Shown here: positions 1-64,000 of the stretch, one piece after another
How the letters are laid out: the number at the start of each line of letters is the position of its first letter
Position numbering within the stretch: position 1 is the first letter of the stretch
NCBI GenBank assembly: GCA_948567375.1
Contig: OX419762.1
Location: 32,493,465 to 32,557,464 of the forward strand
Length of the DNA stretch: 64,000 bases
Source: Lunularia cruciata
Lineage: Eukaryota > Streptophyta > Marchantiopsida > Lunulariales > Lunulariaceae
Direction: 5' to 3'
Notes under the pieces: generated by a model
Databases searched by the model: none
What the model was told of the DNA's origin: nothing
The model's input: only the letters and a program-made list of their open reading frames with translations
Translations under genes and position numbers: made by a program

Positions 1-836
1 AAAAGGGTTAAAATTCATTTTTTGCTTTTGCTGTAATGCTTTAAATTCCAAGTATTGGTTATATGTCTTTTTGAGTGACTGTGAGCAATCTTTGTAGTAT
101 TAAGCTAAGTGATTCAATGTGTGTGATTACTTGTGCTTATGGCTAGGATCTGGGATCCTTAGTAGTTTTGACAGAGCAAAGCAATGCCTTGATGGGTCTT
201 AAATGAGCTGTAGCGTTGAAGGTACCACAAAAGCAAAGACAACAAATAATTGCCAATGTGAACTACCTTTAGAGTCATGCCCTTTGGGAAGTGTAGAAAA
301 TTTTCTTTATAGTTGATGTCTTTGTAGGAGAAGCATCACTTTGGAGTTGACTAAAGCCATTTTCCAAAGCATGTTCCTTGTGTGAACAACCTATTCCTTG
401 CTCTTATATTGTAAATTAGATGACATTGGGCTGCATGCTTTTACTTTTGTATTTTATATACATATTTCACACATGTGTGATTTAAACCCTTATAGCAATT
501 CTGGGAATGTCCCTTGGAAGTATACCAAAATTAACCACTAAAAATTATTGGTATAGAATATATAATGATATACTATTTAATTGTAGTATCAAATGTTTGG
601 AAGGATGTCCTACAAAAGTCAACCCCAATGTCAATGCAGCATGCTATAGCTCTTGGTAGATTTTTGCATAATGGAAATGGAGAGTGTATACCAAAGGGGT
701 TGAATATTTAAAAAAACTAGTTCATGATCTAACGCACATTTTACAAATAAAATCATAGTTACAATTTGATTCAGTCTTGGAAATGAAGTGGAGAGACATT
801 CCCTCTTGCAAAAATGTCAAGATTATATCATGATAT
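1..836. other. Non-genic AT-rich stretch
   Basis: No ORF of interest, RNA gene or recognisable element domain is visible on either strand. The sequence is AT-rich and CpG-poor, like the repeat-derived DNA around it. It may be the decayed flank of the inverted-repeat structure that follows. Confidence 0.4.
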
Positions 837-1196
837 ATTTGAAGAACACTCTAATTTAGACAAAGTTGATTTGAAAAGGAATATGCCACTATTTTGATAC
901 CATAAATATCATATCAAAGACTCATGATATGCTTCTTATGACAACCCAATGTTGATGTACAAATGATATAGTCAATAAGAACAGGTTGTTTACTATGACA
1001 CTTTCTCTGCATATATGGTTCCAAACTGTATACTAATGGGAAAAAATTATTCTTACTGACTATATTATTAGTACATCAACATTGGGTTGTCATAAGAAGC
1101 ATATCATGAGTCTTTGATAAGATATTTATTGGTATCAAAATAGTGGTATATTCCTTTGCAAATCAACTTTGTCCAAATTAGGAGGTTCTTCAAATT
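837..1196. repeat. Long inverted repeat (hairpin-forming, MITE-like)
   Basis: The left arm (837-983) and right arm (1047-1196) are imperfect reverse complements over almost 150 bases with a spacer of about 63 bases. The best-matched core pairs 897-960 with 1071-1137. Such a structure could form a long hairpin, as in a miniature inverted-repeat element or a small-RNA precursor. No transposase or target-site duplication was identified. Confidence 0.7.
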
Positions 1197-1230
1197 CATT
1201 TTGCTATATGTGGTAAACTCCCAAGACTAG

Positions 1231-1937
1231 TGCAATCATGAGGGTTGTGAGTATTGTAAAGTACCACATATAGAAAAATGTCCAGATGGCACAAACCTAC
1301 AGTTTAGTGGTGGGAATGCCTCATGGGAAAGGTAGAATGTTCTCATTAGCACTGTAGTATGCATAACATAGGAGATACTAGGGAGAGACCTTTGGGCTGT
1401 CAACCATCAAAATAGACTAAACCATCACCCAAGAGCACTATTAGTAGTATATCTTTCATGGAAGTGATTTGATTGTTTTAGTTTTCTATACTTATGCAGA
1501 CAAGGTACTAGGGAGAGACCTTTGGGCTGTCAACCATCAAAATAGACTAAACCACCACCTTCAAGAGCCCTTTTAGTAGTATATCTTTCATGGAAGTGAT
1601 TTGATTGTTTTAGTTTTCTATACTTATGCATAGGAGGTACTAGGGAGAGACCTTTGGGCTGTCAACCATCAAAACAGACTAAACCATCACCTTCAATAGC
1701 ACTATTAGTAGTATATCTTTCATGGAAGTAATTTGATTGTTTTAGTTTTCTATAGTGAACCATTGTGTGTGGCATTACACTCTTCTGGGAATAGTTCTTG
1801 CCCAAGAGGTTAAAGATGAAATAATAGATGAACCATGACAATGTGACACTTTCTCTGTAGGTCTCTGTAGGTTCATGACACACTAGAAATTTTGCTATAT
1901 GTTGTACTTTACAATACTCACAGCCCTCATGATTGCT
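1231..1937. repeat. Second, wider inverted-repeat pair
   Basis: Bases 1231-1279 reappear as a reverse complement at 1889-1937 with only a few mismatches. This pair lies outside the 130-bp tandem repeats (1376-1755) and just downstream of the first hairpin. The region is therefore a composite of inverted and direct repeats, perhaps a decayed DNA transposon. Confidence 0.6.
1376..1755 (+). repeat. Tandem repeat, about 2.9 copies of a 130-bp unit
   Basis: The motif TACTAGGGAGAGACC begins at 1376, 1506 and 1638, giving periods of 130 and 132 bases. Each unit runs through a shared stretch ending in TTTTAGTTTTCTATA. The copies differ by a few substitutions and small indels. No coding role is apparent. 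Confidence 0.8.
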
Positions 1938-2159
1938 CAATCCATCACCCTAATTCTTCAGAGCCCCCAGGGATCCAACACCCTAGTTAAGCCTGAATGT
2001 CTTTCCTTGTTCCAACACTTGCTCCAACACTTTGAGTTCCTCGCCATTACTCAATCCAAAAATCACAAAACATACACAATCTTGGGTGAAATGGTGCTCA
2101 AGATCCTTTCTCTTCTTACAGCTCCTTCCATTTCTTGGTTTTCTTAGACCTGGTCATAT

Positions 2160-3960
2160 TGACGTCCTCTCTCCCCAACTATTGCAAGTTGATCCCTAAC
2201 ACACATGAGCTCTTGAGAGTCTTCTAGCTCAAAATTGCCTCCTAATATTGGCAATGTCCTTGAACTGCATTGAATTGAGCCTCCAGCCGTGCAATACTAG
2301 CCTATGCCTTGGCCCACTTCATCTCTGCTCCCGACTTTTCCCAAATAGTGTTCTAACTGTGATAGTGTAGATACTTTATCAACCTCTTGTAGTCCATCAC
2401 CACAAGGTCTATCTCTTGGTAAGCAAGAAGCAATTCTTCCATGGCCTTCAACACCAATCCCAACACATGAATGACCCACACCAACTATGATGGATAGTTT
2501 AGCATGGGTATGTCCTCTTGAACTTGGTCCTAAACAAATGTCCTCTTCTTGTGGGACATGTGTTGTCTTCTCCCCTTCTGTGTGGGACCTTGAGTTGTTG
2601 TTGGGACCATCATGGTGCTCTCCACTTCTAGCACCACTTGGGAGCTTGATGCTACCTCCTTCCCTTCATTTTCTTGTTTGACCACCACTAATTTAGTAGC
2701 CATCACAGTCTTGATAGCAGTAGCTGGTTTTGCAAACAAGTTGTCAAAATTCAAGGACACTCTCTTCCTTGGATGGTTACACTTTTCTGCACTTGAGAGT
2801 CTTCCTTTATTAGTTGATTTTCCTCCACCCAACTGAGATGGCATTGCTTGGGTATCCTTGATCATAGGTTCTTGGGTTGGAGTTGCCACCCATTGTTCTT
2901 CAAATGGCAAGACAATTGGAACCTCCACTTTCAGTATTGGCATCGGAGGAGCATTCTTCTTCATATTGGGATACCCTCATCATCATCCACCAAGTCCTTG
3001 CTTGTTTTAGAGCATGTTCATCTGATATCTCCTACTCCAATCCTATTGCAAGGGTGGATTGTACTTCCATGCCTAGCTCTACATCACCTCCCTCCCAATT
3101 GGAAGATAATTTTATCTTGGAGAAAGGGGTCACCTGCTTTGGGGGTGATTGTCCCGTGGCTAGTGATTATTTTTCCTCCTTATACTCTAGCATTGGTGTT
3201 GCATTAAGAGTACCTTATGAATCTTGGTCATCTCCCACTTCACTTCCCAATCCCAATTCTTCATCAGAATGGGAATCACTCTCATCCAAAGTGTACACAA
3301 CTTGGGGATTAGGTTTAGTTGTGGATTAGGTTTTTGTCTCTTTGCAATCTATATTGGCACCACGTCTATCTTCCTCTTGTTGGTGCTCACACCAATAGTC
3401 TTGCCTATCTTTACACACTTTTTTGTCTTGCGGTCCTTGATTAATGCCTCCTTATACTTCTTTGCTTCCTCCTTATATTTGGGTTAAGCTTGATAATACC
3501 CCAACCGATAATAGTGCATTGGGAAGTTTTTCTTCTCATCCTTTTACAATAGCTTCATCCCAATGTAAAAATGTAGAAAAAAGGGGGAGAGAAAAGTGTT
3601 TCCTCCATTTGTATGAAATTGCTTAGTCATTCACGAGTTTGATGGTAAAACATCTTTGCCCAATCCATGGTCTCCCCTCATATAATAGTTGGAAGAAGGT
3701 GGCTTGCCCATTATTGACATACGTGGTTTGTGTCAACTTGAAGATCTTCATAGGTGAGGTCATTGTGGTGTGGTTCATGGGATTATTATACCCACCCACC
3801 TTCCAACTATTCCCATCTTCTTGGATTTGAACAAGGCCTTGAATTTCCTCATCGTGTCTTTTGTTGCTCAAGGAAACTTTGTTACACCTCTCCTCTTTCC
3901 AAAGTGCACTTTTTTCTTTCAACTTGCTTAGCTTAACCAAGAAGAGTGTAGAAATAGTTG
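2160..3960 (-). pseudogene. Diverged relative of the family C coiled-coil protein (copy C3)
   Basis: Read on the minus strand, the segment 3706-3665 encodes a QATFFQ..YEGRPW-like motif. After a frame change comes a tract matching the WAK-F-Q-TR and FY-LG pattern of the family C protein. A lysine-rich linker follows (2964-2530), then a charged, coiled-coil-like tail near 2470-2230. This is the same order (NWA-motif domain, charged linker, coiled coil) as in the minus-strand copy at 18429-21001. Stops and frameshifts break the frame throughout, so it is a pseudogene. Function unknown. Assignment rests on the short conserved motif and the domain order. Confidence 0.45.
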
Positions 3961-3988
3961 GTCTGCATGCAAAAAGGGAGGTCTATGA

Positions 3989-6074
3989 TTGATTACCATC
4001 CACCCCAAGGGGAAGCTGATGTGGAAGGAGTGTGCCATGGAAGAGCTAGCAGCAATAGATCCAGATAAAGAGCAAAGAGTGTGGCTCTTCAATGTAAAAG
4101 GTTGTCAAGTAAGAAAACCTTTGGCAAGAGAACTCTTCACATTGAAAAGAGACCTTCATCTAAAAAAAGCCATTCATCCCAGAGGACCCTTGGCCTGAAA
4201 ATTCACAAGTAAATGTGGTGCCAACAGATCAAAAACTACAATTGATGACTATTTGATTGTACCGGCGCTCACATGTGCAAACATCAACTGCTCACTAAGT
4301 GCATATTTATCAGAAGTTTGTAATTTTTGGGTCATCACCTTAAATATCCACATTGGACTTAGATCTTTTTCATTTTTTTGGAGTTAACAAGAGCCAGACT
4401 TGTTATGTTCACCCTTGGCAAGAAGTTCTATCACTTAGACATTTGAATTGTGAGAGTGTTTTCCTATGCAAGGAGGATTGGGAAGCAATAGACGATGTGA
4501 GAATGATGAGAGGATCAAAAGAAAAAGAAGTAGCTGTACCTAAAGTGCCAAGAAAGATGAGAAGAGAGCCTAGGTATATAATCAAGGCCCCAAGATTTGT
4601 TAAGTGTGCCTTGTAATCTAGACAAGAATAAGTCCGCAGGAATAAATTAGAGTTCTTAGAATAAGTTAGAGTTGTGGCATCTGGAATTGAGTGATCATGC
4701 AATGTTGCATGAAATTAGAGACAATCTCAATCCAAGGATGGAGAACTTGAGAGCAAATCTCTTTGCTTGGACCAAAGAGCATTGGCATAAAGAGTTGTGG
4801 AATTTGGAATTGAGTGATCATGCAATGGTGCATGAAATTAGAGACAGTCTCAATCCAAGGATGGAGAACTTGAGAGCAAATCTCTTTGCTTGGACCAAAG
4901 AGCATCGGCATAAAGAGTTGTGGTCTATAAATTCTCTCCCAAATGGCATTACTCTAGATAGCACTTGGACTCACTTTGACTTGACTCTTGAAGCCATGTT
5001 CAAGCCATGGAATTCAAGCCACATTTAGAGGTAATAAGACCATCAATGGTTGGTCTGTTCTTGGTATTAAGCATCTTGCAAATAGGATCTTAGTTGAGTC
5101 AGTCATGAAGTTGTTCAAATTTATTAGATCAATAGTCAGGCAATCTTCTTTGATTATATATACCAAGGAAAACCTCTAAATTGGGCAGCAATGTCCTGGG
5201 CAAGGGCAAGGGAGCTTGTGGGAACTATGAATGAAGAAGAAAGAGTGACTTTTGCGTCTGCCTTCATTGCCCATTTCTAGCTGGGAATGGATTTACTGAC
5301 CCTAGAGGAGAAAAAGAAGCATCTTGACCACTTCTTCCCCCGCAAGACACTTTCACAAGCCTCAAGAAAGAGCATTAATGTTACTGAGGCAGAGGTAGAA
5401 TTCACCCCCTCTAGGAAGTATATGGAGGTGAAAGAAGCTTACAATATTTTGGGCTTCAAGAAGCAACAACAATAGGATATTGCCACTGAGCCAGTGATCA
5501 GGATACAACTTGTGACTCCTTCTAGACCAAAGGAAAAAGCCACCAAGAGGACAAGGAGGATCCTTGTGGAAGAAGAAGTGGAGGACTAAGGTGGCACAAT
5601 GCTAGACCACAACTAGATCCTACATGTACAACCAACAAGCAATGGTTCACCAAGATCATAATTTCTTTAACAAGGACAAAGCTGAGGACCAAGGTGGAAA
5701 AGTACAATCCATCCCAGCCAAACCCCTCCAAGGACAAAGGAAATTTTTCAAGAGGAAGAATGCCCACTCTTGGGAGGTATGATGGAGAAGCCGGGCCTTC
5801 TAGTCCCAAGAAAAATGTGGCAGATGGTTTGGGAATAATGAGGTCCCCTCTGTTTCCACCCATAAGAGAAGCGGAACAAAAGGAAGAAGGCATCCTGTGG
5901 GTGGAAGAAATACTCAAGGCAAAAGATACAAGCTCCTGCCAAGATGGGGACAGACATGAGGCCAAAGGTGGATGTTGGGCCCAAGAAGAACATCAAGATG
6001 AAGCATCCAAGATAGAGGAACTGATAGTAGTAGAAAAGTTGTCCGAGCAGAAACAACACACTATCTTTGTCTAG
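3989..6074 (+). pseudogene. Diverged relative of the family C coiled-coil protein (copy C2)
   Basis: The frame at 5137-5187 reads QAIFF..I.QGKPLNWA, clearly parallel to the QAVFF....GEPINWA motif of the family C LTR protein. Downstream it continues with a WARARELV stretch, AHF-stop-LGMDLL and a basic segment (5287-5475). A lysine/glutamate-rich tail lies at 5694-6074. Upstream frames (3989-4198, 4353-4616, 4672-5028) are probably the N-terminal part, including an in-frame duplication. It lies head to head with copy C3. Stops (for example at the end of AHF near 5278) make it a pseudogene. Role unknown. Confidence 0.5.
4669..4914 (+). repeat. In-frame tandem duplication of 123 bp (41 codons)
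   Basis: Unit 1 starts at 4669 and unit 2 at 4792. Both encode the same segment, with LELSDHAM, NPRMENLRANLFAW and KELW, and differ at only a few bases. The period is a multiple of three, so the reading frame is kept across the join. Confidence 0.85.
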
Positions 6075-7620
6075 ATTGAGAAAGAGGAGAGTGAACTTTA
6101 GGCCTCATTCAAAACACCTCTTGATCCCTCTCTAGTTTCTTCACCTTGACCAATTGAATGAAATATTTCAGCTTGGCCAACTGATTCATACATATCCACC
6201 TTATAACCACGCCCATACTTGGAAGCATCAATGGAAAGACATTAGCTCTATTTCCAAATATAATATCCATTCTATCAAAATGAAGACGGAGATGATTCAA
6301 TTTTTCCTCTCTGGTTCTACATCCTTTTTTAAGGAGGCCTTCCCTTGTGCATTTATCCTTCCACTCTCTATTTGATGGGTAGGACTTTGTATAGTTTCCT
6401 TCTTTTTTGTACAATTTCTCTCCTATTATAAATTCTAAGAAAACACTTCCCATGCTTCATGGGATGTGTTTCCATATAATTAAATTAAATGTGATATTAT
6501 TTTGAAGAGGCTTTTTGCAAGTACTCTCATGATTTTGATTGAAATGATTAAATTCATCCACATAATCTAAAATTTAAGCATAATGCTAAATATTATCCTA
6601 AATCTATCATCCTCCATTTTCACTTTGTACTCCACCAAAAGTCTGGAGGACACCGTACTTGCAAGCTTCTGAAATCCATCATTTTATGATATAATGGAAA
6701 TGGGATGAGGAGAAAGAATGACGACAAGAATTGGATGAAAAAGACAAGGAGAGGAAATAGGAGCACAAAAATGACAATGGGAATCAGAGGAGAGCAAAAA
6801 ATTTCTACAATGTCAAGCATCTCAACAATGACACACCTCAAAAAGCTTAACGTTGATGTGCAAAAATTAATTTTCAATGGATGTGAATCATAAAATTGAA
6901 TTAAAAAAATGAAAGAAATGTGTTTGATATGAACACTAGACCTTAAAATCTCAATGTTAACATGCATCAACCATTAAAATCAATTTACACCGGACTTTAA
7001 AATCTCAATGTTAACATGCATCAATTTGAATAGGGAGCACCAGAAAGGAACTATAGAATTGAGCCAAATAAAACGAATTGATCATGGAGGGAATCATCGA
7101 ATTGAAAAAGAATACAGAGACAACAAGTTTTGCACGAAGAGTACGCCATTTTCAAAGGATGGAGATTCAAATTTGGAAAATTTGTACACTTCACATGTGC
7201 CGATCATTCCTGTCCTAATATGCAGAATCCTCAAGAAGTCCAAATTTTCACCTAATTCACAAGTAAAATTTAACTGAAACGTTTTTTCACCCATAAAACG
7301 TTTTACCGGTAGGCTTCAATTATCGATCCTTCCCATAAATAAAATATTTTAAGGATTACAACCCCCCCCCCAAGTTTCTACCCTTAGTCCAAATTGGGTA
7401 GGTAGTGGGATTTCTACCCATAGTCCAAATTAGATAATTGAAACCCCTAGCCTTCATATCTGTCACATGAGTAGAATTTCTCTCCAAAGTTGGAAAACGG
7501 TGCATATACCTCCCTTCCAAATTGGAAGTATGGTCTGTTTATACTTGCCATGGCAGAAAAATTATGCAACTAAATCAGTGGCATAAGCATCGTTTCCCTC
7601 ATGTGCACTGTGGATCTGGC
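6075..7620. other. Stretch without a recognised gene
   Basis: The frames here are short and match nothing I recognise; a minus-strand frame at 6109-6453 is lysine-rich but unidentified. A 30-base direct repeat is present at 6941-6970 and 6995-7024. A run of ten C lies at 7362-7371, followed by two copies of a TTTCTACCC-TAGTCCAAATT motif near 7373 and 7410. Nothing else is supported. Confidence 0.5.
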
Positions 7621-9122
7621 CGGTGAGTGAAAGTCCATGCTCAAGATAAAGTGTCTCCATGACATTGCAATGGCTATGATAAAAACAATCACCATAGATA
7701 GCAATTTCTCCGACGAGGAACAAGGTAACTTGAATAGGTAACTCGGAATGAGTGAAGCACCGGGTAAATCGATTCAGCTACGAAGGTGATGACATGAAAG
7801 GACTGTGACACTTTCAGGCTAGAAGCGGATGCCCGGATGATCCGCGACATAGTTGTATCGCACAATGTCAGGTACGAACTGTGTGAGTTCTTGACACTTT
7901 GTTTTCCGCTTTATGCTTGTTGTCCGTATGGTCTACACAGTTGTTTGTAAACCATGCGATTTGTATAACTCGGATATCTTAGATGCGAGAGGATAAATTT
8001 TGTATATAGACTCTATTGGGGCTTAACTCCATGTTATTTTTTTTCTCTTCCTCGGACGGTTCTAGTGGTCGCCTTATTTCATTATGCTTGAATGGTTGTT
8101 CACTTATTCAAATTGGGGACCAGGTATTTCAGGGTTTTGTCACTGACAGTGCAGAAAAGTGTCAGCTGTACCCATTTTGAAATCAGGCATGATGGGATCG
8201 TTACGAAAATAGTCATTGCTTGTCTTTTAATGGCGTTCCGAGAAAGCACAAGTAGGACATATGAATCAATCGATTAGTAGATACATCTTGATATGAGTTA
8301 GACAAGCATAATAATAAAGAGCATGGATTTCAAATTGAATTTTGAATAAATACCATTGTATAAACGAGAGGATGGGCTTTACATGCATTCTAATGGATGA
8401 GGGATATAAGAGGAAGCTCGAGGATTTGCTATGGACTTCATTTCCAATTTCAGTCACTCACCAGCACGTGCCTTGCCTGTGTATGCCTGTTTATCTACCC
8501 CAGTAGCTTCAGTACTAAAGTAGAAATGCCAAATAATGAGGTACTTTTAGTCAGGGGGATCTTCTTCACGTGGTATTGTACTAGTATAATCGGAATTCGA
8601 ATTGAAGTCTTGTTTATTTTATTCAACTTTCTACATATAGAGAAATTTTGATATCACATCGAAAACTTTCAAACTAACTTCCAAATTTATTGTTTTTCAA
8701 TTTTAAAAAATACTCTATTTTCTTTTTTTAATTACAACAGAAATTCAAAATTATATATTATATTTTTATCACTATGATTTACTATTTATATAATTTTTTA
8801 TATATTTTTCCACATGATAACATTATCCATAAAATTTTGAGAGAAAATTAGAAATTAATTATACAATGGATTTCGTAACCATATGTAAATCTCAGGCATC
8901 CAGTTACTAGACGATGAATCATTGCTTGTTATCAACAGAATCAACAATCATTTTGTTGTTTAATTTCGGAAACAAGGACATTCACTACAAAAACCTGGAA
9001 AAGCTCATTATTAATTTGATAACAAAATGGGTTCCGTACCTGCCTTGCTACGATCGGGCCCCTTACACGTTTTGTCCCTCGTGTTTTCTACGCCGTCTCA
9101 CTTTTCTCCTTTTTGTCTAGAC
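7621..9122. other. Low-copy-looking stretch upstream of the A-T-R gene
   Basis: No complete gene is visible. The 7600-8100 part has more CpG than the repeats around it. A possible 54-base exon lies at 7818-7871, bounded by a polypyrimidine-CAG acceptor and a GTACG donor. A motif GACTCTATTGGGGC near 8010 recurs near 14340, so some of this may be an old dispersed repeat. 8640-8900 is very AT-rich. Confidence 0.4.
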
Positions 9123-9620
9123 CACGTGCTTTAAAAGGCGGAAAGCACCACACGGACTGGAACTTGGAACTGCACCTCCTCCACGGTCATCATAGAACAT
9201 AGATGTCATTATTTTGTAGAAAGAAGAAGAAGGCGACCGACCACGTAAAATAAGATTTTGTAAAATAGATCTCTAGTTTTTCCAAGTACGGTCTGTAAGG
9301 TAATCATCCATAAGAATAAATACAGGGAAACCAACGGGAAGACATATAGATTCATATAGTAAAGAGACATTTCAGATATTTCTTATTCACGCTCTCTATG
9401 GCTACGGGGATTGGAGAGATTTTGGAATTTGTAACATTAATTTTTTCTAGCCTTACAAGTAACATCGGACGTGTCATCAGGCAAAGGAGGACGGTGCTGC
9501 CAGGAAAGATTGTCTTCCTATACCGAGTCCCGCTCTGAGAATTCTTCGCTGCGCACACTTCCAAGCTACTCTTGAGAACAAGATTTATCTGTTTCCTAGA
9601 GCTCGTCTTGGATCATTAAG
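9123..9620 (+). promoter_or_regulatory. Putative promoter and 5' leader of the A-T-R gene
   Basis: A G-box core CACGTG lies at 9123-9128, followed by a TTTAAAAGG tract near 9130. A TATA-like AATAAATAC lies at 9315-9323, which would leave a leader of roughly 250-270 bases before the ATG at 9621. An in-frame TAG at 9597-9599 closes the frame upstream of that ATG. The transcription start cannot be fixed from sequence alone. Confidence 0.3.
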
Positions 9621-12600
9621 ATGACATCTAGAACAGTTGTGTCATTGTTGCGCAAAATTTGCATTGAGCTAGGAGAAAGGACTGCTCTGGTAGGGACGAA
9701 GGATGTTTCGTTAACATACCAAGAGCTGGGCACCGGTATACAGGCTTTGTCATGGCATCTGCAGCAAAATCTAGGCATTACTAAGGGTCATGCAATAGGC
9801 GTTTGCATGGATCGGTGCTTCCAACATATCGTGACAATACTGGCAGTTCTTGACGCTAGAGCTGCTTTTGTGCCATTGGATCCAAATTTTCCTCACAATC
9901 GTCTCGCTTACATAGTACATGATGCAAACCTTCGAATCATTGTGGCTCAAAGAAAATACTTCTTGGATCTGCAGACTGTCTTAGATATGCAAGATCATAA
10001 TTGCGAGGTAATCTACATTGATGACCTGCTTGAGAATATCACTTGCTTGCATGGACAGTCGAGAAATGTAAGCCCACGTCTCAGAGACGACTCTTCCACT
10101 GAGCCTGATCCAGAGGACGTTGCCAATATAATGTATACATCCGGATCTACAGGAGAGCCAAAGGGCGTTGTGATACTTCACAAAGGACTGATAGCGCTGT
10201 CCCTAGCAGTAGGAGAAGCCTGGGAGCTAAGAAAGCCAGAAAGTAGGATGCTGCAGTTTGCTTCCCATTGCTTCGATGCTAGTACATCTGAAATCCTTGC
10301 AACACTTTGCAGTGGTGCAACTCTCGTGCTTGGTTCCCGCGAAGAACTACTGCCTGGAAAGCAACTTGCTGCTTATCTTCGAAGTCAGGAGGTAACTGCA
10401 GTACTGCTCCCCCCGTCTGTACTTGCAACTCTGAATGAGTTTCGCTCAAGCCTTCCAAGCTTGCGGATTATCATTGCTGGAGGTGAAGCTTGTTCCGTAG
10501 ATCTAGCCCGCACCTGGGCCACTTCAAGCCGGAGGTTCATCAACGCGTATGGTCCGACAGAATGTACAGTTATATCAACCATGTACGTGGTTGATGGAGG
10601 TGCCGATGACGAAGACTTGAAGACGGTGCCTCTAGGGGAACCCCTCCCAGGCTACGAGGTGCACCTTCTGAACGATCATTTGGAGGCAGTCAAAAATGGT
10701 GAAGTTGGAGAGATTTTCATTGGTGGAGTGGGCGTGTGTGGAGGTTACCTCCACAAGCCAGATCTAACAGCTAGATATTTCATTCCTCATCCTCAAACCA
10801 AGATGATATTATACCGCAGTGGAGACTTGGGCGTTCGTCGAGGACCAAGAAATCATCTCGAGTTCGCTGGCCGGATAGACAACCAAATCAAGATTAATGG
10901 TTATAGAGTGGAGTTGGGAGCAGTGGAGCAGATTTTGTGCAGGCATTCGGCTGTGGAGCATGCTGTAGTGAAGGCAGTTGAAGCAAGCAAAGATGGATCC
11001 AACCAGATTCTGGTTGCATACGTAGTTCTCCATCAGAAAGATGTTGACAAAGTGAGCCGATACCCATCAGATTTCTTGAAGTACTATCTTCTTGATGGGC
11101 TACCAAGCTACATGGTTCCTCTCATATACATGTTCATGGATGCCCTACCACTCACCTTGAATGGTGGCAAGATAGATCGCAAGGCGCTGCCGCATCCGTA
11201 TTTAATGGCAAGCTCAGGTCGTAACTTACAGCAGTACACATCAGCTGCTGACGAGGGCGAAGGGGACCATGGACTCAATACAATGCTAAGTCAGTGTTGC
11301 GGTATTTTTGAGAGAGTACTAAATCTTGAGTCAGGATTTGTTCAGGTTGATAGCAACTTCTTTCACCTGGGGGGCAACTCTTTGTGGTGCTCACGTCTGG
11401 CTACTGAACTGGGTGAAGCCTTCGGGTTGGAGTTGCTACCTTGGCAAATTTACAAGCAGCCCACACCTCAGCAACTGGTATTTTGGATTCTTCAGATGCA
11501 GAAGCTGCAGCCGGACTCCCTAACACTACAAGATGTAAGCGATGTCGAACTCCTGAACGAAGCTCATTCTCTGGAAAAGTCTCTTCAAGCAATCTCAAGT
11601 AGTAGAGGGGAACCCAAGGTGGTTTTGCTTACTGGAGCCACGGGATTTTTGGGGGTACACTTACTAGAAAATCTTCTGGTTCAAGGTCCATTCAAGACAA
11701 TTTACTGCTTGGTGAGGGCAGAAACCGTCGTACACGCCTGGAACAGAGTACAAGCTACACGTCAGAAGTATGGCGTCAAGTCCAGATTATCAAACACAAA
11801 GATCGTGATGCTAATCGGCGATATACAGGATGACAATATGGGGCTGTCTGGCGACTCGTATTCCGAACTGAGCAACCAGATAAACTTAATCTACCATGTG
11901 GCTGCAGATACCAACTACATTCGGCCCTATGCAGAGATGCGACAGCCAAATGTGGAAGGGACTAGACAAGTTCTGCATTTTGCAGCAACTTGTCCTTCAC
12001 TAAAAGCACTACATTATGTTTCAACCATAGGCATCTACGGCGGTCTCAGTGGGTTTACACACGATGTTTTAGGTGAAAACCTCGACATAGAAAGTTGTCT
12101 TTCCTTTCTACACAAGGGCGAAACAGGCTACACTAAGTCGAAGTGGGTGGCAGAGATCATGGTCCTGGATTTTAAATCTAGAGGCTTTCCTGTCTCCATT
12201 TACCGTCCTGGGTTTATCGAAGCTCATTCATGCACTGGCGTCGCCAACTCAGATGATACACTTTGTCGGTTTATACAAGGCTGTTCACAGATGGGGTCTT
12301 ACCCGGTGTTGCGGAAGAAGTACTGGGTACCGATTCCAGTGGACTTTGCAGCTGATGCAATAAGCTACTTGTCTCTCAACAGCGAGGCGGGTAAAATCTA
12401 CAACCTGGTGCCCGATCGTAAACGTGAAATGGACAACAAAGAAATCTTCCAAGCCTTAAGGGAGGATTACCACCTCCAACTTGAAGAGCTATCCATGTCA
12501 AACTGGGTAGAGGCCCTCTCCTCAGTTCCCGCTTCCAACTCATTGTACCCACTCATAGGCTTCTTGTCACAAAAAGTACATGAATCTCGCTATACTGTCC

Positions 12601-12734
12601 TGGAACTGCCCGTCACCAAATTGGACTGTACCAATACACGTGAAGGACTGCGAGGGTCCGGTATCGAAATTCCTGGGTTCGACAGATACCTTCTGGGCAA
12701 GTACGTACAATTTTTAGGAGAGAAAATGGAGTAG
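9621..12734 (+). CDS. NRPS-like adenylation-thiolation-reductase (A-T-R) enzyme
   Basis: This is a single uninterrupted ORF of 1037 residues. The adenylation domain (about 15-525) has YTSGSTGEPKGV (172-183), FDAS (218-221), NAYGPTE (308-314), YRSGDLG (398-404), the A8 core GRIDNQIKINGYRVE (417-431) and NGGKIDR with Lys517. A carrier domain (about 550-625) has FFHLGGNSL, with Ser587 the likely phosphopantetheine site. An NADPH-dependent thioester reductase domain (about 664-1037) has GATGFLG (672-678), Ser801 and Tyr837-x3-Lys841. There is no condensation or thioesterase domain. The expected chemistry is ATP-dependent activation, thioester loading and reductive release as an aldehyde or alcohol, probably in the cytosol; a phosphopantetheinyl transferase would be needed. 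The start is the first ATG after an in-frame TAG (9597-9599). Codon use is richer in CpG than the flanking repeats. It lacks introns, so horizontal origin or retroposition are both possible. Product identity is inferred. Confidence 0.93.
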   Translation: MTSRTVVSLLRKICIELGERTALVGTKDVSLTYQELGTGIQALSWHLQQNLGITKGHAIGVCMDRCFQHIVTILAVLDARAAFVPLDPNFPHNRLAYIVHDANLRIIVAQRKYFLDLQTVLDMQDHNCEVIYIDDLLENITCLHGQSRNVSPRLRDDSSTEPDPEDVANIMYTSGSTGEPKGVVILHKGLIALSLAVGEAWELRKPESRMLQFASHCFDASTSEILATLCSGATLVLGSREELLPGKQLAAYLRSQEVTAVLLPPSVLATLNEFRSSLPSLRIIIAGGEACSVDLARTWATSSRRFINAYGPTECTVISTMYVVDGGADDEDLKTVPLGEPLPGYEVHLLNDHLEAVKNGEVGEIFIGGVGVCGGYLHKPDLTARYFIPHPQTKMILYRSGDLGVRRGPRNHLEFAGRIDNQIKINGYRVELGAVEQILCRHSAVEHAVVKAVEASKDGSNQILVAYVVLHQKDVDKVSRYPSDFLKYYLLDGLPSYMVPLIYMFMDALPLTLNGGKIDRKALPHPYLMASSGRNLQQYTSAADEGEGDHGLNTMLSQCCGIFERVLNLESGFVQVDSNFFHLGGNSLWCSRLATELGEAFGLELLPWQIYKQPTPQQLVFWILQMQKLQPDSLTLQDVSDVELLNEAHSLEKSLQAISSSRGEPKVVLLTGATGFLGVHLLENLLVQGPFKTIYCLVRAETVVHAWNRVQATRQKYGVKSRLSNTKIVMLIGDIQDDNMGLSGDSYSELSNQINLIYHVAADTNYIRPYAEMRQPNVEGTRQVLHFAATCPSLKALHYVSTIGIYGGLSGFTHDVLGENLDIESCLSFLHKGETGYTKSKWVAEIMVLDFKSRGFPVSIYRPGFIEAHSCTGVANSDDTLCRFIQGCSQMGSYPVLRKKYWVPIPVDFAADAISYLSLNSEAGKIYNLVPDRKREMDNKEIFQALREDYHLQLEELSMSNWVEALSSVPASNSLYPLIGFLSQKVHESRYTVLELPVTKLDCTNTREGLRGSGIEIPGFDRYLLGKYVQFLGEKME

Positions 12735-13140
12735 CAATAAATTCGCAATGATATTCATGTATGTTGATATGGTGAGTAGTAAAAAGTTTTCCTATCCAGC
12801 CAATACATTCGCATGTTTAAAGCATATATGCGATCTCTGTCGTTGTTGATTATTTGTTGTGCGGAATTAGGCTGCATGTGCAAATTGTGGACCCATCCCC
12901 TGCCCGTTGTTAAGTATTTCTTGTGAATCCTTGCGTTGTGGAATAGTCTTTGCCACAGTTTTGATGACACGAGATACGGTTACCTTTCATGGAGCAGAAC
13001 AATATTATTACAAAATACTCGGAAGGTTTATAACCCTATATTCAAAGTTAGACTTCCCTATTCCGGACACTTCCACTCTCCTTGACCTTCCTATGGAGGT
13101 TGGGAGCCTTTGATGGGAGGATTATAGAAATCTTTGGTGA
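12735..13140. other. 3' flank of the A-T-R gene
   Basis: No gene is seen. AATAAA occurs at 12736-12741, almost on top of the stop codon, so it is doubtful as the working polyadenylation signal. No other convincing signal stands out. Confidence 0.4.
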
Positions 13141-14136
13141 GCTTATTGGATAATATACATTGAGGGTATGACAAGGGATTTGTACATAGATCTCGGGTGG
13201 AGGGGGTTGGCTTGCTATCTATGGAAGAGATGACAATTATAGCATTTTTAGATAATTGAGCTCTCTCGGCACCACCCTTACTTTCTTCTCATTTTGTGGT
13301 TGTTGATAAATTGGTTTTGGAGACTTATGTGATAAAGGTGAAAGAAGGATCCTTTTCTCTCCAGATGTTATTATGGCATACAAAAGATAGTTTATTCCAC
13401 AGGCGCACAAGGACCTTCCATCTTTTGCTTCACTATTGTTAGATTGGACTAGAGGTTTACAGCCTTCATTGATGGAGCAACCGTGTCAATATATGCTACA
13501 TTCTCTTTTAGTTAACTAGTCCATTCCTCAAGCTGCTAAAACATATCTTTGCTCTTGCTCCAGCAAGGGTATAGGCTCTTGGATCCTAGCTTGACCATGC
13601 ATTTGGACATTCTGACTCGCACCAGCAACTTTCTCTACAGCCATGAGGTTTTTCATGGGTTTGGTCTACCCATCTGCATCTCCATTACTAACTCGTGAGT
13701 GTGATTCTCACTAGATGCAGTTGCGGTCCATATGACAATGTGTCCTTTTGGGGGATAGAGGATAGCTACCCATGATGTTATTAGGGATATAGTGTTTTCT
13801 ATGGCACAAGAGAGTGGATACTTGGCTTGGAGGGAGAGTTTGTATGCTTTGTAAATGACACATGGGGCAGACTTATACTTGGTTCGAGATGATCAAGTGA
13901 TAGTAGCAAATGTTGTGGTTACGGACCCTATGCATGATACAATTTTGGAGGGAGTGATTACCCATCCCTCTGGATGGGCGGCAAGTGCAGCAGTAGCTCA
14001 CAAGGTCTCCAAGTATAGGGGTATGCAGCAAGGTCACTTCCTTTTTCCTCTAGCCTTGGAGTTATATGGAGTGGTGGATACGTTGTTCAACACATTTTTT
14101 AGGGAGTGCATGGGAGCTTATCATGTTAGGCGCTAG
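13140..14136 (+). pseudogene. Remnant of a reverse-transcriptase-type ORF, C-terminal part
   Basis: The frame ending at 14136 reads GADLYLVR, then VVVTDP, then a K-x2-KY element, FPLALELYG and FF-x2-C. This matches the pattern I know from the C-terminal, nuclease-like tail of some eukaryotic RT-containing ORFs. Upstream (about 13600-13800) come a TAMRFFMGL stretch, a Cys/His-poor remnant of a zinc-binding segment and an RDIVFSMA stretch, with stops in between. No RT core was recognised, so this is a truncated, decayed copy. The family assignment is from memory of the motif pattern and is weak. Confidence 0.35.
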
Positions 14137-16273
<2,137 letters not shown>

Positions 16274-17244
16274 AGAAAGGTGTAGAATACATGGTGATTT
16301 TAGAAGCCGAGGAGGCTCTCAAAGGTTTTGAGGAGCTCAAGAAATCCCTTGTTATGGCTCCAATTCTTGCTAAACCTTATTGGACTAAGCCTTTCAACCT
16401 TTACATAGATACTTCCAATTTAGCTATAGGACATACTCTTAGTCAATTAGACCAAGATGTGCATGATCATCTAATAACTTTATGCTAGTAGAAAAATGGT
16501 CTCAATAGAGAAGAACTATTCAGTAATGGAAAGGGAAGGGTTGGAAATGATTTTTTCTCTCAAGAAGTTTCAAAACTACTTGATTGGAGGGAAGACCACC
16601 ATTGTCATGGATCACAAGGCTTTTGAAATACATCTTCAATAAGCCTAATGTGGAAGGAAGGTTAGCAAGGTGGATGATACTCTTGTTTGAGTATGATTAC
16701 ATCATTGAAGATAGGCCATGAAAGAAACATGCAAATTTTGATTTGTTATTAAGGCCTTTGATCATGATAGGGATGAGCCAATGAATTATTCCTTTCCAAA
16801 TGAGGAACTCATGACAATCTCAATCACTCAAGAATTTCCAATGGAGTACAAGGAGATTGTAGACTTTGTTACAAGAGGTAACTATCCTAGTGAGATGCAT
16901 GTTAGGCCCTTACAACAAGATATAGACCTTACATTATGGTAGAGAATATTCATTTTCATCAAGGAGTATAGTCTACTTTAAAGAGTAGTGTCTAAGAGGA
17001 GCCTATCCTACTCATGAAGGAGTTTCGTGATGGTTTGGTTTGTGAGGGTCACTTTACAAGAAAAGTGACCACTTTCAAGATTCTAGATGCAAGTTACAAT
17101 CATAGTGGAATTATCAAGGATTGTCTTGATTATTTCAAAACTTGTAATGTTTGTCAAGCTTTTTATGAGAAGTCTATCTCTATTCCACCTCTTAGATCAA
17201 TTCCATTACTAGGACCTTTTGAGAAGTGGAGAATTGTGTATGCA
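16274..17244 (+). pseudogene. Ty3/gypsy pol fragment: RNase H and integrase zinc-binding region
   Basis: The frame at 16258-16488 carries the start of an RNase H domain (APILAKPYW, then LYIDTSNLAIG). Further degraded frames encode a GGKTTIVMDHKA-like stretch near 16590. At 17014-17256 an integrase N-terminal zinc region is visible, with a LDYFKTCNVCQ CxxC motif. No catalytic DDE core remains. It lies directly after a family C LTR end and before a family C interior fragment, so it may be pol from an autonomous family C element, but that is inference. Confidence 0.6.
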
Positions 17245-17502
17245 TTGGGCAGATGATAACCAGCTGGAGAATGAATATGCCTCCCTATTACTTTGTACCC
17301 TTCACAAGCCACTTCTACTTTGGATTGGACCTGCTTAGCTCGGAGGAGAGAGGATGGATGGTGTCTCACTTTCACCCAACGTACAAAGAGAATCAGATAG
17401 GGATGAGCAATATAACATTAAGTGGGTTTGCAAAGGTGATGACTACTACCTCAAGAGTGAGAAGGAGAGGATAGTGTTAGTGGACATCTCCATGCCAAGA
17501 AA
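17245..17502 (+). mobile_element. Family C LTR interior fragment
   Basis: The encoded YYFVPFTSHFYFGLDLL and MVSHFHP elements match the NWA-domain region of the family C protein (VPFAAHFYLGLNLL, FHPNL at 62830-62935). It ends where family B LTR sequence begins. Confidence 0.65.
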
Positions 17503-17634
17503 TATGTCACACTATTTGTAGCATCGCACCTATATTGCTTAGACTCTAGAGTAGTAGTGTTAGTAGTCAGGAGTATTTTGGTAGTTACTCATAGACTACT
17601 TGTTGATGGACAAATTTTGTATTTAGAGTATTGA

Positions 17635-20600
17635 TGTGACAACATGGCAAATATCACTTTTGCGGTAATCGGGTAAGTAAAGTTTGTTCCCGGAGAGATA
17701 CAAGTCAGAAATTCTAAATACAAAGTCAAAGTAACAATTGCAATTCTTCTTGGTTGCGTCTTTAATCTCTCAGGTAGAAACTACACCCAGAAGAGAGTAA
17801 CAAGCACTAACTCACAGTCTCATCACAAATTCACACTCCTTAATCACAACTCCATCAATTCTTTCCAAACAATCTTGATTGTGATGATTCAGGCTCTCTT
17901 GAAAATGGCACTTCACTGCAAAACAACTTCACCTTAGAATTGTGTTCCACCCCTCCACTGAAGGCATAACTTCCTCGATCAAAGTTGTTTCACATCAACT
18001 TTGCACTGCACTCACAAATGCAGAATACTGCCAACACTACAATTCCTCTCAAATCTGTCAAGACATTGCTCCAATTGCACTTCACTCAAGATCAAACACA
18101 CAGAATGAAGATCAAGGCTGTGGAATCCAACATCCAACAAGCACACTGACTTGCACTTTGAATTTCTCCACACACTCACAAACATAGACACAAATTTGAT
18201 ACTCAGAATCAAGCTTTACATCATGGATTGCTTCACATCACTTTGCCTTATCTATTCTCAGAAATAATGAGCACTGAACAACATTTGACTGCAAATGCCA
18301 CTCTTAAATAGTGAAGCAATTGATAGTTATCTTCCTAATACACCTCTTCCTAATGACTCTACAAACATGCAGATCTGAAATGTCAATGCACCTCTTCATA
18401 TCTACCTATTCAAATCTCAAATTGGTTACTAATCCGATCCGATGTCTACTTCTTCCTCGGCTTTCAAACCCGGTTCCCAAGTAATTTTACTTCCTACTAC
18501 TCTATCCTTGGGTTTCACAACTCCTACATCTTCTACCAGATCTAACAATTGTCTTTCCTGATCTGACATTTCACTAGTTGGTAATCTATCTAACTCCTTA
18601 TCTTTTAACCCACTCTTCTCTAATGTCTCCAATGGTAACTCCAAAGACATCTACAGTCCCACTTCATCTACTTTAGATTTTGCTCTAACATCTTTCCAAA
18701 GTTTATCTATCTCTAACTTCACTAGATCTAATCTAATCGTGATATTGTCTTTGACTTCCAATATCTTCCTATCTACCCAAGTTCGGAGACTAATCAACAT
18801 AGCATTCAAGTCTGTATCCTTCGCATGTCTCCTCCTCGTCTCCTCCACTAACAACTTTGACTCGTGCAGCCTCGTCTCTTCAATACAAACACTGGCCTTT
18901 GTACTCAGCATTGCATTCATCCTGATTACGATCTCCTTCAATGGCTCCAATCTCATCTTCTTTTCACGCTCCCGATCTGCAAGCCAATCTTCCTTGGACA
19001 TTGCCAACTCTGCCTTGAACTCGGCTTTCACAGTTTCTTTCTCCTTCTCCTTCTGCACAATCTTCTCCTCCTGATTACGAAGTAACTCTTGTAATCTCTC
19101 TTCTTCCCTATATCTCATTGTCAACTCCCGTTGCCACAGTTGCTTCTTTACACTCTCCATCACTCTATCAAGCTCTTGTTCCTTCTCTGCTACCCTTGCC
19201 ATAGCATGGATAATTTCTAGTCTTGAATCAACAAACTGCTACTTCAAGATTTTGTACTCTGCTACTTGTCTCTCCCTTGCTATGTCATTCTTCTTCACAA
19301 GTTCCTCTCGATACCTCACTTCTCTCTTCAAGTTCTCAATAACTTGACACTGCCCTACTGCATCCCCTTGCAGTACTTCCCTTTCCTCTTTGCCTTGGAT
19401 TATAATCCTCTTCAACTCCAAGTTCTCTTCTTCCAGTCTTGCCAAAACCTGCAACACAATCTTCACCTCCAAACATGTCGACTGCATCTCTTTCTTCTTG
19501 TGCTCTAACTTCACTAACAATAGGCACACAATTTCTCGTAGGTACTCCACTCCATCACTTGCACCTACTTCCACCTGTAGAGTGATCTCCTTCTTTACCT
19601 CTTCTTCACCCAGTACTCACCTTCTTCTCTGTAGTCATCGTATCGGAATAGATGCTTCACTCTCCAAGCTAGCATTCTCCTCTTCCCTTGCCTTGCTCGG
19701 ACTTGCTTCACACTTTGCCTTGCATCTCGACCGAACTCCCCTCTGAATCAAAATCTTCTTCTCCTCTAGCTCAGGTACCTCATCCTCCAACTTCGCATTA
19801 TTTTCTTCCTTGAGCTCCACCCGAACTTCTTCTTCTTTGGTAGCGGGTACCGACGTCATCTCCCCATCTTCATCATTATCACTACTCGTATCCCCACTTT
19901 GTAACGTGAGCTCTGGTTCCTCCTTGTGTTCTGAGTCTTTAGACTTGCACTCGGCTTTGCCTTTTTGAGTCTTCTTCTGATGACGCAATCACCACTATGC
20001 CTTTCCTCAGGTTTCCTCTCCTGGTCTCCCCGAGGTCTTGTCTTCTCTATGTCTTCGCCTTCTCCTTGTCAACTCCGCTTCTTTGACTTTGGAGTACTCA
20101 CTTCTACCTCCGCACTCTTGCACGTCTGCGCATAGTACTCATCAGTGCTTCGGATTTGAAGAATGTATTGTTGCTCCTCCGCATCGACTTCTCTTCTCAA
20201 GTCGGGATGAAAGTGAGACACCATTCTGCTGCGCTCTGCCAAATTGAGCAAATTCAACCCGAGGTAGAAATGTGCTGCAAATGGCACAATGTAGTGTGGA
20301 GGTGACTTATCCTACAAATTCCACACCATCTGTCTCGTCCTCCCATGGAAGCACCTTGCTCAGTTGATAAGTTCTCTTGCAAACATCATATGGAAGAACA
20401 CCGCTTGGTGTTTCATCACATAAGTCGTCCTCTCTGGCTTCAGGATTGCCATGAGAGCACTCACAATCCCTCTCTTCACTGGATCTTTGTAACTCTTGAC
20501 CTTATACCCATTCTTTGTTCTCTTCAAAGAGAAGTCATCCCTCACTTCTTGGGTTTCTTCGTCTACTTCTACTTTCCCCAAGAACGTGGCACCTTGCTCC

Positions 20601-21425
20601 GTGCCTACCTCTCTTTTGAGCACCAATCTCCAATCAGACTCTGTCCAGCGAGCCAGATTTCCTCTCTTCCCCTCTTCCTTGGGGCCATCAAGATACTTAC
20701 TCTTGATTATCTTGGTCATGAAACCTAGAAAACTTACGTTCCAATTCCATGCCAAGAAGGTGATCCGAAGTTGGCTCAAGACTTTGATTCTTGCAATCAC
20801 ATCTAACCTCCGAATTGCATGATTTCTCACTGCAAATTTGGAGTTCTTCTTTCCTCCTCCCATCTTTCTTGCTTCCTCACTATCTCTCGGTTTAACTCTC
20901 TCGAATTCTCCTCTACACACTAGCACGTCTTCAACTCTACTTCCCTTCCAACAATCTCCTATAGGACGACTCCTCAACGGCGAAGGAAAATTGCTCAACA
21001 TTGCTTTGTCATTAGCCTGATTTTTATAGAGTCGCGCCTTCTTTGTCTCTCTTCAATTCGAGTTTCTATCAAGAAATCACACCTCTTGCATGCGCTTGTG
21101 ATTGTCAATTGTACTTCACGTGTATGACCGCCGGTTTTGAACAGTCCCTCTTGAATTTCTCGCCCCAAAGAAAGGTTGTTACACTATCCTCACCTTGGGT
21201 TGAGCTCCCCCCGATACAAAGACTTCTTACTTCAGGTTGTATGGTGACAGAGCAAGTCCGAGTACTTCGAATGTGGCTTTGGGTCATAACCCAAAGCCAT
21301 GTTACCTCGGGTTTCATGTCAAAGACGATTTTCTTTGCCTTCTTTGGCCATACAACCGCAATCCGACTTCTCTATACTCTTCTTCTTCTCCATTTCTAAA
21401 AAAAACAAAAAATGTGGGTACCACA
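17635..21425 (-). mobile_element. Family C solo LTR, 3791 bp, with 5-bp TSD
   Basis: Its ends on the + strand are TGTGACAACATGG and GTGGGTACCACA, giving TG...CA termini, and ATTGA flanks it at 17630-17634 and 21426-21430. The uninterrupted family B LTR (near 49530-49560) shows that ATTGA is a single copy in the empty site, so this is a true target-site duplication. It has no internal direct terminal repeats. At 52424 the same right end is followed by a primer-binding site, so the whole 3.8-kb unit is best read as one LTR left by LTR-LTR recombination. The read direction is minus. A TATA-like TATTTAAG lies at 18304-18311, downstream of its ORF. Confidence 0.85.
18429..21001 (-). pseudogene. 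Coiled-coil protein encoded inside the family C LTR
   Basis: One reading unit of about 850 codons spans most of the LTR, broken only by a few stops and one frameshift (between 20069 and 19988). It begins with a globular part (21001-20069) that has a HQAVFFHMMF motif then LIN-stop-A at 20360, where the Trp codon of NWA is TGA. VPFAAHFYLGLNLL follows. Next is an acidic Glu/Ser/Asp linker (19988-19635), then a long heptad-rich coiled coil (19574-18651). A short acidic tail ends at 18429 in EEEVDIGSD. Related copies occur at 62271-63570, 60750-61150, 50920-51340 and 14970-15260. No polymerase or integrase motif is present. Role unknown; a structural or Gag-like function is a guess. Confidence 0.7.
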
Positions 21426-22035
21426 ATTGACTACATGGTGGGACCCACCATGTAGTCAATACAATCACTTGCACCATTTGGACAATCGGGTGTGCCGTCA
21501 ACAAAACCGTTAGGGTTTGAGATCTAGCTTGAGTCCAAGTGTATACTTTCAAAGTGCAATTACAAAGAGCTCACTTCTATGATGTTGAGCCTTTGAGTTC
21601 TTGGCTATGGTGGACAAAGAGCAGCAAACATCACTTGGATTCTCTTAGCTAGAGTGGGTGTGGCTTGATTTTAATCAATGTCAATTGTTGGCAAATTATT
21701 AAGTGATAGATCAAATACTAATATGATTGAGTATGATTTAAGTTCTATAAACCAACTGATTACATCAAAGAAGAGAGGTTAGAGTGCAATTGAATGTAGG
21801 AACTGAGAGTGTTAGTGGTATCTCCAAGACTCACTGATTGTTGGTAGCTTGATTGGAGTTCATGTTCATCCTATTGTGTAGAATCTCATTTGATTGATGA
21901 AGATTTGGCAATGAGGTAGACAATGTGCAAAAGCGCTGGCCAAATTTTGAGAAAAGAGAAACAATTTTCAAGCAGTAGTTGTGATTTTGAGCTCAAGAAG
22001 TGAAAATAGAACCAATATGGTGTGAGTTTGAGTTG

Positions 22036-22157
22036 TCGTGCGTATATACATTGCTACACAACATACATCGTTGTCAACATCATACATCGTTGTCAACATC
22101 ATACACTATAGAAGCACAACTCACACATAAGTCATACATAGGCTCTAAAGTGCCACA
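22036..22157 (-). repeat. Family B LTR 5'-end fragment
   Basis: Reverse-complemented, it begins TGTGGCACTTTAGAG, as at 49308 and 49851, and contains two tandem copies of a CATACATCGTTGTCAACAT-type 19-20-mer. It abuts the end of the complete LTR at 22158, making an LTR-LTR junction. Confidence 0.7.
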
Positions 22158-22711
22158 ATAATTAGATTGTTTACCACTCTCAACTCAACTCAACTCAGAT
22201 CAGTACTTGATCTATCACTCTATAAACTGCCAACAACTTTGCACTGATTACAATCAAGCCACACCCACTCTAGCTAAGAGAATCAAGGTGGCACCGGCCT
22301 CTGTCCACCATAGCCAAGAACTCGAAGGCTCAACATTAAAGAAGTGAGCTCTCTAGAGTTGCACTTTAAAAGTATACACCCTGGACTTGAGCTAGGTCTA
22401 AAATCCTAACGGTCCCGTTGATGGCACACTCGACGGTGCAAATAGTGCAAAGTGGTAGTGGGCCCCATCGTGAAGTCAATACCCTGAACACAAAATCTAA
22501 CTACAAAAAATAGTCTTTGAGAAATTGCTAAAATAACTCTAACTCCTATCATTGCAACTCTAGTGTCGGAGTAATCTAGATGCGACACTACAAATGGTGT
22601 GACAATTGTCAAGTGTATATACATTGTTACACAACATTCATTGTTGTCAACATCATACACTATAGAAGCACAACTCACACATAAGTCATATATAGGCTCT
22701 AAAATCCCACA
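22158..22711 (-). repeat. Family B 3' LTR (minus copy)
   Basis: On the minus strand it starts TGTGGGATTTTAGAGCC at 22711 and ends ...CTAATTAT at 22158. It aligns with 33680-34136 and 49308-49850. The purine-rich AAGGAGGTGAT just before its start is the likely polypurine tract. Confidence 0.8.
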
Positions 22712-22760
22712 ATCACCTCCTTAGTTGGTGGTTAGGTCACTCTAACTCCAGATAGCAATA

Positions 22761-24686
22761 TGTGATACTCACATTTTTCATTTTGGACTAGTTTTAAAGA
22801 AGAAATGCATTAATGAAACCAAATTGAACCCAAATGGAGAATAAACGATGAGAATTTTGTATTTTGATTCAACCCAAAGAAGTCAACTTCGTGTTAGAGG
22901 AAGAAGGACTTGGATTAGATCAAACTCAAAGAAGCTTACTTTGTGTCAGAGGAGGAAAAACTCGAATTAGATGCTTAAGGAGGGCAGACCCAAAGGAGGA
23001 ATGGAGGTTGTAGGTCAAGATTCTTGTGAGGGCTTTATCTCAATGGAAACATGTCCAAATCAAGTAGGCTATATCTTGTTGGAAGCGTCTCGTGCAAGGC
23101 TTTCCGTTGCCACCAAAATCGTAGAGTTTGGAGGTTTGTAGAAAAAGAAATAAGCATTTGAATTTTTAGCAGTAGATGTACAAAGTAGTTGAGTGTCTTT
23201 GGGTTAGTGTCTTTGGGTCTATACGCCTTTGGACTTTGGACTTCGGGTTTACATGACTTTGGGTTTACATGACTTTGGGTCTTAAGACTTTGCTTCAAGA
23301 AAAATATGATTCAATCCGAGATAGTTGGACCTTGGAGTGTAGTGAAAGTGACTTTGGGAATCTTTCTTGAGGTATTAGAGGAAGTTATAGTAAGGAAAGA
23401 AGATATTTAGGATACACATGACTTTAATTTTAGTTCTGATTGAAGATATGATAGAATTAGAAGAGAAATAGTAGTAGTGAATGGTCCCAAAGTGCAAGAT
23501 CAGATAGTAAATGTCTTTGGGTCAGTTGCATGAGTGATTAGGGGAAAGTGGGTTGCAAATTGAAAGCGTAGATAGTGTACCTATGCTTTCAATTACAATT
23601 CTTGACGAGAATATAATAGAATAAGCAGACAAATTGATAGTAGTTAGAGCGGAAGTAAGAGAGGTAGAAGTACAAGTGTCTTCGGATTTGACATTTGACA
23701 CTTTAGAGAAAAGTGGGTCGGGAGATAGAGATTTAGAAGGATTACCCACTAGTAGAATTGTAGATCAGGAAGGAGAAATGTTAGAATTGGTAGAAGATTT
23801 AGTAGTTATGAAACCCAAGGACAGAGTAGTAGTGAGTGAAGTTACTTCAGAATTGAAAGCCCAGGAAGAAGTAGACATTAGATCAGAGTAGTAACAGATT
23901 TGAGATTTGAAGAGTCAGATATGAAGAGTTGCATTGTCAATTTGGATATGTAGGTTTGAAGAGTTGTTAGGAAACGGTATAGTTGTTAGTAATTGTCATT
24001 TGCTTCACTATTTAAGAGTGGCATTCACAATATTATGTTGTTCAGTATTCATATTTCTAAAGATAGATAAAGCAAAGTGCTGATTTTAGTTCTCGTCGCT
24101 TGAGCTTAATTCTGAGTATCAATTTTTTGTTTGTGCTTGTGAGTGTGTGGAGAATTCTAAAGTGCAAGTCAGTGTACTTGTTGGATGTTGGATTCAATAG
24201 CCTTGATCTTCATTTTGTTTGTTTGATCCTGAGTGAAGTGCAATCAAAGCAATGCCTTGACAGATCTGAGAGGAATTGTAGTGTTGGTAGTATTTTGCAT
24301 TTGTGAGTGCAACACGAAGTTGATGTGAAGCAATTTTGATTGAGAAAGTTGTGCCTTCAGTAGAAGGGTGGAACACAATTCTGAAGCAAAGTCGTTTTGT
24401 AGTGAAGTGCCATCTTTGGGAGAATCTGAATCATCACAATCAAGATTGTTTGGAAAGATTTGATGGAGTTGTGATTAAGTGTGATAAATTGTTGTGACAA
24501 GATTGTGAGTTAGTGTTTGTTACTCTCTTTTGGGTGTGGTTTCTACTTGAGAGACTAAAGATGTAACCCAAAAAAATTGAAGATTGTTACTTTGCTTTGT
24601 ATTTGACCAATTCTGACTAGTATCTCTGCTGGAACGAACTTTACTTACACGATCACCGCAAAAGTGATATTTGCCAGGTTTTCACA
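22761..24686 (+). mobile_element. Family C solo LTR, internally deleted (1926 bp)
   Basis: It begins TGTGATACTCACATTTTT and ends GCCAGGTTTTCACA, the two termini of family C. The ORF region is mostly lost; only the tail frame 23634-23891 remains (TLEKSGSGD, KPKDRVV, EEVDI), parallel to 18429-18650. It sits in family B sequence between the PHD finger and the polypurine tract, and the uninterrupted plus copy (near 49250) shows the empty site. A degenerate TSD (CAATA / CCATC) is possible. Confidence 0.8.
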
Positions 24687-24817
24687 CCATCTACTCCAAG
24701 TATATGGTATACCCTATGATGGGCAAAGATTAGGAGGCCAGGTGCTATGGAGCCCCATTGTTAGTCAACTATCTGCAATCTATACCATATAAAGAATGAA
24801 CTAGCTATAGGTCAAAT

Positions 24818-25075
24818 ACATCTAGGACATAACCACTATCCTTGAGGAACCACCATGAGTGGAGGAGTCATACATGCCATACGCCATCCTCTTGAATAGC
24901 TATCACACACTAACATAGTAGTAGCTCCACCAGAAGAGCCACATAACATACACCTCAAGCTTGCATGTACAAGTGCCAAGCTTGGGTCCATAGTACCATC
25001 AATGTTTGGGAGGTGGCATGGTGCAAAATTGCGCACATGATCCTTCCAAACAACACCATCATGTCTTTCTAACAC
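24818..25075 (-). pseudogene. PHD finger at the C-terminal end of family B integrase (minus copy)
   Basis: The frame from 25075 encodes CMLCG, then LVCDSYSRGW, then PPLMVVPQG, and after one stop WLCPRC. The C-x2-C ... C-D-x2 ... G-W ... PPL ... W-x-C-P-x-C pattern is that of a C4HC3 PHD finger, a reader of histone H3 tails. The zinc-binding core spans 24952-24818, about 45 residues. In this copy the fourth ligand is Tyr and the His position reads Arg; the plus copy keeps Cys at the fourth position. It lies where chromoviruses carry a chromodomain, so an integration-targeting role is the natural inference. Confidence 0.75.
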
Positions 25076-25499
25076 AAGGACTCCAATGGGGAAACCTCAC
25101 ACACTCTCAAGTAGTGCGGCCTATCAAAACATCAAGTGTCGTTGGTGCTATCTACTTTAGATATACATAGTCTCTTGGATGAAATCAACGGATTGAGGAT
25201 ATATAACCTCCTCCTTGAATGGTAGCATAGCGTAAAGTACCTCTATGTTGAGCAATTGCTAAGTTCTCAAAGGCTATCGGCATCACTCTCCAAAAGATCT
25301 TCGCCCATTGAGAACATGCGCTCATCCATACATTAGAGTTATCTAAGTCCAAAACTACAGTAGCATCTTGATGAATGGCTGCAGGTAAATCTAGATCTTG
25401 TCCATAGAGTAGAAAGTATGGAGAAAAGGATACTAAGGAGGCTTGCCGGCTGAATCAATAGCCCATGGCCAACCAAGGTAACTAGAGATCCCAATCTCC

Positions 25500-26050
25500 C
25501 AAGTGGCCTCTCTACAAACCATACTTTTGCAATCCTCTCTTCACCGTTTGAACCACTCTCTCTGCTAAGCCATCTGCCTCAGGGTGATCTCGGGATGTAG
25601 TATGATGATTAATCAAAGCCTTGTCACACAAGACTTGAAACTCCTCCAAGAACTTTGTACCCTAATCAGTCAAAACCTCAGTTGGTGCACCAAAATGACT
25701 AAGAACTCGATCCAAGAATGAGTAAGTTGTCCCTTCACTAGACTTGTCAGGAAGTGCCACCAACTCAATCCACTTTGAGAAGTGCTCCACCATCACCAAA
25801 ACATACCAATGATGTCTCACAGTCAACAATAAAGGTCCAGCAAAGTCCAAACTCCAATGGTAACTTAATCCCATGATAGGTAATGGGTGTAACTATGGTG
25901 TAGGAGCATAGAATGATGTTCTAACTTGGTCACAAACCACACATCTGGCAACAAATTGCTGTACCTTGGTCTTCATACCGTGCCACCAGTAATGACTCTG
26001 GAGTAAGCTATATGTACGCTTGACTCCAAAATGTCCTAGCTCCTCATGAG
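25500..26050 (-). pseudogene. Family B integrase core (minus copy)
   Basis: The first catalytic Asp is in LDFAGPLL (codon near 25847), and the second in VLTD (25667-25665) just before a stop. The Glu is in PEADGLAERVVQ near 25570. The upstream CxxC of the zinc-binding domain (CDQVR) lies near 25930. The DDE triad is therefore still visible, although the frame is broken. The PHD finger follows about 600 bases downstream on the same strand. Confidence 0.75.
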
Positions 26051-26499
26051 CATGACGGACCAACTGTGGTTTGTGAGATGGAAGTGGTACTACTCACACT
26101 CTACCATCCTCCAATACACACAAAAGGTGTCTGCCCTCCACTCTGAATTGTCGGGCTTGTTGAAGAACACGGTCTCTCTCCTTGGCCCCAATTGTGCCAC
26201 CCACAACACCAGTGCAAAGATAGTCCATCACTTAGACATCATCATGAATGTCTCTCTGAACTATACCAATATCTTCACTCTTTGGATCTATGACCTCAAT
26301 AACTCCTCCTATATGCATTGAAAGATATACCACCAAAGCCTTTAAAAATATACATAGAAAGGCCGATGCATGCCAACCTGGCACCATCTCCTCATTTGCC
26401 TCACCATGCCAATGTGCTCCGGTCTGATCTTGATGGCTGGGATATGGGTTTCTATTCAACCCATCTGCATCATGGTTCACCACTCTAAGTCTATGAACA

Positions 26500-27243
26500 T
26501 CCATAGTGCAAGCTTCCCTGAAAGTTTATTAGACTCCATCAACCACTTCAGTGGTTGATGATCAGTGATGAGAGTGAAAGGGTTACCAAATAGATAACAT
26601 CAGAAATGTACTATTGCTCAAACTGCTACCAAGCACTCTCCCATACATGAACTATGATTTTGCCTCCGCTGAATTGTTGGAGCAACTAGCATAGGCCACT
26701 ACAAACTCCTTCCCCTCATCATCATGTTGGGTAAGCATTGCTCCAAGCCCCAACATACTCCAATTAGTATGAACTTGAAATGGTCATCCTTTGATCAATC
26801 TCCTCAAAATGGAAGCAGATGTCAACCTCTTCTTGAGCTCTACAAAAGCTCTCTCCTGCTCATCTCCCCAACACCACTCTTGTGTAAGCTTAGTCAACTT
26901 TGTCAAGGCCTTGGCAATGGCACTAAATCCTCTAACATAGCGGTGATAGAAGTTTTGCCAACCCAAGGACCCTACAAACTCCTTTCCCTCATCATCATGC
27001 TGGGTAAGCACTGCTCCAAGCCCCAACATACTCCAATTAGTATGAACCTGAAATGGTCATCCTTTGATCAATCTCCTCAAAATGGAAGCAGATGTCAACC
27101 TCTCCTTGAGCTCTACAAAAGCTCTCTCCTGCTCATCTCCCCAACACCACTCTTGTGTAAGCTTAGTCAACTTTGTCAAGGCCTTGGCAATGGCACTAAA
27201 TCCTCTAACATAGCGGTGATAGAAGTTTTGCCAACCCAAGGAA
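26500..27243 (-). pseudogene. Family B RNase H region with a 273-bp tandem duplication
   Basis: The minus strand encodes WGDEQERAFVELK, then an LGLGAVL stretch and DHQPLKWLME (near 26560), typical of the Ty3/gypsy RNase H domain. The stretch 26698-26970 is repeated at 26971-27243 with only a handful of differences, adding 91 codons. The plus-strand copy of the element lacks this duplication, so it arose after the copies separated. Confidence 0.75.
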
Positions 27244-27246
27244 TGC

Positions 27247-27920
27247 TCACACTCTGCTCACATTTGTAGGCCAAGGAATACGTGCAAAAGCCTGTGTGGT
27301 CTGCTGAACACCAAGTCCTTTGGGGTAGATAGTGTGACCCAAATACTCAACTTGCTTGTGGAAGAACCTACACTTCCCAGGATGTAATTTGAGTCCATGA
27401 GATCTCAACCTCTCAAACACCTCCAACAACTGTCTCTTATGCTCCTCCACAATAGTGCTATAGACGAAAATGTCATCAATATAGCACCGAGCAAAATCCA
27501 ATCCAGCTAGGATCCTATTTATGACCCTCTGGAACTCAACAAGAGCGTTCTTTGACCCAAATGGTAAGAACCTCCACTAACATAGCACATCCTTGCTATG
27601 AGGATCAATAGCCCAAAATATTGTCTTGGATTTATCCTCCTTCCTGATCGGCAATTGATGATATCTTGCTCAAAGATCCAAAGTATTGAAGACCTTTGCA
27701 TGCCCAATTGCATAAAAAATCTCCTCCGGTGTAGGCATGGCATATTGATCAGCCTTGGTCTATCAGTTGATAGGATGGTAATCTTGACACATCCACCTAT
27801 GTGTGTAGTTGCCATGCATATCTTTCTTGGCTGGCATCAATATTGCTTATGCATACTCTCCATGTGAAATCTCCACCAAACTAGCCTCAGAAAGGTCACT
27901 ACTCCGGCTCTGAATCAATG
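27247..27920 (-). pseudogene. Family B reverse transcriptase (minus copy)
   Basis: The minus strand carries an MCQDYHPIN stretch (near 27790), LPFG near 27560, and the active-site box YIDDI at 27483-27472 in a CYIDDIFVYS context. LRSHGLKLHPGKCRFF and a YLGH element follow. The order is that of Ty3/gypsy RT. Stops interrupt it in the N-terminal half. Confidence 0.85.
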
Positions 27921-28479
27921 TCCTCTCCATCTCACTATATCAATAAGGACATTGGAAAATTGGTGTATTGCTAGTCAGCTCAATCCATATACCAGGTCCC
28001 TTCAGAGCACCCAAATCCTTCTAACTGATGGCAAAACAACTCGTGTGGCTACTCAAGAACCTCCAAACCCTCCGTCTTTCCTCCCTTGTAAGCTTGGGTC
28101 CAAGATCTGGCTCCCAAGTATCCTCTGTAACTATAGTAGGAGTAGAAGATGTATTGATTGGTTGCTACATTGTGCCCTTAAGAGCAATAGTGTCATGCTC
28201 CCGACCACTAGAGGTCCTAACCTTTGTGTGAAAAACTCCCTCTACTTTGGCTGCAAGCTCCACACGTGCTCTAGCTACATCTCAAATGGACCAAAGGTGT
28301 AATCCAAGTAGCCCACGCTCACCTAGATGGACTCCAAGTAGACCATTATCCCTAATAGTTACTGGTTGTGTCCCAAGAATACCATGTCCACTCGGTCCAT
28401 CACCCCCAACATGTGCCTGAATTGTCTAAATAGGCACAAGGCTCACAAGTGTCCGAGTGGTGATGCCTATCAAGAGCAT

Positions 28480-29660
28480 CATATGCTGCTCTGCCAAGCC
28501 AAGGCTCATAATCCAAGTCAAACAGTTCAGGTCCATAGCCTGACCTAGCACTTTTTGCTTGGATGCCTCTTACATTGCTAGAACAGCGGTAATACTGGTG
28601 CAAAAATCCGTTGCTCGCTCTCCCTCATCAGCATTGGGCTCCACCAATTGCTGTAATTGTGAGTCCCAAACAAGTCTAGGTCCTCCCTCTCAAAAAGCAT
28701 GAGAGCTTGGGACACTCATGAATGTGGTAAATGCGGCTTTAGGTTGTCCAACTAGGTTCACCACTTCCATAGGTGACCTAACAACCACTACCATTGTTTG
28801 AGACTGACGCCCAACATCCAAGATATCATCAACAAGGATGTGGTCAAGTCGCTGAATCCCATCATAAGCACACTGTAAAACCTCTCTGGGTAAGAGGTTC
28901 ATCCACCAAAGACAAAGACAATGAGTCCGTGATCCCACTCTGGCTGCATCTGACAATACAATAGGTCCCATCCAAGAATGGACCTGATATTTACTCGCCA
29001 CCACTCTGGTGCAAGAATCACCCATCAAAGGAACATTCTCCAAAAGGTAAGCTGGAGAAACAAATTGATGAACTTGGAGATGTAATAATATCCGTAACAT
29101 CTCCCAAAACACACCAAAAGAAGGATCTTGACGACCCAAACCTCTACCAACACTTTATGTCCTTGACATGGTCATCCAGAAATCACCAAGTGAATAGGCC
29201 CATGTCTCTCCAGATCATGCACTCCCAGTAAGGAAATGTCTGCAGGTAGGGCCTTTTGGTAACCTCTGTCTGTTGACATTGGTAATAACTCTGGATACCA
29301 ATAGGCCAAGTGTGCCACGTGATGTAGAGAGACTCGCCTAGTAGTCTCATCTCTCTCTACATACAAGTACCTTTGTATTCATATACTTGCCTGTAATATC
29401 GTAGCTAGTCTGGTGCTAATCCCACCAAACAACTCCAATAGACATATTCTCTCTATTGGATAGTGCCAAGCAGTGAGTGTGGTATCCAAAGGTGTCAAAG
29501 TAATCAACTCTAGAGGCTCATCTTCACACTCATCTCTTAATTGTAACAAAGTGGAGCCTGTTGCACCAACTGATCTGCATGTTACTGCAATGCCTCCTCT
29601 AAACTCCACAATGGAACATCCAAGGTGAATAGAACAATCCCACTTGTACTCCAAGTCTGA
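28480..29660 (-). pseudogene. Cytosine-C5 DNA methyltransferase domain inside family B (minus copy)
   Basis: Minus-strand frames show the methyltransferase motifs in canonical order. Motif I is ICLLELFGGIS (29447-29415), the SAM-binding loop. A VERDE acidic element follows. Motif IV is PCQG at 29171-29160, with the catalytic Cys codon at 29168-29166. Motif VI is LLENVP, with ENV at 29040-29032. Next come an ARVGSRTHCLCLWW element (motif VIII-like) and a C-terminal QAMDLNCLTW stretch near 28510 (motif X region). The Trp codon just before PCQ is now TGA (29174-29172), another stop lies near 29380, and a one-base loss follows motif IV. It lies between protease and RT of the same element. The expected activity was 5-methylcytosine transfer to DNA; this copy is dead. 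Confidence 0.87.
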
Positions 29661-29699
29661 GTGATCTCCTCTGGTACTGGAGTATTCTCTGCATGGGCG

Positions 29700-30400
29700 T
29701 TCCCCTCCAACAAGTCACCAGGCCAAGTAGTTGCACCATTGAAAGTTAAAATTGATGTTGCCATGGTCTCGGATTGTAGTGAGCCAAGACTACCACTACT
29801 AAAGTGTGCAGGTAGGCAACATACCCGTCCTTCATCAGACTGCCACCTTGGTCTAAAGAGGGTTGTCTCCTCCCAATAGTCAATGCTGAAACCCATGAGG
29901 TATAATACTACTCCTCCAACTAGCACATCATATGACTCAGCTATTGTCGCAATAGCCTAAGCTCTCACCACTGAGCTATTAGTCAAATGACCAGGCTGAA
30001 CCTAGACAACAAGCTCCTCACGTGTGATGTAATGTGTCAAACCACCACCTAGAGATGTTTGGATCTGAAATGGACACCTCTCCACATTGGTCTTTTGTAA
30101 CTCCATATCGACAATTACAGCCTTCCCCAACATAAGGGGTTGCGCACCAAAGTCTAACAAGACTCTTTATGGTGTATAGACCTTCCGTGAAGGTCTCACC
30201 AAATGGAAAATCTCTCTTTGATTATCCAATAGGACAACACCAGGTGTGAACTGTGCTCTCTCAAAGGCCGGTCTAGCTGGCAACTCCTCTAGTCTAGCCG
30301 TTGTTGCCTGCCATAAACCACTGGTTGTTGAACGGACCCCATGCTCCTCAACCAAGTCAGCTCCACTACCAACCACCTATCCTATAGTAGGAACCGCATC
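29700..30400 (-). pseudogene. Family B aspartic protease region (minus copy)
   Basis: The minus strand encodes LLDFGAQPLMLG with the DFG codons at 30154-30146, in the place of the retroviral-type D-[ST]-G active site. Upstream is a WQATTARLEELPARPAF stretch (30376-30167). Downstream, a frame at 29926-29582 leads towards the methyltransferase. Phe in place of Ser/Thr would abolish or alter catalysis. Confidence 0.6.
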
Positions 30401-30555
30401 ATCTCTACTCTCACAAAGTGTGGCAGCCAACCAAAACACTGGGTTGGGTTAACTCCCAATGTAAATATATCACTGGCCAAAAACAAAGGACACCGCATAA
30501 TCAATTGAGCCGCCCCCAACATCATGATAGACTCAATTTGTGTAGTAGTAGGTAG

Positions 30556-32220
30556 CTAACTAGCAAGTAGTCCATCATGCACACCATCACCACCTACCAC
30601 ACCTGCACTAGGACGTCTAGGAACCATGGATGTCATCTGCAATGCTTCAGATAATGTGAAAGACTGGGGAAGTTTGACCTGTCTCCCAACCTCTCCTCTC
30701 TGTGGGTCCAACTCCATAGACGCTCCTCTAGGCTCTGGAGCACATACTACACTCCTTGTCACTATAGATGCATCCACTTGTGTTGCTCCGCACATGAAGT
30801 CCAAAGCATCTCTATCATCAACATATGAGGTGGAAGCCTTGTCACCTGATCTCCTCTGAGCAATAGCCATACTAGCCAATCTTTGGTCCAACTGCTCAAT
30901 CCGAGTAGCCATAGTTGTATTAGAAGAAAGGGCCGATACTGCACCCCTACTAGGTACAGATCCTCTACCACCACCTCTACCACCTTGTCCTCCATGAATT
31001 GGAGCTCCTCTACTGCTTGCCATAGCAGCCCTACCACTCCTTAACTCCAAGTGTAGGTCAAAACACCGGTCACTAGTTTGACCAAATCCATGGCAATGCT
31101 CACACTACCTTTGTGCTGGCTGTTATGCATCCAAGGTAATAGGTCCATTGCCCTGAGTGCACTCTTTCAGATGGTGAGGTACACCACAAGTTCAACAAGC
31201 AACACCACCACTCATTAGTTGTTGTTGACCCAAAAATGAAGGTAAGGGTCTAACTCCACTAGGCCCTCCACTCGCTCCATAGGATCAAGGTTGTCCATCT
31301 TGTCCTCAAAAACCAACTGGGCATGGTGCACTCTAGAAGAAGTCACAGCCATGGATGAGGTCTCCCTACCAAATCAAGATGTCACCACTCTCTCCTCCAC
31401 CATGTTGAGCTCACTACGCTCAACCAAACCAAAGACCACTGCCAAAGTAGCCTGTAACAACGTAGCCTCACGAACTCTACGTCGCAACTCCCTATCTAGT
31501 ATCCCATACCAAAACTAGATTGCATGGGCCTCAGTAACTCCTTGAGTGAAACTGATCAGCTGCCTTATGCAAGTGTATGCCTTGCGTAGGCTCTCTCCAA
31601 CTTTCCGCTTGAACTTTTGCAAGCTCCTCAACTTGTCAGTCCGTACTTCCTGGTAGTTTTGCTTCAAACATAAGAAGAACTCCACCATGGGGTTAAACCC
31701 CGGGACCACACCACCTCCTATAGCGGTACCTCTACTTGTAGGAGCACTATCTCCAGCTAGTGCACCTCCACTAACACTACTCAAGCTAGAACTCGTTGGT
31801 ATAGTCAATCTATTCCTGGCCACTGAACATGAAGTGATAGAGACATAGTTTGGAGACCAATACTGTCTCTATCACTTGATCTCCTCCAAATGAGCTCTCC
31901 TAAACTCATGGTAGTCATCCATTGGCGGACTCTCTAGACGCTAAAACAACCCTTCCATGCCATGAAGGATGTAAACAAAGTCGTGTTTTGCATTTGCTAC
32001 AGATCATACCAACTATCAAACTCCTGGATGAAGTCATCCAACTCAATGATACCCATTGTACCAAAGTAACACCTAGGGCCTTTGGAGGCCCCATAAGTCT
32101 TTTCCATGTCCGACAACAATAGTGCAAACACACCAAGTGCACTCTCAACTGAATCAACTCTTGTATCAAACTCCAACTCAAAGTCAATCTCCTCCCTCAT
32201 TGGGACACGAGGTACAGGTT
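30556..32220 (-). pseudogene. Family B gag, zinc knuckle and RGG-rich segment (minus copy)
   Basis: The N-terminal frame 32200-31997 is acidic (EEIDFELEFDTR, DDFIQEF). The central gag core 31823-31515 has FNPMVEFFLCLKQNYQEV, then DKLRSLQKFKRKVGESL, resembling the capsid-like region of Ty3/gypsy Gag. Near 31180 a CGVPHHLKEC stretch with a preceding Cys is a variant zinc knuckle. The frame 31050-30556 begins MELRSGRAAM and contains a GGQGGRGGGRG run, which suggests RNA binding. The segment is interrupted by several stops. Confidence 0.6.
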
Positions 32221-33679
32221 GATACCGAGTACCACTCCAAGTAAACCCATTGCGTATTGCAAGGCTATCTCCTCAAGATTCTCCAAAGAACTCCATCATG
32301 ACAAAGTATCCGCAACCACAAATTGCAACAGCAAACCGGAACCACAAATTGCAACCGCAAGTAGCAAACCAAGTGCCAACACCACCAAGTGTCAACACCA
32401 ACTAAGCACCACCCACTAATGTTACTCTAACCAAGATAACTACACTAGGGGAAATGGTAACCTGTAACCTGCCATCACAACATGCACTCTCACGGTCTGC
32501 AAGTAATCACTTCTTGCCTCACCGGAGAGAAATAAAGGTAGTCTGATTGGTCATCACTCTAGTCTCACTATTGAGAGCACACCAAAGCACCAACACTCAA
32601 AAGGCAAGGCACCTCACACAAACATGGTGCACAAAGAGGAAGTAGAGGATGGAGGGGGTCCAATCACAAGAAATCTAAACAAAAACCCTCCATCTCATAA
32701 AACAACACGGGACTGACTTTGCAACCATTTGGCACTTGACATAAGAGAAGTTTGTATCTAAGTCCTAAGCTACCCGGATCACCAAGAATGGGATCAAACT
32801 GTCTCTCCTAGCCAAAGCTACCAGTGTATAGATAATAATGGCATAGTCAATAGGACAACAAGTGAGGGTGGGCCAGTTGGCTAGGGCACTAGTCTAGGAA
32901 CAAGAGATCTAGGGATCAAACCATATTGCGCACAATCTAGCAAGAAAGGTAGATTTTGCCAACCAATGATCAAGATCTACTCTAAACTAGCTAGCCTCAC
33001 GCCAACAAGCTAACTTGCTGGCCCTTCTAGGCCTTCCTAACCTCTCATAGCCCACAGCCATATGCCTCAAAGCCTCTAAACACCAAAATTCAGCAAAATG
33101 AGGCTTTTCTTCTTGCCACTTTGAACCTCCTCCAAAATTTGGCAAAACTCCTCTAAACTTATGAAAGTCCTCCAAACTAGTAAAACTCCTCCAAATCTGG
33201 CCAAATAGTGAAACTCCTCCAAATTTGGCCAAAATCTGACATAAAATCCAGCCAAAATCTGACGTAAAATCTGACATAAACCCTAAAGTTGGCTGACCGC
33301 CAAATCCTCCGCTAACTCTTCACTTGAGCCAAATTGAAAACACAGGTTTCTCCAAATCACAAATTCATGAGAATAGCTTCCCAACTCCACCTTCAATTTT
33401 ACTTTCTGAGCCCCTCACAACAAAATGGTCTTGCCTTCACCTCTTGAGCTCAAAATCACAACCAGTGCTCCAAATTTGCTCCTTTTGTGCTTAAAAATTG
33501 GCTAGCCCTTCAGCACACCGTCTGCCTTACTACCTACCAAATCTCCATCAAACAATGAGCTTCTGCATACCAAGGAAAAACTGAACTTCAATCGAGCTAC
33601 CAACAATCCATTGAGCTTGGAGATACCACCAACACTCAAAGTTCCTAAACTTGATTTCCCTCTGATTTCATTTCTTTGA
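32221..33679 (-). other. Family B leader between 5' LTR and gag (minus copy)
   Basis: No long frame is conserved between the two copies here. The stretch 33110-33290 is a patchwork of short repeats of CCAAATTTGGCCAAAATCTGAC type, mirrored at 34220-34510 in the plus copy. A primer-binding site after GATTACA could not be matched to a tRNA I recognise. Confidence 0.5.
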
Positions 33680-34136
33680 TGTAATCGGATTGTTTACCAC
33701 TCTCAATTCAACTCAATTTAGATCAGTACTTGATCTATCACTCTATAAACTGCCAAAAATTGAGCACTGATTACAATCAAACCACACCCACTCTAGCTAA
33801 GAGAATCCATGTGACGCTCCCCAACCTCTGTCCACTATAGCCAGGAACTCAAAGACTCAACATTAGAGAAGTGAGCTCTCTAGAGCTGCACTTCAAAAGT
33901 ATACCCCTTGGACTTGAGCTAGGTCTGAAACCCTAATGGTCCTGCTAATGGCACCCTTGACGGTGCAAACTGTGCAAAGTGATGGTGGGCCCCACCGTGA
34001 AGTCAATACCCTGAATACAAAATCTGACCGTTGGAAAGTAGTCTTTGAGAAACTACCAAAATAACTCTAACTACTATCACTGGAACTCTAGTGTCCAAGA
34101 AATCTAGATGCGACACTACAAATGGTGTGATAGAGT
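33680..34136 (-). repeat. Family B 5' LTR, truncated, at the centre of the inverted pair
   Basis: On the minus strand it ends ...GATTACA at 33680 and matches 22158-22711, but it lacks the first 110 or so bases of the LTR. At 34136/34137 it passes directly into leader sequence of the plus-strand copy, which has no 5' LTR of its own. Confidence 0.8.
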
Positions 34137-35344
34137 CAAAAAGTGGAATTGAAGGTGGAGTTGGGAACCCATCCTTGTGGATTTGTGATTTGGAGAAACC
34201 TTTCATTTCAATTTGGCTCAAATGAAGAGTTAGTAGAGGATTTGGGGATTAGCCAAATTGAGGGATTTATGTTAGATTTATGTCAGATTTTGGCTGAAGT
34301 TTATGTCAGATTTTTGGCTTGAGTTGGAGAATTTTGCCAAATTTGCAGGAGTTTTGCTAGATTTGGAGAAGGTTCAAGGTGGCAAGAAGAAAGGCCTGAT
34401 TTGGCTGAATTTTGGCATCAAATGTTTGGCTTAAGTTGGAGAATTTTGCCTGATTTAGAAGAGTTTTGCTAGATTTGGAGAGGGCAATAAAGTTGCAATG
34501 AGAAAGACCTCATTTGGGCATTTAGATGCTTCAAGGCATAGGTTTGTGGGCCATGAAGGCCTAGAAGGGCCATCTTGCTAGTGTGAGGCTAGCTAGTTTA
34601 GAGTAGATTTTAATCATTGTTTGGAAAAATCTACATATATGACTAGATTGTGTGCAATAAGGTTTGACCCCTAGATCTTTAGTTCCTAGACTTGTGCCCC
34701 AGCCAACTGGTCCATCCTCACTTGTTGTCCTAGTGATTATTCCACTATTATTTATAAACATATAGTTTCAGCTAGGAGAGATAATTTGATTCCATTCTTG
34801 GTGATCCTAGTAGCTTAAGAAGTAGATAACTCATATTATGTCAAATATCAAATGGTGACAGAGTTAATCCAATGTTGATTTATGAGATGGAGTGTTTTCA
34901 TTTAGATTTCTTGTGATTGGAGCTCCTCCATTCTCTACTTCCTATTTGTGTACCATGTTTGTGTGAGGTGCCCTAACTTTAGAGTGTTGGTGCTCTAGTG
35001 TGCTCTTGGTAGTGAGATTGGAGTGATGACCAATTAGACTACTTATGTTTCTCTTCGACAAGGCAAGAACTCATGAGCTATAGATTGTGAGAGTGCATGT
35101 TGTGATGGCAAGTTATAGGTTTTCTTTCCTCTTGTATAATTATCATAGTTAGAGCTACATTATTTAGTGACATTTAGTTGGTATTGTTGGCACTTGGTAG
35201 GGTACTTGCGGTGGTTATAGTTGCGGGTTGCAATTCTTGGTTACTTTGTTATGATGGAGTTCTTTGCGGATTGCAAAAGAGAAAGCATTGCAATATGCAA
35301 TGGGTTTACTCAAAGTGGCGCTGGGTATCAGCTTGTACCTTAGG

Positions 35345-36400
35345 TTCTAGTGAGAGAGGAGATTGACTTTGAGTTAGAGTTTGACACAAGAGTTGATCCA
35401 ATTGGGAGTGCACTGGATGTGTCCGTATCATTATTATGGGACATGGATGAGATTCATGGGGCCTCCAAATGTCCTGAGTATTACTTTGGTATGGTGTTTA
35501 TCACTAATTTGGATGACTTCATCCAAGAGTTTGATTGTTGTTATGATTTGTAGTAGATGTAGAACCCAACTTTGTTCACACCCTTCATGGTATGGAAAAG
35601 GTTATTTCAGCATTTGGAGAGTTTGCTGATGGACAACTGCCATGAGTTCAAGGGAGATTACTTGGAGGGGATTGAGCTATGGAGGCAATATTGGTCTCCA
35701 AACTATGTCTCCATCACTTCAAGCTCTAGTTTTAGGGGTAGATTGGTTGTATCAATGAGTTCTAACTCTAGTAGCATTGGTGGATCTCTTGGAGATGGTG
35801 CTACTATGAATGGCGGTACTACTATAGAAGGTGGTGTAGTATTAGGGTTTAACCCCATGGTGGAGTTCTTCTAGTGTTTGAGGTAGAACTACCAGGGAGT
35901 GCAGACCGACAAGCTGAGGAGCTTGCAAGAGTTCCAGTAGAAGGCTAGAGAGAGCCTACACAAAGCATGCACTTGCATGAGATGGCTGATAAGTTTTACC
36001 TAGGGAGTTACTAAGGCTTAGGCAGTCCAGTTTTGGTATGGGATATTGGACAAGGAGTTGCAATGTAGAGTTCATGATGCTACACTTCTACAAGCTACTT
36101 TGCCTACTTTGGTAGTGGTCTTTGGTTTGGCTAAGTGTATTGAGCTCAACATGGTGGAGGAGAGAGTAGTGACATTTGGATTTGGTAGGAAGACCTCATC
36201 CATAGCTATTATGTCTTCCAAAGTGTAGCAAAGTTTGCCTTGCCATGCCATGTTGGTTTCCAAGGACAAGGTGGAGAGCCTAGATCCTCTAGAGTGAGTG
36301 GAAGGCCTAGTGTGGCCAGACCCTTACTTTCATTTTTGGTTCAACAACAACTAATGAGAGGTGATGTTGCTTTTTGGACTTGTGGTGGACCTCACCACAG
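35345..36400 (+). pseudogene. Family B gag (plus copy)
   Basis: The acidic N-terminus (REEIDFELEFDTR) and the FNPMVEFF ... DKLRSLQEFQ ... GVTKA core match the minus copy. A QFWYGILDKEL segment follows at 36030-36060. Near 36375 FWTCGGPHH is what remains of the zinc knuckle. Stops lie at about 35551 and 35871 and further on. Confidence 0.6.
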
Positions 36401-36504
36401 GAGAGAGTGAATTAATGGTAGTGGAACTAATACCTCTGGTGCATCACAACCAACATAGAGAAAGTGTGAGAATTGTCATAGATTTGGTCACACCAGTGAC
36501 CAAT

Positions 36505-37242
36505 TGTAATACCAAGGGTTACCCATATGATTTAGATGTGAAATTTGGTTTGGTAACATCAGGAATGATGTTATACATGGTGGTAAAAATAGATCAGATA
36601 GAAGTAACACCAAAAGAGTACTTCTACTAATAGGGCAGAAACTGAAATAGACTTGAGAACCTTAGAACCAATAGCTAGACATATGATTTAAAGGTGAGAA
36701 TTGGTTTGGTAACATCTGGAAGGATGTTACACATGATGGACTAAACAGATCAGAAAGAGGTATCACCAAAAGGGGACTTCTACTAATAGAGTAGGAACCG
36801 AAATATGCCTAAAATCTTTGAAGGCAATTTCGGAGGCCTAAACGGATGAATTAGGCCTCAAAAATGTGCAGATTCCCCCCCTCCCGACAGAGGAAAGGCA
36901 TGCCTTCCCTCCCCCCAACTTTGTCTTGTCAAGAGCTTTCCAACGGTACCTTACGTGATTCTGAGATTCCTACAAGAAGATTCCCTAAAAGGTTCCCTCT
37001 GGTCAAAGCTTGTTTGACCAACCAGATAGGACCTAGACCAGACAGGTCACCCATCCAAGTAAGTAATCCAAGGGTGGAGCTTGCTGAAATGTCACCTATC
37101 TGTGTCCCTAATCCTATGGTGGAGCTTCCTTGGAGGAGATCCTCTTTGTCTATATAATAAAGAGAAGGTGCTCCCTTGGGGCATTGAATGTTTGAGAGTG
37201 CAATCTGTGTTTTCTCTCTTCTCTTGTACTTGGAGTATTACA
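36505..37242 (+). repeat. Element A 5' LTR
   Basis: It begins TGTAATACCAAGG and ends GAGTATTACA. A TATA box TATATAA lies at 37151-37157. The U3 holds two diverged 156-bp tandem units starting at 36524 and 36680, each with a TTGGTTTGGTAACATC core. Confidence 0.93.
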
Positions 37243-37243
37243 A

Positions 37244-37255
37244 TGGTATCAGAGC
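37244..37255 (+). other. Element A primer-binding site (initiator Met tRNA)
   Basis: TGGTATCAGAGC starts two bases after the 5' LTR. It matches the canonical plant retrotransposon primer site complementary to the 3' end of initiator methionine tRNA. Confidence 0.93.
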
Positions 37256-37382
37256 GAGTGTTCTAGTCCAAGAGAGTGGATCACCCCTCTTGGAATAGCA
37301 CGAACTACTGAAACTGAGTAATGTTAGGTGGAGGACATAGAGTAATTGTTAGACTTAGGAAGGACTTTAGAGAGCGGGTAGG

Positions 37383-37812
37383 ATGGATGCACCGGGGGGA
37401 CAATTTCCCGCACCTAGCTTTCCATTCTCAAACCCATTCCACATCAAGGTTATGTATATCTAGCATGAGCAAATGAGGGTATCGCTAGTTTATCACTTCG
37501 GTGCAGAATTCATGGACAGAGTGATGAACTCACCAAACCTGGTGATTCTACCTATGGTGATATATGACAGAGAGTGGGATTTGACGATCTACATTCTATT
37601 ATGATAATATGGATATGAATGTCCCAAATCCCCTCCCTTTCAACACTCAAGTAGAAATCCGTTATGTAGTGAGGCCGAAAGTGATGTTTAGAGATTTTGT
37701 GGTTAGGAATTTTGGTGAGGAGTATTATCAACGAGTGATAGCTTCTGAGGTCTCAATGGTAGTTCCGATAGTTTGTGCGCCTTCTAGAGTGATTATATTG
37801 ACTCTGTATTGA
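37383..37812 (+). pseudogene. Extra upstream frame before element A gag
   Basis: From an ATG at 37383 the frames encode a segment starting MDAPGGQFPAPSFPF, with FHIKVMYI then a stop, and later RFDREWDL-type and RYVVRPKVMFRDFV elements, ending at 37812. It precedes the gag start (37846) and does not resemble Gag, protease or pol. It contains stops and at least one frame change. I do not recognise it. Confidence 0.35.
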
Positions 37813-37827
37813 AGTAGACGTTAGCAA

Positions 37828-38997
37828 TTGGGTGTTGTAGGAACCATGGATCCGCAATTGCAAGAGCTGGTGCAAGGAATGCAGGGGATGTTGAATGAAT
37901 TTAGAGAGATTAAGATGACCATGGAGACATTACAAAGTCAAGTGCATATCTTGAGGAACAATCAAGCCATGCAAGAAGAAGAGCCATCTCAAAACCCTGT
38001 ACCTGCGACTTAAGTGCTTGGAGAGGCGCCCGTGCCTACAAACCCTATCAACGGTGAAGCTACATTGCTACTCCGGATGAAGAAGACCTGCAACATTGAG
38101 CCTTACAAGGAGCAGCGTATGATGGGAGTAGTGGAAAATTGGATCTCGAGAATAAATCGATATTTCTGATTATCCTCAACAGAGATCACAAAGCATACAT
38201 TAAGTGTCTTTGCATGTGGGTACTTGACCGATAAAGCCCTCACATGGTATGATGCTTGGGAATGATCCATGCTGGTAGAGAGAAGGGAGGTCACATGGAT
38301 AGCAATGCAAGAAGGATTGCTGAAGAATTTCCAATCGGTGGATTTTGTGCAGATGGCTCAAACCCAACTATGGGGATTGAGATAGAAGCATAGCGTACAA
38401 GAGTATATGGAGGCATTTTTGGATCTACAAGTTGCAATTACCGACATGAGTCCAGCAGAGACTCTCGACAATTTCAAATGAGGGTTGAAAGAGCGGATTC
38501 GCCAAGAAGTCATGGTGCAAAACCCTTGCACGGTATTTGAAGCCATTGCTTGTGTGTAGAGAATAGCAGGAGCATTAGGTGGAGGTGAAGGAGTAGTTCC
38601 ACCTCAACATTATTGTGCAAAAATGCCACACATGGGTGGACCAATATCAATGGAATTGGGCAACCTTCGATTTCGGGATCAAGGAGCACGGCCGCTTCAA
38701 GGAGAGCAGGGACGGGTAGAAGAACAAAGAGATGGAGTCCCACGAGGAGAAGGGACTCAAGGAGAACAACTCCGTTGTTACAATTGTGGGCATATTGGGC
38801 ACATATCTACCAATTGTTGCACTCGTTTCCCTAGAGGCCCTCGGCCTTCGTACAGGCGATCTTTGAAAACATGGAGAGGCACATTGAAGAGGAGGAGGTG
38901 GAAACCACTTTGGAAAACAAAGATCACCAGTAAATGTACCTCGTGGCTTTACTGGCTCAATAAGGAAGCAGAGAAGCAAAGGAAGGAAGAAGAATAA
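37828..38997 (+). pseudogene. Element A gag
   Basis: The frame starts near MDPQLQELVQGMQG (37846) with a coiled-coil-like N-terminus. The capsid-type core follows, with ALTWYDAW near 38250, LLKNFQ, and EYMEAFLDLQ. A clean CCHC zinc knuckle CYNCGHIGHISTNC lies at about 38774-38815. Stops at about 38011, 38170, 38380 and 38480 and a late frameshift inactivate it. Confidence 0.8.
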
Positions 38998-39037
38998 TGC
39001 GCAAAGATCCCAAAAGGCAACCTCACAATTGATTATT

Positions 39038-42000
39038 GTGAATGGAATCATAGAAGGTAATCAAGTGAGAGTATTAATAGATCCAGGAGCAACAGAGAAT
39101 TTCTTGTCTCGCTCTGTTGCAATAAGACTGTGAATGGATTTCAAGAGAGACAGAAGTGAAGAAGTAGAGTTACCAAATGGGCAAACAGAGAGGATTGAAT
39201 CATTACCTAGACGGGTAACCCTCTTTGTAGGAGAATATCAGGAAGCAATTGAGTGGCGAGTGATACAATTAGCCCATTATGATGCAATTTTAGGCATGCC
39301 ATGGATGGAGCAGTACAACCCAATGGTGGATTGGAGGAAGAAAGTAGTGAGAACCCACCAATGGTCAATCATTGGGATTAAAGAAAAATCACACAGGCAG
39401 AAACTGCCTTTATATGTCGTAGGGATGACAACTATCTGTAAGACCGATAGATGTTTTATGGGTCTAATAAGAGAAGTCCAAAGTGCACAAATCGTTGGAC
39501 AAATTCCTGAGAAATTGAAAGATGTGGTGGATGAGTTTCAAGATGTCTTTCCCGATGATCTACCCTCAGGATTACCACCTAAAAGGCGAGTAGATCACAA
39601 AAAAGAGACACTCTCGGGGAAGACACCTCCTTGTAAGGCCCCATATCGCCTATCACCTCATGAGTTGGAGGAGTGTAAGACTCAAATTGAAGAGATGCTA
39701 CAAAAAGGGTTCATCCAACCTAGCATATCACCATATGGGGCCCCTGTCTTGTTTGTGAAGAAGAAAGATGGTACAATGCGCATCTGCATTGACTATCGGG
39801 GTCTCAATCAGCAAACAGTGAAGAACAAATACCCCTTACCTTGCATGGATGACCTGTTTGATCAACTCCATGGAGCAAGATACTTCACCAACCTAGACTT
39901 GCGGAGCGATTACAATCAAATCCGAATTGCAGAGGAGGATGTGTACAAAACTGCCTTTCGAACCAAGTATGGCCACTTTGAGTATCTTGTGATGCCTTTT
40001 GGCCTCACCAATGCGCTTGCCACTTTCATGAGTCTAATGGATGACATATTTTGTCCATACTTGGATAAGTTATTATTGTCTTCTTGGATGATATCTTAGT
40101 ATATAGTAGCACGATGACAAAACACAAACAACATCTACGAGAGGTCCTCCAAATTCTAAGACAGAATCAATTGTATGCCAAAATCTCAAGGTGTGAGTTT
40201 GGCAAGTCTGAAGTAGACTACTTAGGGCATAGAGTAAGTGCAGAGGGCATTCAAGTATTGACAAATAAAATAGAGGTCATTCAAAAATGGAATGCCCCAG
40301 AAGATCAGACTCAACTTAAGAGCTTCTTGGGGTTGACGGGATTCTATCGTAGATTTGTCAAGGACTTCTCCAAGGTTGCACAACCTTTAACGGCACTACT
40401 TGGCAAGGGGAAGAAGTGGACATGGGGAACTGCACAAGAGTTGGCCTTTCAAGAATTGAAGGCCGCCTTGCTACATGCACCAATCTTGAAGTGGTATGAC
40501 CCAAAACGGCCAATCAAGTTGGCGACAGATGCATCAAGCGTAGCAATAGGAGCAGTCCTACAACAAGAGTGGCATGACGGATGGCATCCAATTGCATATT
40601 TCTCTCGAAAGTTGTTACCGGCAGAGCGCAACTACCACACCACAGAACAAGAAGAGTTGGCCATTGTTCTAGCAACCAAGCATTGGAAGCACTACCTGGG
40701 CGAGAAGGCATTTGTAGTAGAGACATACCACAAACCTCTAGTCTACCTCGAGATGCAAAAGGATCTATCTCGTTGCCAAATTTGGTGGGCAAAGTGGTGA
40801 CAATGCTTCAACATGACAATCACCTACGTGGAAGGTAAGAAGCAACTTGCAGATGCATTCACCCGCATGCCAATGGCCAACAACTTGGTGGTAGAAGTTA
40901 AGATTAACCCTAAATTCTGGCAAGAGATTCTAGTTGCTACAAAAATTGATCCAGAGATTGTTGAAGCGCAATCATCCAAAGGTGTCACCAGCACCCAAGG
41001 ACTCACCTTTCAAGATGGCAAATTATAGATCCCAAATGTCCCAGAATTACGCACCACCATTCTAGCGGAATGTCATGATTTGGCCATTGCAGCTTTTGTC
41101 GGAGTGGACAAGACCTTGGATGCAGTCAAGCGCCATTACTATTGGCCCAAGATGAGCAACAACGTGATGGACTATGTGTGTATCTGCCTACTTTGTCAAC
41201 AGAACAAAGCTTATAATCAAGCTCCTGAAGGGCTCCTTCAACCTCTCCCCACTCCTACCCAACTTTGGGAACAAGTGAGTATGGATCTCGTCTGTGAATT
41301 ACCCAAGACCACCTCAGGGTTTGACTCCATTGTGGTCTATGTGGACCGGCTCAGCAAAATGATTCATGTATGCCCTACCACCAAGGAGGTGACCGCTCCA
41401 CAACTAGCTCAACTATACTTAGATGCAGTCTTTGCTCACCATGGCTTGTCTAGAGTACTCATCACCGATAGATGCACCCAATTCACCAGTTTGTTTTGGC
41501 AAACACTCTTTGGTTTCTTCAAAACCAAGTTGGCCATGTCCACAGCTTACCACCCACAAACATATGGCCAAACAGAGCGGGCTAATCGCACAATTGAAGA
41601 CATGTTACACGGCTTCACCTTAGAAGAGCAAGAGAGGTGGGACACCCTATTACCGTTGGTGGAATTCGCTTACAACAATTCAGTGAATGCGTCCACTCAG
41701 GTCACTTTGTTCTTCCTCATGTATGGTGAGCATCCCTTCACACCTTCTAGCTTGATGAAGATCCATCCAGTGACTACCAAGGTTGATGCAGTCAACACAT
41801 TTGTTTCTAGAATCCAACAAGGTGTGGAGAGCACTAAGCACAGGTTACAAATTGCACAAAATCGACAAAAGCAGTATGCTGATGCACACCGTCGGCACAT
41901 GGAGTTCAATGTTGGGGATCAAATGTGGCTATCAACAACCAACCTCACATTAGTTGGATCTTGTAAGCTCAGGCCTCATTTTATTGGGCCTTTCTTGATT

Positions 42001-42405
42001 CTTCGTCACATCTACGTTGTGGCCTATCACCTTGAGCTACCACCACACATGAAGATCCATCTAGTGTTCCATGTCTCCCTACTATGCAGATATGCTCCCC
42101 AATCAGGCCAAGGTCCTTCCACACAGGACATTCGACCTTGTCCGACACTCATTGATGGCATAGAGGAATATGAAGTGGAGCGGATTCTCCAAAAGTGCAT
42201 GCGTGGTACTCGCCATCCGCGGTTGGAATATCTAGAACAATGGAAAGGTTACCCCCTCTATGAAGCAACCTGGGAATCCGCTGCCAATTTGGCACATGCA
42301 CCGATGTTGGTGCAAGCATTTGAGCAACAATTAATTGCACAACGAAGATGTTGCGTCTTAAAAGTAGGGAGGTCTATAATACCAAGGGTTAGCCATATGA
42401 TCTAG
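39038..42405 (+). pseudogene. Element A pol: protease, RT, RNase H, integrase, chromodomain
   Basis: The protease site reads LIDPGAT (Asp codon 39080-39082), with Pro in the Ser/Thr position. RT has [27 protein letters not shown] and, after a frameshift near 40070-40084, FLDDILVYS. RNase H has [14 protein letters not shown]. The integrase frame 41080-42405 shows CxxC of the zinc domain at residues 37-40, catalytic Asp69, Asp130 and Glu166 (DD35E spacing) and a GPF module. A chromodomain at residues 362-410 has EEYEVERIL, WKGY and ATWE. Stops interrupt at 39131-39133, 40798-40800 and 41026-41028. The chromodomain would direct integration to modified histone H3 chromatin. Confidence 0.92.
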
Positions 42406-43116
42406 ATGTGAATTCGGTTTGGTAACATCAGGAATGATGTTATACATGATGGTAAAAATAGATCAGATAGAAGTATCACCAAAAGAGTACTTCTACTAAT
42501 AGGGCAAAAACCAAAATAAACTTGAGAACCTTAGAACCAATAGTTAGACATATGATTTAAAGGTGAGAATTGGTTTGGTAACATCTGGAAGGATGTTACA
42601 CATGATGGACTAAACAGATCAGAAAGAGGTATTACCAAAAGGGGACTTCTACTTATAGAGTAATAACCAAAATATGCCTGAAATCTTTGAAGGCAATTTC
42701 GGAGGCCTAAACGGATGAATTAGGCCTCAAAAATGTGAAGATTCCCCCCCCCCCCAACAGAGGAAAGGCTGGCCTTCCCTCCCCCTGACTTTGTCTCGTC
42801 AAGAGCTTTCCAACGGTACCTTACTCACGTGATTCTGAGGTTCCTACAAGAAGATTCTCTAAAAGATTCCCTCTGGTCAAAGCTTGTTTGACCAACCAGA
42901 TAGGACCTAGACCAGACAGGTCACCCATCCAAGTAAGTAATCCAAGGGTGGAGCTTGCTGACATGTCACCTATCTGTGTCCCTAATCCTATGGTGGAGCT
43001 TCCTTGGAGGAGATCCTCTTTGTCTATATAATAAAGAGAAGGTGCTCCCTTGGGGCATCGAATGTTTGAGAGTGCAATCTGTGTTTTCTCTCTTCTCTTG
43101 TCCTCAGAGTATTACA
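42375..43116 (+). repeat. Element A 3' LTR
   Basis: It begins TATAATACCAAGG (first TG mutated to TA) and ends GAGTATTACA. The purine-rich AAAAGTAGGGAGG just before it is the polypurine tract. TATATAA is at 43025-43031. It overlaps the end of the pol frame by about 30 bases. Confidence 0.92.
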
Positions 43117-44060
43117 CCAATGCTTTGATTTACACTAGGAGTTACGGAGTGGTAAGGTTGTTATGGCAGGTGGTAGAGGAGCTCTATCATGGAGGACAAT
43201 TGGTAGAGTTGGTGGTAGAGGATCCACACCTAGTAGGGGTGCAGTACCTACCCTTACTTTGGACACAACAATTGCTACTTGGATTGAGTAGTATGAGCAG
43301 AGATTGGCTAGCATGGCCATCACTAAAAGGAGATCAGATTTGGGTGTTGACGCTTCCACCTCATATGCTGGTGATAGAGATGTCTTGGATTTCATGTGTA
43401 GAGCAACACAAGTGGATGCATCTCCCGTAGTGACTAGGAATGCAGTACATGCTCCAGAGCCTAGAGGAGCATCAATGGAGTTGGCCTCACAAAGAGGAAA
43501 GGTTGGTGGACATGTCAGACTTCCCCAATCTTTTACACTCTCAGAGGTACTATATATGACATCCATGGCTCCTAGATGTCCTAATGCAGGTGTGGTAGGT
43601 AGTGATGATGGGGTGCATGATGGAGTACCTACTAGTCAACCACTTGCTATTACGCAGATAGAGTCTAGCACAATGTTGAGGCGGCTTAGCTGATTATGCG
43701 CTCTTCTTTATTTTCAACCAATGACATGTGTACATTGCGAGTTAATGCAGTCCCAATGTTCCAATTGGCTGCCACGCTTTGTGAGAGTAAAGATGATTGG
43801 TTCCTACTATTAGACCATAGGTGGTTGATAGTGGAGTTGACTTGGTTGAGGAGCATGGGATTTGCTTAGCAACCAATGGTTTATGGCAAGCGGTAGCGGC
43901 TAGATTGGAGGAGTTACCAACTAGATCAGCCTTTGAGCAAGTGCAATTTACACTCGAGATTGTCTTGTTGGATAACCATAGAGGGATTTTTGGTGGGACC
44001 TTAAGAGAAAGTCTATAAACCACAAAGGATCTTAGTTGGCTTTGGTGCATAGTCCCTTAT
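43117..44060 (+). pseudogene. Family B spacer and protease region (plus copy)
   Basis: The frame 43304-43693 matches the minus copy (ASTSYAGDRD, APEPRGASMEL, LPQSFTLSE). At 43821-44018 a GLWQAVAARLEELP stretch leads to a protease box in which both Asp and Ser/Thr are lost: it reads GFGA, then a stop, then SLMLGKA near 44036-44070. Confidence 0.6.
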
Positions 44061-44589
44061 GTTGGGGAAGGCTGCAAGTGTTGGTCTTGAGTTACGGATG
44101 ACCAATGTGGAAAAGTGTACATTTTAGATCCAAATATCTGTAAGAGGTGGTTCTACACAATATATCACGTGTGGAGAGCTTGTTGTTTAGATTCAGCCTA
44201 GTCATCAGAATGATAGCTCTTGGTGAGAGCTCAGGCCATTGGGATAGTAGTTGAGTTTATATGATGTGTTAGTTGGGGGAGCAATGTTATACCCCATGGG
44301 TTTTGTATTGAATATTGGGAGGAGACATCCTCCTATAGACCAAGTTGGCAGTCTGGTGAGGGACAAGTATGTTGCCTACTAGCGTGCTTTAGTAGTGGTA
44401 GTCTTGGCTCACTATAGTTAGGGACCATGGCGGCTTCAGTTTCAACTTTTAGTGGTTCTATTACTTGGCCTAGTGACTTATCAGAGGGGAATGCCTATAT
44501 AGAGGATACTCTAGTACTACAAGAGATCACTTGGATTTGGAGTACGAGTGGGATTGATTCATCCACCTTGGATGTTCCATTGTGGAGTT

Positions 44590-45760
44590 TAGAGGAAGCA
44601 ATATAACAACATGCAGATCAATTGGTGCAACAGGCTTGGAGTAGAGCCTTTGTACCACAAGGAGACCATTGTGATGATGAGCCTCTCGAGTAGATTACCT
44701 TGACACTTTTAAATATCAAACTCATTGCTTGGAAGTATCCAATAGAGGAAGTATGTCTATTGGAGTTGTTTGGTGGGATTAGCATTGGATTAGTTATAGT
44801 ACTATAAGCGAGTATACAAGTACAGAGATACTTGTATATGGAAAGAGATGAGAATTCTAGGCTAGCCTCTCTACATCATATGGCACACTTGGCCTATTGG
44901 TAGCTTGAATTATTATTTATATCAACAGTCAAGGATTACCAAAAGATCCTACCAATAGACATTTCCTTGCAGATGGCATAAGATGTGGAGAGACATGGTC
45001 TCATTCATTTGGTGATTTTTGGATAGCCATGTCAACAACAAACATGTGCTGGCCAAGGTTTGGGTCTTCAAGATCCCCATTCTAGTGTGTTTTGGGAGAT
45101 GTTACAAATACTACAACATCTCCATGTTCATCAATCCATTTCTCCAACTTAGAATTTGGAGAACGTCCCTTTAATGGGTGATTCTTGCACGAGTGGTGGC
45201 AAGTACACATCAAGTCAATTTCTAGATGGACCTGCAATGTTGTTAGATGTAGCGAGAGTGGGATCATGGGCTCATTGTCTTTATCTTTGGTGGATGAACC
45301 TCTTACCTAGAGAGGTTCTACAATGCATTTATGATGGGATTCATCGACTTGACCACCTTATTGTTGATGAGATTTTGGATGTTAGGCACAAGTCTCAGAT
45401 GGTGGTATTGGCTAATAGGTCACCTATGGTAATGATGAACCTAGTTGGACAGCCATGAGCTACTTTTCCCACACTTATGAGTTTCTCGAGCTCTCATGCT
45501 TTTGAGAGAGAGGTCTTGGGACTTGTTTGCAACTCACATTTACAACAATTGGTGGAGTCCAATGATGATGAGAGAGAGCATGCAATGGGTTTTTGCATTG
45601 GTATAACTATTGTTCTAGTAGTATCAAAGGCATCTAGACATTAGGTTAGACTATGGAACTGAATTGTTTTACATGGATTGTGAGCCTTGGCTTGGCAGAG
45701 CAACATAGGATGCACTTGATAGGCATAAAAACTTGGACACTTATGAGCTTTGTGCCTACC
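44590..45760 (+). pseudogene. Cytosine-C5 DNA methyltransferase domain inside family B (plus copy)
   Basis: This second copy confirms the domain. Motif I is VCLLELFGGIS (44751-44783). An RYLYMERDE element follows after one stop (CAA to TAA). Motif IV is PCQ at 45027-45035, with the catalytic Cys codon 45030-45032. Downstream in the same frame are GLGLQDP and FWEML, then LENVP with ENV at 45159-45167. Next are ARVGSWAHCLYLWW near 45250-45295 and an ERE-AMGF--GIT element near 45565-45610. The Trp codon before PCQ is TAG (45024-45026), the same residue that is TGA in the minus copy. It sits between protease and RT as in the other copy. The nearest established parallels are cytosine methyltransferases captured by retrotransposons in some protists and a charophyte alga. 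Confidence 0.87.
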
Positions 45761-46269
45761 AAGATGATTCAGGCATATGTTGGGGATGATGGACCAAGTG
45801 GACATGGTATTCTTGGGACATAGCCAGTGACTACTAGGGAGAGTAGTCAACTTGGAGTCCATCTAGGTGAGCGTGGGCTACTTGGATTGCACTCTTGGTC
45901 TACTTGGGATGCAGCTAGAAGATGTATGGAGCTTGCAACTAGATTCGAAGGAGTCTTTCACATTGAGATTTGGACCTCTAGTGGTTGGGGGCATGACACT
46001 TCTGCTCTTGAGGGCCTAGTGTAGTAGACAGTCAGTACATCTTCCACTCCTACAACAGTTACAAAGGATGCTTGTTAGCCAGATCTTGAACCCAAGCTGA
46101 CAAGAGAGGAAAGATGAAGAGTTTGGAGGTTCTTGAGGTGCTACATGAGTTGTTTTGCCTTCATTATGAAGGATTTTGGTGCTTTGAAGGGACCTGGTAT
46201 TTGGATTGAGCTTACTAGTGGTACACCAGTTTTTTGACATCCCTACAAATACAATGACATGGAGCAAGC

Positions 46270-46890
46270 ATTGATTTAGAGCCGGAGTAGTGGCCTTGTT
46301 GAGGCTAGTTTGGTCTCCTCCTCACATGGAGAGTATGCATTAGCTATAGTGATTCCAGCCAATAAGGATATGCATGGCAACTACATAGATAGGTAGATGT
46401 GTGGAGATTACCATTCTATCAACCAACAGACTAGGGTTGATCAGTATACCATGCCTACACTAGAGGAGATCTTTGATGCAATTGGGCATGCAAAGGTCTT
46501 TAGTACTTTGGATCTTTGAGCAAGATATCATCAATTGCTCATCAGGGAGGAGGATAAGTCCAAGAGATAATTTTGGGCTATTGATTCTCATGGCAAGGAT
46601 ATGCTATAACAAGGAAGGTTCTTACCATTTGGGTTAAAGAACACTCCTACAAAGTTCCAAAGGGTCATGGAAAAGATCCTAACTAGATTAGATTTTGCAT
46701 GGTGCTATATTGATGACATTTTGATCTATAACACTAATGTGGAGGAGCATGAGAAACATTTGTTGGAGGTGTTTGAGAGGTTGAGATCTCATGGACTCAA
46801 ATTACATCCTAGGAAGTGTAGGTTCTTCCATGAGCAGGTTAAGTATTTGGGTCACACTATCTACCTAGGAGGACTTGGTTTTTAATAAAC
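46270..46890 (+). pseudogene. Family B reverse transcriptase (plus copy)
   Basis: MCGDYHSIN lies near 46395, MPTLEEIFDAIGHAKVFSTLDL near 46450-46515, and LPFGLKN near 46622. The active-site YIDD box is at 46706-46717, followed by LRSHGLKLHPRKCRFF and YLGH. Stops follow LDL and lie near 46570 and 46605. Confidence 0.85.
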
Positions 46891-46899
46891 CAAGGTGGA

Positions 46900-48440
46900 G
46901 GGTATTATGCATATTCCTTGGCCTACGAATGTGAGCAAAGTGCAAGCATTCCTTGGGTTGGTGAACTTCTATTGCCATTATGTTAGAGGATTTAGTGCCA
47001 TTGCCAAGGCCTTGACAAAGCTGACCAAGCTTACACAAGAGTGGTGTTGGGGAGATGAGTAGGAGAGAAATTTTGTAGAGCTCTAGGAGAGTTTGACATT
47101 TGCTCCTATTTTGAGGAGACTGATCAGAGGATGACCATTTCAAGTTCATACTGATTGGAGTATGTTGAGGCTTGGAGTAGTGCTCATCCATCATGATGAT
47201 GAGGGGAAGGAGTTTGTGGTGACCTATGCTAGTTGCTCAAACAATTCAGCAGAGGCAAAGTATAGTTCATATGAGAGAGAGTGCTTGGCATCAATATGGA
47301 CAATAGCACATTTCTGATATTACTTGTTTGATAAGCCTTTTACTCTCAACACTGATTATTAGCCACTGAAGTAGTTGATGGAGTCCAAAAAACTCTTAGG
47401 AAAGCTTGCATGATAGGCTCTAATTTTACAAGAGTATGATTTCACAATCATTCACAGACCTAGAGTGGTGAATTGTGATGTAGAGGGGTTGAGTAGAAAC
47501 CCATGTCCCAACCAATAGGATCAAACTAGAGCATGTTTGCATGGCAAGACAGATGAGGAGATGGTGCCAAGTTGGCATGCATATGCTTTTCTTTGTATAT
47601 TTTTTGAGGCTTTGGTGGTATCTCTCTCAACACATATAGGAGGAGTTATTGAGGTCATAGATCCAAAGAGTGGAGATAGTGATACAGTTTAGCGAGACAT
47701 TCATGATGATGTCTTAATGATGGACTATCTTTCCACTGGTGTTGTGGGTGGCACAATTAGGGCCAACAAGAGAGACCATGTTCTTCAATGAGCCAAATGG
47801 TTCAGATTGGAGGGAAGACACATTTTGTGTGTATGAGTGGATGGTAGAGTGAGAGTAGTACCACTTCCATCTCAAAGACCACAATTGGTCCATCATGCTC
47901 ATGAGGAGCTAGAACATTTTGGAGTAAAGCATACATAGAGCTTACTCCAAAGTTATTATTGGTGGCATGGTATGCAGACCAATATACAACAATTTGTTGC
48001 TAGATGTGTGGTTTGTGACCAAGTTAGAGCATCATTTAATGCTCTTATGCCACCATTACACCCATTACCTATCATGGGATTGGGTTATTACTATAGGTTG
48101 GCCTTTTTTGGACCTTTACTATTGATTGTGAGACATCATTGGAGCACTTATCCAATGATGGAGCACTTCTCCAAGTGGATTGAGTTGGTGGTACTTCTTG
48201 ACAAGTCTAATGAAGGGACGGCTTACTCTTTCTTGTATTGGGTTCTAAGTTATTTTGGTGCACTAATTGAGGTTTTGACTAATCAGGGTACAAATTTCTT
48301 GGAAGAGTTTCAAGTCTTGTGTGACAAGGCTTTGATTGATCATTGTACTACCTCCCAAGATCACCTTGAGGCAAATGGCTTAACAGAGAGAGTGGTTCAA
48401 ATAATGAAGAGAGGATTGTAGAATTATGGTTTATAGAGAG
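46900..48440 (+). pseudogene. Family B RNase H and integrase (plus copy)
   Basis: RNase H elements VHTDWSMLRLG and YERECLA lie at 47140-47300. The integrase zinc region has CVVCDQVR near 48005-48030. In the core, the first catalytic Asp is lost (LAFFGPLL near 48100) and the second reads Asn (VLTNQGTNF near 48280). The Glu remains in LEANGLTERVVQ near 48370. The minus copy retains the two lost residues. Confidence 0.75.
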
Positions 48441-48856
48441 ACCACTTGGGAGATTGGGATCTGCACTTACCTTGGTTGGCCATGGGCTATAGGTTCAGTT
48501 GGTAAGCCTCCCTAGCATCTTTTTCTCTTTACTTTTTATTCTATGGACGAGATCCAAATTTACTTGCATCCATTTGTCAAGATGCTACTGTAGCTTTGGA
48601 CTTGGATGATCCCGATGTATCGATGAGCACATGTTCTAAACGGGGCAGAGATCATTTAGAGAGTGATGCCAATGACCTCTTAGAACTTGGCAATTGCTCA
48701 GCATAAGGATACCTTACACTATGCTACCATGTGAGGAGGAGGTTATAGACCCTCAATCCGTTGACTTCATCTAGATGACTATGTATATCTACAATAGATA
48801 GCACCAATGACACTTGATGTTTCTACAAGCCGCACTATCTTGAGAGTGCGTGAGGT

Positions 48857-49131
48857 TTGCTAGTTAGAGTTCTTGTGTTGGAAGGATGTGATGGTGTTGT
48901 TTGGAAGGATCATGTGCACAATTGTGTGCCATGCCACCTCCCAAAAATTGATGGTACTATGGACCCAAACTTGGCAATTGTACGAGCAGGCTTGAGGTGT
49001 ATGTTATGTGGCTCTTTTAGTGGAGTTGGTACTATGCTAGTGTGTGATAACTGTTCAAGAGGATAGATATGTCATGTATGACTCCTCCCCTCATGGTGGT
49101 TCCTCAAGGACAATGGTTAAGTCCTAGATGT
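48857..49131 (+). pseudogene. PHD finger at the C-terminal end of family B integrase (plus copy)
   Basis: The frame encodes VWKDHVHN, then RCMLCG and MLVCDNCSRG with the first four zinc ligands as Cys (core starting at 48998). After this a TGG-to-TAG change and a one-base loss break the frame. The downstream PPL, CAATGG and SPRC parts are still readable in shifted frames to 49131. Together with the minus copy this supports a complete C4HC3 PHD finger in the active ancestor. Confidence 0.72.
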
Positions 49132-49307
49132 ACTTGACCTATAGCTAGTTCATCATTTATATGGTATACATTACAGACATGCAACTAACAATGGGGCTCG
49201 ATAGCACCCGACCTTTTGATCTTTTGCCCACCATAGGATATACCATATACTTGGAGTCGATGGCTATCTGGAGTTAGAGGGACCTAACCACCAGCTAGGG
49301 GGGCAAT
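49132..49307 (+). other. Family B 3' untranslated part and polypurine tract
   Basis: The stretch is non-coding and matches both sides of the family C insertion in the minus copy. AGCTAGGGGGGCAAT directly before the LTR is the likely polypurine tract. Confidence 0.6.
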
Positions 49308-49850
49308 TGTGGCACTTTAGAGTCCATGTATGACTTATGTATGAGTTGTGCTTCTAGAGTGTGTGAAGTTGACAAAGATGTATGTTGTGTAGCAATGTAT
49401 ATATGCATGCCAATTATCATGCTATTTGTAGCATCGTACCTAAATTGCTCAGATTCTAGAGTAGTAGTGTGGATAGTCAAGAGTATTTAGTAGTTACTCA
49501 TAGACTACTTGTTGACAAACAGATTTTGTATTTGGGGTATTAACTATATGGTAGAGCCCCCCATCACTTGCACCATTTGGACTATCAAAGGGACCATTAG
49601 GGTTTGAGACCTAGCTTGAGTCCATGGGGTATAATTTTGAAGTGCATCTCCAAAGAACTCATTTCTCTAATGTTGAGCCTTTGAGTTCTTGGTTATGGTG
49701 GATAGAGGCCAATGAGTGTCACTTGGATTCTCTTAGCTAGAGTGGGTATGGTTTGATTGTTATCAATGCCAATTTTTGGCAGATTATTGAGTGATAGATC
49801 AAATACTGATATGATTGAGTGTGATTTGAGTTATATAAAAAATTGATTAT
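49308..49850 (+). repeat. Family B 3' LTR (plus copy)
   Basis: It begins TGTGGCACTTTAGAG and ends ...ATTGATTAT where other copies end GATTACA. It is the uninterrupted reference that reveals the empty site of the family C solo LTR at 17635. TATATAAAA is present at 49832-49840. Confidence 0.82.
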
Positions 49851-49952
49851 TGTGGCACTTTAGAGCCCATGTATGACTTATGCATGAGTTGTGCTTCTAG
49901 AGTGTATGATATTGACAGCAATGTATGTTGTGTAGCAATGTATATACGCAAG
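49851..49952 (+). repeat. Second family B LTR start, fused to the first
   Basis: TGTGGCACTTTAGAGCC restarts immediately after the 3' LTR and runs about 100 bases to TATATACGCA before family C sequence begins. The same arrangement and nearly the same break are seen in the minus copy at 22036-22157. Confidence 0.75.
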
Positions 49953-52424
49953 ACAAAGAGAAGGAGACCTAAAACAAATCACTACAATAAAGCCACAAAA
50001 ATAAGAAGGCTGAACCTAAAGCCAACACCGGTAAAAGTGAAGGAACTATCTTTGGAGGATAAATTGGAAGGTGAAATTGAGTCAAACTGTGAAGACTTGG
50101 GAGTAGAAGAAGAGTTCATGCTATAGAGAGGAGAGTCTAGTAGAATGTTTGAAGGAGAGCCCAAAGGTCAGCAATTGTGAGAAGAGATTGTTGGAGAAGA
50201 AGAGCCAGAGTTTCACGAGGTGATTGACGGCATGGAGAGGGGAGAGGAGTTGTGTTTGGAGTTGCCTACAGTCAAGTTGGAAGACAAATGAGCAGGAGAG
50301 GTTGCCTTGGTATTTCCAAGGGCTGCAAGATCAAAGAGAAGTGCTCAAGCAATTGCAAGTCCAAGCAAAGTCAAAGTAGGAGGAGAGAGCTCAGATGGCC
50401 AGACATTGAAGGTACAAAGATCACATCTTTAGGGTAAAACACCAGCCAAAGACGCACCTACCCAAGATGAAGACAAGGAAGATGATAAAAGAAGACATGT
50501 CAAAGTCTAGTATCTATCAAAGATCATGTTTCCTTTGTTGGTGCAATTACAATAGAAGAAATCAGAGTTGAAGAAGAATCATCTGAGAGTGAAGGATGAG
50601 TTGGAAGTAGTCAAGCATTGGAGTGAAGAGACATTTGAGTTGAGAAATAAGCTAACCTGAGGAGAGAAGGAAGCCAAAGAATGTTGGGTAGAATCAATTC
50701 TTTGGAAGAAAAGCCTTGATACCTTGAAGGAGAGCTTTGTGAAGCGCAGTGACAAGTTGAGGAAGTTAAAGCCATTGGTCAAGAAGATGAAACATGAAGT
50801 TTTTGATGCAAAAGTAGAATTTGTACACTCAAAGGCGATTGCAATAGTGATGGAGCAAGAGCAGTAGAGAAAGATCAAGCTTCACAATGAGAGTTGGCAG
50901 ATAGACATCGGAAGGAAGATTGATTGCAGGGTTGCTTAGAAGTGTAGAAGGTCAATTGATCGAGTATGTGGAAGAGAAGAAAGCACTAAAAACCAAATTT
51001 GAGGATGAGTTGACCCGGAAAAAATTGGAGGTAAAGCAAAGTAAGGAGAAGGTAGTTCTGGGTGTGGAGTTGAAAGCAATGATGAGTACTGATGCCAAGG
51101 TAAAGTTAGAAGAGGTGAGGCTGCACAAATTGAAATTGTTGGTGTAGGAGATGAGAAGAAGGAAAGTGAAAGATATAGAGTTGAACAATCTTCTAATTTG
51201 TATGAGGGATCAAGTAGATAGGAAGATGTTAGAAGTAGGAGGAAATGTTTGTTTCAGGTTGGAATTTGTTAGATCAGACTTAGATAGACTTCATAATGAG
51301 ATGAAGATGGACACAAAGTCCAAAGTAGTAGACATATGAGTGCAAGTGTCTTTGGGAGAGTTGCTAGAGCTATAAGGAGAGAGTAGGTTAGAAAATGAGA
51401 ACACAAATTGGTTATCTATCATTCCTATTTTAGTTCAGACTTAAGAGCTAGTAGAAATAGTTGATGAAGAAGTAGTGTTAGATTGGCCCCAAGAAGGAAA
51501 AATTATTGAAGGAACATATGGTTTGGAAGACAAAGTTGAGGTTGACATTGGATTGGAGTAGTAAAAATTTTGAGATATGAAGAAGTGGTTAGTCATTTCA
51601 GATCTATAGGTTGGTAAAATTATTAGGAAATGCTATATTAGTTAGTAATTATCAATTGTGAAGCCTATTTAAAGGAGACATTTGCAATGTGTTGTTATTT
51701 AGTAATGTTATTCTGAAGTTGAGTAAAGCAAAGTTTTGTAACTCAATGCTCATTGTTTCAGCTTAATTTTGAGTATCAATCTTATGCATGTGTTTGTGAG
51801 TGTTTGGAGAGTTTTGAAGTGCAAGTCAATGAGCTTGTTGGATGTTGGATTCCCTAGTTTTGAATTCATTCTATGTGTTTGATACTAATGCATACCAATC
51901 AAAGCAATGCCTTGATAGATCTACAAGGAACTATAGTGTTGGTAGTATTCTGCATTTGTGATCATAGTATAGGATTGATGCAAAGCAACTTTGATCAAGG
52001 AAGTTGTGCCTTAAGTGGAAGGGTGGAACACAATACTGAGGTGAAGTCGTTTCATAGCAAAGTAGCATTCTTTGGGAGAAATTGAATCATCGCAATTGAA
52101 GTTTGTTTGGAAAGATTTGAAGTATTGTGATTAGGAGTATGATTTTATTATGATGAGATTGTAATCAGTGCTTGTTAGTCTCTTCTTGGTGTGGTTTCTA
52201 CTTGAGAGAATAAAGACACAACCAAGAAGAACTAATCATTACTATTTGACTTTGTATTTGACCATTTTTGACTTGTTTCTCTATGGGAACAATCTTTAAG
52301 CTAGAAGCTCGCTTCATGTATAGTCTCTGAGGGGGGATTTTCTACTTCCCTGCTGATTGTCCAGAGGATCTCACTAACTTTACTCACTAATTATTGCAAA
52401 AGTAATACTTGTTGGGTTGTCACA
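49953..52424 (+). mobile_element. Family C 5' LTR, truncated
   Basis: It starts inside the LTR ORF: an acidic linker frame at 49960-50126, and coiled-coil frames at 50580-50900 and 50920-51340, the last with DAKVKLEEVRLHKLKLLV as in other copies. The conserved non-coding part follows, ending AAAAGTAATACTTGTTGGG then TTGTCACA at 52424. A primer-binding site follows directly, which identifies this boundary as an LTR end. Confidence 0.78.
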
Positions 52425-52431
52425 TGATTTT

Positions 52432-52449
52432 TGGTGCTATTGCTGGGGA
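52432..52449 (+). other. Family C primer-binding site (Asp-tRNA-like)
   Basis: TGGTGCTATTGCTGGGGA lies seven bases after the LTR. It differs at three positions, all C-to-T or G-to-A type, from the TGGCGCCGTTGCCGGGGA site used by plant Athila/Tat elements and complementary to aspartate tRNA. Confidence 0.75.
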
Positions 52450-52474
52450 TGAAAATCTTGGGAGTGGACAAATA

Positions 52475-54190
52475 TGAAGCTAAATCTTGCACTAAGTGTC
52501 TAACAAATATGAATTTTTGCATCAAGAGAAAAACAAGAAGAGAGAGTTTGTTAATGAACTTTGCATCATGAAGAAGAAGAACACCATAAGAGCCAATTCA
52601 CCTTTGACAAAGCCAAGAAGGAGGCATTGGATTTGCAACTTCTTCACAAAGTTCAAGAAGCCTTGAAGGACCTCAAACAAAAGAAAAAAGAGATTGAGTG
52701 GTGAGACTACTTTGCATCTCCAAATCCCAAGAAGAAGAAAGATGCAAGCGAACAAACATATTTGTTGTGACTCGGTACACCGACTTCCTCTAGAGCTGTC
52801 AAGGGAGCCGGTTTCATAAAAGAATTCATTCGTGAAAAGATAGCACAAATTTTCATTGAAGAAGAGTGTCACTACCTTCTACATACAGTTCCTTGACTAG
52901 TTTGAAGGGATCTGAAGAGCCATCTAAAGATAGTGAACCTCCATCTCTAACTCAAGTTGAAGTCAATGTACCCATCGAAGAACAACATATCAACAAAGAC
53001 CCAAATTTGAACTTGGTGAACCCTTAGGCTGAATTCAATGCACAACCACCAGCTAGTACCTTGGGTCCATCAAGCCTTGCATTACAGTGTAGCCTACTCC
53101 ATAGAGTTATGAAATGACGTTGTTACTCATCACTTGACACGCCTATCAAACTTATAGAGGATAGAACAAGCTAAAGATCTTGATGAATTCATTGAAGAAT
53201 TCAAAGTCATTTCCTTTGCCAACAAGGAGCATGACTCTGCTGATTGGCTGCAATTTTTTGCTATTCTACTCCAAAAGAAAGCTCAGAGTTTGTACACCCA
53301 TGGAACCCAAAAGGAGTTCAGACCAGCTGATTGGGTGGACTTGCAAAACAACATCTTGGAACGATTCTGGGAAGTTGATTGTGATACAAGTGTCTTTGTG
53401 GCACTCAATGATTTGGACAAAGGAATGAAGAAGAAGTTGAGAGACTACTCTAAGCGGTTCATGGCCTTGCTGAACTCAGTACCAAAGCAACCCGGTTTGG
53501 TGGGTTACTCCAATGCCCAAGCCATCACTTGGTTCCTTGGTGGTTAGTCACCGGAAATTTGAATTTTTGCCAAGGAGAGAAATGTCACTCCCCTAGACAA
53601 AGTACTCAAACACATCACCCAATATGAGGCAGCTTACTCTCATTATTTTGGTAACCAAAGACATTGGTAGAAAAAAGGCAAGAAACTAAGAAGAAGAGCT
53701 TCTCATAGCACTTCCCCTTCTTTGGAAGAATCCTCCAATTTTTTCAATTCTTCTTTGGAATCCAAAGAAGACTCAAAGCCAAGAACAATCCAAAAGCAAG
53801 GAGGAAAGAAACCATTGACACCTCCAGCAAAAGTAGTAAGTAATACAAACACTAAGCTGGAGACTCTTATTAAAGAATTTGTGGATTTCAAGATCCAAAT
53901 GATTGGGGTGAAGGACTGAAGGAAGCCTCCTTCATTTGGCAGATCAAATGTGTGTGGCAAGTCAGGCCATCCTAACATGGAGTGCTTAACCTGCAATGCA
54001 TTTCTAGTGCAGTAGATTGATTGGGTCTTGGGTTGGGATGAAAGTGAGGAAGAAGAGGCAGTGTATCAAACACAAGAGGTCCAGCCTTAGGCTAGCACAT
54101 CATACCAAGATCTGAGGTATGGACCCAAGAAGTATAACACTAATACTCCTCAATGTAGACCACCAATGGGCGGCCAGAACAGGCCTCAAA
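52475..54190 (+). pseudogene. Family C gag
   Basis: Degraded frames lead to a readable core at 53290-53547 (EFRPADWVDLQNNILERFWEV, LRDYSKRFMALL, ITWFLGG), typical of Ty3/gypsy Gag. A Ser/Pro/Lys-rich linker follows (53700-53919). The zinc knuckle SNVCGKSGHPNMEC lies near 53945-53990, with its first Cys changed to Ser. No protease or RT follows before the next LTR begins at 54208, so this copy is gag-only. Confidence 0.7.
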
Positions 54191-55014
54191 ATGTTGCACT
54201 AGGGGCATGTATGGTACCCATATTTTTTGTTTTTTTTTTAGTTTTAAAGAAGAAGTGTGTTGGAAAACCTAAAGAAGGGCTAATCGGGGAAGAAAGCAAG
54301 GGATTATGTGTTTGAGTCAATCCAAAGTTGACCTTGGATCAAAGACAAAAGGACTTGGGTTGGGCAGAAAGACGTACAAAGATGATGACAGTGGATGTCG
54401 TATTTGGGACGGCCCTGATCTGAAGAAATTGTAGCAACCTTCCTTGGGGTCCACCAATCAAGAAAGGGTGCGGGAAGAAAGTGACTACCTTGGGACCAAG
54501 ATGTTCTTGAAAGTGACAAGAAACAAACTCATAGAATCAATGAGCGATGCAGAGAAGCGATTGGAAAATGACAAATCAACAAAGGACTATAAAATTGAGA
54601 TTTCCAAGAGGAAATGTTGCAATGTCTAGACATTATCCTATCACTATTTAGAGTCAACCCAAAGGAATGCAAACTACAAGCACCCAAGAAGAGTGGGTTA
54701 GAGTCTCTGGTTTGATATTTCACAGACATAAAGTGAGGAAGCACACGATGGCCCCAAAGGTAAATAAGCAAAGTGCAATGAGGTCCTATAATGCATCAAT
54801 TAGATGTAGTGGCAAGGATCAAAGTCTTATCAAGGCTTTGTATCACACTCTTGGCGTGGAACTGGAATTTGAGCTTTCCAGGGTTCATGGCAGAGACAAC
54901 CACTAGCAATTGCAAGGATGGGCCTAACCATGAAGAGGAGAGAGGAGATCCAGCTCAATGGATGGAGTTGAATTGGAGATTAGTCCTGGGAAGAGAAGCA
55001 AGAGTGGTAGGAGG

Positions 55015-55432
55015 TGTAAAAGACCAAAACCAAGGAGAGAAATAGGAGAATGGAAACTCACATTGGTACACTTGAATGAGGGAAAACTCCTAGCATGAGC
55101 TTTGGCTTTGGTATTTATAGGTAGCATACAAGACCCTTGAGGAGCTTCTCAAGAAGCTTCTCAAGCCGCTTTCTTAGAGTGCAAGCCAAGTTAACTAGGA
55201 AGCTTCTCAAGAAGCTTCCTTCTAGAAGTCGCCTACTTGGCGTGCAAGCTAAGCTAGTTGGAAGCTTCTAGAAGCTTCATTCTAGAAGCTACTTACTTAA
55301 GGTGCAAGCTAAGCTAACCGGGAAGCTTCCCAAGAAGCTTCCTAGATACTTCCGGAATATTCTAGGCTAATTTGTCTTATGTGCTACTTTGTGAGCCTGA
55401 CTAACTTTGTCGCTAAACTCCATATTGTTACA
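55015..55432 (-). repeat. Element D 3' LTR
   Basis: On the minus strand it begins TGTAACAATATGGAG at 55432 and ends GGTCTTTTACA at 55015. It is nearly identical to 60229-60665 apart from small deletions. Confidence 0.92.
55111..55362 (-). promoter_or_regulatory. Heat-shock-element cluster and TATA box in element D 3' LTR
   Basis: GAAGCTTCTAGAAGCTTC at 55261-55278 is a perfect run of four alternating GAA/TTC units with 2-base gaps. TTCCGGAATATTC at 55350-55362 is a perfect three-unit element. Further GAAGCTTC and TTCTAGAA half-palindromes lie between 55150 and 55341. In the minus direction a TATAAATAC box (55119-55111) follows immediately, so the cluster sits where an upstream activating region should be. 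Binding by plant heat-shock factors is inferred. Confidence 0.7.
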
Positions 55433-57640
55433 TATTCCCCCGCCGCTAGTTGGTGACGTGCTCGTTGCCAGTGAAGCTTCGAATTCCTGGATGGCCGTCT
55501 GTGCATTGTGGAGGTGAGAAAGAGGTTCCCAAGTGGCATCATGAAGGGGATACCCTTTCCAAAGGACCTTGTACTCCGTATGTTGGCAACGGCCTCGTTG
55601 AATGTGGCGACGCGCAAGGATACTATCAACATCGTACTCCTCATGATCATTGATAGGGATAGGAAGAGGGGGAGGTTGGACTCGAGAGGAAAAGGAAGAG
55701 GGGTTAGGAACAAAGGGTTTCAACTTGGAAACATGAAAGACAGGATGGATACGCATGTGACAAGGCAAGGCAAGACGATAAGCAACAGGAGAGACAATTT
55801 GGGTGATGTCAAAGGGTCCTATCCAATCAGGGGCAAGTTTACGAACTTGGGTATCAAGTTTAGAGAGGGAGGTTACTAGAGGATAGCATGACTTTATCAC
55901 CGACTTCAAAGGTGAGGTCTCGACGATGGTGGTCCGCATATTGTTTTTGGTGATTCTGAGCAACAAGGAGGTGAGACTTGGCTTGTTGGAGAGATTGGGA
56001 TATAGTGGTCAAGAATGTGGAAGTATGAGGAACCTGAGATGGAGGGGGAGCAAGAAGAGAATCTGGAACAAGCGGATCTTGGCCAAAATTGAGAAAGAAA
56101 GGAGAGAATCCGGTGCTTGCCTGTTTGGAATTGTTGTAGGCAAATTCGGCAGCGGCAAGACATTCATCCCAATTGGTATGGTGGACATTGACAAAGGCAC
56201 GCAACATATCCTCCAATGTATGATTTGCACGTTCAGTTTTTCCACCAATTTGAGGATGATAGGCCGTGGACAAAGCAAGCTTGGTGCCGAGTATCTGAAA
56301 GAGTGCTTGCCAAATTTTCCCGGTAAAGCGAGGATCACAATCGGAGATGAGTACACGTGGAATTCCATGATGCTTGAAGACATTGTTGAAGTAGATTTGC
56401 GCTAAGGTTGGAGCAACCATGGTATCATAGGTGGGTGCCAAATGGATTTGCTTACTAAGCTTATCCACAAACACCACAATGGCGGTGTGTCCTTGTTTTG
56501 TCTTTGGCAAGGATGTGATGAGATCCAAGCTCACATGCTCCCAACGAGCTGATGGAACGGCAAGCGGTTGAAGGAGTCCACCCGGCTTCTGGTTGCTGGC
56601 CTTGTTATGTTGGCAGCTCTCACACGATCGGACAAATTCTAGAACATCTCGTGTCATGTTGGGCCACCACCATTGACGTTGGAGGGTACCCAAGGTCTTG
56701 TCCACACCCATGTGACCAGCAATGGGTAAATCATGGGCTTCTTGAAGGTGCACAAGTCGAAGATCACCTTTGGCTGGAACATAGATCCGGTCCGCATGGA
56801 ATAGAAGGCCTTCCTTGAAGGAGAAGGTGTTGTTCTCCTTGTCACCTATTGTTAACCGACCATGTACCATTTGGAAGAAGGGATCTTGTTGTAGAGCTAA
56901 CCAAAACTCGTTATGAATCTTGGGATCAATTGACATCGTTGTAATTGCTACCGCGATGAGAGGAAGAGACTTCAAATCAGGTCGTCGTGATAGAGCATCA
57001 AGGATGACATGGAACCGACCCGGTTTGTACTCAAGTTTGATGTCAAACAATTGGAGTTGCTCTTCCCATCGATGATGTCGACTCTTCATGTGCTCTAGGT
57101 GTAAGGTCTGCAACAATGGCTTGTGATCAGTTCGCATGATCCCTTGTTTCCCCAAGAGATAATGCCTCCATACCTTGGTGGCATATACCATTGCAAGTTG
57201 TTCTCGATCTCGAGCAGAGTAATTTCTTTCAGCTGTATTTAGTCGGCGAGACACAAAGGCAATAGTATGTAGTCCATTTGGAAATTCTTGTTGCAACACA
57301 GCTCCAATTGCAAAGTTAGAAGCATCAAAATCAACCACACAAGGTAGTTGAGGATCATATGGTTGAAGAATGGGTCTTGAAGACACCACATGCTTTAACT
57401 TCTAGAATGCTTCTTCATGCTTGGTGGTCCATTGGAAGCTCGAGTTCTTTCCCAAGAGGTCAGTCAATGGTGCAGCCATGTGAGCATAATAGTGGATGAA
57501 CCGTCGGTAAAAACTGGCCAATCCATTGAATGCAAGCACTTCGGTAGCATCCTTTGGGGTGGGCCAATCAGTAATGGCCTTGATCTTCTCTTCTTCCATC
57601 TTGATCCCCTCTGATGAGATCTTATGACCCAAGAAGGTAA
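55367..57640 (-). pseudogene. Element D pol, C-terminal part: RNase H, integrase, chromodomain
   Basis: A 509-residue frame (57389-55860) carries RNase H elements VVDFDASNFAIGAVL (18-32) and TDHKPL (87-92). The integrase zinc domain is at about 215-262 (CESCQ), with catalytic Asp289, Asp350 and Glu386 (DD35E). A frame change leads to 55966-55367 with a GPFDI module, HPVFHVSKL and a chromodomain (EEYDVDSIL, LWKGYPLHDATWE). A stop at 57404-57402 separates it from the RT end (57632-57405). Confidence 0.92.
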
Positions 57641-59032
57641 CCTCCTTCTGCCAAAAAGCACACTTTGACTTCTTGCAGTAAAATTTCCACTATCGTAGTC
57701 GTCTTAGGACTTCTCGCACATGATTCATGTGTTCTGCCTCTGATAACTATAGATTAAGATATCATCTAAGAACACTACCACGGACTGATCCAATAGTCCC
57801 TCCAACACCCGATGCATCTGATCCATGAAGACTGTTGGAGCATTAGTGAGTCCGAAAGGTAGAACTCTCCACTCAAAATGTCCATACCTTGTGCGAAAGG
57901 CAGTCTTTTGCATGTCCTCTCCTTCAATAGGAATTTGCCAATAGCCGCTACTGAGATCTAGCTTGGAAAGCTAGCGTGCTCTACTTAATTGATCAAGCAG
58001 GTCATCGATCTGAGGCAAGAGATATGCATTCTTCACGGTTTGCTTATTGAGCCCACGGTAATCAATACAGAAACAAAGTCCTCCATCCTTCTTTGGAACA
58101 AATAGTAATGGTGCTCCCTAGGGAGAGGTACTATGTCGTATGAAATCCTTCTCCAACAACTCTGTAAATGTTGTTTGCAACTCCTCCAACTCCTTTGGTG
58201 AGAGCCGATAGATTGGTCGACTCGTTGGAGTACTCCCTGGAAATAACTCAATCTTGAAGGGCATTCCTTGATCAAAGGGTAATCCCTTTGGCAGATCATC
58301 CAGAAACACATCTGCAAACTCCTAAACTATCTGATCAACCGTTGCTTGATGCGGCACCTGGCCCTCCTCAGATTGTTCTTGTGCAATTGGCTTGATCCAC
58401 ACCGTGAATACAGACTTATCTTCCTCCAGAGCTTGCTCTATGGCTGCTTCATTAACAAACTTCCCTTCTAGGGACTCATCTCTCTTCCAAGCTTGCTCCA
58501 TGGTTGCTTTCTTGGCAAACTTCCCATCTTGGGACTCATCTCCCTTCCAGATTTGCTCTATGGCTACCTTCTCAACAAACTTCCCACCTTGGGACTGACT
58601 ATTCTTAGGTGTCTTACTCAGAGGTGCCAGACAACCTAATCGGAAATTCCTACCTTGGTGTTGTACTTGAATTTGACGTCGAGTCCAATCGAATTGAACC
58701 TTATGACGTTCAAGCCAAGGTAGACCTTGAATGATATCATAGTGTAGAGGTGCCACTACAAACCTCATACACTCCAAATACTCCTTCCCGATCTTGAAGG
58801 TAACAGGATGTGAGGTGCGGAATGCAGAACCTTTTCTACCATCCGCCATCATCAAACTACTTCCAATCACTGGTTTGATAGGAATACCCAATTCCTTTGC
58901 TACTTGCATTGATATGCAATTCTCTGAACTTCCAAAATCAACCAAAATCCTACAACCCCGATTAGATATCATACCTTGCAAGTGAAGCAAACTTGCATAG
59001 GTCGAGCCTTCAATCCCATTGGAACTAATCAA
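57640..59032 (-). pseudogene. Element D pol, N-terminal part: protease and reverse transcriptase
   Basis: The protease frame 59032-58322 has ILVDFGSSENC (Asp codon at 58939), with Phe in the Ser/Thr position. A repetitive acidic linker follows with three tandem-like units of GKF/EQ-W/ESQ type (58600-58430). RT pieces in several frames include SPKELEELQ (58210), LPFGLTNAP and [11 protein letters not shown] (57913-57740). Stops and frameshifts are frequent. Confidence 0.85.
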
Positions 59033-59058
59033 GCTCCCAGTAGGCGGCTCGAAATCTC

Positions 59059-59960
59059 CTACTGGGATTCTTCATTTCCCTGATCATTCTGTTCCACAAA
59101 CTCCATTTGGGCAACTTGTCGAGATCGCCCATTCCTAAGTGGATATTCAGCAATGCGATGTCCAACTTTGTGACAATAAAAGCAACCTCCATTTTGTCGT
59201 AATCTTTCCCTATCTGCTACGCCAAGTGATATTCGTTGGATAGCATCAATCTCCATTGGTACCGGTTCTTCCACACGCGGTATTGGTAGGTTTTGTGTAG
59301 GTCGAGGTCAAAACCAAGTTGTCGCAACTAAGGAATCAAAACGCTCAACCAATTGCATGGCTTCTTCTACGTTCTGTGGCTCTCACATGGTCACCTCCAA
59401 TCTGGTTTGTGACTTCAATCCTTGCACAAATCGATCCAGAACTTCACCTTCTTGGATATCTGGAATTTGCATGATGATATTCTGAAATTGTGTGATGTAG
59501 CTTCTCACTGAGCCAATCTGCCTCAACTCCGCCAATTTATCTCGTGCAACTCGGGTGGCATTTATAGTCTGAAATCGACCAAGTATTGCATCCTTGAATT
59601 CTGCCCATGTCAAAATCGGTGTAACAATTTGTGGTTCAGCTCTTTCTACTCGGAATCGCCACCAAAGTTTTGCCACGCCATCCAACTGGCTAGAAGCCAA
59701 GAGAATTTGTTTCTGCTCGTCTTGAAGATTGGTGGCTTCAAAGTAATGTTCACAGTCAAACACAAAATTCTCCAGTGTGCCTAGAAGATTCTTGCCTTCA
59801 AACACCTTGGGTTTCGGGTATCGAATGCGATCTTCTCCATCTCGAACTGGTGCTTTGTCTATCTGTTCTTGTTGTTGCTGGTCTCGTTCATCCAACAATC
59901 GAGTAAGATGCTCAATTTGTGTTGCATTGCAAGGATAACATCCGGTATTTCTGCCATCGC
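59059..59960 (-). pseudogene. Element D gag
   Basis: It starts with MAEIPDVILAMQ (ATG near 59960), shifts frame within about 15 codons, then runs 59898-59383 with FEGKNLLGTLENFVF, KLWWRF, EFKDAILGRFQ and YITQFQNIIMQIP, a typical Ty3/gypsy capsid core. The zinc knuckle in 59274-59059 reads CFYCHKVGHRIAEY, with the last Cys changed to Tyr. Confidence 0.82.
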
Positions 59961-60215
59961 TACTACTCTATTCCACTACCCTCAATTTATCTAGTTGATT
60001 AACACATAGATAAAACACGTCCACCGTTCTCCATAAGTTACAATTGGAAGTATCAAGGGTTCCTCTGACACGGTGATCATATGTAGAAAATCCTACCCAA
60101 AGCGTGAGGTGATGAATTGTGTGAAACAATGCTTTGGTAATATCTGGACATGAAAGTCCCAATGGTTTGGCGGAAGTGGATTTGGTGGTCCATAAATTCC
60201 ATCCATCCCATTCCT

Positions 60216-60227
60216 GCTCTGATATGA
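60216..60227 (-). other. Element D primer-binding site (initiator Met tRNA, decayed)
   Basis: On the minus strand TCATATCAGAGC follows the 5' LTR. It differs from the canonical TGGTATCAGAGC by two changes (one GG to CA block), and the following AGG-type bases also fit. Confidence 0.75.
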
Positions 60228-60228
60228 A

Positions 60229-60665
60229 TGTAAAAGACCGAAACCGAGGAGAGAAATAGGAGAATGGAAACTCACATTGGGACACTTGAATGAAGGAAAA
60301 CTCCGAATGCCTAGCATGAGCTTTAGCTTTGGTATTTATAGGTAGCATACAAGGCCCTTGAGAAGCTTCTCAAGAAGCTTCTCAAGCCACTTTCTTAGAG
60401 TGCAAGCCAAGTTAACTAGGAAGCTTCTCAAGAAGTTTCCTTCTAGAAGCCGTCTACTTGGCATGCAAGCTAAGCTAGTTGGAAGCTTCTAGAAGCTTCA
60501 TTCTAGAAGCTACTTACTTAAGGTGCAAGCTAAGCTAACCGTGAAGCTTCCCAAGAAGCTTCCCAAGAAGCTTCCTAGATACTTCCGGAATATTCTAGGC
60601 TAATTTGTCTTATGTGCTACTTTGTGAGCCTGACTAACTTCGTCGCTAAAGTCCATATTGTTACA
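60229..60665 (-). repeat. Element D 5' LTR
   Basis: It begins TGTAACAATATGGAC on the minus strand at 60665. Heat-shock elements are again perfect: GAAGCTTCTAGAAGCTTC at 60482-60499 and TTCCGGAATATTC at 60583-60595. The TATA box, reverse complement of GTATTTATA, lies near 60332-60340. Confidence 0.92.
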
Positions 60666-61706
60666 AGAGGTGTCACCTTCTATCAGAAGTGTGATGCCTC
60701 AAAATGCCAAGGTCAAGAATTCTTTCAATTGACCTTGCACCAAGAATGGGTACAAGGTGGATAGTTATAAAGATCCAGTGCAAAGAGGGATTGTGAGTGC
60801 AATGATTGTTATGTTCAAGCCAAAGCAACCCATCTATGTCATGATGCAGTAGGCATTATTCTTCCATCAAATGTTTGCAGGAGAGACAATGGACTTGGCA
60901 AAATGTCTACACCATAGAGTGGGGCAGATGATCATTGGTTGAAGAATGGATATTCAACTCCACTGTTTTGTACCCTTTGCGGCTCATTTCTACTTTGGGC
61001 TGCATCTGCTGAGCTTGGAGGATAGAAGTAGAATGTTGTCCCACTTTCACCCAAATTTGCACAAGGAAGCTGATGCGGATGAACAATATTACATGGAGCG
61101 GGTTTGTGAAAGGGATGATTACTACATGAAGAGAGAAATGAGAAGATAGTAGCAATGGACATACCCATGCCCAGGAAGCAGAGTAGACCCAAAGGAAAAA
61201 TTATGCAGATCTAGCCATAGAAGCTATGAAAACTCAACCCAAAGCTTGCACTGGTGGAAGTGAAGGAATCAACTTTGGAAGAGGAATCAGAGGGAGAAAC
61301 CAAGTCAAAGGGAGAAGCCTTGGAAGAAGAAGAAGAATTCACACTTTAGAGTAAAGAATCAAGCAATGAAAGTGAAGGAGAAACTAAAGTCCAGCAATCT
61401 AGAGAAGGGATAATGGAAGCAAAGAAGCCAAGTTTGGAGGTGTCAACAGCCAAGCATGAGTATGAGAATAAAGAAGAGGGGGCCTTGGTATTTCCAAGAG
61501 TTGCTAGGGGGAAGAGAATTCTCAATTTGTCATTGGTGGACCAAGCAAAGCTACCATCGAGGAAGAAATTTTGGATGGAGAAACATTGAAGATACAAAGA
61601 TCACTGCTTTGGGGTAAGGCACTTGTCAAAGAACTACTTGCCAAAAGCAAAGATGTCAGAGACAACAAAAAAATATGATGAAGTGGAGTATCTATAAAAA
61701 ATTGTG

Positions 61707-64000
61707 TGTGGTACCCACATTTTTTGTTTTTTTTCTTATTTTTGAAGAAGAAGTGTATAGAAGAAGTTGTATTGCACCTGTATGACATCACAAGGCAAAG
61801 AATGGTGTCTTTGGGTAAAGTGACTTTGTGTCAGAAGAAAAAGTACTCGGATTGGACCTATCAGCATTCAACCCAAAGTAAGGAGACTTTGGCTTGGGAG
61901 TGCTCAACCCAAGGTGAGGACAATATAACAACTTTCACAAAAATTCAAACATTCAAAAAGGTATCACACACAAAAATGGTGGGCCTATGAGCAGGGGAAA
62001 ATTGACAACGATAGGAGCATGAAGGAGGTATGATTTCTTGGTAGAACCTCAAAGTGAAGAAAGGTGGAGGAGGCGTGCCACTATAAGAATTGGGATAGAG
62101 ACAAAGAGATGACAAGTAATGTTCCATTACCATTAGGGAGTCGTCCTGAGGGAGATTGTGGAAAAGGAAGTGTAGTAAGAGACTTGCTGGTGTGTTGAGA
62201 GGAAGTCAGGAGAGTTAGTCCGGGAGTCAGTTGGAAGAGTAGCCACCAACCCAGAGTGGAGGAGAGTAAAATGGAAGGTGGGAAGAAGAACTCAGAATTT
62301 GTAGTGAAAAATCATGCAATTCAGAGATTAGATGTGATCGCAAGAATAGAAGTCTTGAGCAAGCTTCAGATCACATTCCTGGCATAGAATTGGAACCTTA
62401 GTTTTCCAGGTTTCATGACGGAGATCATCGAGAGTAAATGTCTTGATGGAAGAAGTAAGAGAGGAAATCCGGCTCAATGGATAGGGTCGGATTGGAGGTT
62501 AGTACTCAGAGGAGAGGCGGGTGAAGAGCAGGGAGCTACATTCTTGGGGAAAGGAGAAGTAGTTGAAGAAACCCAAGAAGTGAGAGACACCTTTTCTTCA
62601 AAGCGCATGAACAATGTTATAAAGTCGAGAGCTACAAGGACCTTGAGGAAGGAGGAGAGGCATCATAGGAGCAATGATGGCTATCTTCAAGCCAGAGCAA
62701 ACTACTTATGTGATGAAACATCAAGCGGTGTTCTTCCATAAGATGTTTGTAGGGGAGCCCATCAATTGGGCAAAGTGGTTTCATCAACGCACAAGACAAA
62801 TAGTGTGGAACTTGTGGGACAAGTTGCCTCCACACTACATTGTCCCGTTTGCAGCCCACTTTTATTTGGGATTGAATTTGCTGAATGCGGCAGAGAGACA
62901 CAAGATGGTGTTGTACTTCCATCCCAATTTGAGAAGAGATGTTGATGTGGAGGAGCAACACTACATTCTACAGATTAGAAGCAATGATGAGTACTACACA
63001 CAGACGGGGTAGAGCATGCAATTGAAGGTGAATACTCTGAAGTCAAAGAAGAGGAGTCAAGAAGAAGAAGAAGAAGAAGAAGTGGAAACAAGACCTCAGA
63101 AGACCAGAAAGGTAAACCCAAAAAAGGACTTGGTGATAATTGCATCGTCAGACAAAGAATCAGAAGGGGGAGTTGAGTACAAGTCAGAAGACTCGGAGAG
63201 AGAGGAAGAACCAAAATTCATGTTGCAGAGTGGGAAAGAGAGCAGTGACAGTGAATATGGAGTGGAGATGCAGCTGGTTCCAAATGAAAAAGAGGGAAAG
63301 CTAGAGATAGAAGAAGATAATCAGAGACCCAAAGATGAAGTTCCAGCAAAGGAGGAGAAGATGGTGATCATTCGGCAAGGTGTTTGCTGTAGAAGAAAAG
63401 TGGCGTGTGAGGTGGGACCAAGTAGGAGGAGAGAAGCGGTGAGTGGAATTTTGGGGAGCAAAGAATCTATTCCAATACGGCAATTGCAGCTGAGAAGAAG
63501 GGTATCAAGCAAAGAAGAAGCAAAGAAGGAGAAAAGCCCACAAGTCAAGGTAAATCAGAGTGAATGAGTAGAGTATCTGCAGGAAGTTGTGTGCACGTTG
63601 TTAACAAAGTCGGAGCAAAAGAAGAAAGAGATGCAGTTGAAGTGTCTAGAGGTGAAGACTATGTTGTAGTGTTAGCAAGATTAGAGGAAGAGAACTCGGA
63701 GTTGAAGGAGAGTATAATCCGAGGTGAGGAGGAGAGGGAAGTACTACAAGTAGATGCAGTAGTATAGAACCAAGTGATTCAAAACTTAAAGAAGGAAGTG
63801 TGGAATAGAGAGAGAGCAATAGAGCAGAATCTCATAGAGAGTGAAAGATAGATAGTAGAGTATGAAATCTTGAAACAGTAGTTTGTTGATTCACGATTAG
63901 AAATCATCCATGCAATGGCACGAGTAGCAAAGAAGGAGCAAGAGCTTGATAGAGTGATTGAGAATGTAGAAGAGAAGAAGGAGCTCTGGCAAAGAGAGTT
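61707..64000 (+). mobile_element. Family C LTR, 5' part, running off the window
   Basis: It begins TGTGGTACCCACATTTTTTG at 61707 inside an older family C LTR ORF. About 560 bases of non-coding sequence precede the ORF. The right boundary is outside the window. Confidence 0.75.
62271..64000 (+). pseudogene. Family C LTR coiled-coil protein, N-terminal and central parts
   Basis: The ATG at 62271 opens MEGGKKNSEFVV, parallel to MGGGKKNSKFAV in the minus-strand copy at 18429-21001. A stop replaces Trp near 62385 and a frameshift lies near 62600-62680. The frame 62674-63012 is then continuous, with YVMKHQAVFFHKMF, GEPINWAKWF and VPFAAHFYLGLNLL. The acidic linker 63016-63567 follows, then the start of the coiled coil (ARLEEENSELKESI near 63680). 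This copy preserves the NWA motif that carries a stop in the 18429-21001 copy. Confidence 0.68.

Follow-up and report, generated by a model that had tools for sequence, protein, structure and literature searches.

The window, a 64,000-nucleotide stretch of the Lunularia cruciata genome, contains two copies of a Ty3/gypsy-type retrotransposon, family B, which has split direct repeats, a DDE integrase and 4-bp target duplications. In both copies a C5 methyltransferase (MTase), which on profile comparison is best matched to the DNMT3 class, lies between the protease and the reverse transcriptase (RT). Both copies are interrupted by stops and frameshifts; they are dead relics and cannot be active. 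The initial annotation had recognized the MTase-carrying family; the present analysis adds a leaky stop, a PHD finger, the position of one copy inside the other and the non-LTR nature of the repeats. Feature coordinates are given in Table 1.

Table 1. Family B and associated features in the window.
Feature	Position	Strand	Basis
Plus copy, 5' part (partial A1 and internal start), severed by minus copy	21465..22028	+	blastn to L044 1070-1634
Minus copy, decayed, within plus copy	22034..34132	-	blastn to L044/L045: 87.6% over 7.2 kb, 92% over 1.7 kb
B1-A2-B2 split repeats, 3' end of minus copy	22034..22713	-	blastn with A and B units from L044/L045; B1 22607-22713, A2 22159-22604, B2 from 22034
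Other sequence (~1.9 kb) inside minus copy	22760-24686		
PHD finger 3' of integrase, minus copy, decayed	24817..25035	-	94% DNA identity to PHD end of L045
Integrase region (H2C2 + rve), minus copy	25113..26267	-	tblastn with P0148, P0154, P0062
Tandem duplication of 273 bp, minus copy	26693-27242		97% alike
RT region, minus copy	27226..28116	-	tblastn with P0137
TAG followed by CAACCA, leaky-stop context (CAR YYA), between MTase and RT, minus copy	28165..28167	-	direct sequence reading; same place in other copies
DNMT3-like C5 MTase, minus copy, frameshifts and stops	28486..29471	-	tblastn with P0001, 62-68% identity; motifs located
Gag end and protease region, minus copy, decayed	29555..30439	-	tblastn with P0124 residues 545-839
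Gag and zinc-knuckle region, minus copy, decayed	30433..32107	-	tblastn with Marchantia P0124 residues 1-546
5' repeat A1, minus copy	33682..34132	-	87% to A of L044
Plus copy, second part (5' region, Gag)	34136..36501	+	blastn to L044 1639-3986
Nested Ty3/gypsy element A, separate from the finding	36505..43116	+	LTRs 36507-37242 / 42377-43116, 94.9% alike
Plus copy, third part (Gag end, protease, MTase, RT, RNase H, integrase, PHD, B1-A2-B2)	43121..49955	+	blastn to L044/L045, 83-85%
DNMT3-like C5 MTase, plus copy, stops	44622..45706	+	tblastn with P0001, 51-59%; motifs located
PHD finger, plus copy	48915..49134	+	90% DNA identity to PHD end of L045
Split repeats, plus copy	49306..49955	+	B1 49306-49407, A2 49417-49830, B2 49849-49955

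Organization of family B

The minus copy is flanked by a duplicated GAGT target (22030-22033 and 34133-34136). The gap in the plus copy is due to nested element A, at whose borders CCAAT is duplicated (36500-36504 and 43117-43121). The repeats flanking family B are DIRS-like split repeats instead of ordinary LTRs, with A1 at the 5' end and B1-A2-B2 at the 3' end. Each of three fetched copies has this arrangement and none has two full identical LTRs at its ends. These copies carry 4-bp target duplications (ACTT, CATG and CCTA), and their A1 and A2 repeats are 97.2, 99.3 and 98.2% identical, from which we conclude that they moved recently. Although split direct repeats are those of the DIRS order, the integrase is by Pfam of the rve type and not a tyrosine recombinase. 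RT and RNase H precede this DDE integrase, with its H2C2 zinc domain, in ORF2 of contig L007 and in P0149 (both by Pfam), and the window copies are colinear; upstream, zf-CCHC is found in P0149 and Asp_protease_2 in P0136, and the protease match in L007 ORF1 falls under its cut-off.

The family has two open reading frames: ORF1 encodes Gag, zinc knuckles, protease and MTase, and ORF2 encodes RT, RNase H, integrase and a PHD finger, the last also recognized (PF00628) in the relatives P0148, P0151 and L007 ORF2. The three fetched copies had been selected because their ORF1 is open over a long distance; in all three it is open for 1,428 aa and is followed by TAG and then by ORF2 in the same frame; L007 has the same architecture, with TAG CAA TCA. 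Plant ribosomes read through UAG in the CAR-YYA context, described in PMC2754532 as essential for readthrough in TMV. All 30 RT-sampled copies (from 109 loci scored) have TAG with CAR-YYA, 29 as CAGCCA and one as CAGCTA, and the combination also occurs in a lineage whose MTase shows 52% identity. Among the relative proteins (36, the eel DNMT3 being left out of 37), a pattern search found 30 with the MTase and no RT motif, and 24 of these 30 end 64-159 aa past the MTase. Several observations run against this picture: ORF2 has a premature stop in each of the three fetched copies, the CAR-YYA context is lost in the window's plus copy, Closterium P0149 is annotated as a single protein with no stop between MTase and RT, and Marchantia model P0133 extends into the start of RT, where the gene model might have spliced out the stop. 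Also against it, no RNA structure 3' of the stop stands out in the window family (z=+1.0); L007 differs (z=-4.4).

Identity of the methyltransferase

The motifs of the initial annotation were found where it had placed them: in the minus copy LLELFGGIS (29415-29441), PCQ (29163-29171), LLENVP (29029-29046) and LWW (28903-28911), and in the plus copy LLELFGGIS (44757-44783), PCQ (45027-45035), LENVP (45156-45170), LWW (45285-45293) and the MGF--GIT tail, which reads MGFCIGIT (45585-45608). They are not within one open frame, since a frame change separates LLENVP from PCQ in the minus copy and internal stops occur in both copies. Four short pieces from the window had no Pfam match, and no methyltransferase was among the five matches of a 154-aa piece to PDB by phmmer. 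Readings were assembled frame by frame with X at the joins, and with these the PF00145 match had E=6.3e-4 for the minus copy and 8.4e-3 for the plus copy, neither reaching the gathering score; the best PDB match of an assembled reading was DNMT3A, at only 2e-4. With the minus reading, matches were obtained to 121 database proteins; the top one had E=1e-135 and 62% identity over 97%. PF00145 is present in 49 of 120 listed matches by hand count. Because of these database matches the homology is far beyond chance, even though the window copies fail the strict Pfam test, and chance occurrence of the motifs is rejected.

The proposed assignment to PF00145 holds for the intact relatives P0001, P0021, P0091 and L007 ORF1, all of which pass the cut-off that the window copies do not reach. 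A profile of the relatives, compared with solved C5 methyltransferase structures, scored DNMT3 at 4e-22, DRM at 5e-14, DNMT2 at 5e-8, HhaI at 1.5e-7 and DNMT1 at 0.06. With HhaI and HaeIII scoring far under DNMT3, a bacterial-type enzyme is rejected. A host gene caught between two elements is likewise rejected, as the domain is in one frame with Gag-Pro and is found in every RT-sampled copy.

Copies, relatives and known systems

The initial expectation that other copies of the family would carry the domain is borne out at thousands of sites: the 566-Mb genome contains 4,376 MTase-word and 5,030 RT-word matches, allowing ≤2 mismatches (reversed-word controls gave 0). The MTase is in register in 27 of the 30 RT-sampled copies and is stop-free in only 12 of those 27. 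Within the genome, shared variants show a drop in amino-acid changes in the MTase that is not significant (p=0.066; 3/30 copies out of the counts because of indels); the same test gave 0.094 in the linker, 0.042 in the RT part and 0.44 in the downstream part, with 0 to 4 of 30 copies left out by a 90% identity rule. The sample was picked by RT, picking by MTase score being biased, and recurrent CpG decay can mimic shared variants; as a test for selection on the MTase this comparison is suggestive only.

The named retrotransposon relatives are from bryophytes and Closterium. An MTase tree (a quick method with 47 rows, as many as 10 rows omitted that were partial or decayed and named in advance, a warning of long branches that meet, and eel P0157 as the only DNMT3 gene) and an RT tree (9 rows, 2 of 11 dropped where the motif was not found) concur on the main groups. 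P0148, P0151 and P0152, with the order RT-RNase H-MTase-integrase, form their own group in both. Six loci in viral contigs gave 31-53% matches over parts of the query, and five loci were found in bacterial genome contigs; four are Streptomyces (27-36%) and the fifth is L007, which is very probably algal DNA within a cyanobacterial MAG.

An element of this class, KnitGypsy-Dnmt3 of Klebsormidium nitens, was published in 2018 (de Mendoza; PMC5890265), and the likeness to it drawn in the initial annotation is apt. As described there it shares with family B a gypsy-type Pol, a DNMT3-related MTase, the absence of introns and a DIRS-like repeat layout; the likeness is by description, and no database match is named Klebsormidium. 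The Klebsormidium MTase is described in the Pol polyprotein ORF, whereas that of family B closes the Gag-Pro ORF, ahead of the leaky stop, and no mention of a PHD finger was found in PMC5890265. Family B also differs in its land-plant host and its thousands of copies, K. nitens being described as holding fewer DNMT elements than dinoflagellates (PMC5890265). SymbioDIRS-Dnmt3 and SymbioLINE-Dnmt of Symbiodinium are also retrotransposons with C5 methyltransferases, and those of SymbioDIRS are reported as active on CG in yeast (PMC5890265); their backbones are described as tyrosine-recombinase DIRS or LINE, in contrast to the DDE integrase (rve) and target duplications of family B. The MTase of P0148, P0151 and P0152 is homologous, and P0148 and P0151 are also PHD-terminated, but in these relatives the MTase is 3' of RNase H. 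Chromoviruses, the chromodomain Ty3/gypsy elements, have a chromatin-reading module after the integrase; family B has its reader in the same place, in the form of a PHD finger, and unlike chromoviruses has an MTase and split repeats. DNMT3 in streptophyte retrotransposons is mentioned in general terms in PMC12344493, and searches of the open-access PMC literature showed no report of these elements in liverworts or mosses. New here are the huge land-plant amplification of MTase-carrying gypsy elements, the MTase as the end of a Gag-Pro ORF followed by an in-frame TAG-CAR-YYA (the leaky-stop context of TMV), and the PHD finger 3' of the integrase.

Possible roles of the methyltransferase

On balance, and with somewhat better than even confidence, we favor as the best explanation a split-repeat Ty3/gypsy element whose Gag-linked DNMT3-like MTase would methylate its own cDNA. 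Readthrough, packaging, catalysis, target and benefit are inferred. Ribosomes would read through the UAG into ORF2, and because ORF2 is in frame behind UAG CAR-YYA, every Gag-Pro is expected to carry the MTase and only a fraction to carry Pol. The MTase would most likely be packaged together with Gag and methylate the cDNA no later than its integration; the PHD finger may help position the integrase on chromatin. Of 52 near-complete relatives only 21 contain all five motif patterns, which counts against this explanation; strict patterns and decayed members may account for part of the shortfall. The PCQ form of motif IV and the yeast result for the Klebsormidium domain, both described below, weigh against it too.

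It is unlikely that the domain has lost its use in methylating DNA and is retained for a structural or RNA-binding function or acts on RNA instead. Motif IV is PCQ in family B and PCN in the aligned DNMT3 chains, many copies are broken, and no methylation resulted when the isolated Klebsormidium MTase was tried in yeast, an outcome described by its authors as inconclusive (PMC5890265). However, motifs I, IV and VI are recognizable in 45, 47 and 45 of the 52 near-complete relatives, and the MTase is the best conserved of the three ORF1 parts compared with Marchantia (73% identity, against 63% for Gag and 61% for protease).

We consider it slightly less likely still that the MTase acts on the host, changing its methylation at, for example, target sites or competing elements. 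This was raised for dinoflagellates in the 2018 paper (PMC5890265), and with thousands of copies leaky expression could matter; the MTase is, however, physically tied to Gag-Pro, so a role in the particle is favored. That the MTase is a passenger in a decaying family amplified for other reasons is very unlikely: the sampled copies are close kin (95.7% mean pairwise identity among the 30), so common descent explains part of its presence in every copy, but it is conserved over liverworts, Sphagnum, other lineages and Closterium, and 66 of the best 111 of 13,363 candidate matches have no internal stop listed, a by-eye count in which good frames are selected because these are the best matches.

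A further possibility, which we regard as doubtful and put forward tentatively, extends the favored methylation of cDNA: with a methylation writer in Gag, by way of the leaky stop, and a PHD reader on the integrase, the cDNA would be born methylated and placed by chromatin, and the element may then have helped to drive the Ty3/Gypsy bursts that reportedly make up most of the larger Lunularia genome. Plants silence transposons by methylation, and hosts normally use such enzymes against jumping genes; a transposon with its own methyltransferase that is yet present in thousands of copies reverses a common assumption. Self-methylation of cDNA was proposed for algal elements in 2018 (PMC5890265), and the idea is now testable in liverworts, where the readthrough signal offers a cheap test of whether the MTase is a member of the particle.

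Layout of the window and its MTase remnants

The minus copy of family B, a Ty3/gypsy-type retrotransposon with a cytosine-C5 methyltransferase (MTase), is colinear in tblastn comparisons with Marchantia Gag, protease and MTase, and continues with RT, integrase and a PHD finger; the plus copy is likewise colinear (tblastn) and is broken up by another element. The break in the plus copy is the site of the minus copy, with GAGT flanking both sides. Because the minus copy sits inside it in this way, the plus copy is the oldest of the three; both the minus copy and element A, a separate Ty3/gypsy element, inserted into it later. Within the minus copy, a tandem duplication lies in the RT-RNase H region. 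Another decayed Ty3/gypsy element, in which no MTase was seen, lies elsewhere in the window, together with the 437-bp repeats that belong to it.

Coordinates of features in the window and in genomic stretches of related elements
Feature	Sequence	Position	Strand	Remarks
NRPS-like adenylation-carrier-reductase gene	window	9624-12731	+	intronless; protein matches; common to liverworts
Family B plus copy	window	21465-49955	+	interrupted
Break in plus copy	window	between 22028 and 34136		
Family B minus copy	window	22034-34132	-	
Gag, protease, MTase of minus copy	window	32107 to 28195	-	
End of PHD finger, minus copy	window	24818	-	
Tandem duplication, minus copy	window	26693-27242		273 bp, 97% alike
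Element A	window	36505-43116		nested in plus copy
Decayed Ty3/gypsy element	window	55367-59967	-	
Repeats of decayed element	window	55015 and 60229		437 bp, 92% alike
ATCAGAG after A1	L042 (family B copy)	1350-1375		
MTase retrotransposon	L007 (contig)	1-9285		identical 127-bp ends
RNA structure	L007 (contig)	3492-3611		z=-4.4

The MTase motifs reported in the initial annotation were found where it had placed them, on both strands and in canonical order; in both copies they are spread over several frames, with stops between. Using a frame-by-frame translation with X placed at joins as the query, the anticipated match to the PF00145 profile is present, at a score under the gathering cut-off, and a Pfam search with short pieces of the window MTase gave no match. 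The same joined-frame reading matched 121 database proteins (top E=1e-135, 62% identity over 97%), and because of these matches, despite the sub-cut-off profile score, both copies are, judged by sequence, relics of a genuine methyltransferase, with chance ruled out.

The window also contains an NRPS-like gene. Among the best 120 of 6,115 matches to its product, the top named ones are from Marchantia paleacea (61%) and Riccia (59%), with a Marchantia/Riccia range of 58-61%; after the liverworts come unnamed proteins (48-63%) and then named bacteria (Polyangia, cyanobacteria) at 37-40%. Since bacteria are the next named matches beyond liverworts, an old gene transfer from bacteria is suggested.

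Abundance, relatives and enzyme class

The assembly carrying the window is 565.8 Mb in length. Allowing up to 2 mismatches, a 26-base MTase word occurs 4,376 times in it and an RT word 5,030 times, and the reversed-word controls for both gave 0 occurrences in the same assembly. With a family B unit of ~9.9 kb (from genomic copies L044 and L045), 4,376 full copies would make up 7.7% of the assembly (about 43 Mb); the estimate is rough, since some copies may be incomplete and the count misses older ones. All 111 loci scored with an MTase protein query (the best 111 of 13,363 candidates) are 72-74% identical to database protein P0001 over nearly the full domain, and 66 of this score-selected set list no internal stop, as counted by eye. 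In an RT-based sample of 30 copies, drawn from 109 scored loci, every copy has MTase sequence: it is in register in 27, of which 12 show no stop in it, and carries indels in 3. This sample and the word matches bear out the proposal that other copies of the family carry the domain. The larger Lunularia genome has been attributed mostly to Ty3/Gypsy bursts (PMC9985172); "methyltransferase" and "DNMT" are absent from the main text of that paper and of PMC12885004.

Long relatives number 37 proteins. Those with names come from Marchantia polymorpha, Sphagnum fallax and Closterium, among others, and include a single animal DNMT3, from an eel (3.5e-10); many of the 37 are unnamed. Shorter relatives extend the list to Calypogeia, Riccia, Marchantia paleacea and further Sphagnum. 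By our own pattern, 30 of 36 long MTase database proteins have no RT motif, and because 24 of these 30 end 64 to 159 aa past the MTase, its location at the end of ORF1 (Gag, zinc knuckles, protease, MTase) looks general in this protein group. Proteins P0148, P0151 and P0152 have an alternative architecture, with the MTase between RNase H and integrase; a PHD finger was also detected in P0148 and P0151. The MTase retrotransposon of contig L007, in which both ORFs are open, is under a Synechococcales MAG label and is very probably algal DNA misbinned into a cyanobacterial MAG.

A profile built from 16 relatives and run against PDB chains matched DNMT3 best (4e-22), then DRM (5e-14), DNMT2 (5e-8), HhaI (1.5e-7) and DNMT1 (0.06); motif IV of the family is PCQ instead of PCN. 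One group of the MTase tree (support 100) comprises 14 rows, some of them unnamed: the window, copies from its genome and bryophytes. The RT-RNase H-MTase-integrase proteins make up a separate group (4 rows, support 96). An RT tree of 9 rows recovers the same groups (100/100 for RT-RNase H-MTase-integrase, 93/98 for bryophytes with L007), an agreement that fits a single MTase capture and later rearrangement, though element A was the sole MTase-free row.

Copies in this genome are 63% identical to Marchantia in Gag, 61% in protease, 73% in MTase, 81% in RT and 70% in integrase-PHD. Within the genome, MTase pN/pS is 0.34 for variants in at least 3 copies versus 0.76 for singletons; among RT-sampled copies, the contrast between MTase variants in at least 2 copies and singletons was not significant (p=0.066), the same contrast giving p=0.042 for the RT part and p=0.44 for the downstream part. 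In a recent copy, CpG observed/expected is 0.43 for ORF1 and 0.52 for ORF2; the window copies give 0.24 and 0.14, and element A gives 0.44. This is as expected of decaying methylated DNA, a pattern silent on the source of the methylation.

Split repeats and the ORF1 stop codon

Three genomic copies, chosen for a long open ORF1, were fetched for anatomy as two stretches each. All three have split-repeat unit A1 (449 bp) at the 5′ end and B1 (107 bp), A2 and B2 at the 3′ end. A1 and A2 are 97.2, 99.3 and 98.2% identical in these copies versus 86.9% in the window minus copy, which by this measure is therefore older. The ATCAGAG following A1 in copy L042 resembles part of a plant initiator-tRNA primer site, and the element may use a tRNA primer in spite of its split repeats. 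Element termini are TGTC...GACA, and 4-bp duplications (ACTT, CATG, CCTA) border the three copies. Two additional bases (GC) are present at the internal B1-A2 junction and absent from the outer ends, as we would expect if integrase trims two bases off each end. A figure legend in PMC5890265 gives the repeats of KnitGypsy-Dnmt3 of Klebsormidium nitens as DIRS structure with gypsy domains, and family B has the same unusual pairing.

The open ORF1 is 1,428 aa long; its last parts are the MTase and, behind it, a linker of some 106 aa. ORF2 (RT, RNase H, integrase, PHD finger) continues in the frame of ORF1, with a premature stop inside it in all three fetched copies. The ORF1 stop is TAG CAG CCA in these three, TAG CAGCCA in 29 of the 30 RT-sampled copies (TAG CAGCTA in the other), and TAG CAA TCA in L007, whose MTase is 52% identical. 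The window minus copy retains TAG CAACCA, and the plus copy reads TAG TAGACA, outside the CAR YYA context. According to PMC2754532, where TMV readthrough was measured at 32%, it cannot occur without the six bases CAR YYA; the random-base chance of a match after a given stop is, by our arithmetic, 1 in 512. A very stable RNA structure just past the TAG of L007 is a possible readthrough stimulator; downstream of the TAG in the window family no strong RNA structure was found (z=+1.0).

Implications for the element and its host

Family B is, from its sequence, a known kind of element; what appears new is its land-plant, high-copy, Gag-linked form, with a putatively leaky stop and a PHD finger. This finger, behind the integrase, may steer insertion; chromodomains guide insertion in other elements. 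A statement in PMC6338049 is contradicted by family B, as far as the passage concerned means land plants in general. Because the MTase is encoded in ORF1, its output would equal that of Gag, and it would ride in the particle, the site of cDNA synthesis. Methylation of cDNA was proposed in 2018 for DIRS elements from the domain's place in Pol (PMC5890265); the MTase is linked to Pol in that account, whereas in family B it is linked to Gag. Such methylation could protect the cDNA, give it a self mark, or shut it down immediately and thereby reduce harm to the host.
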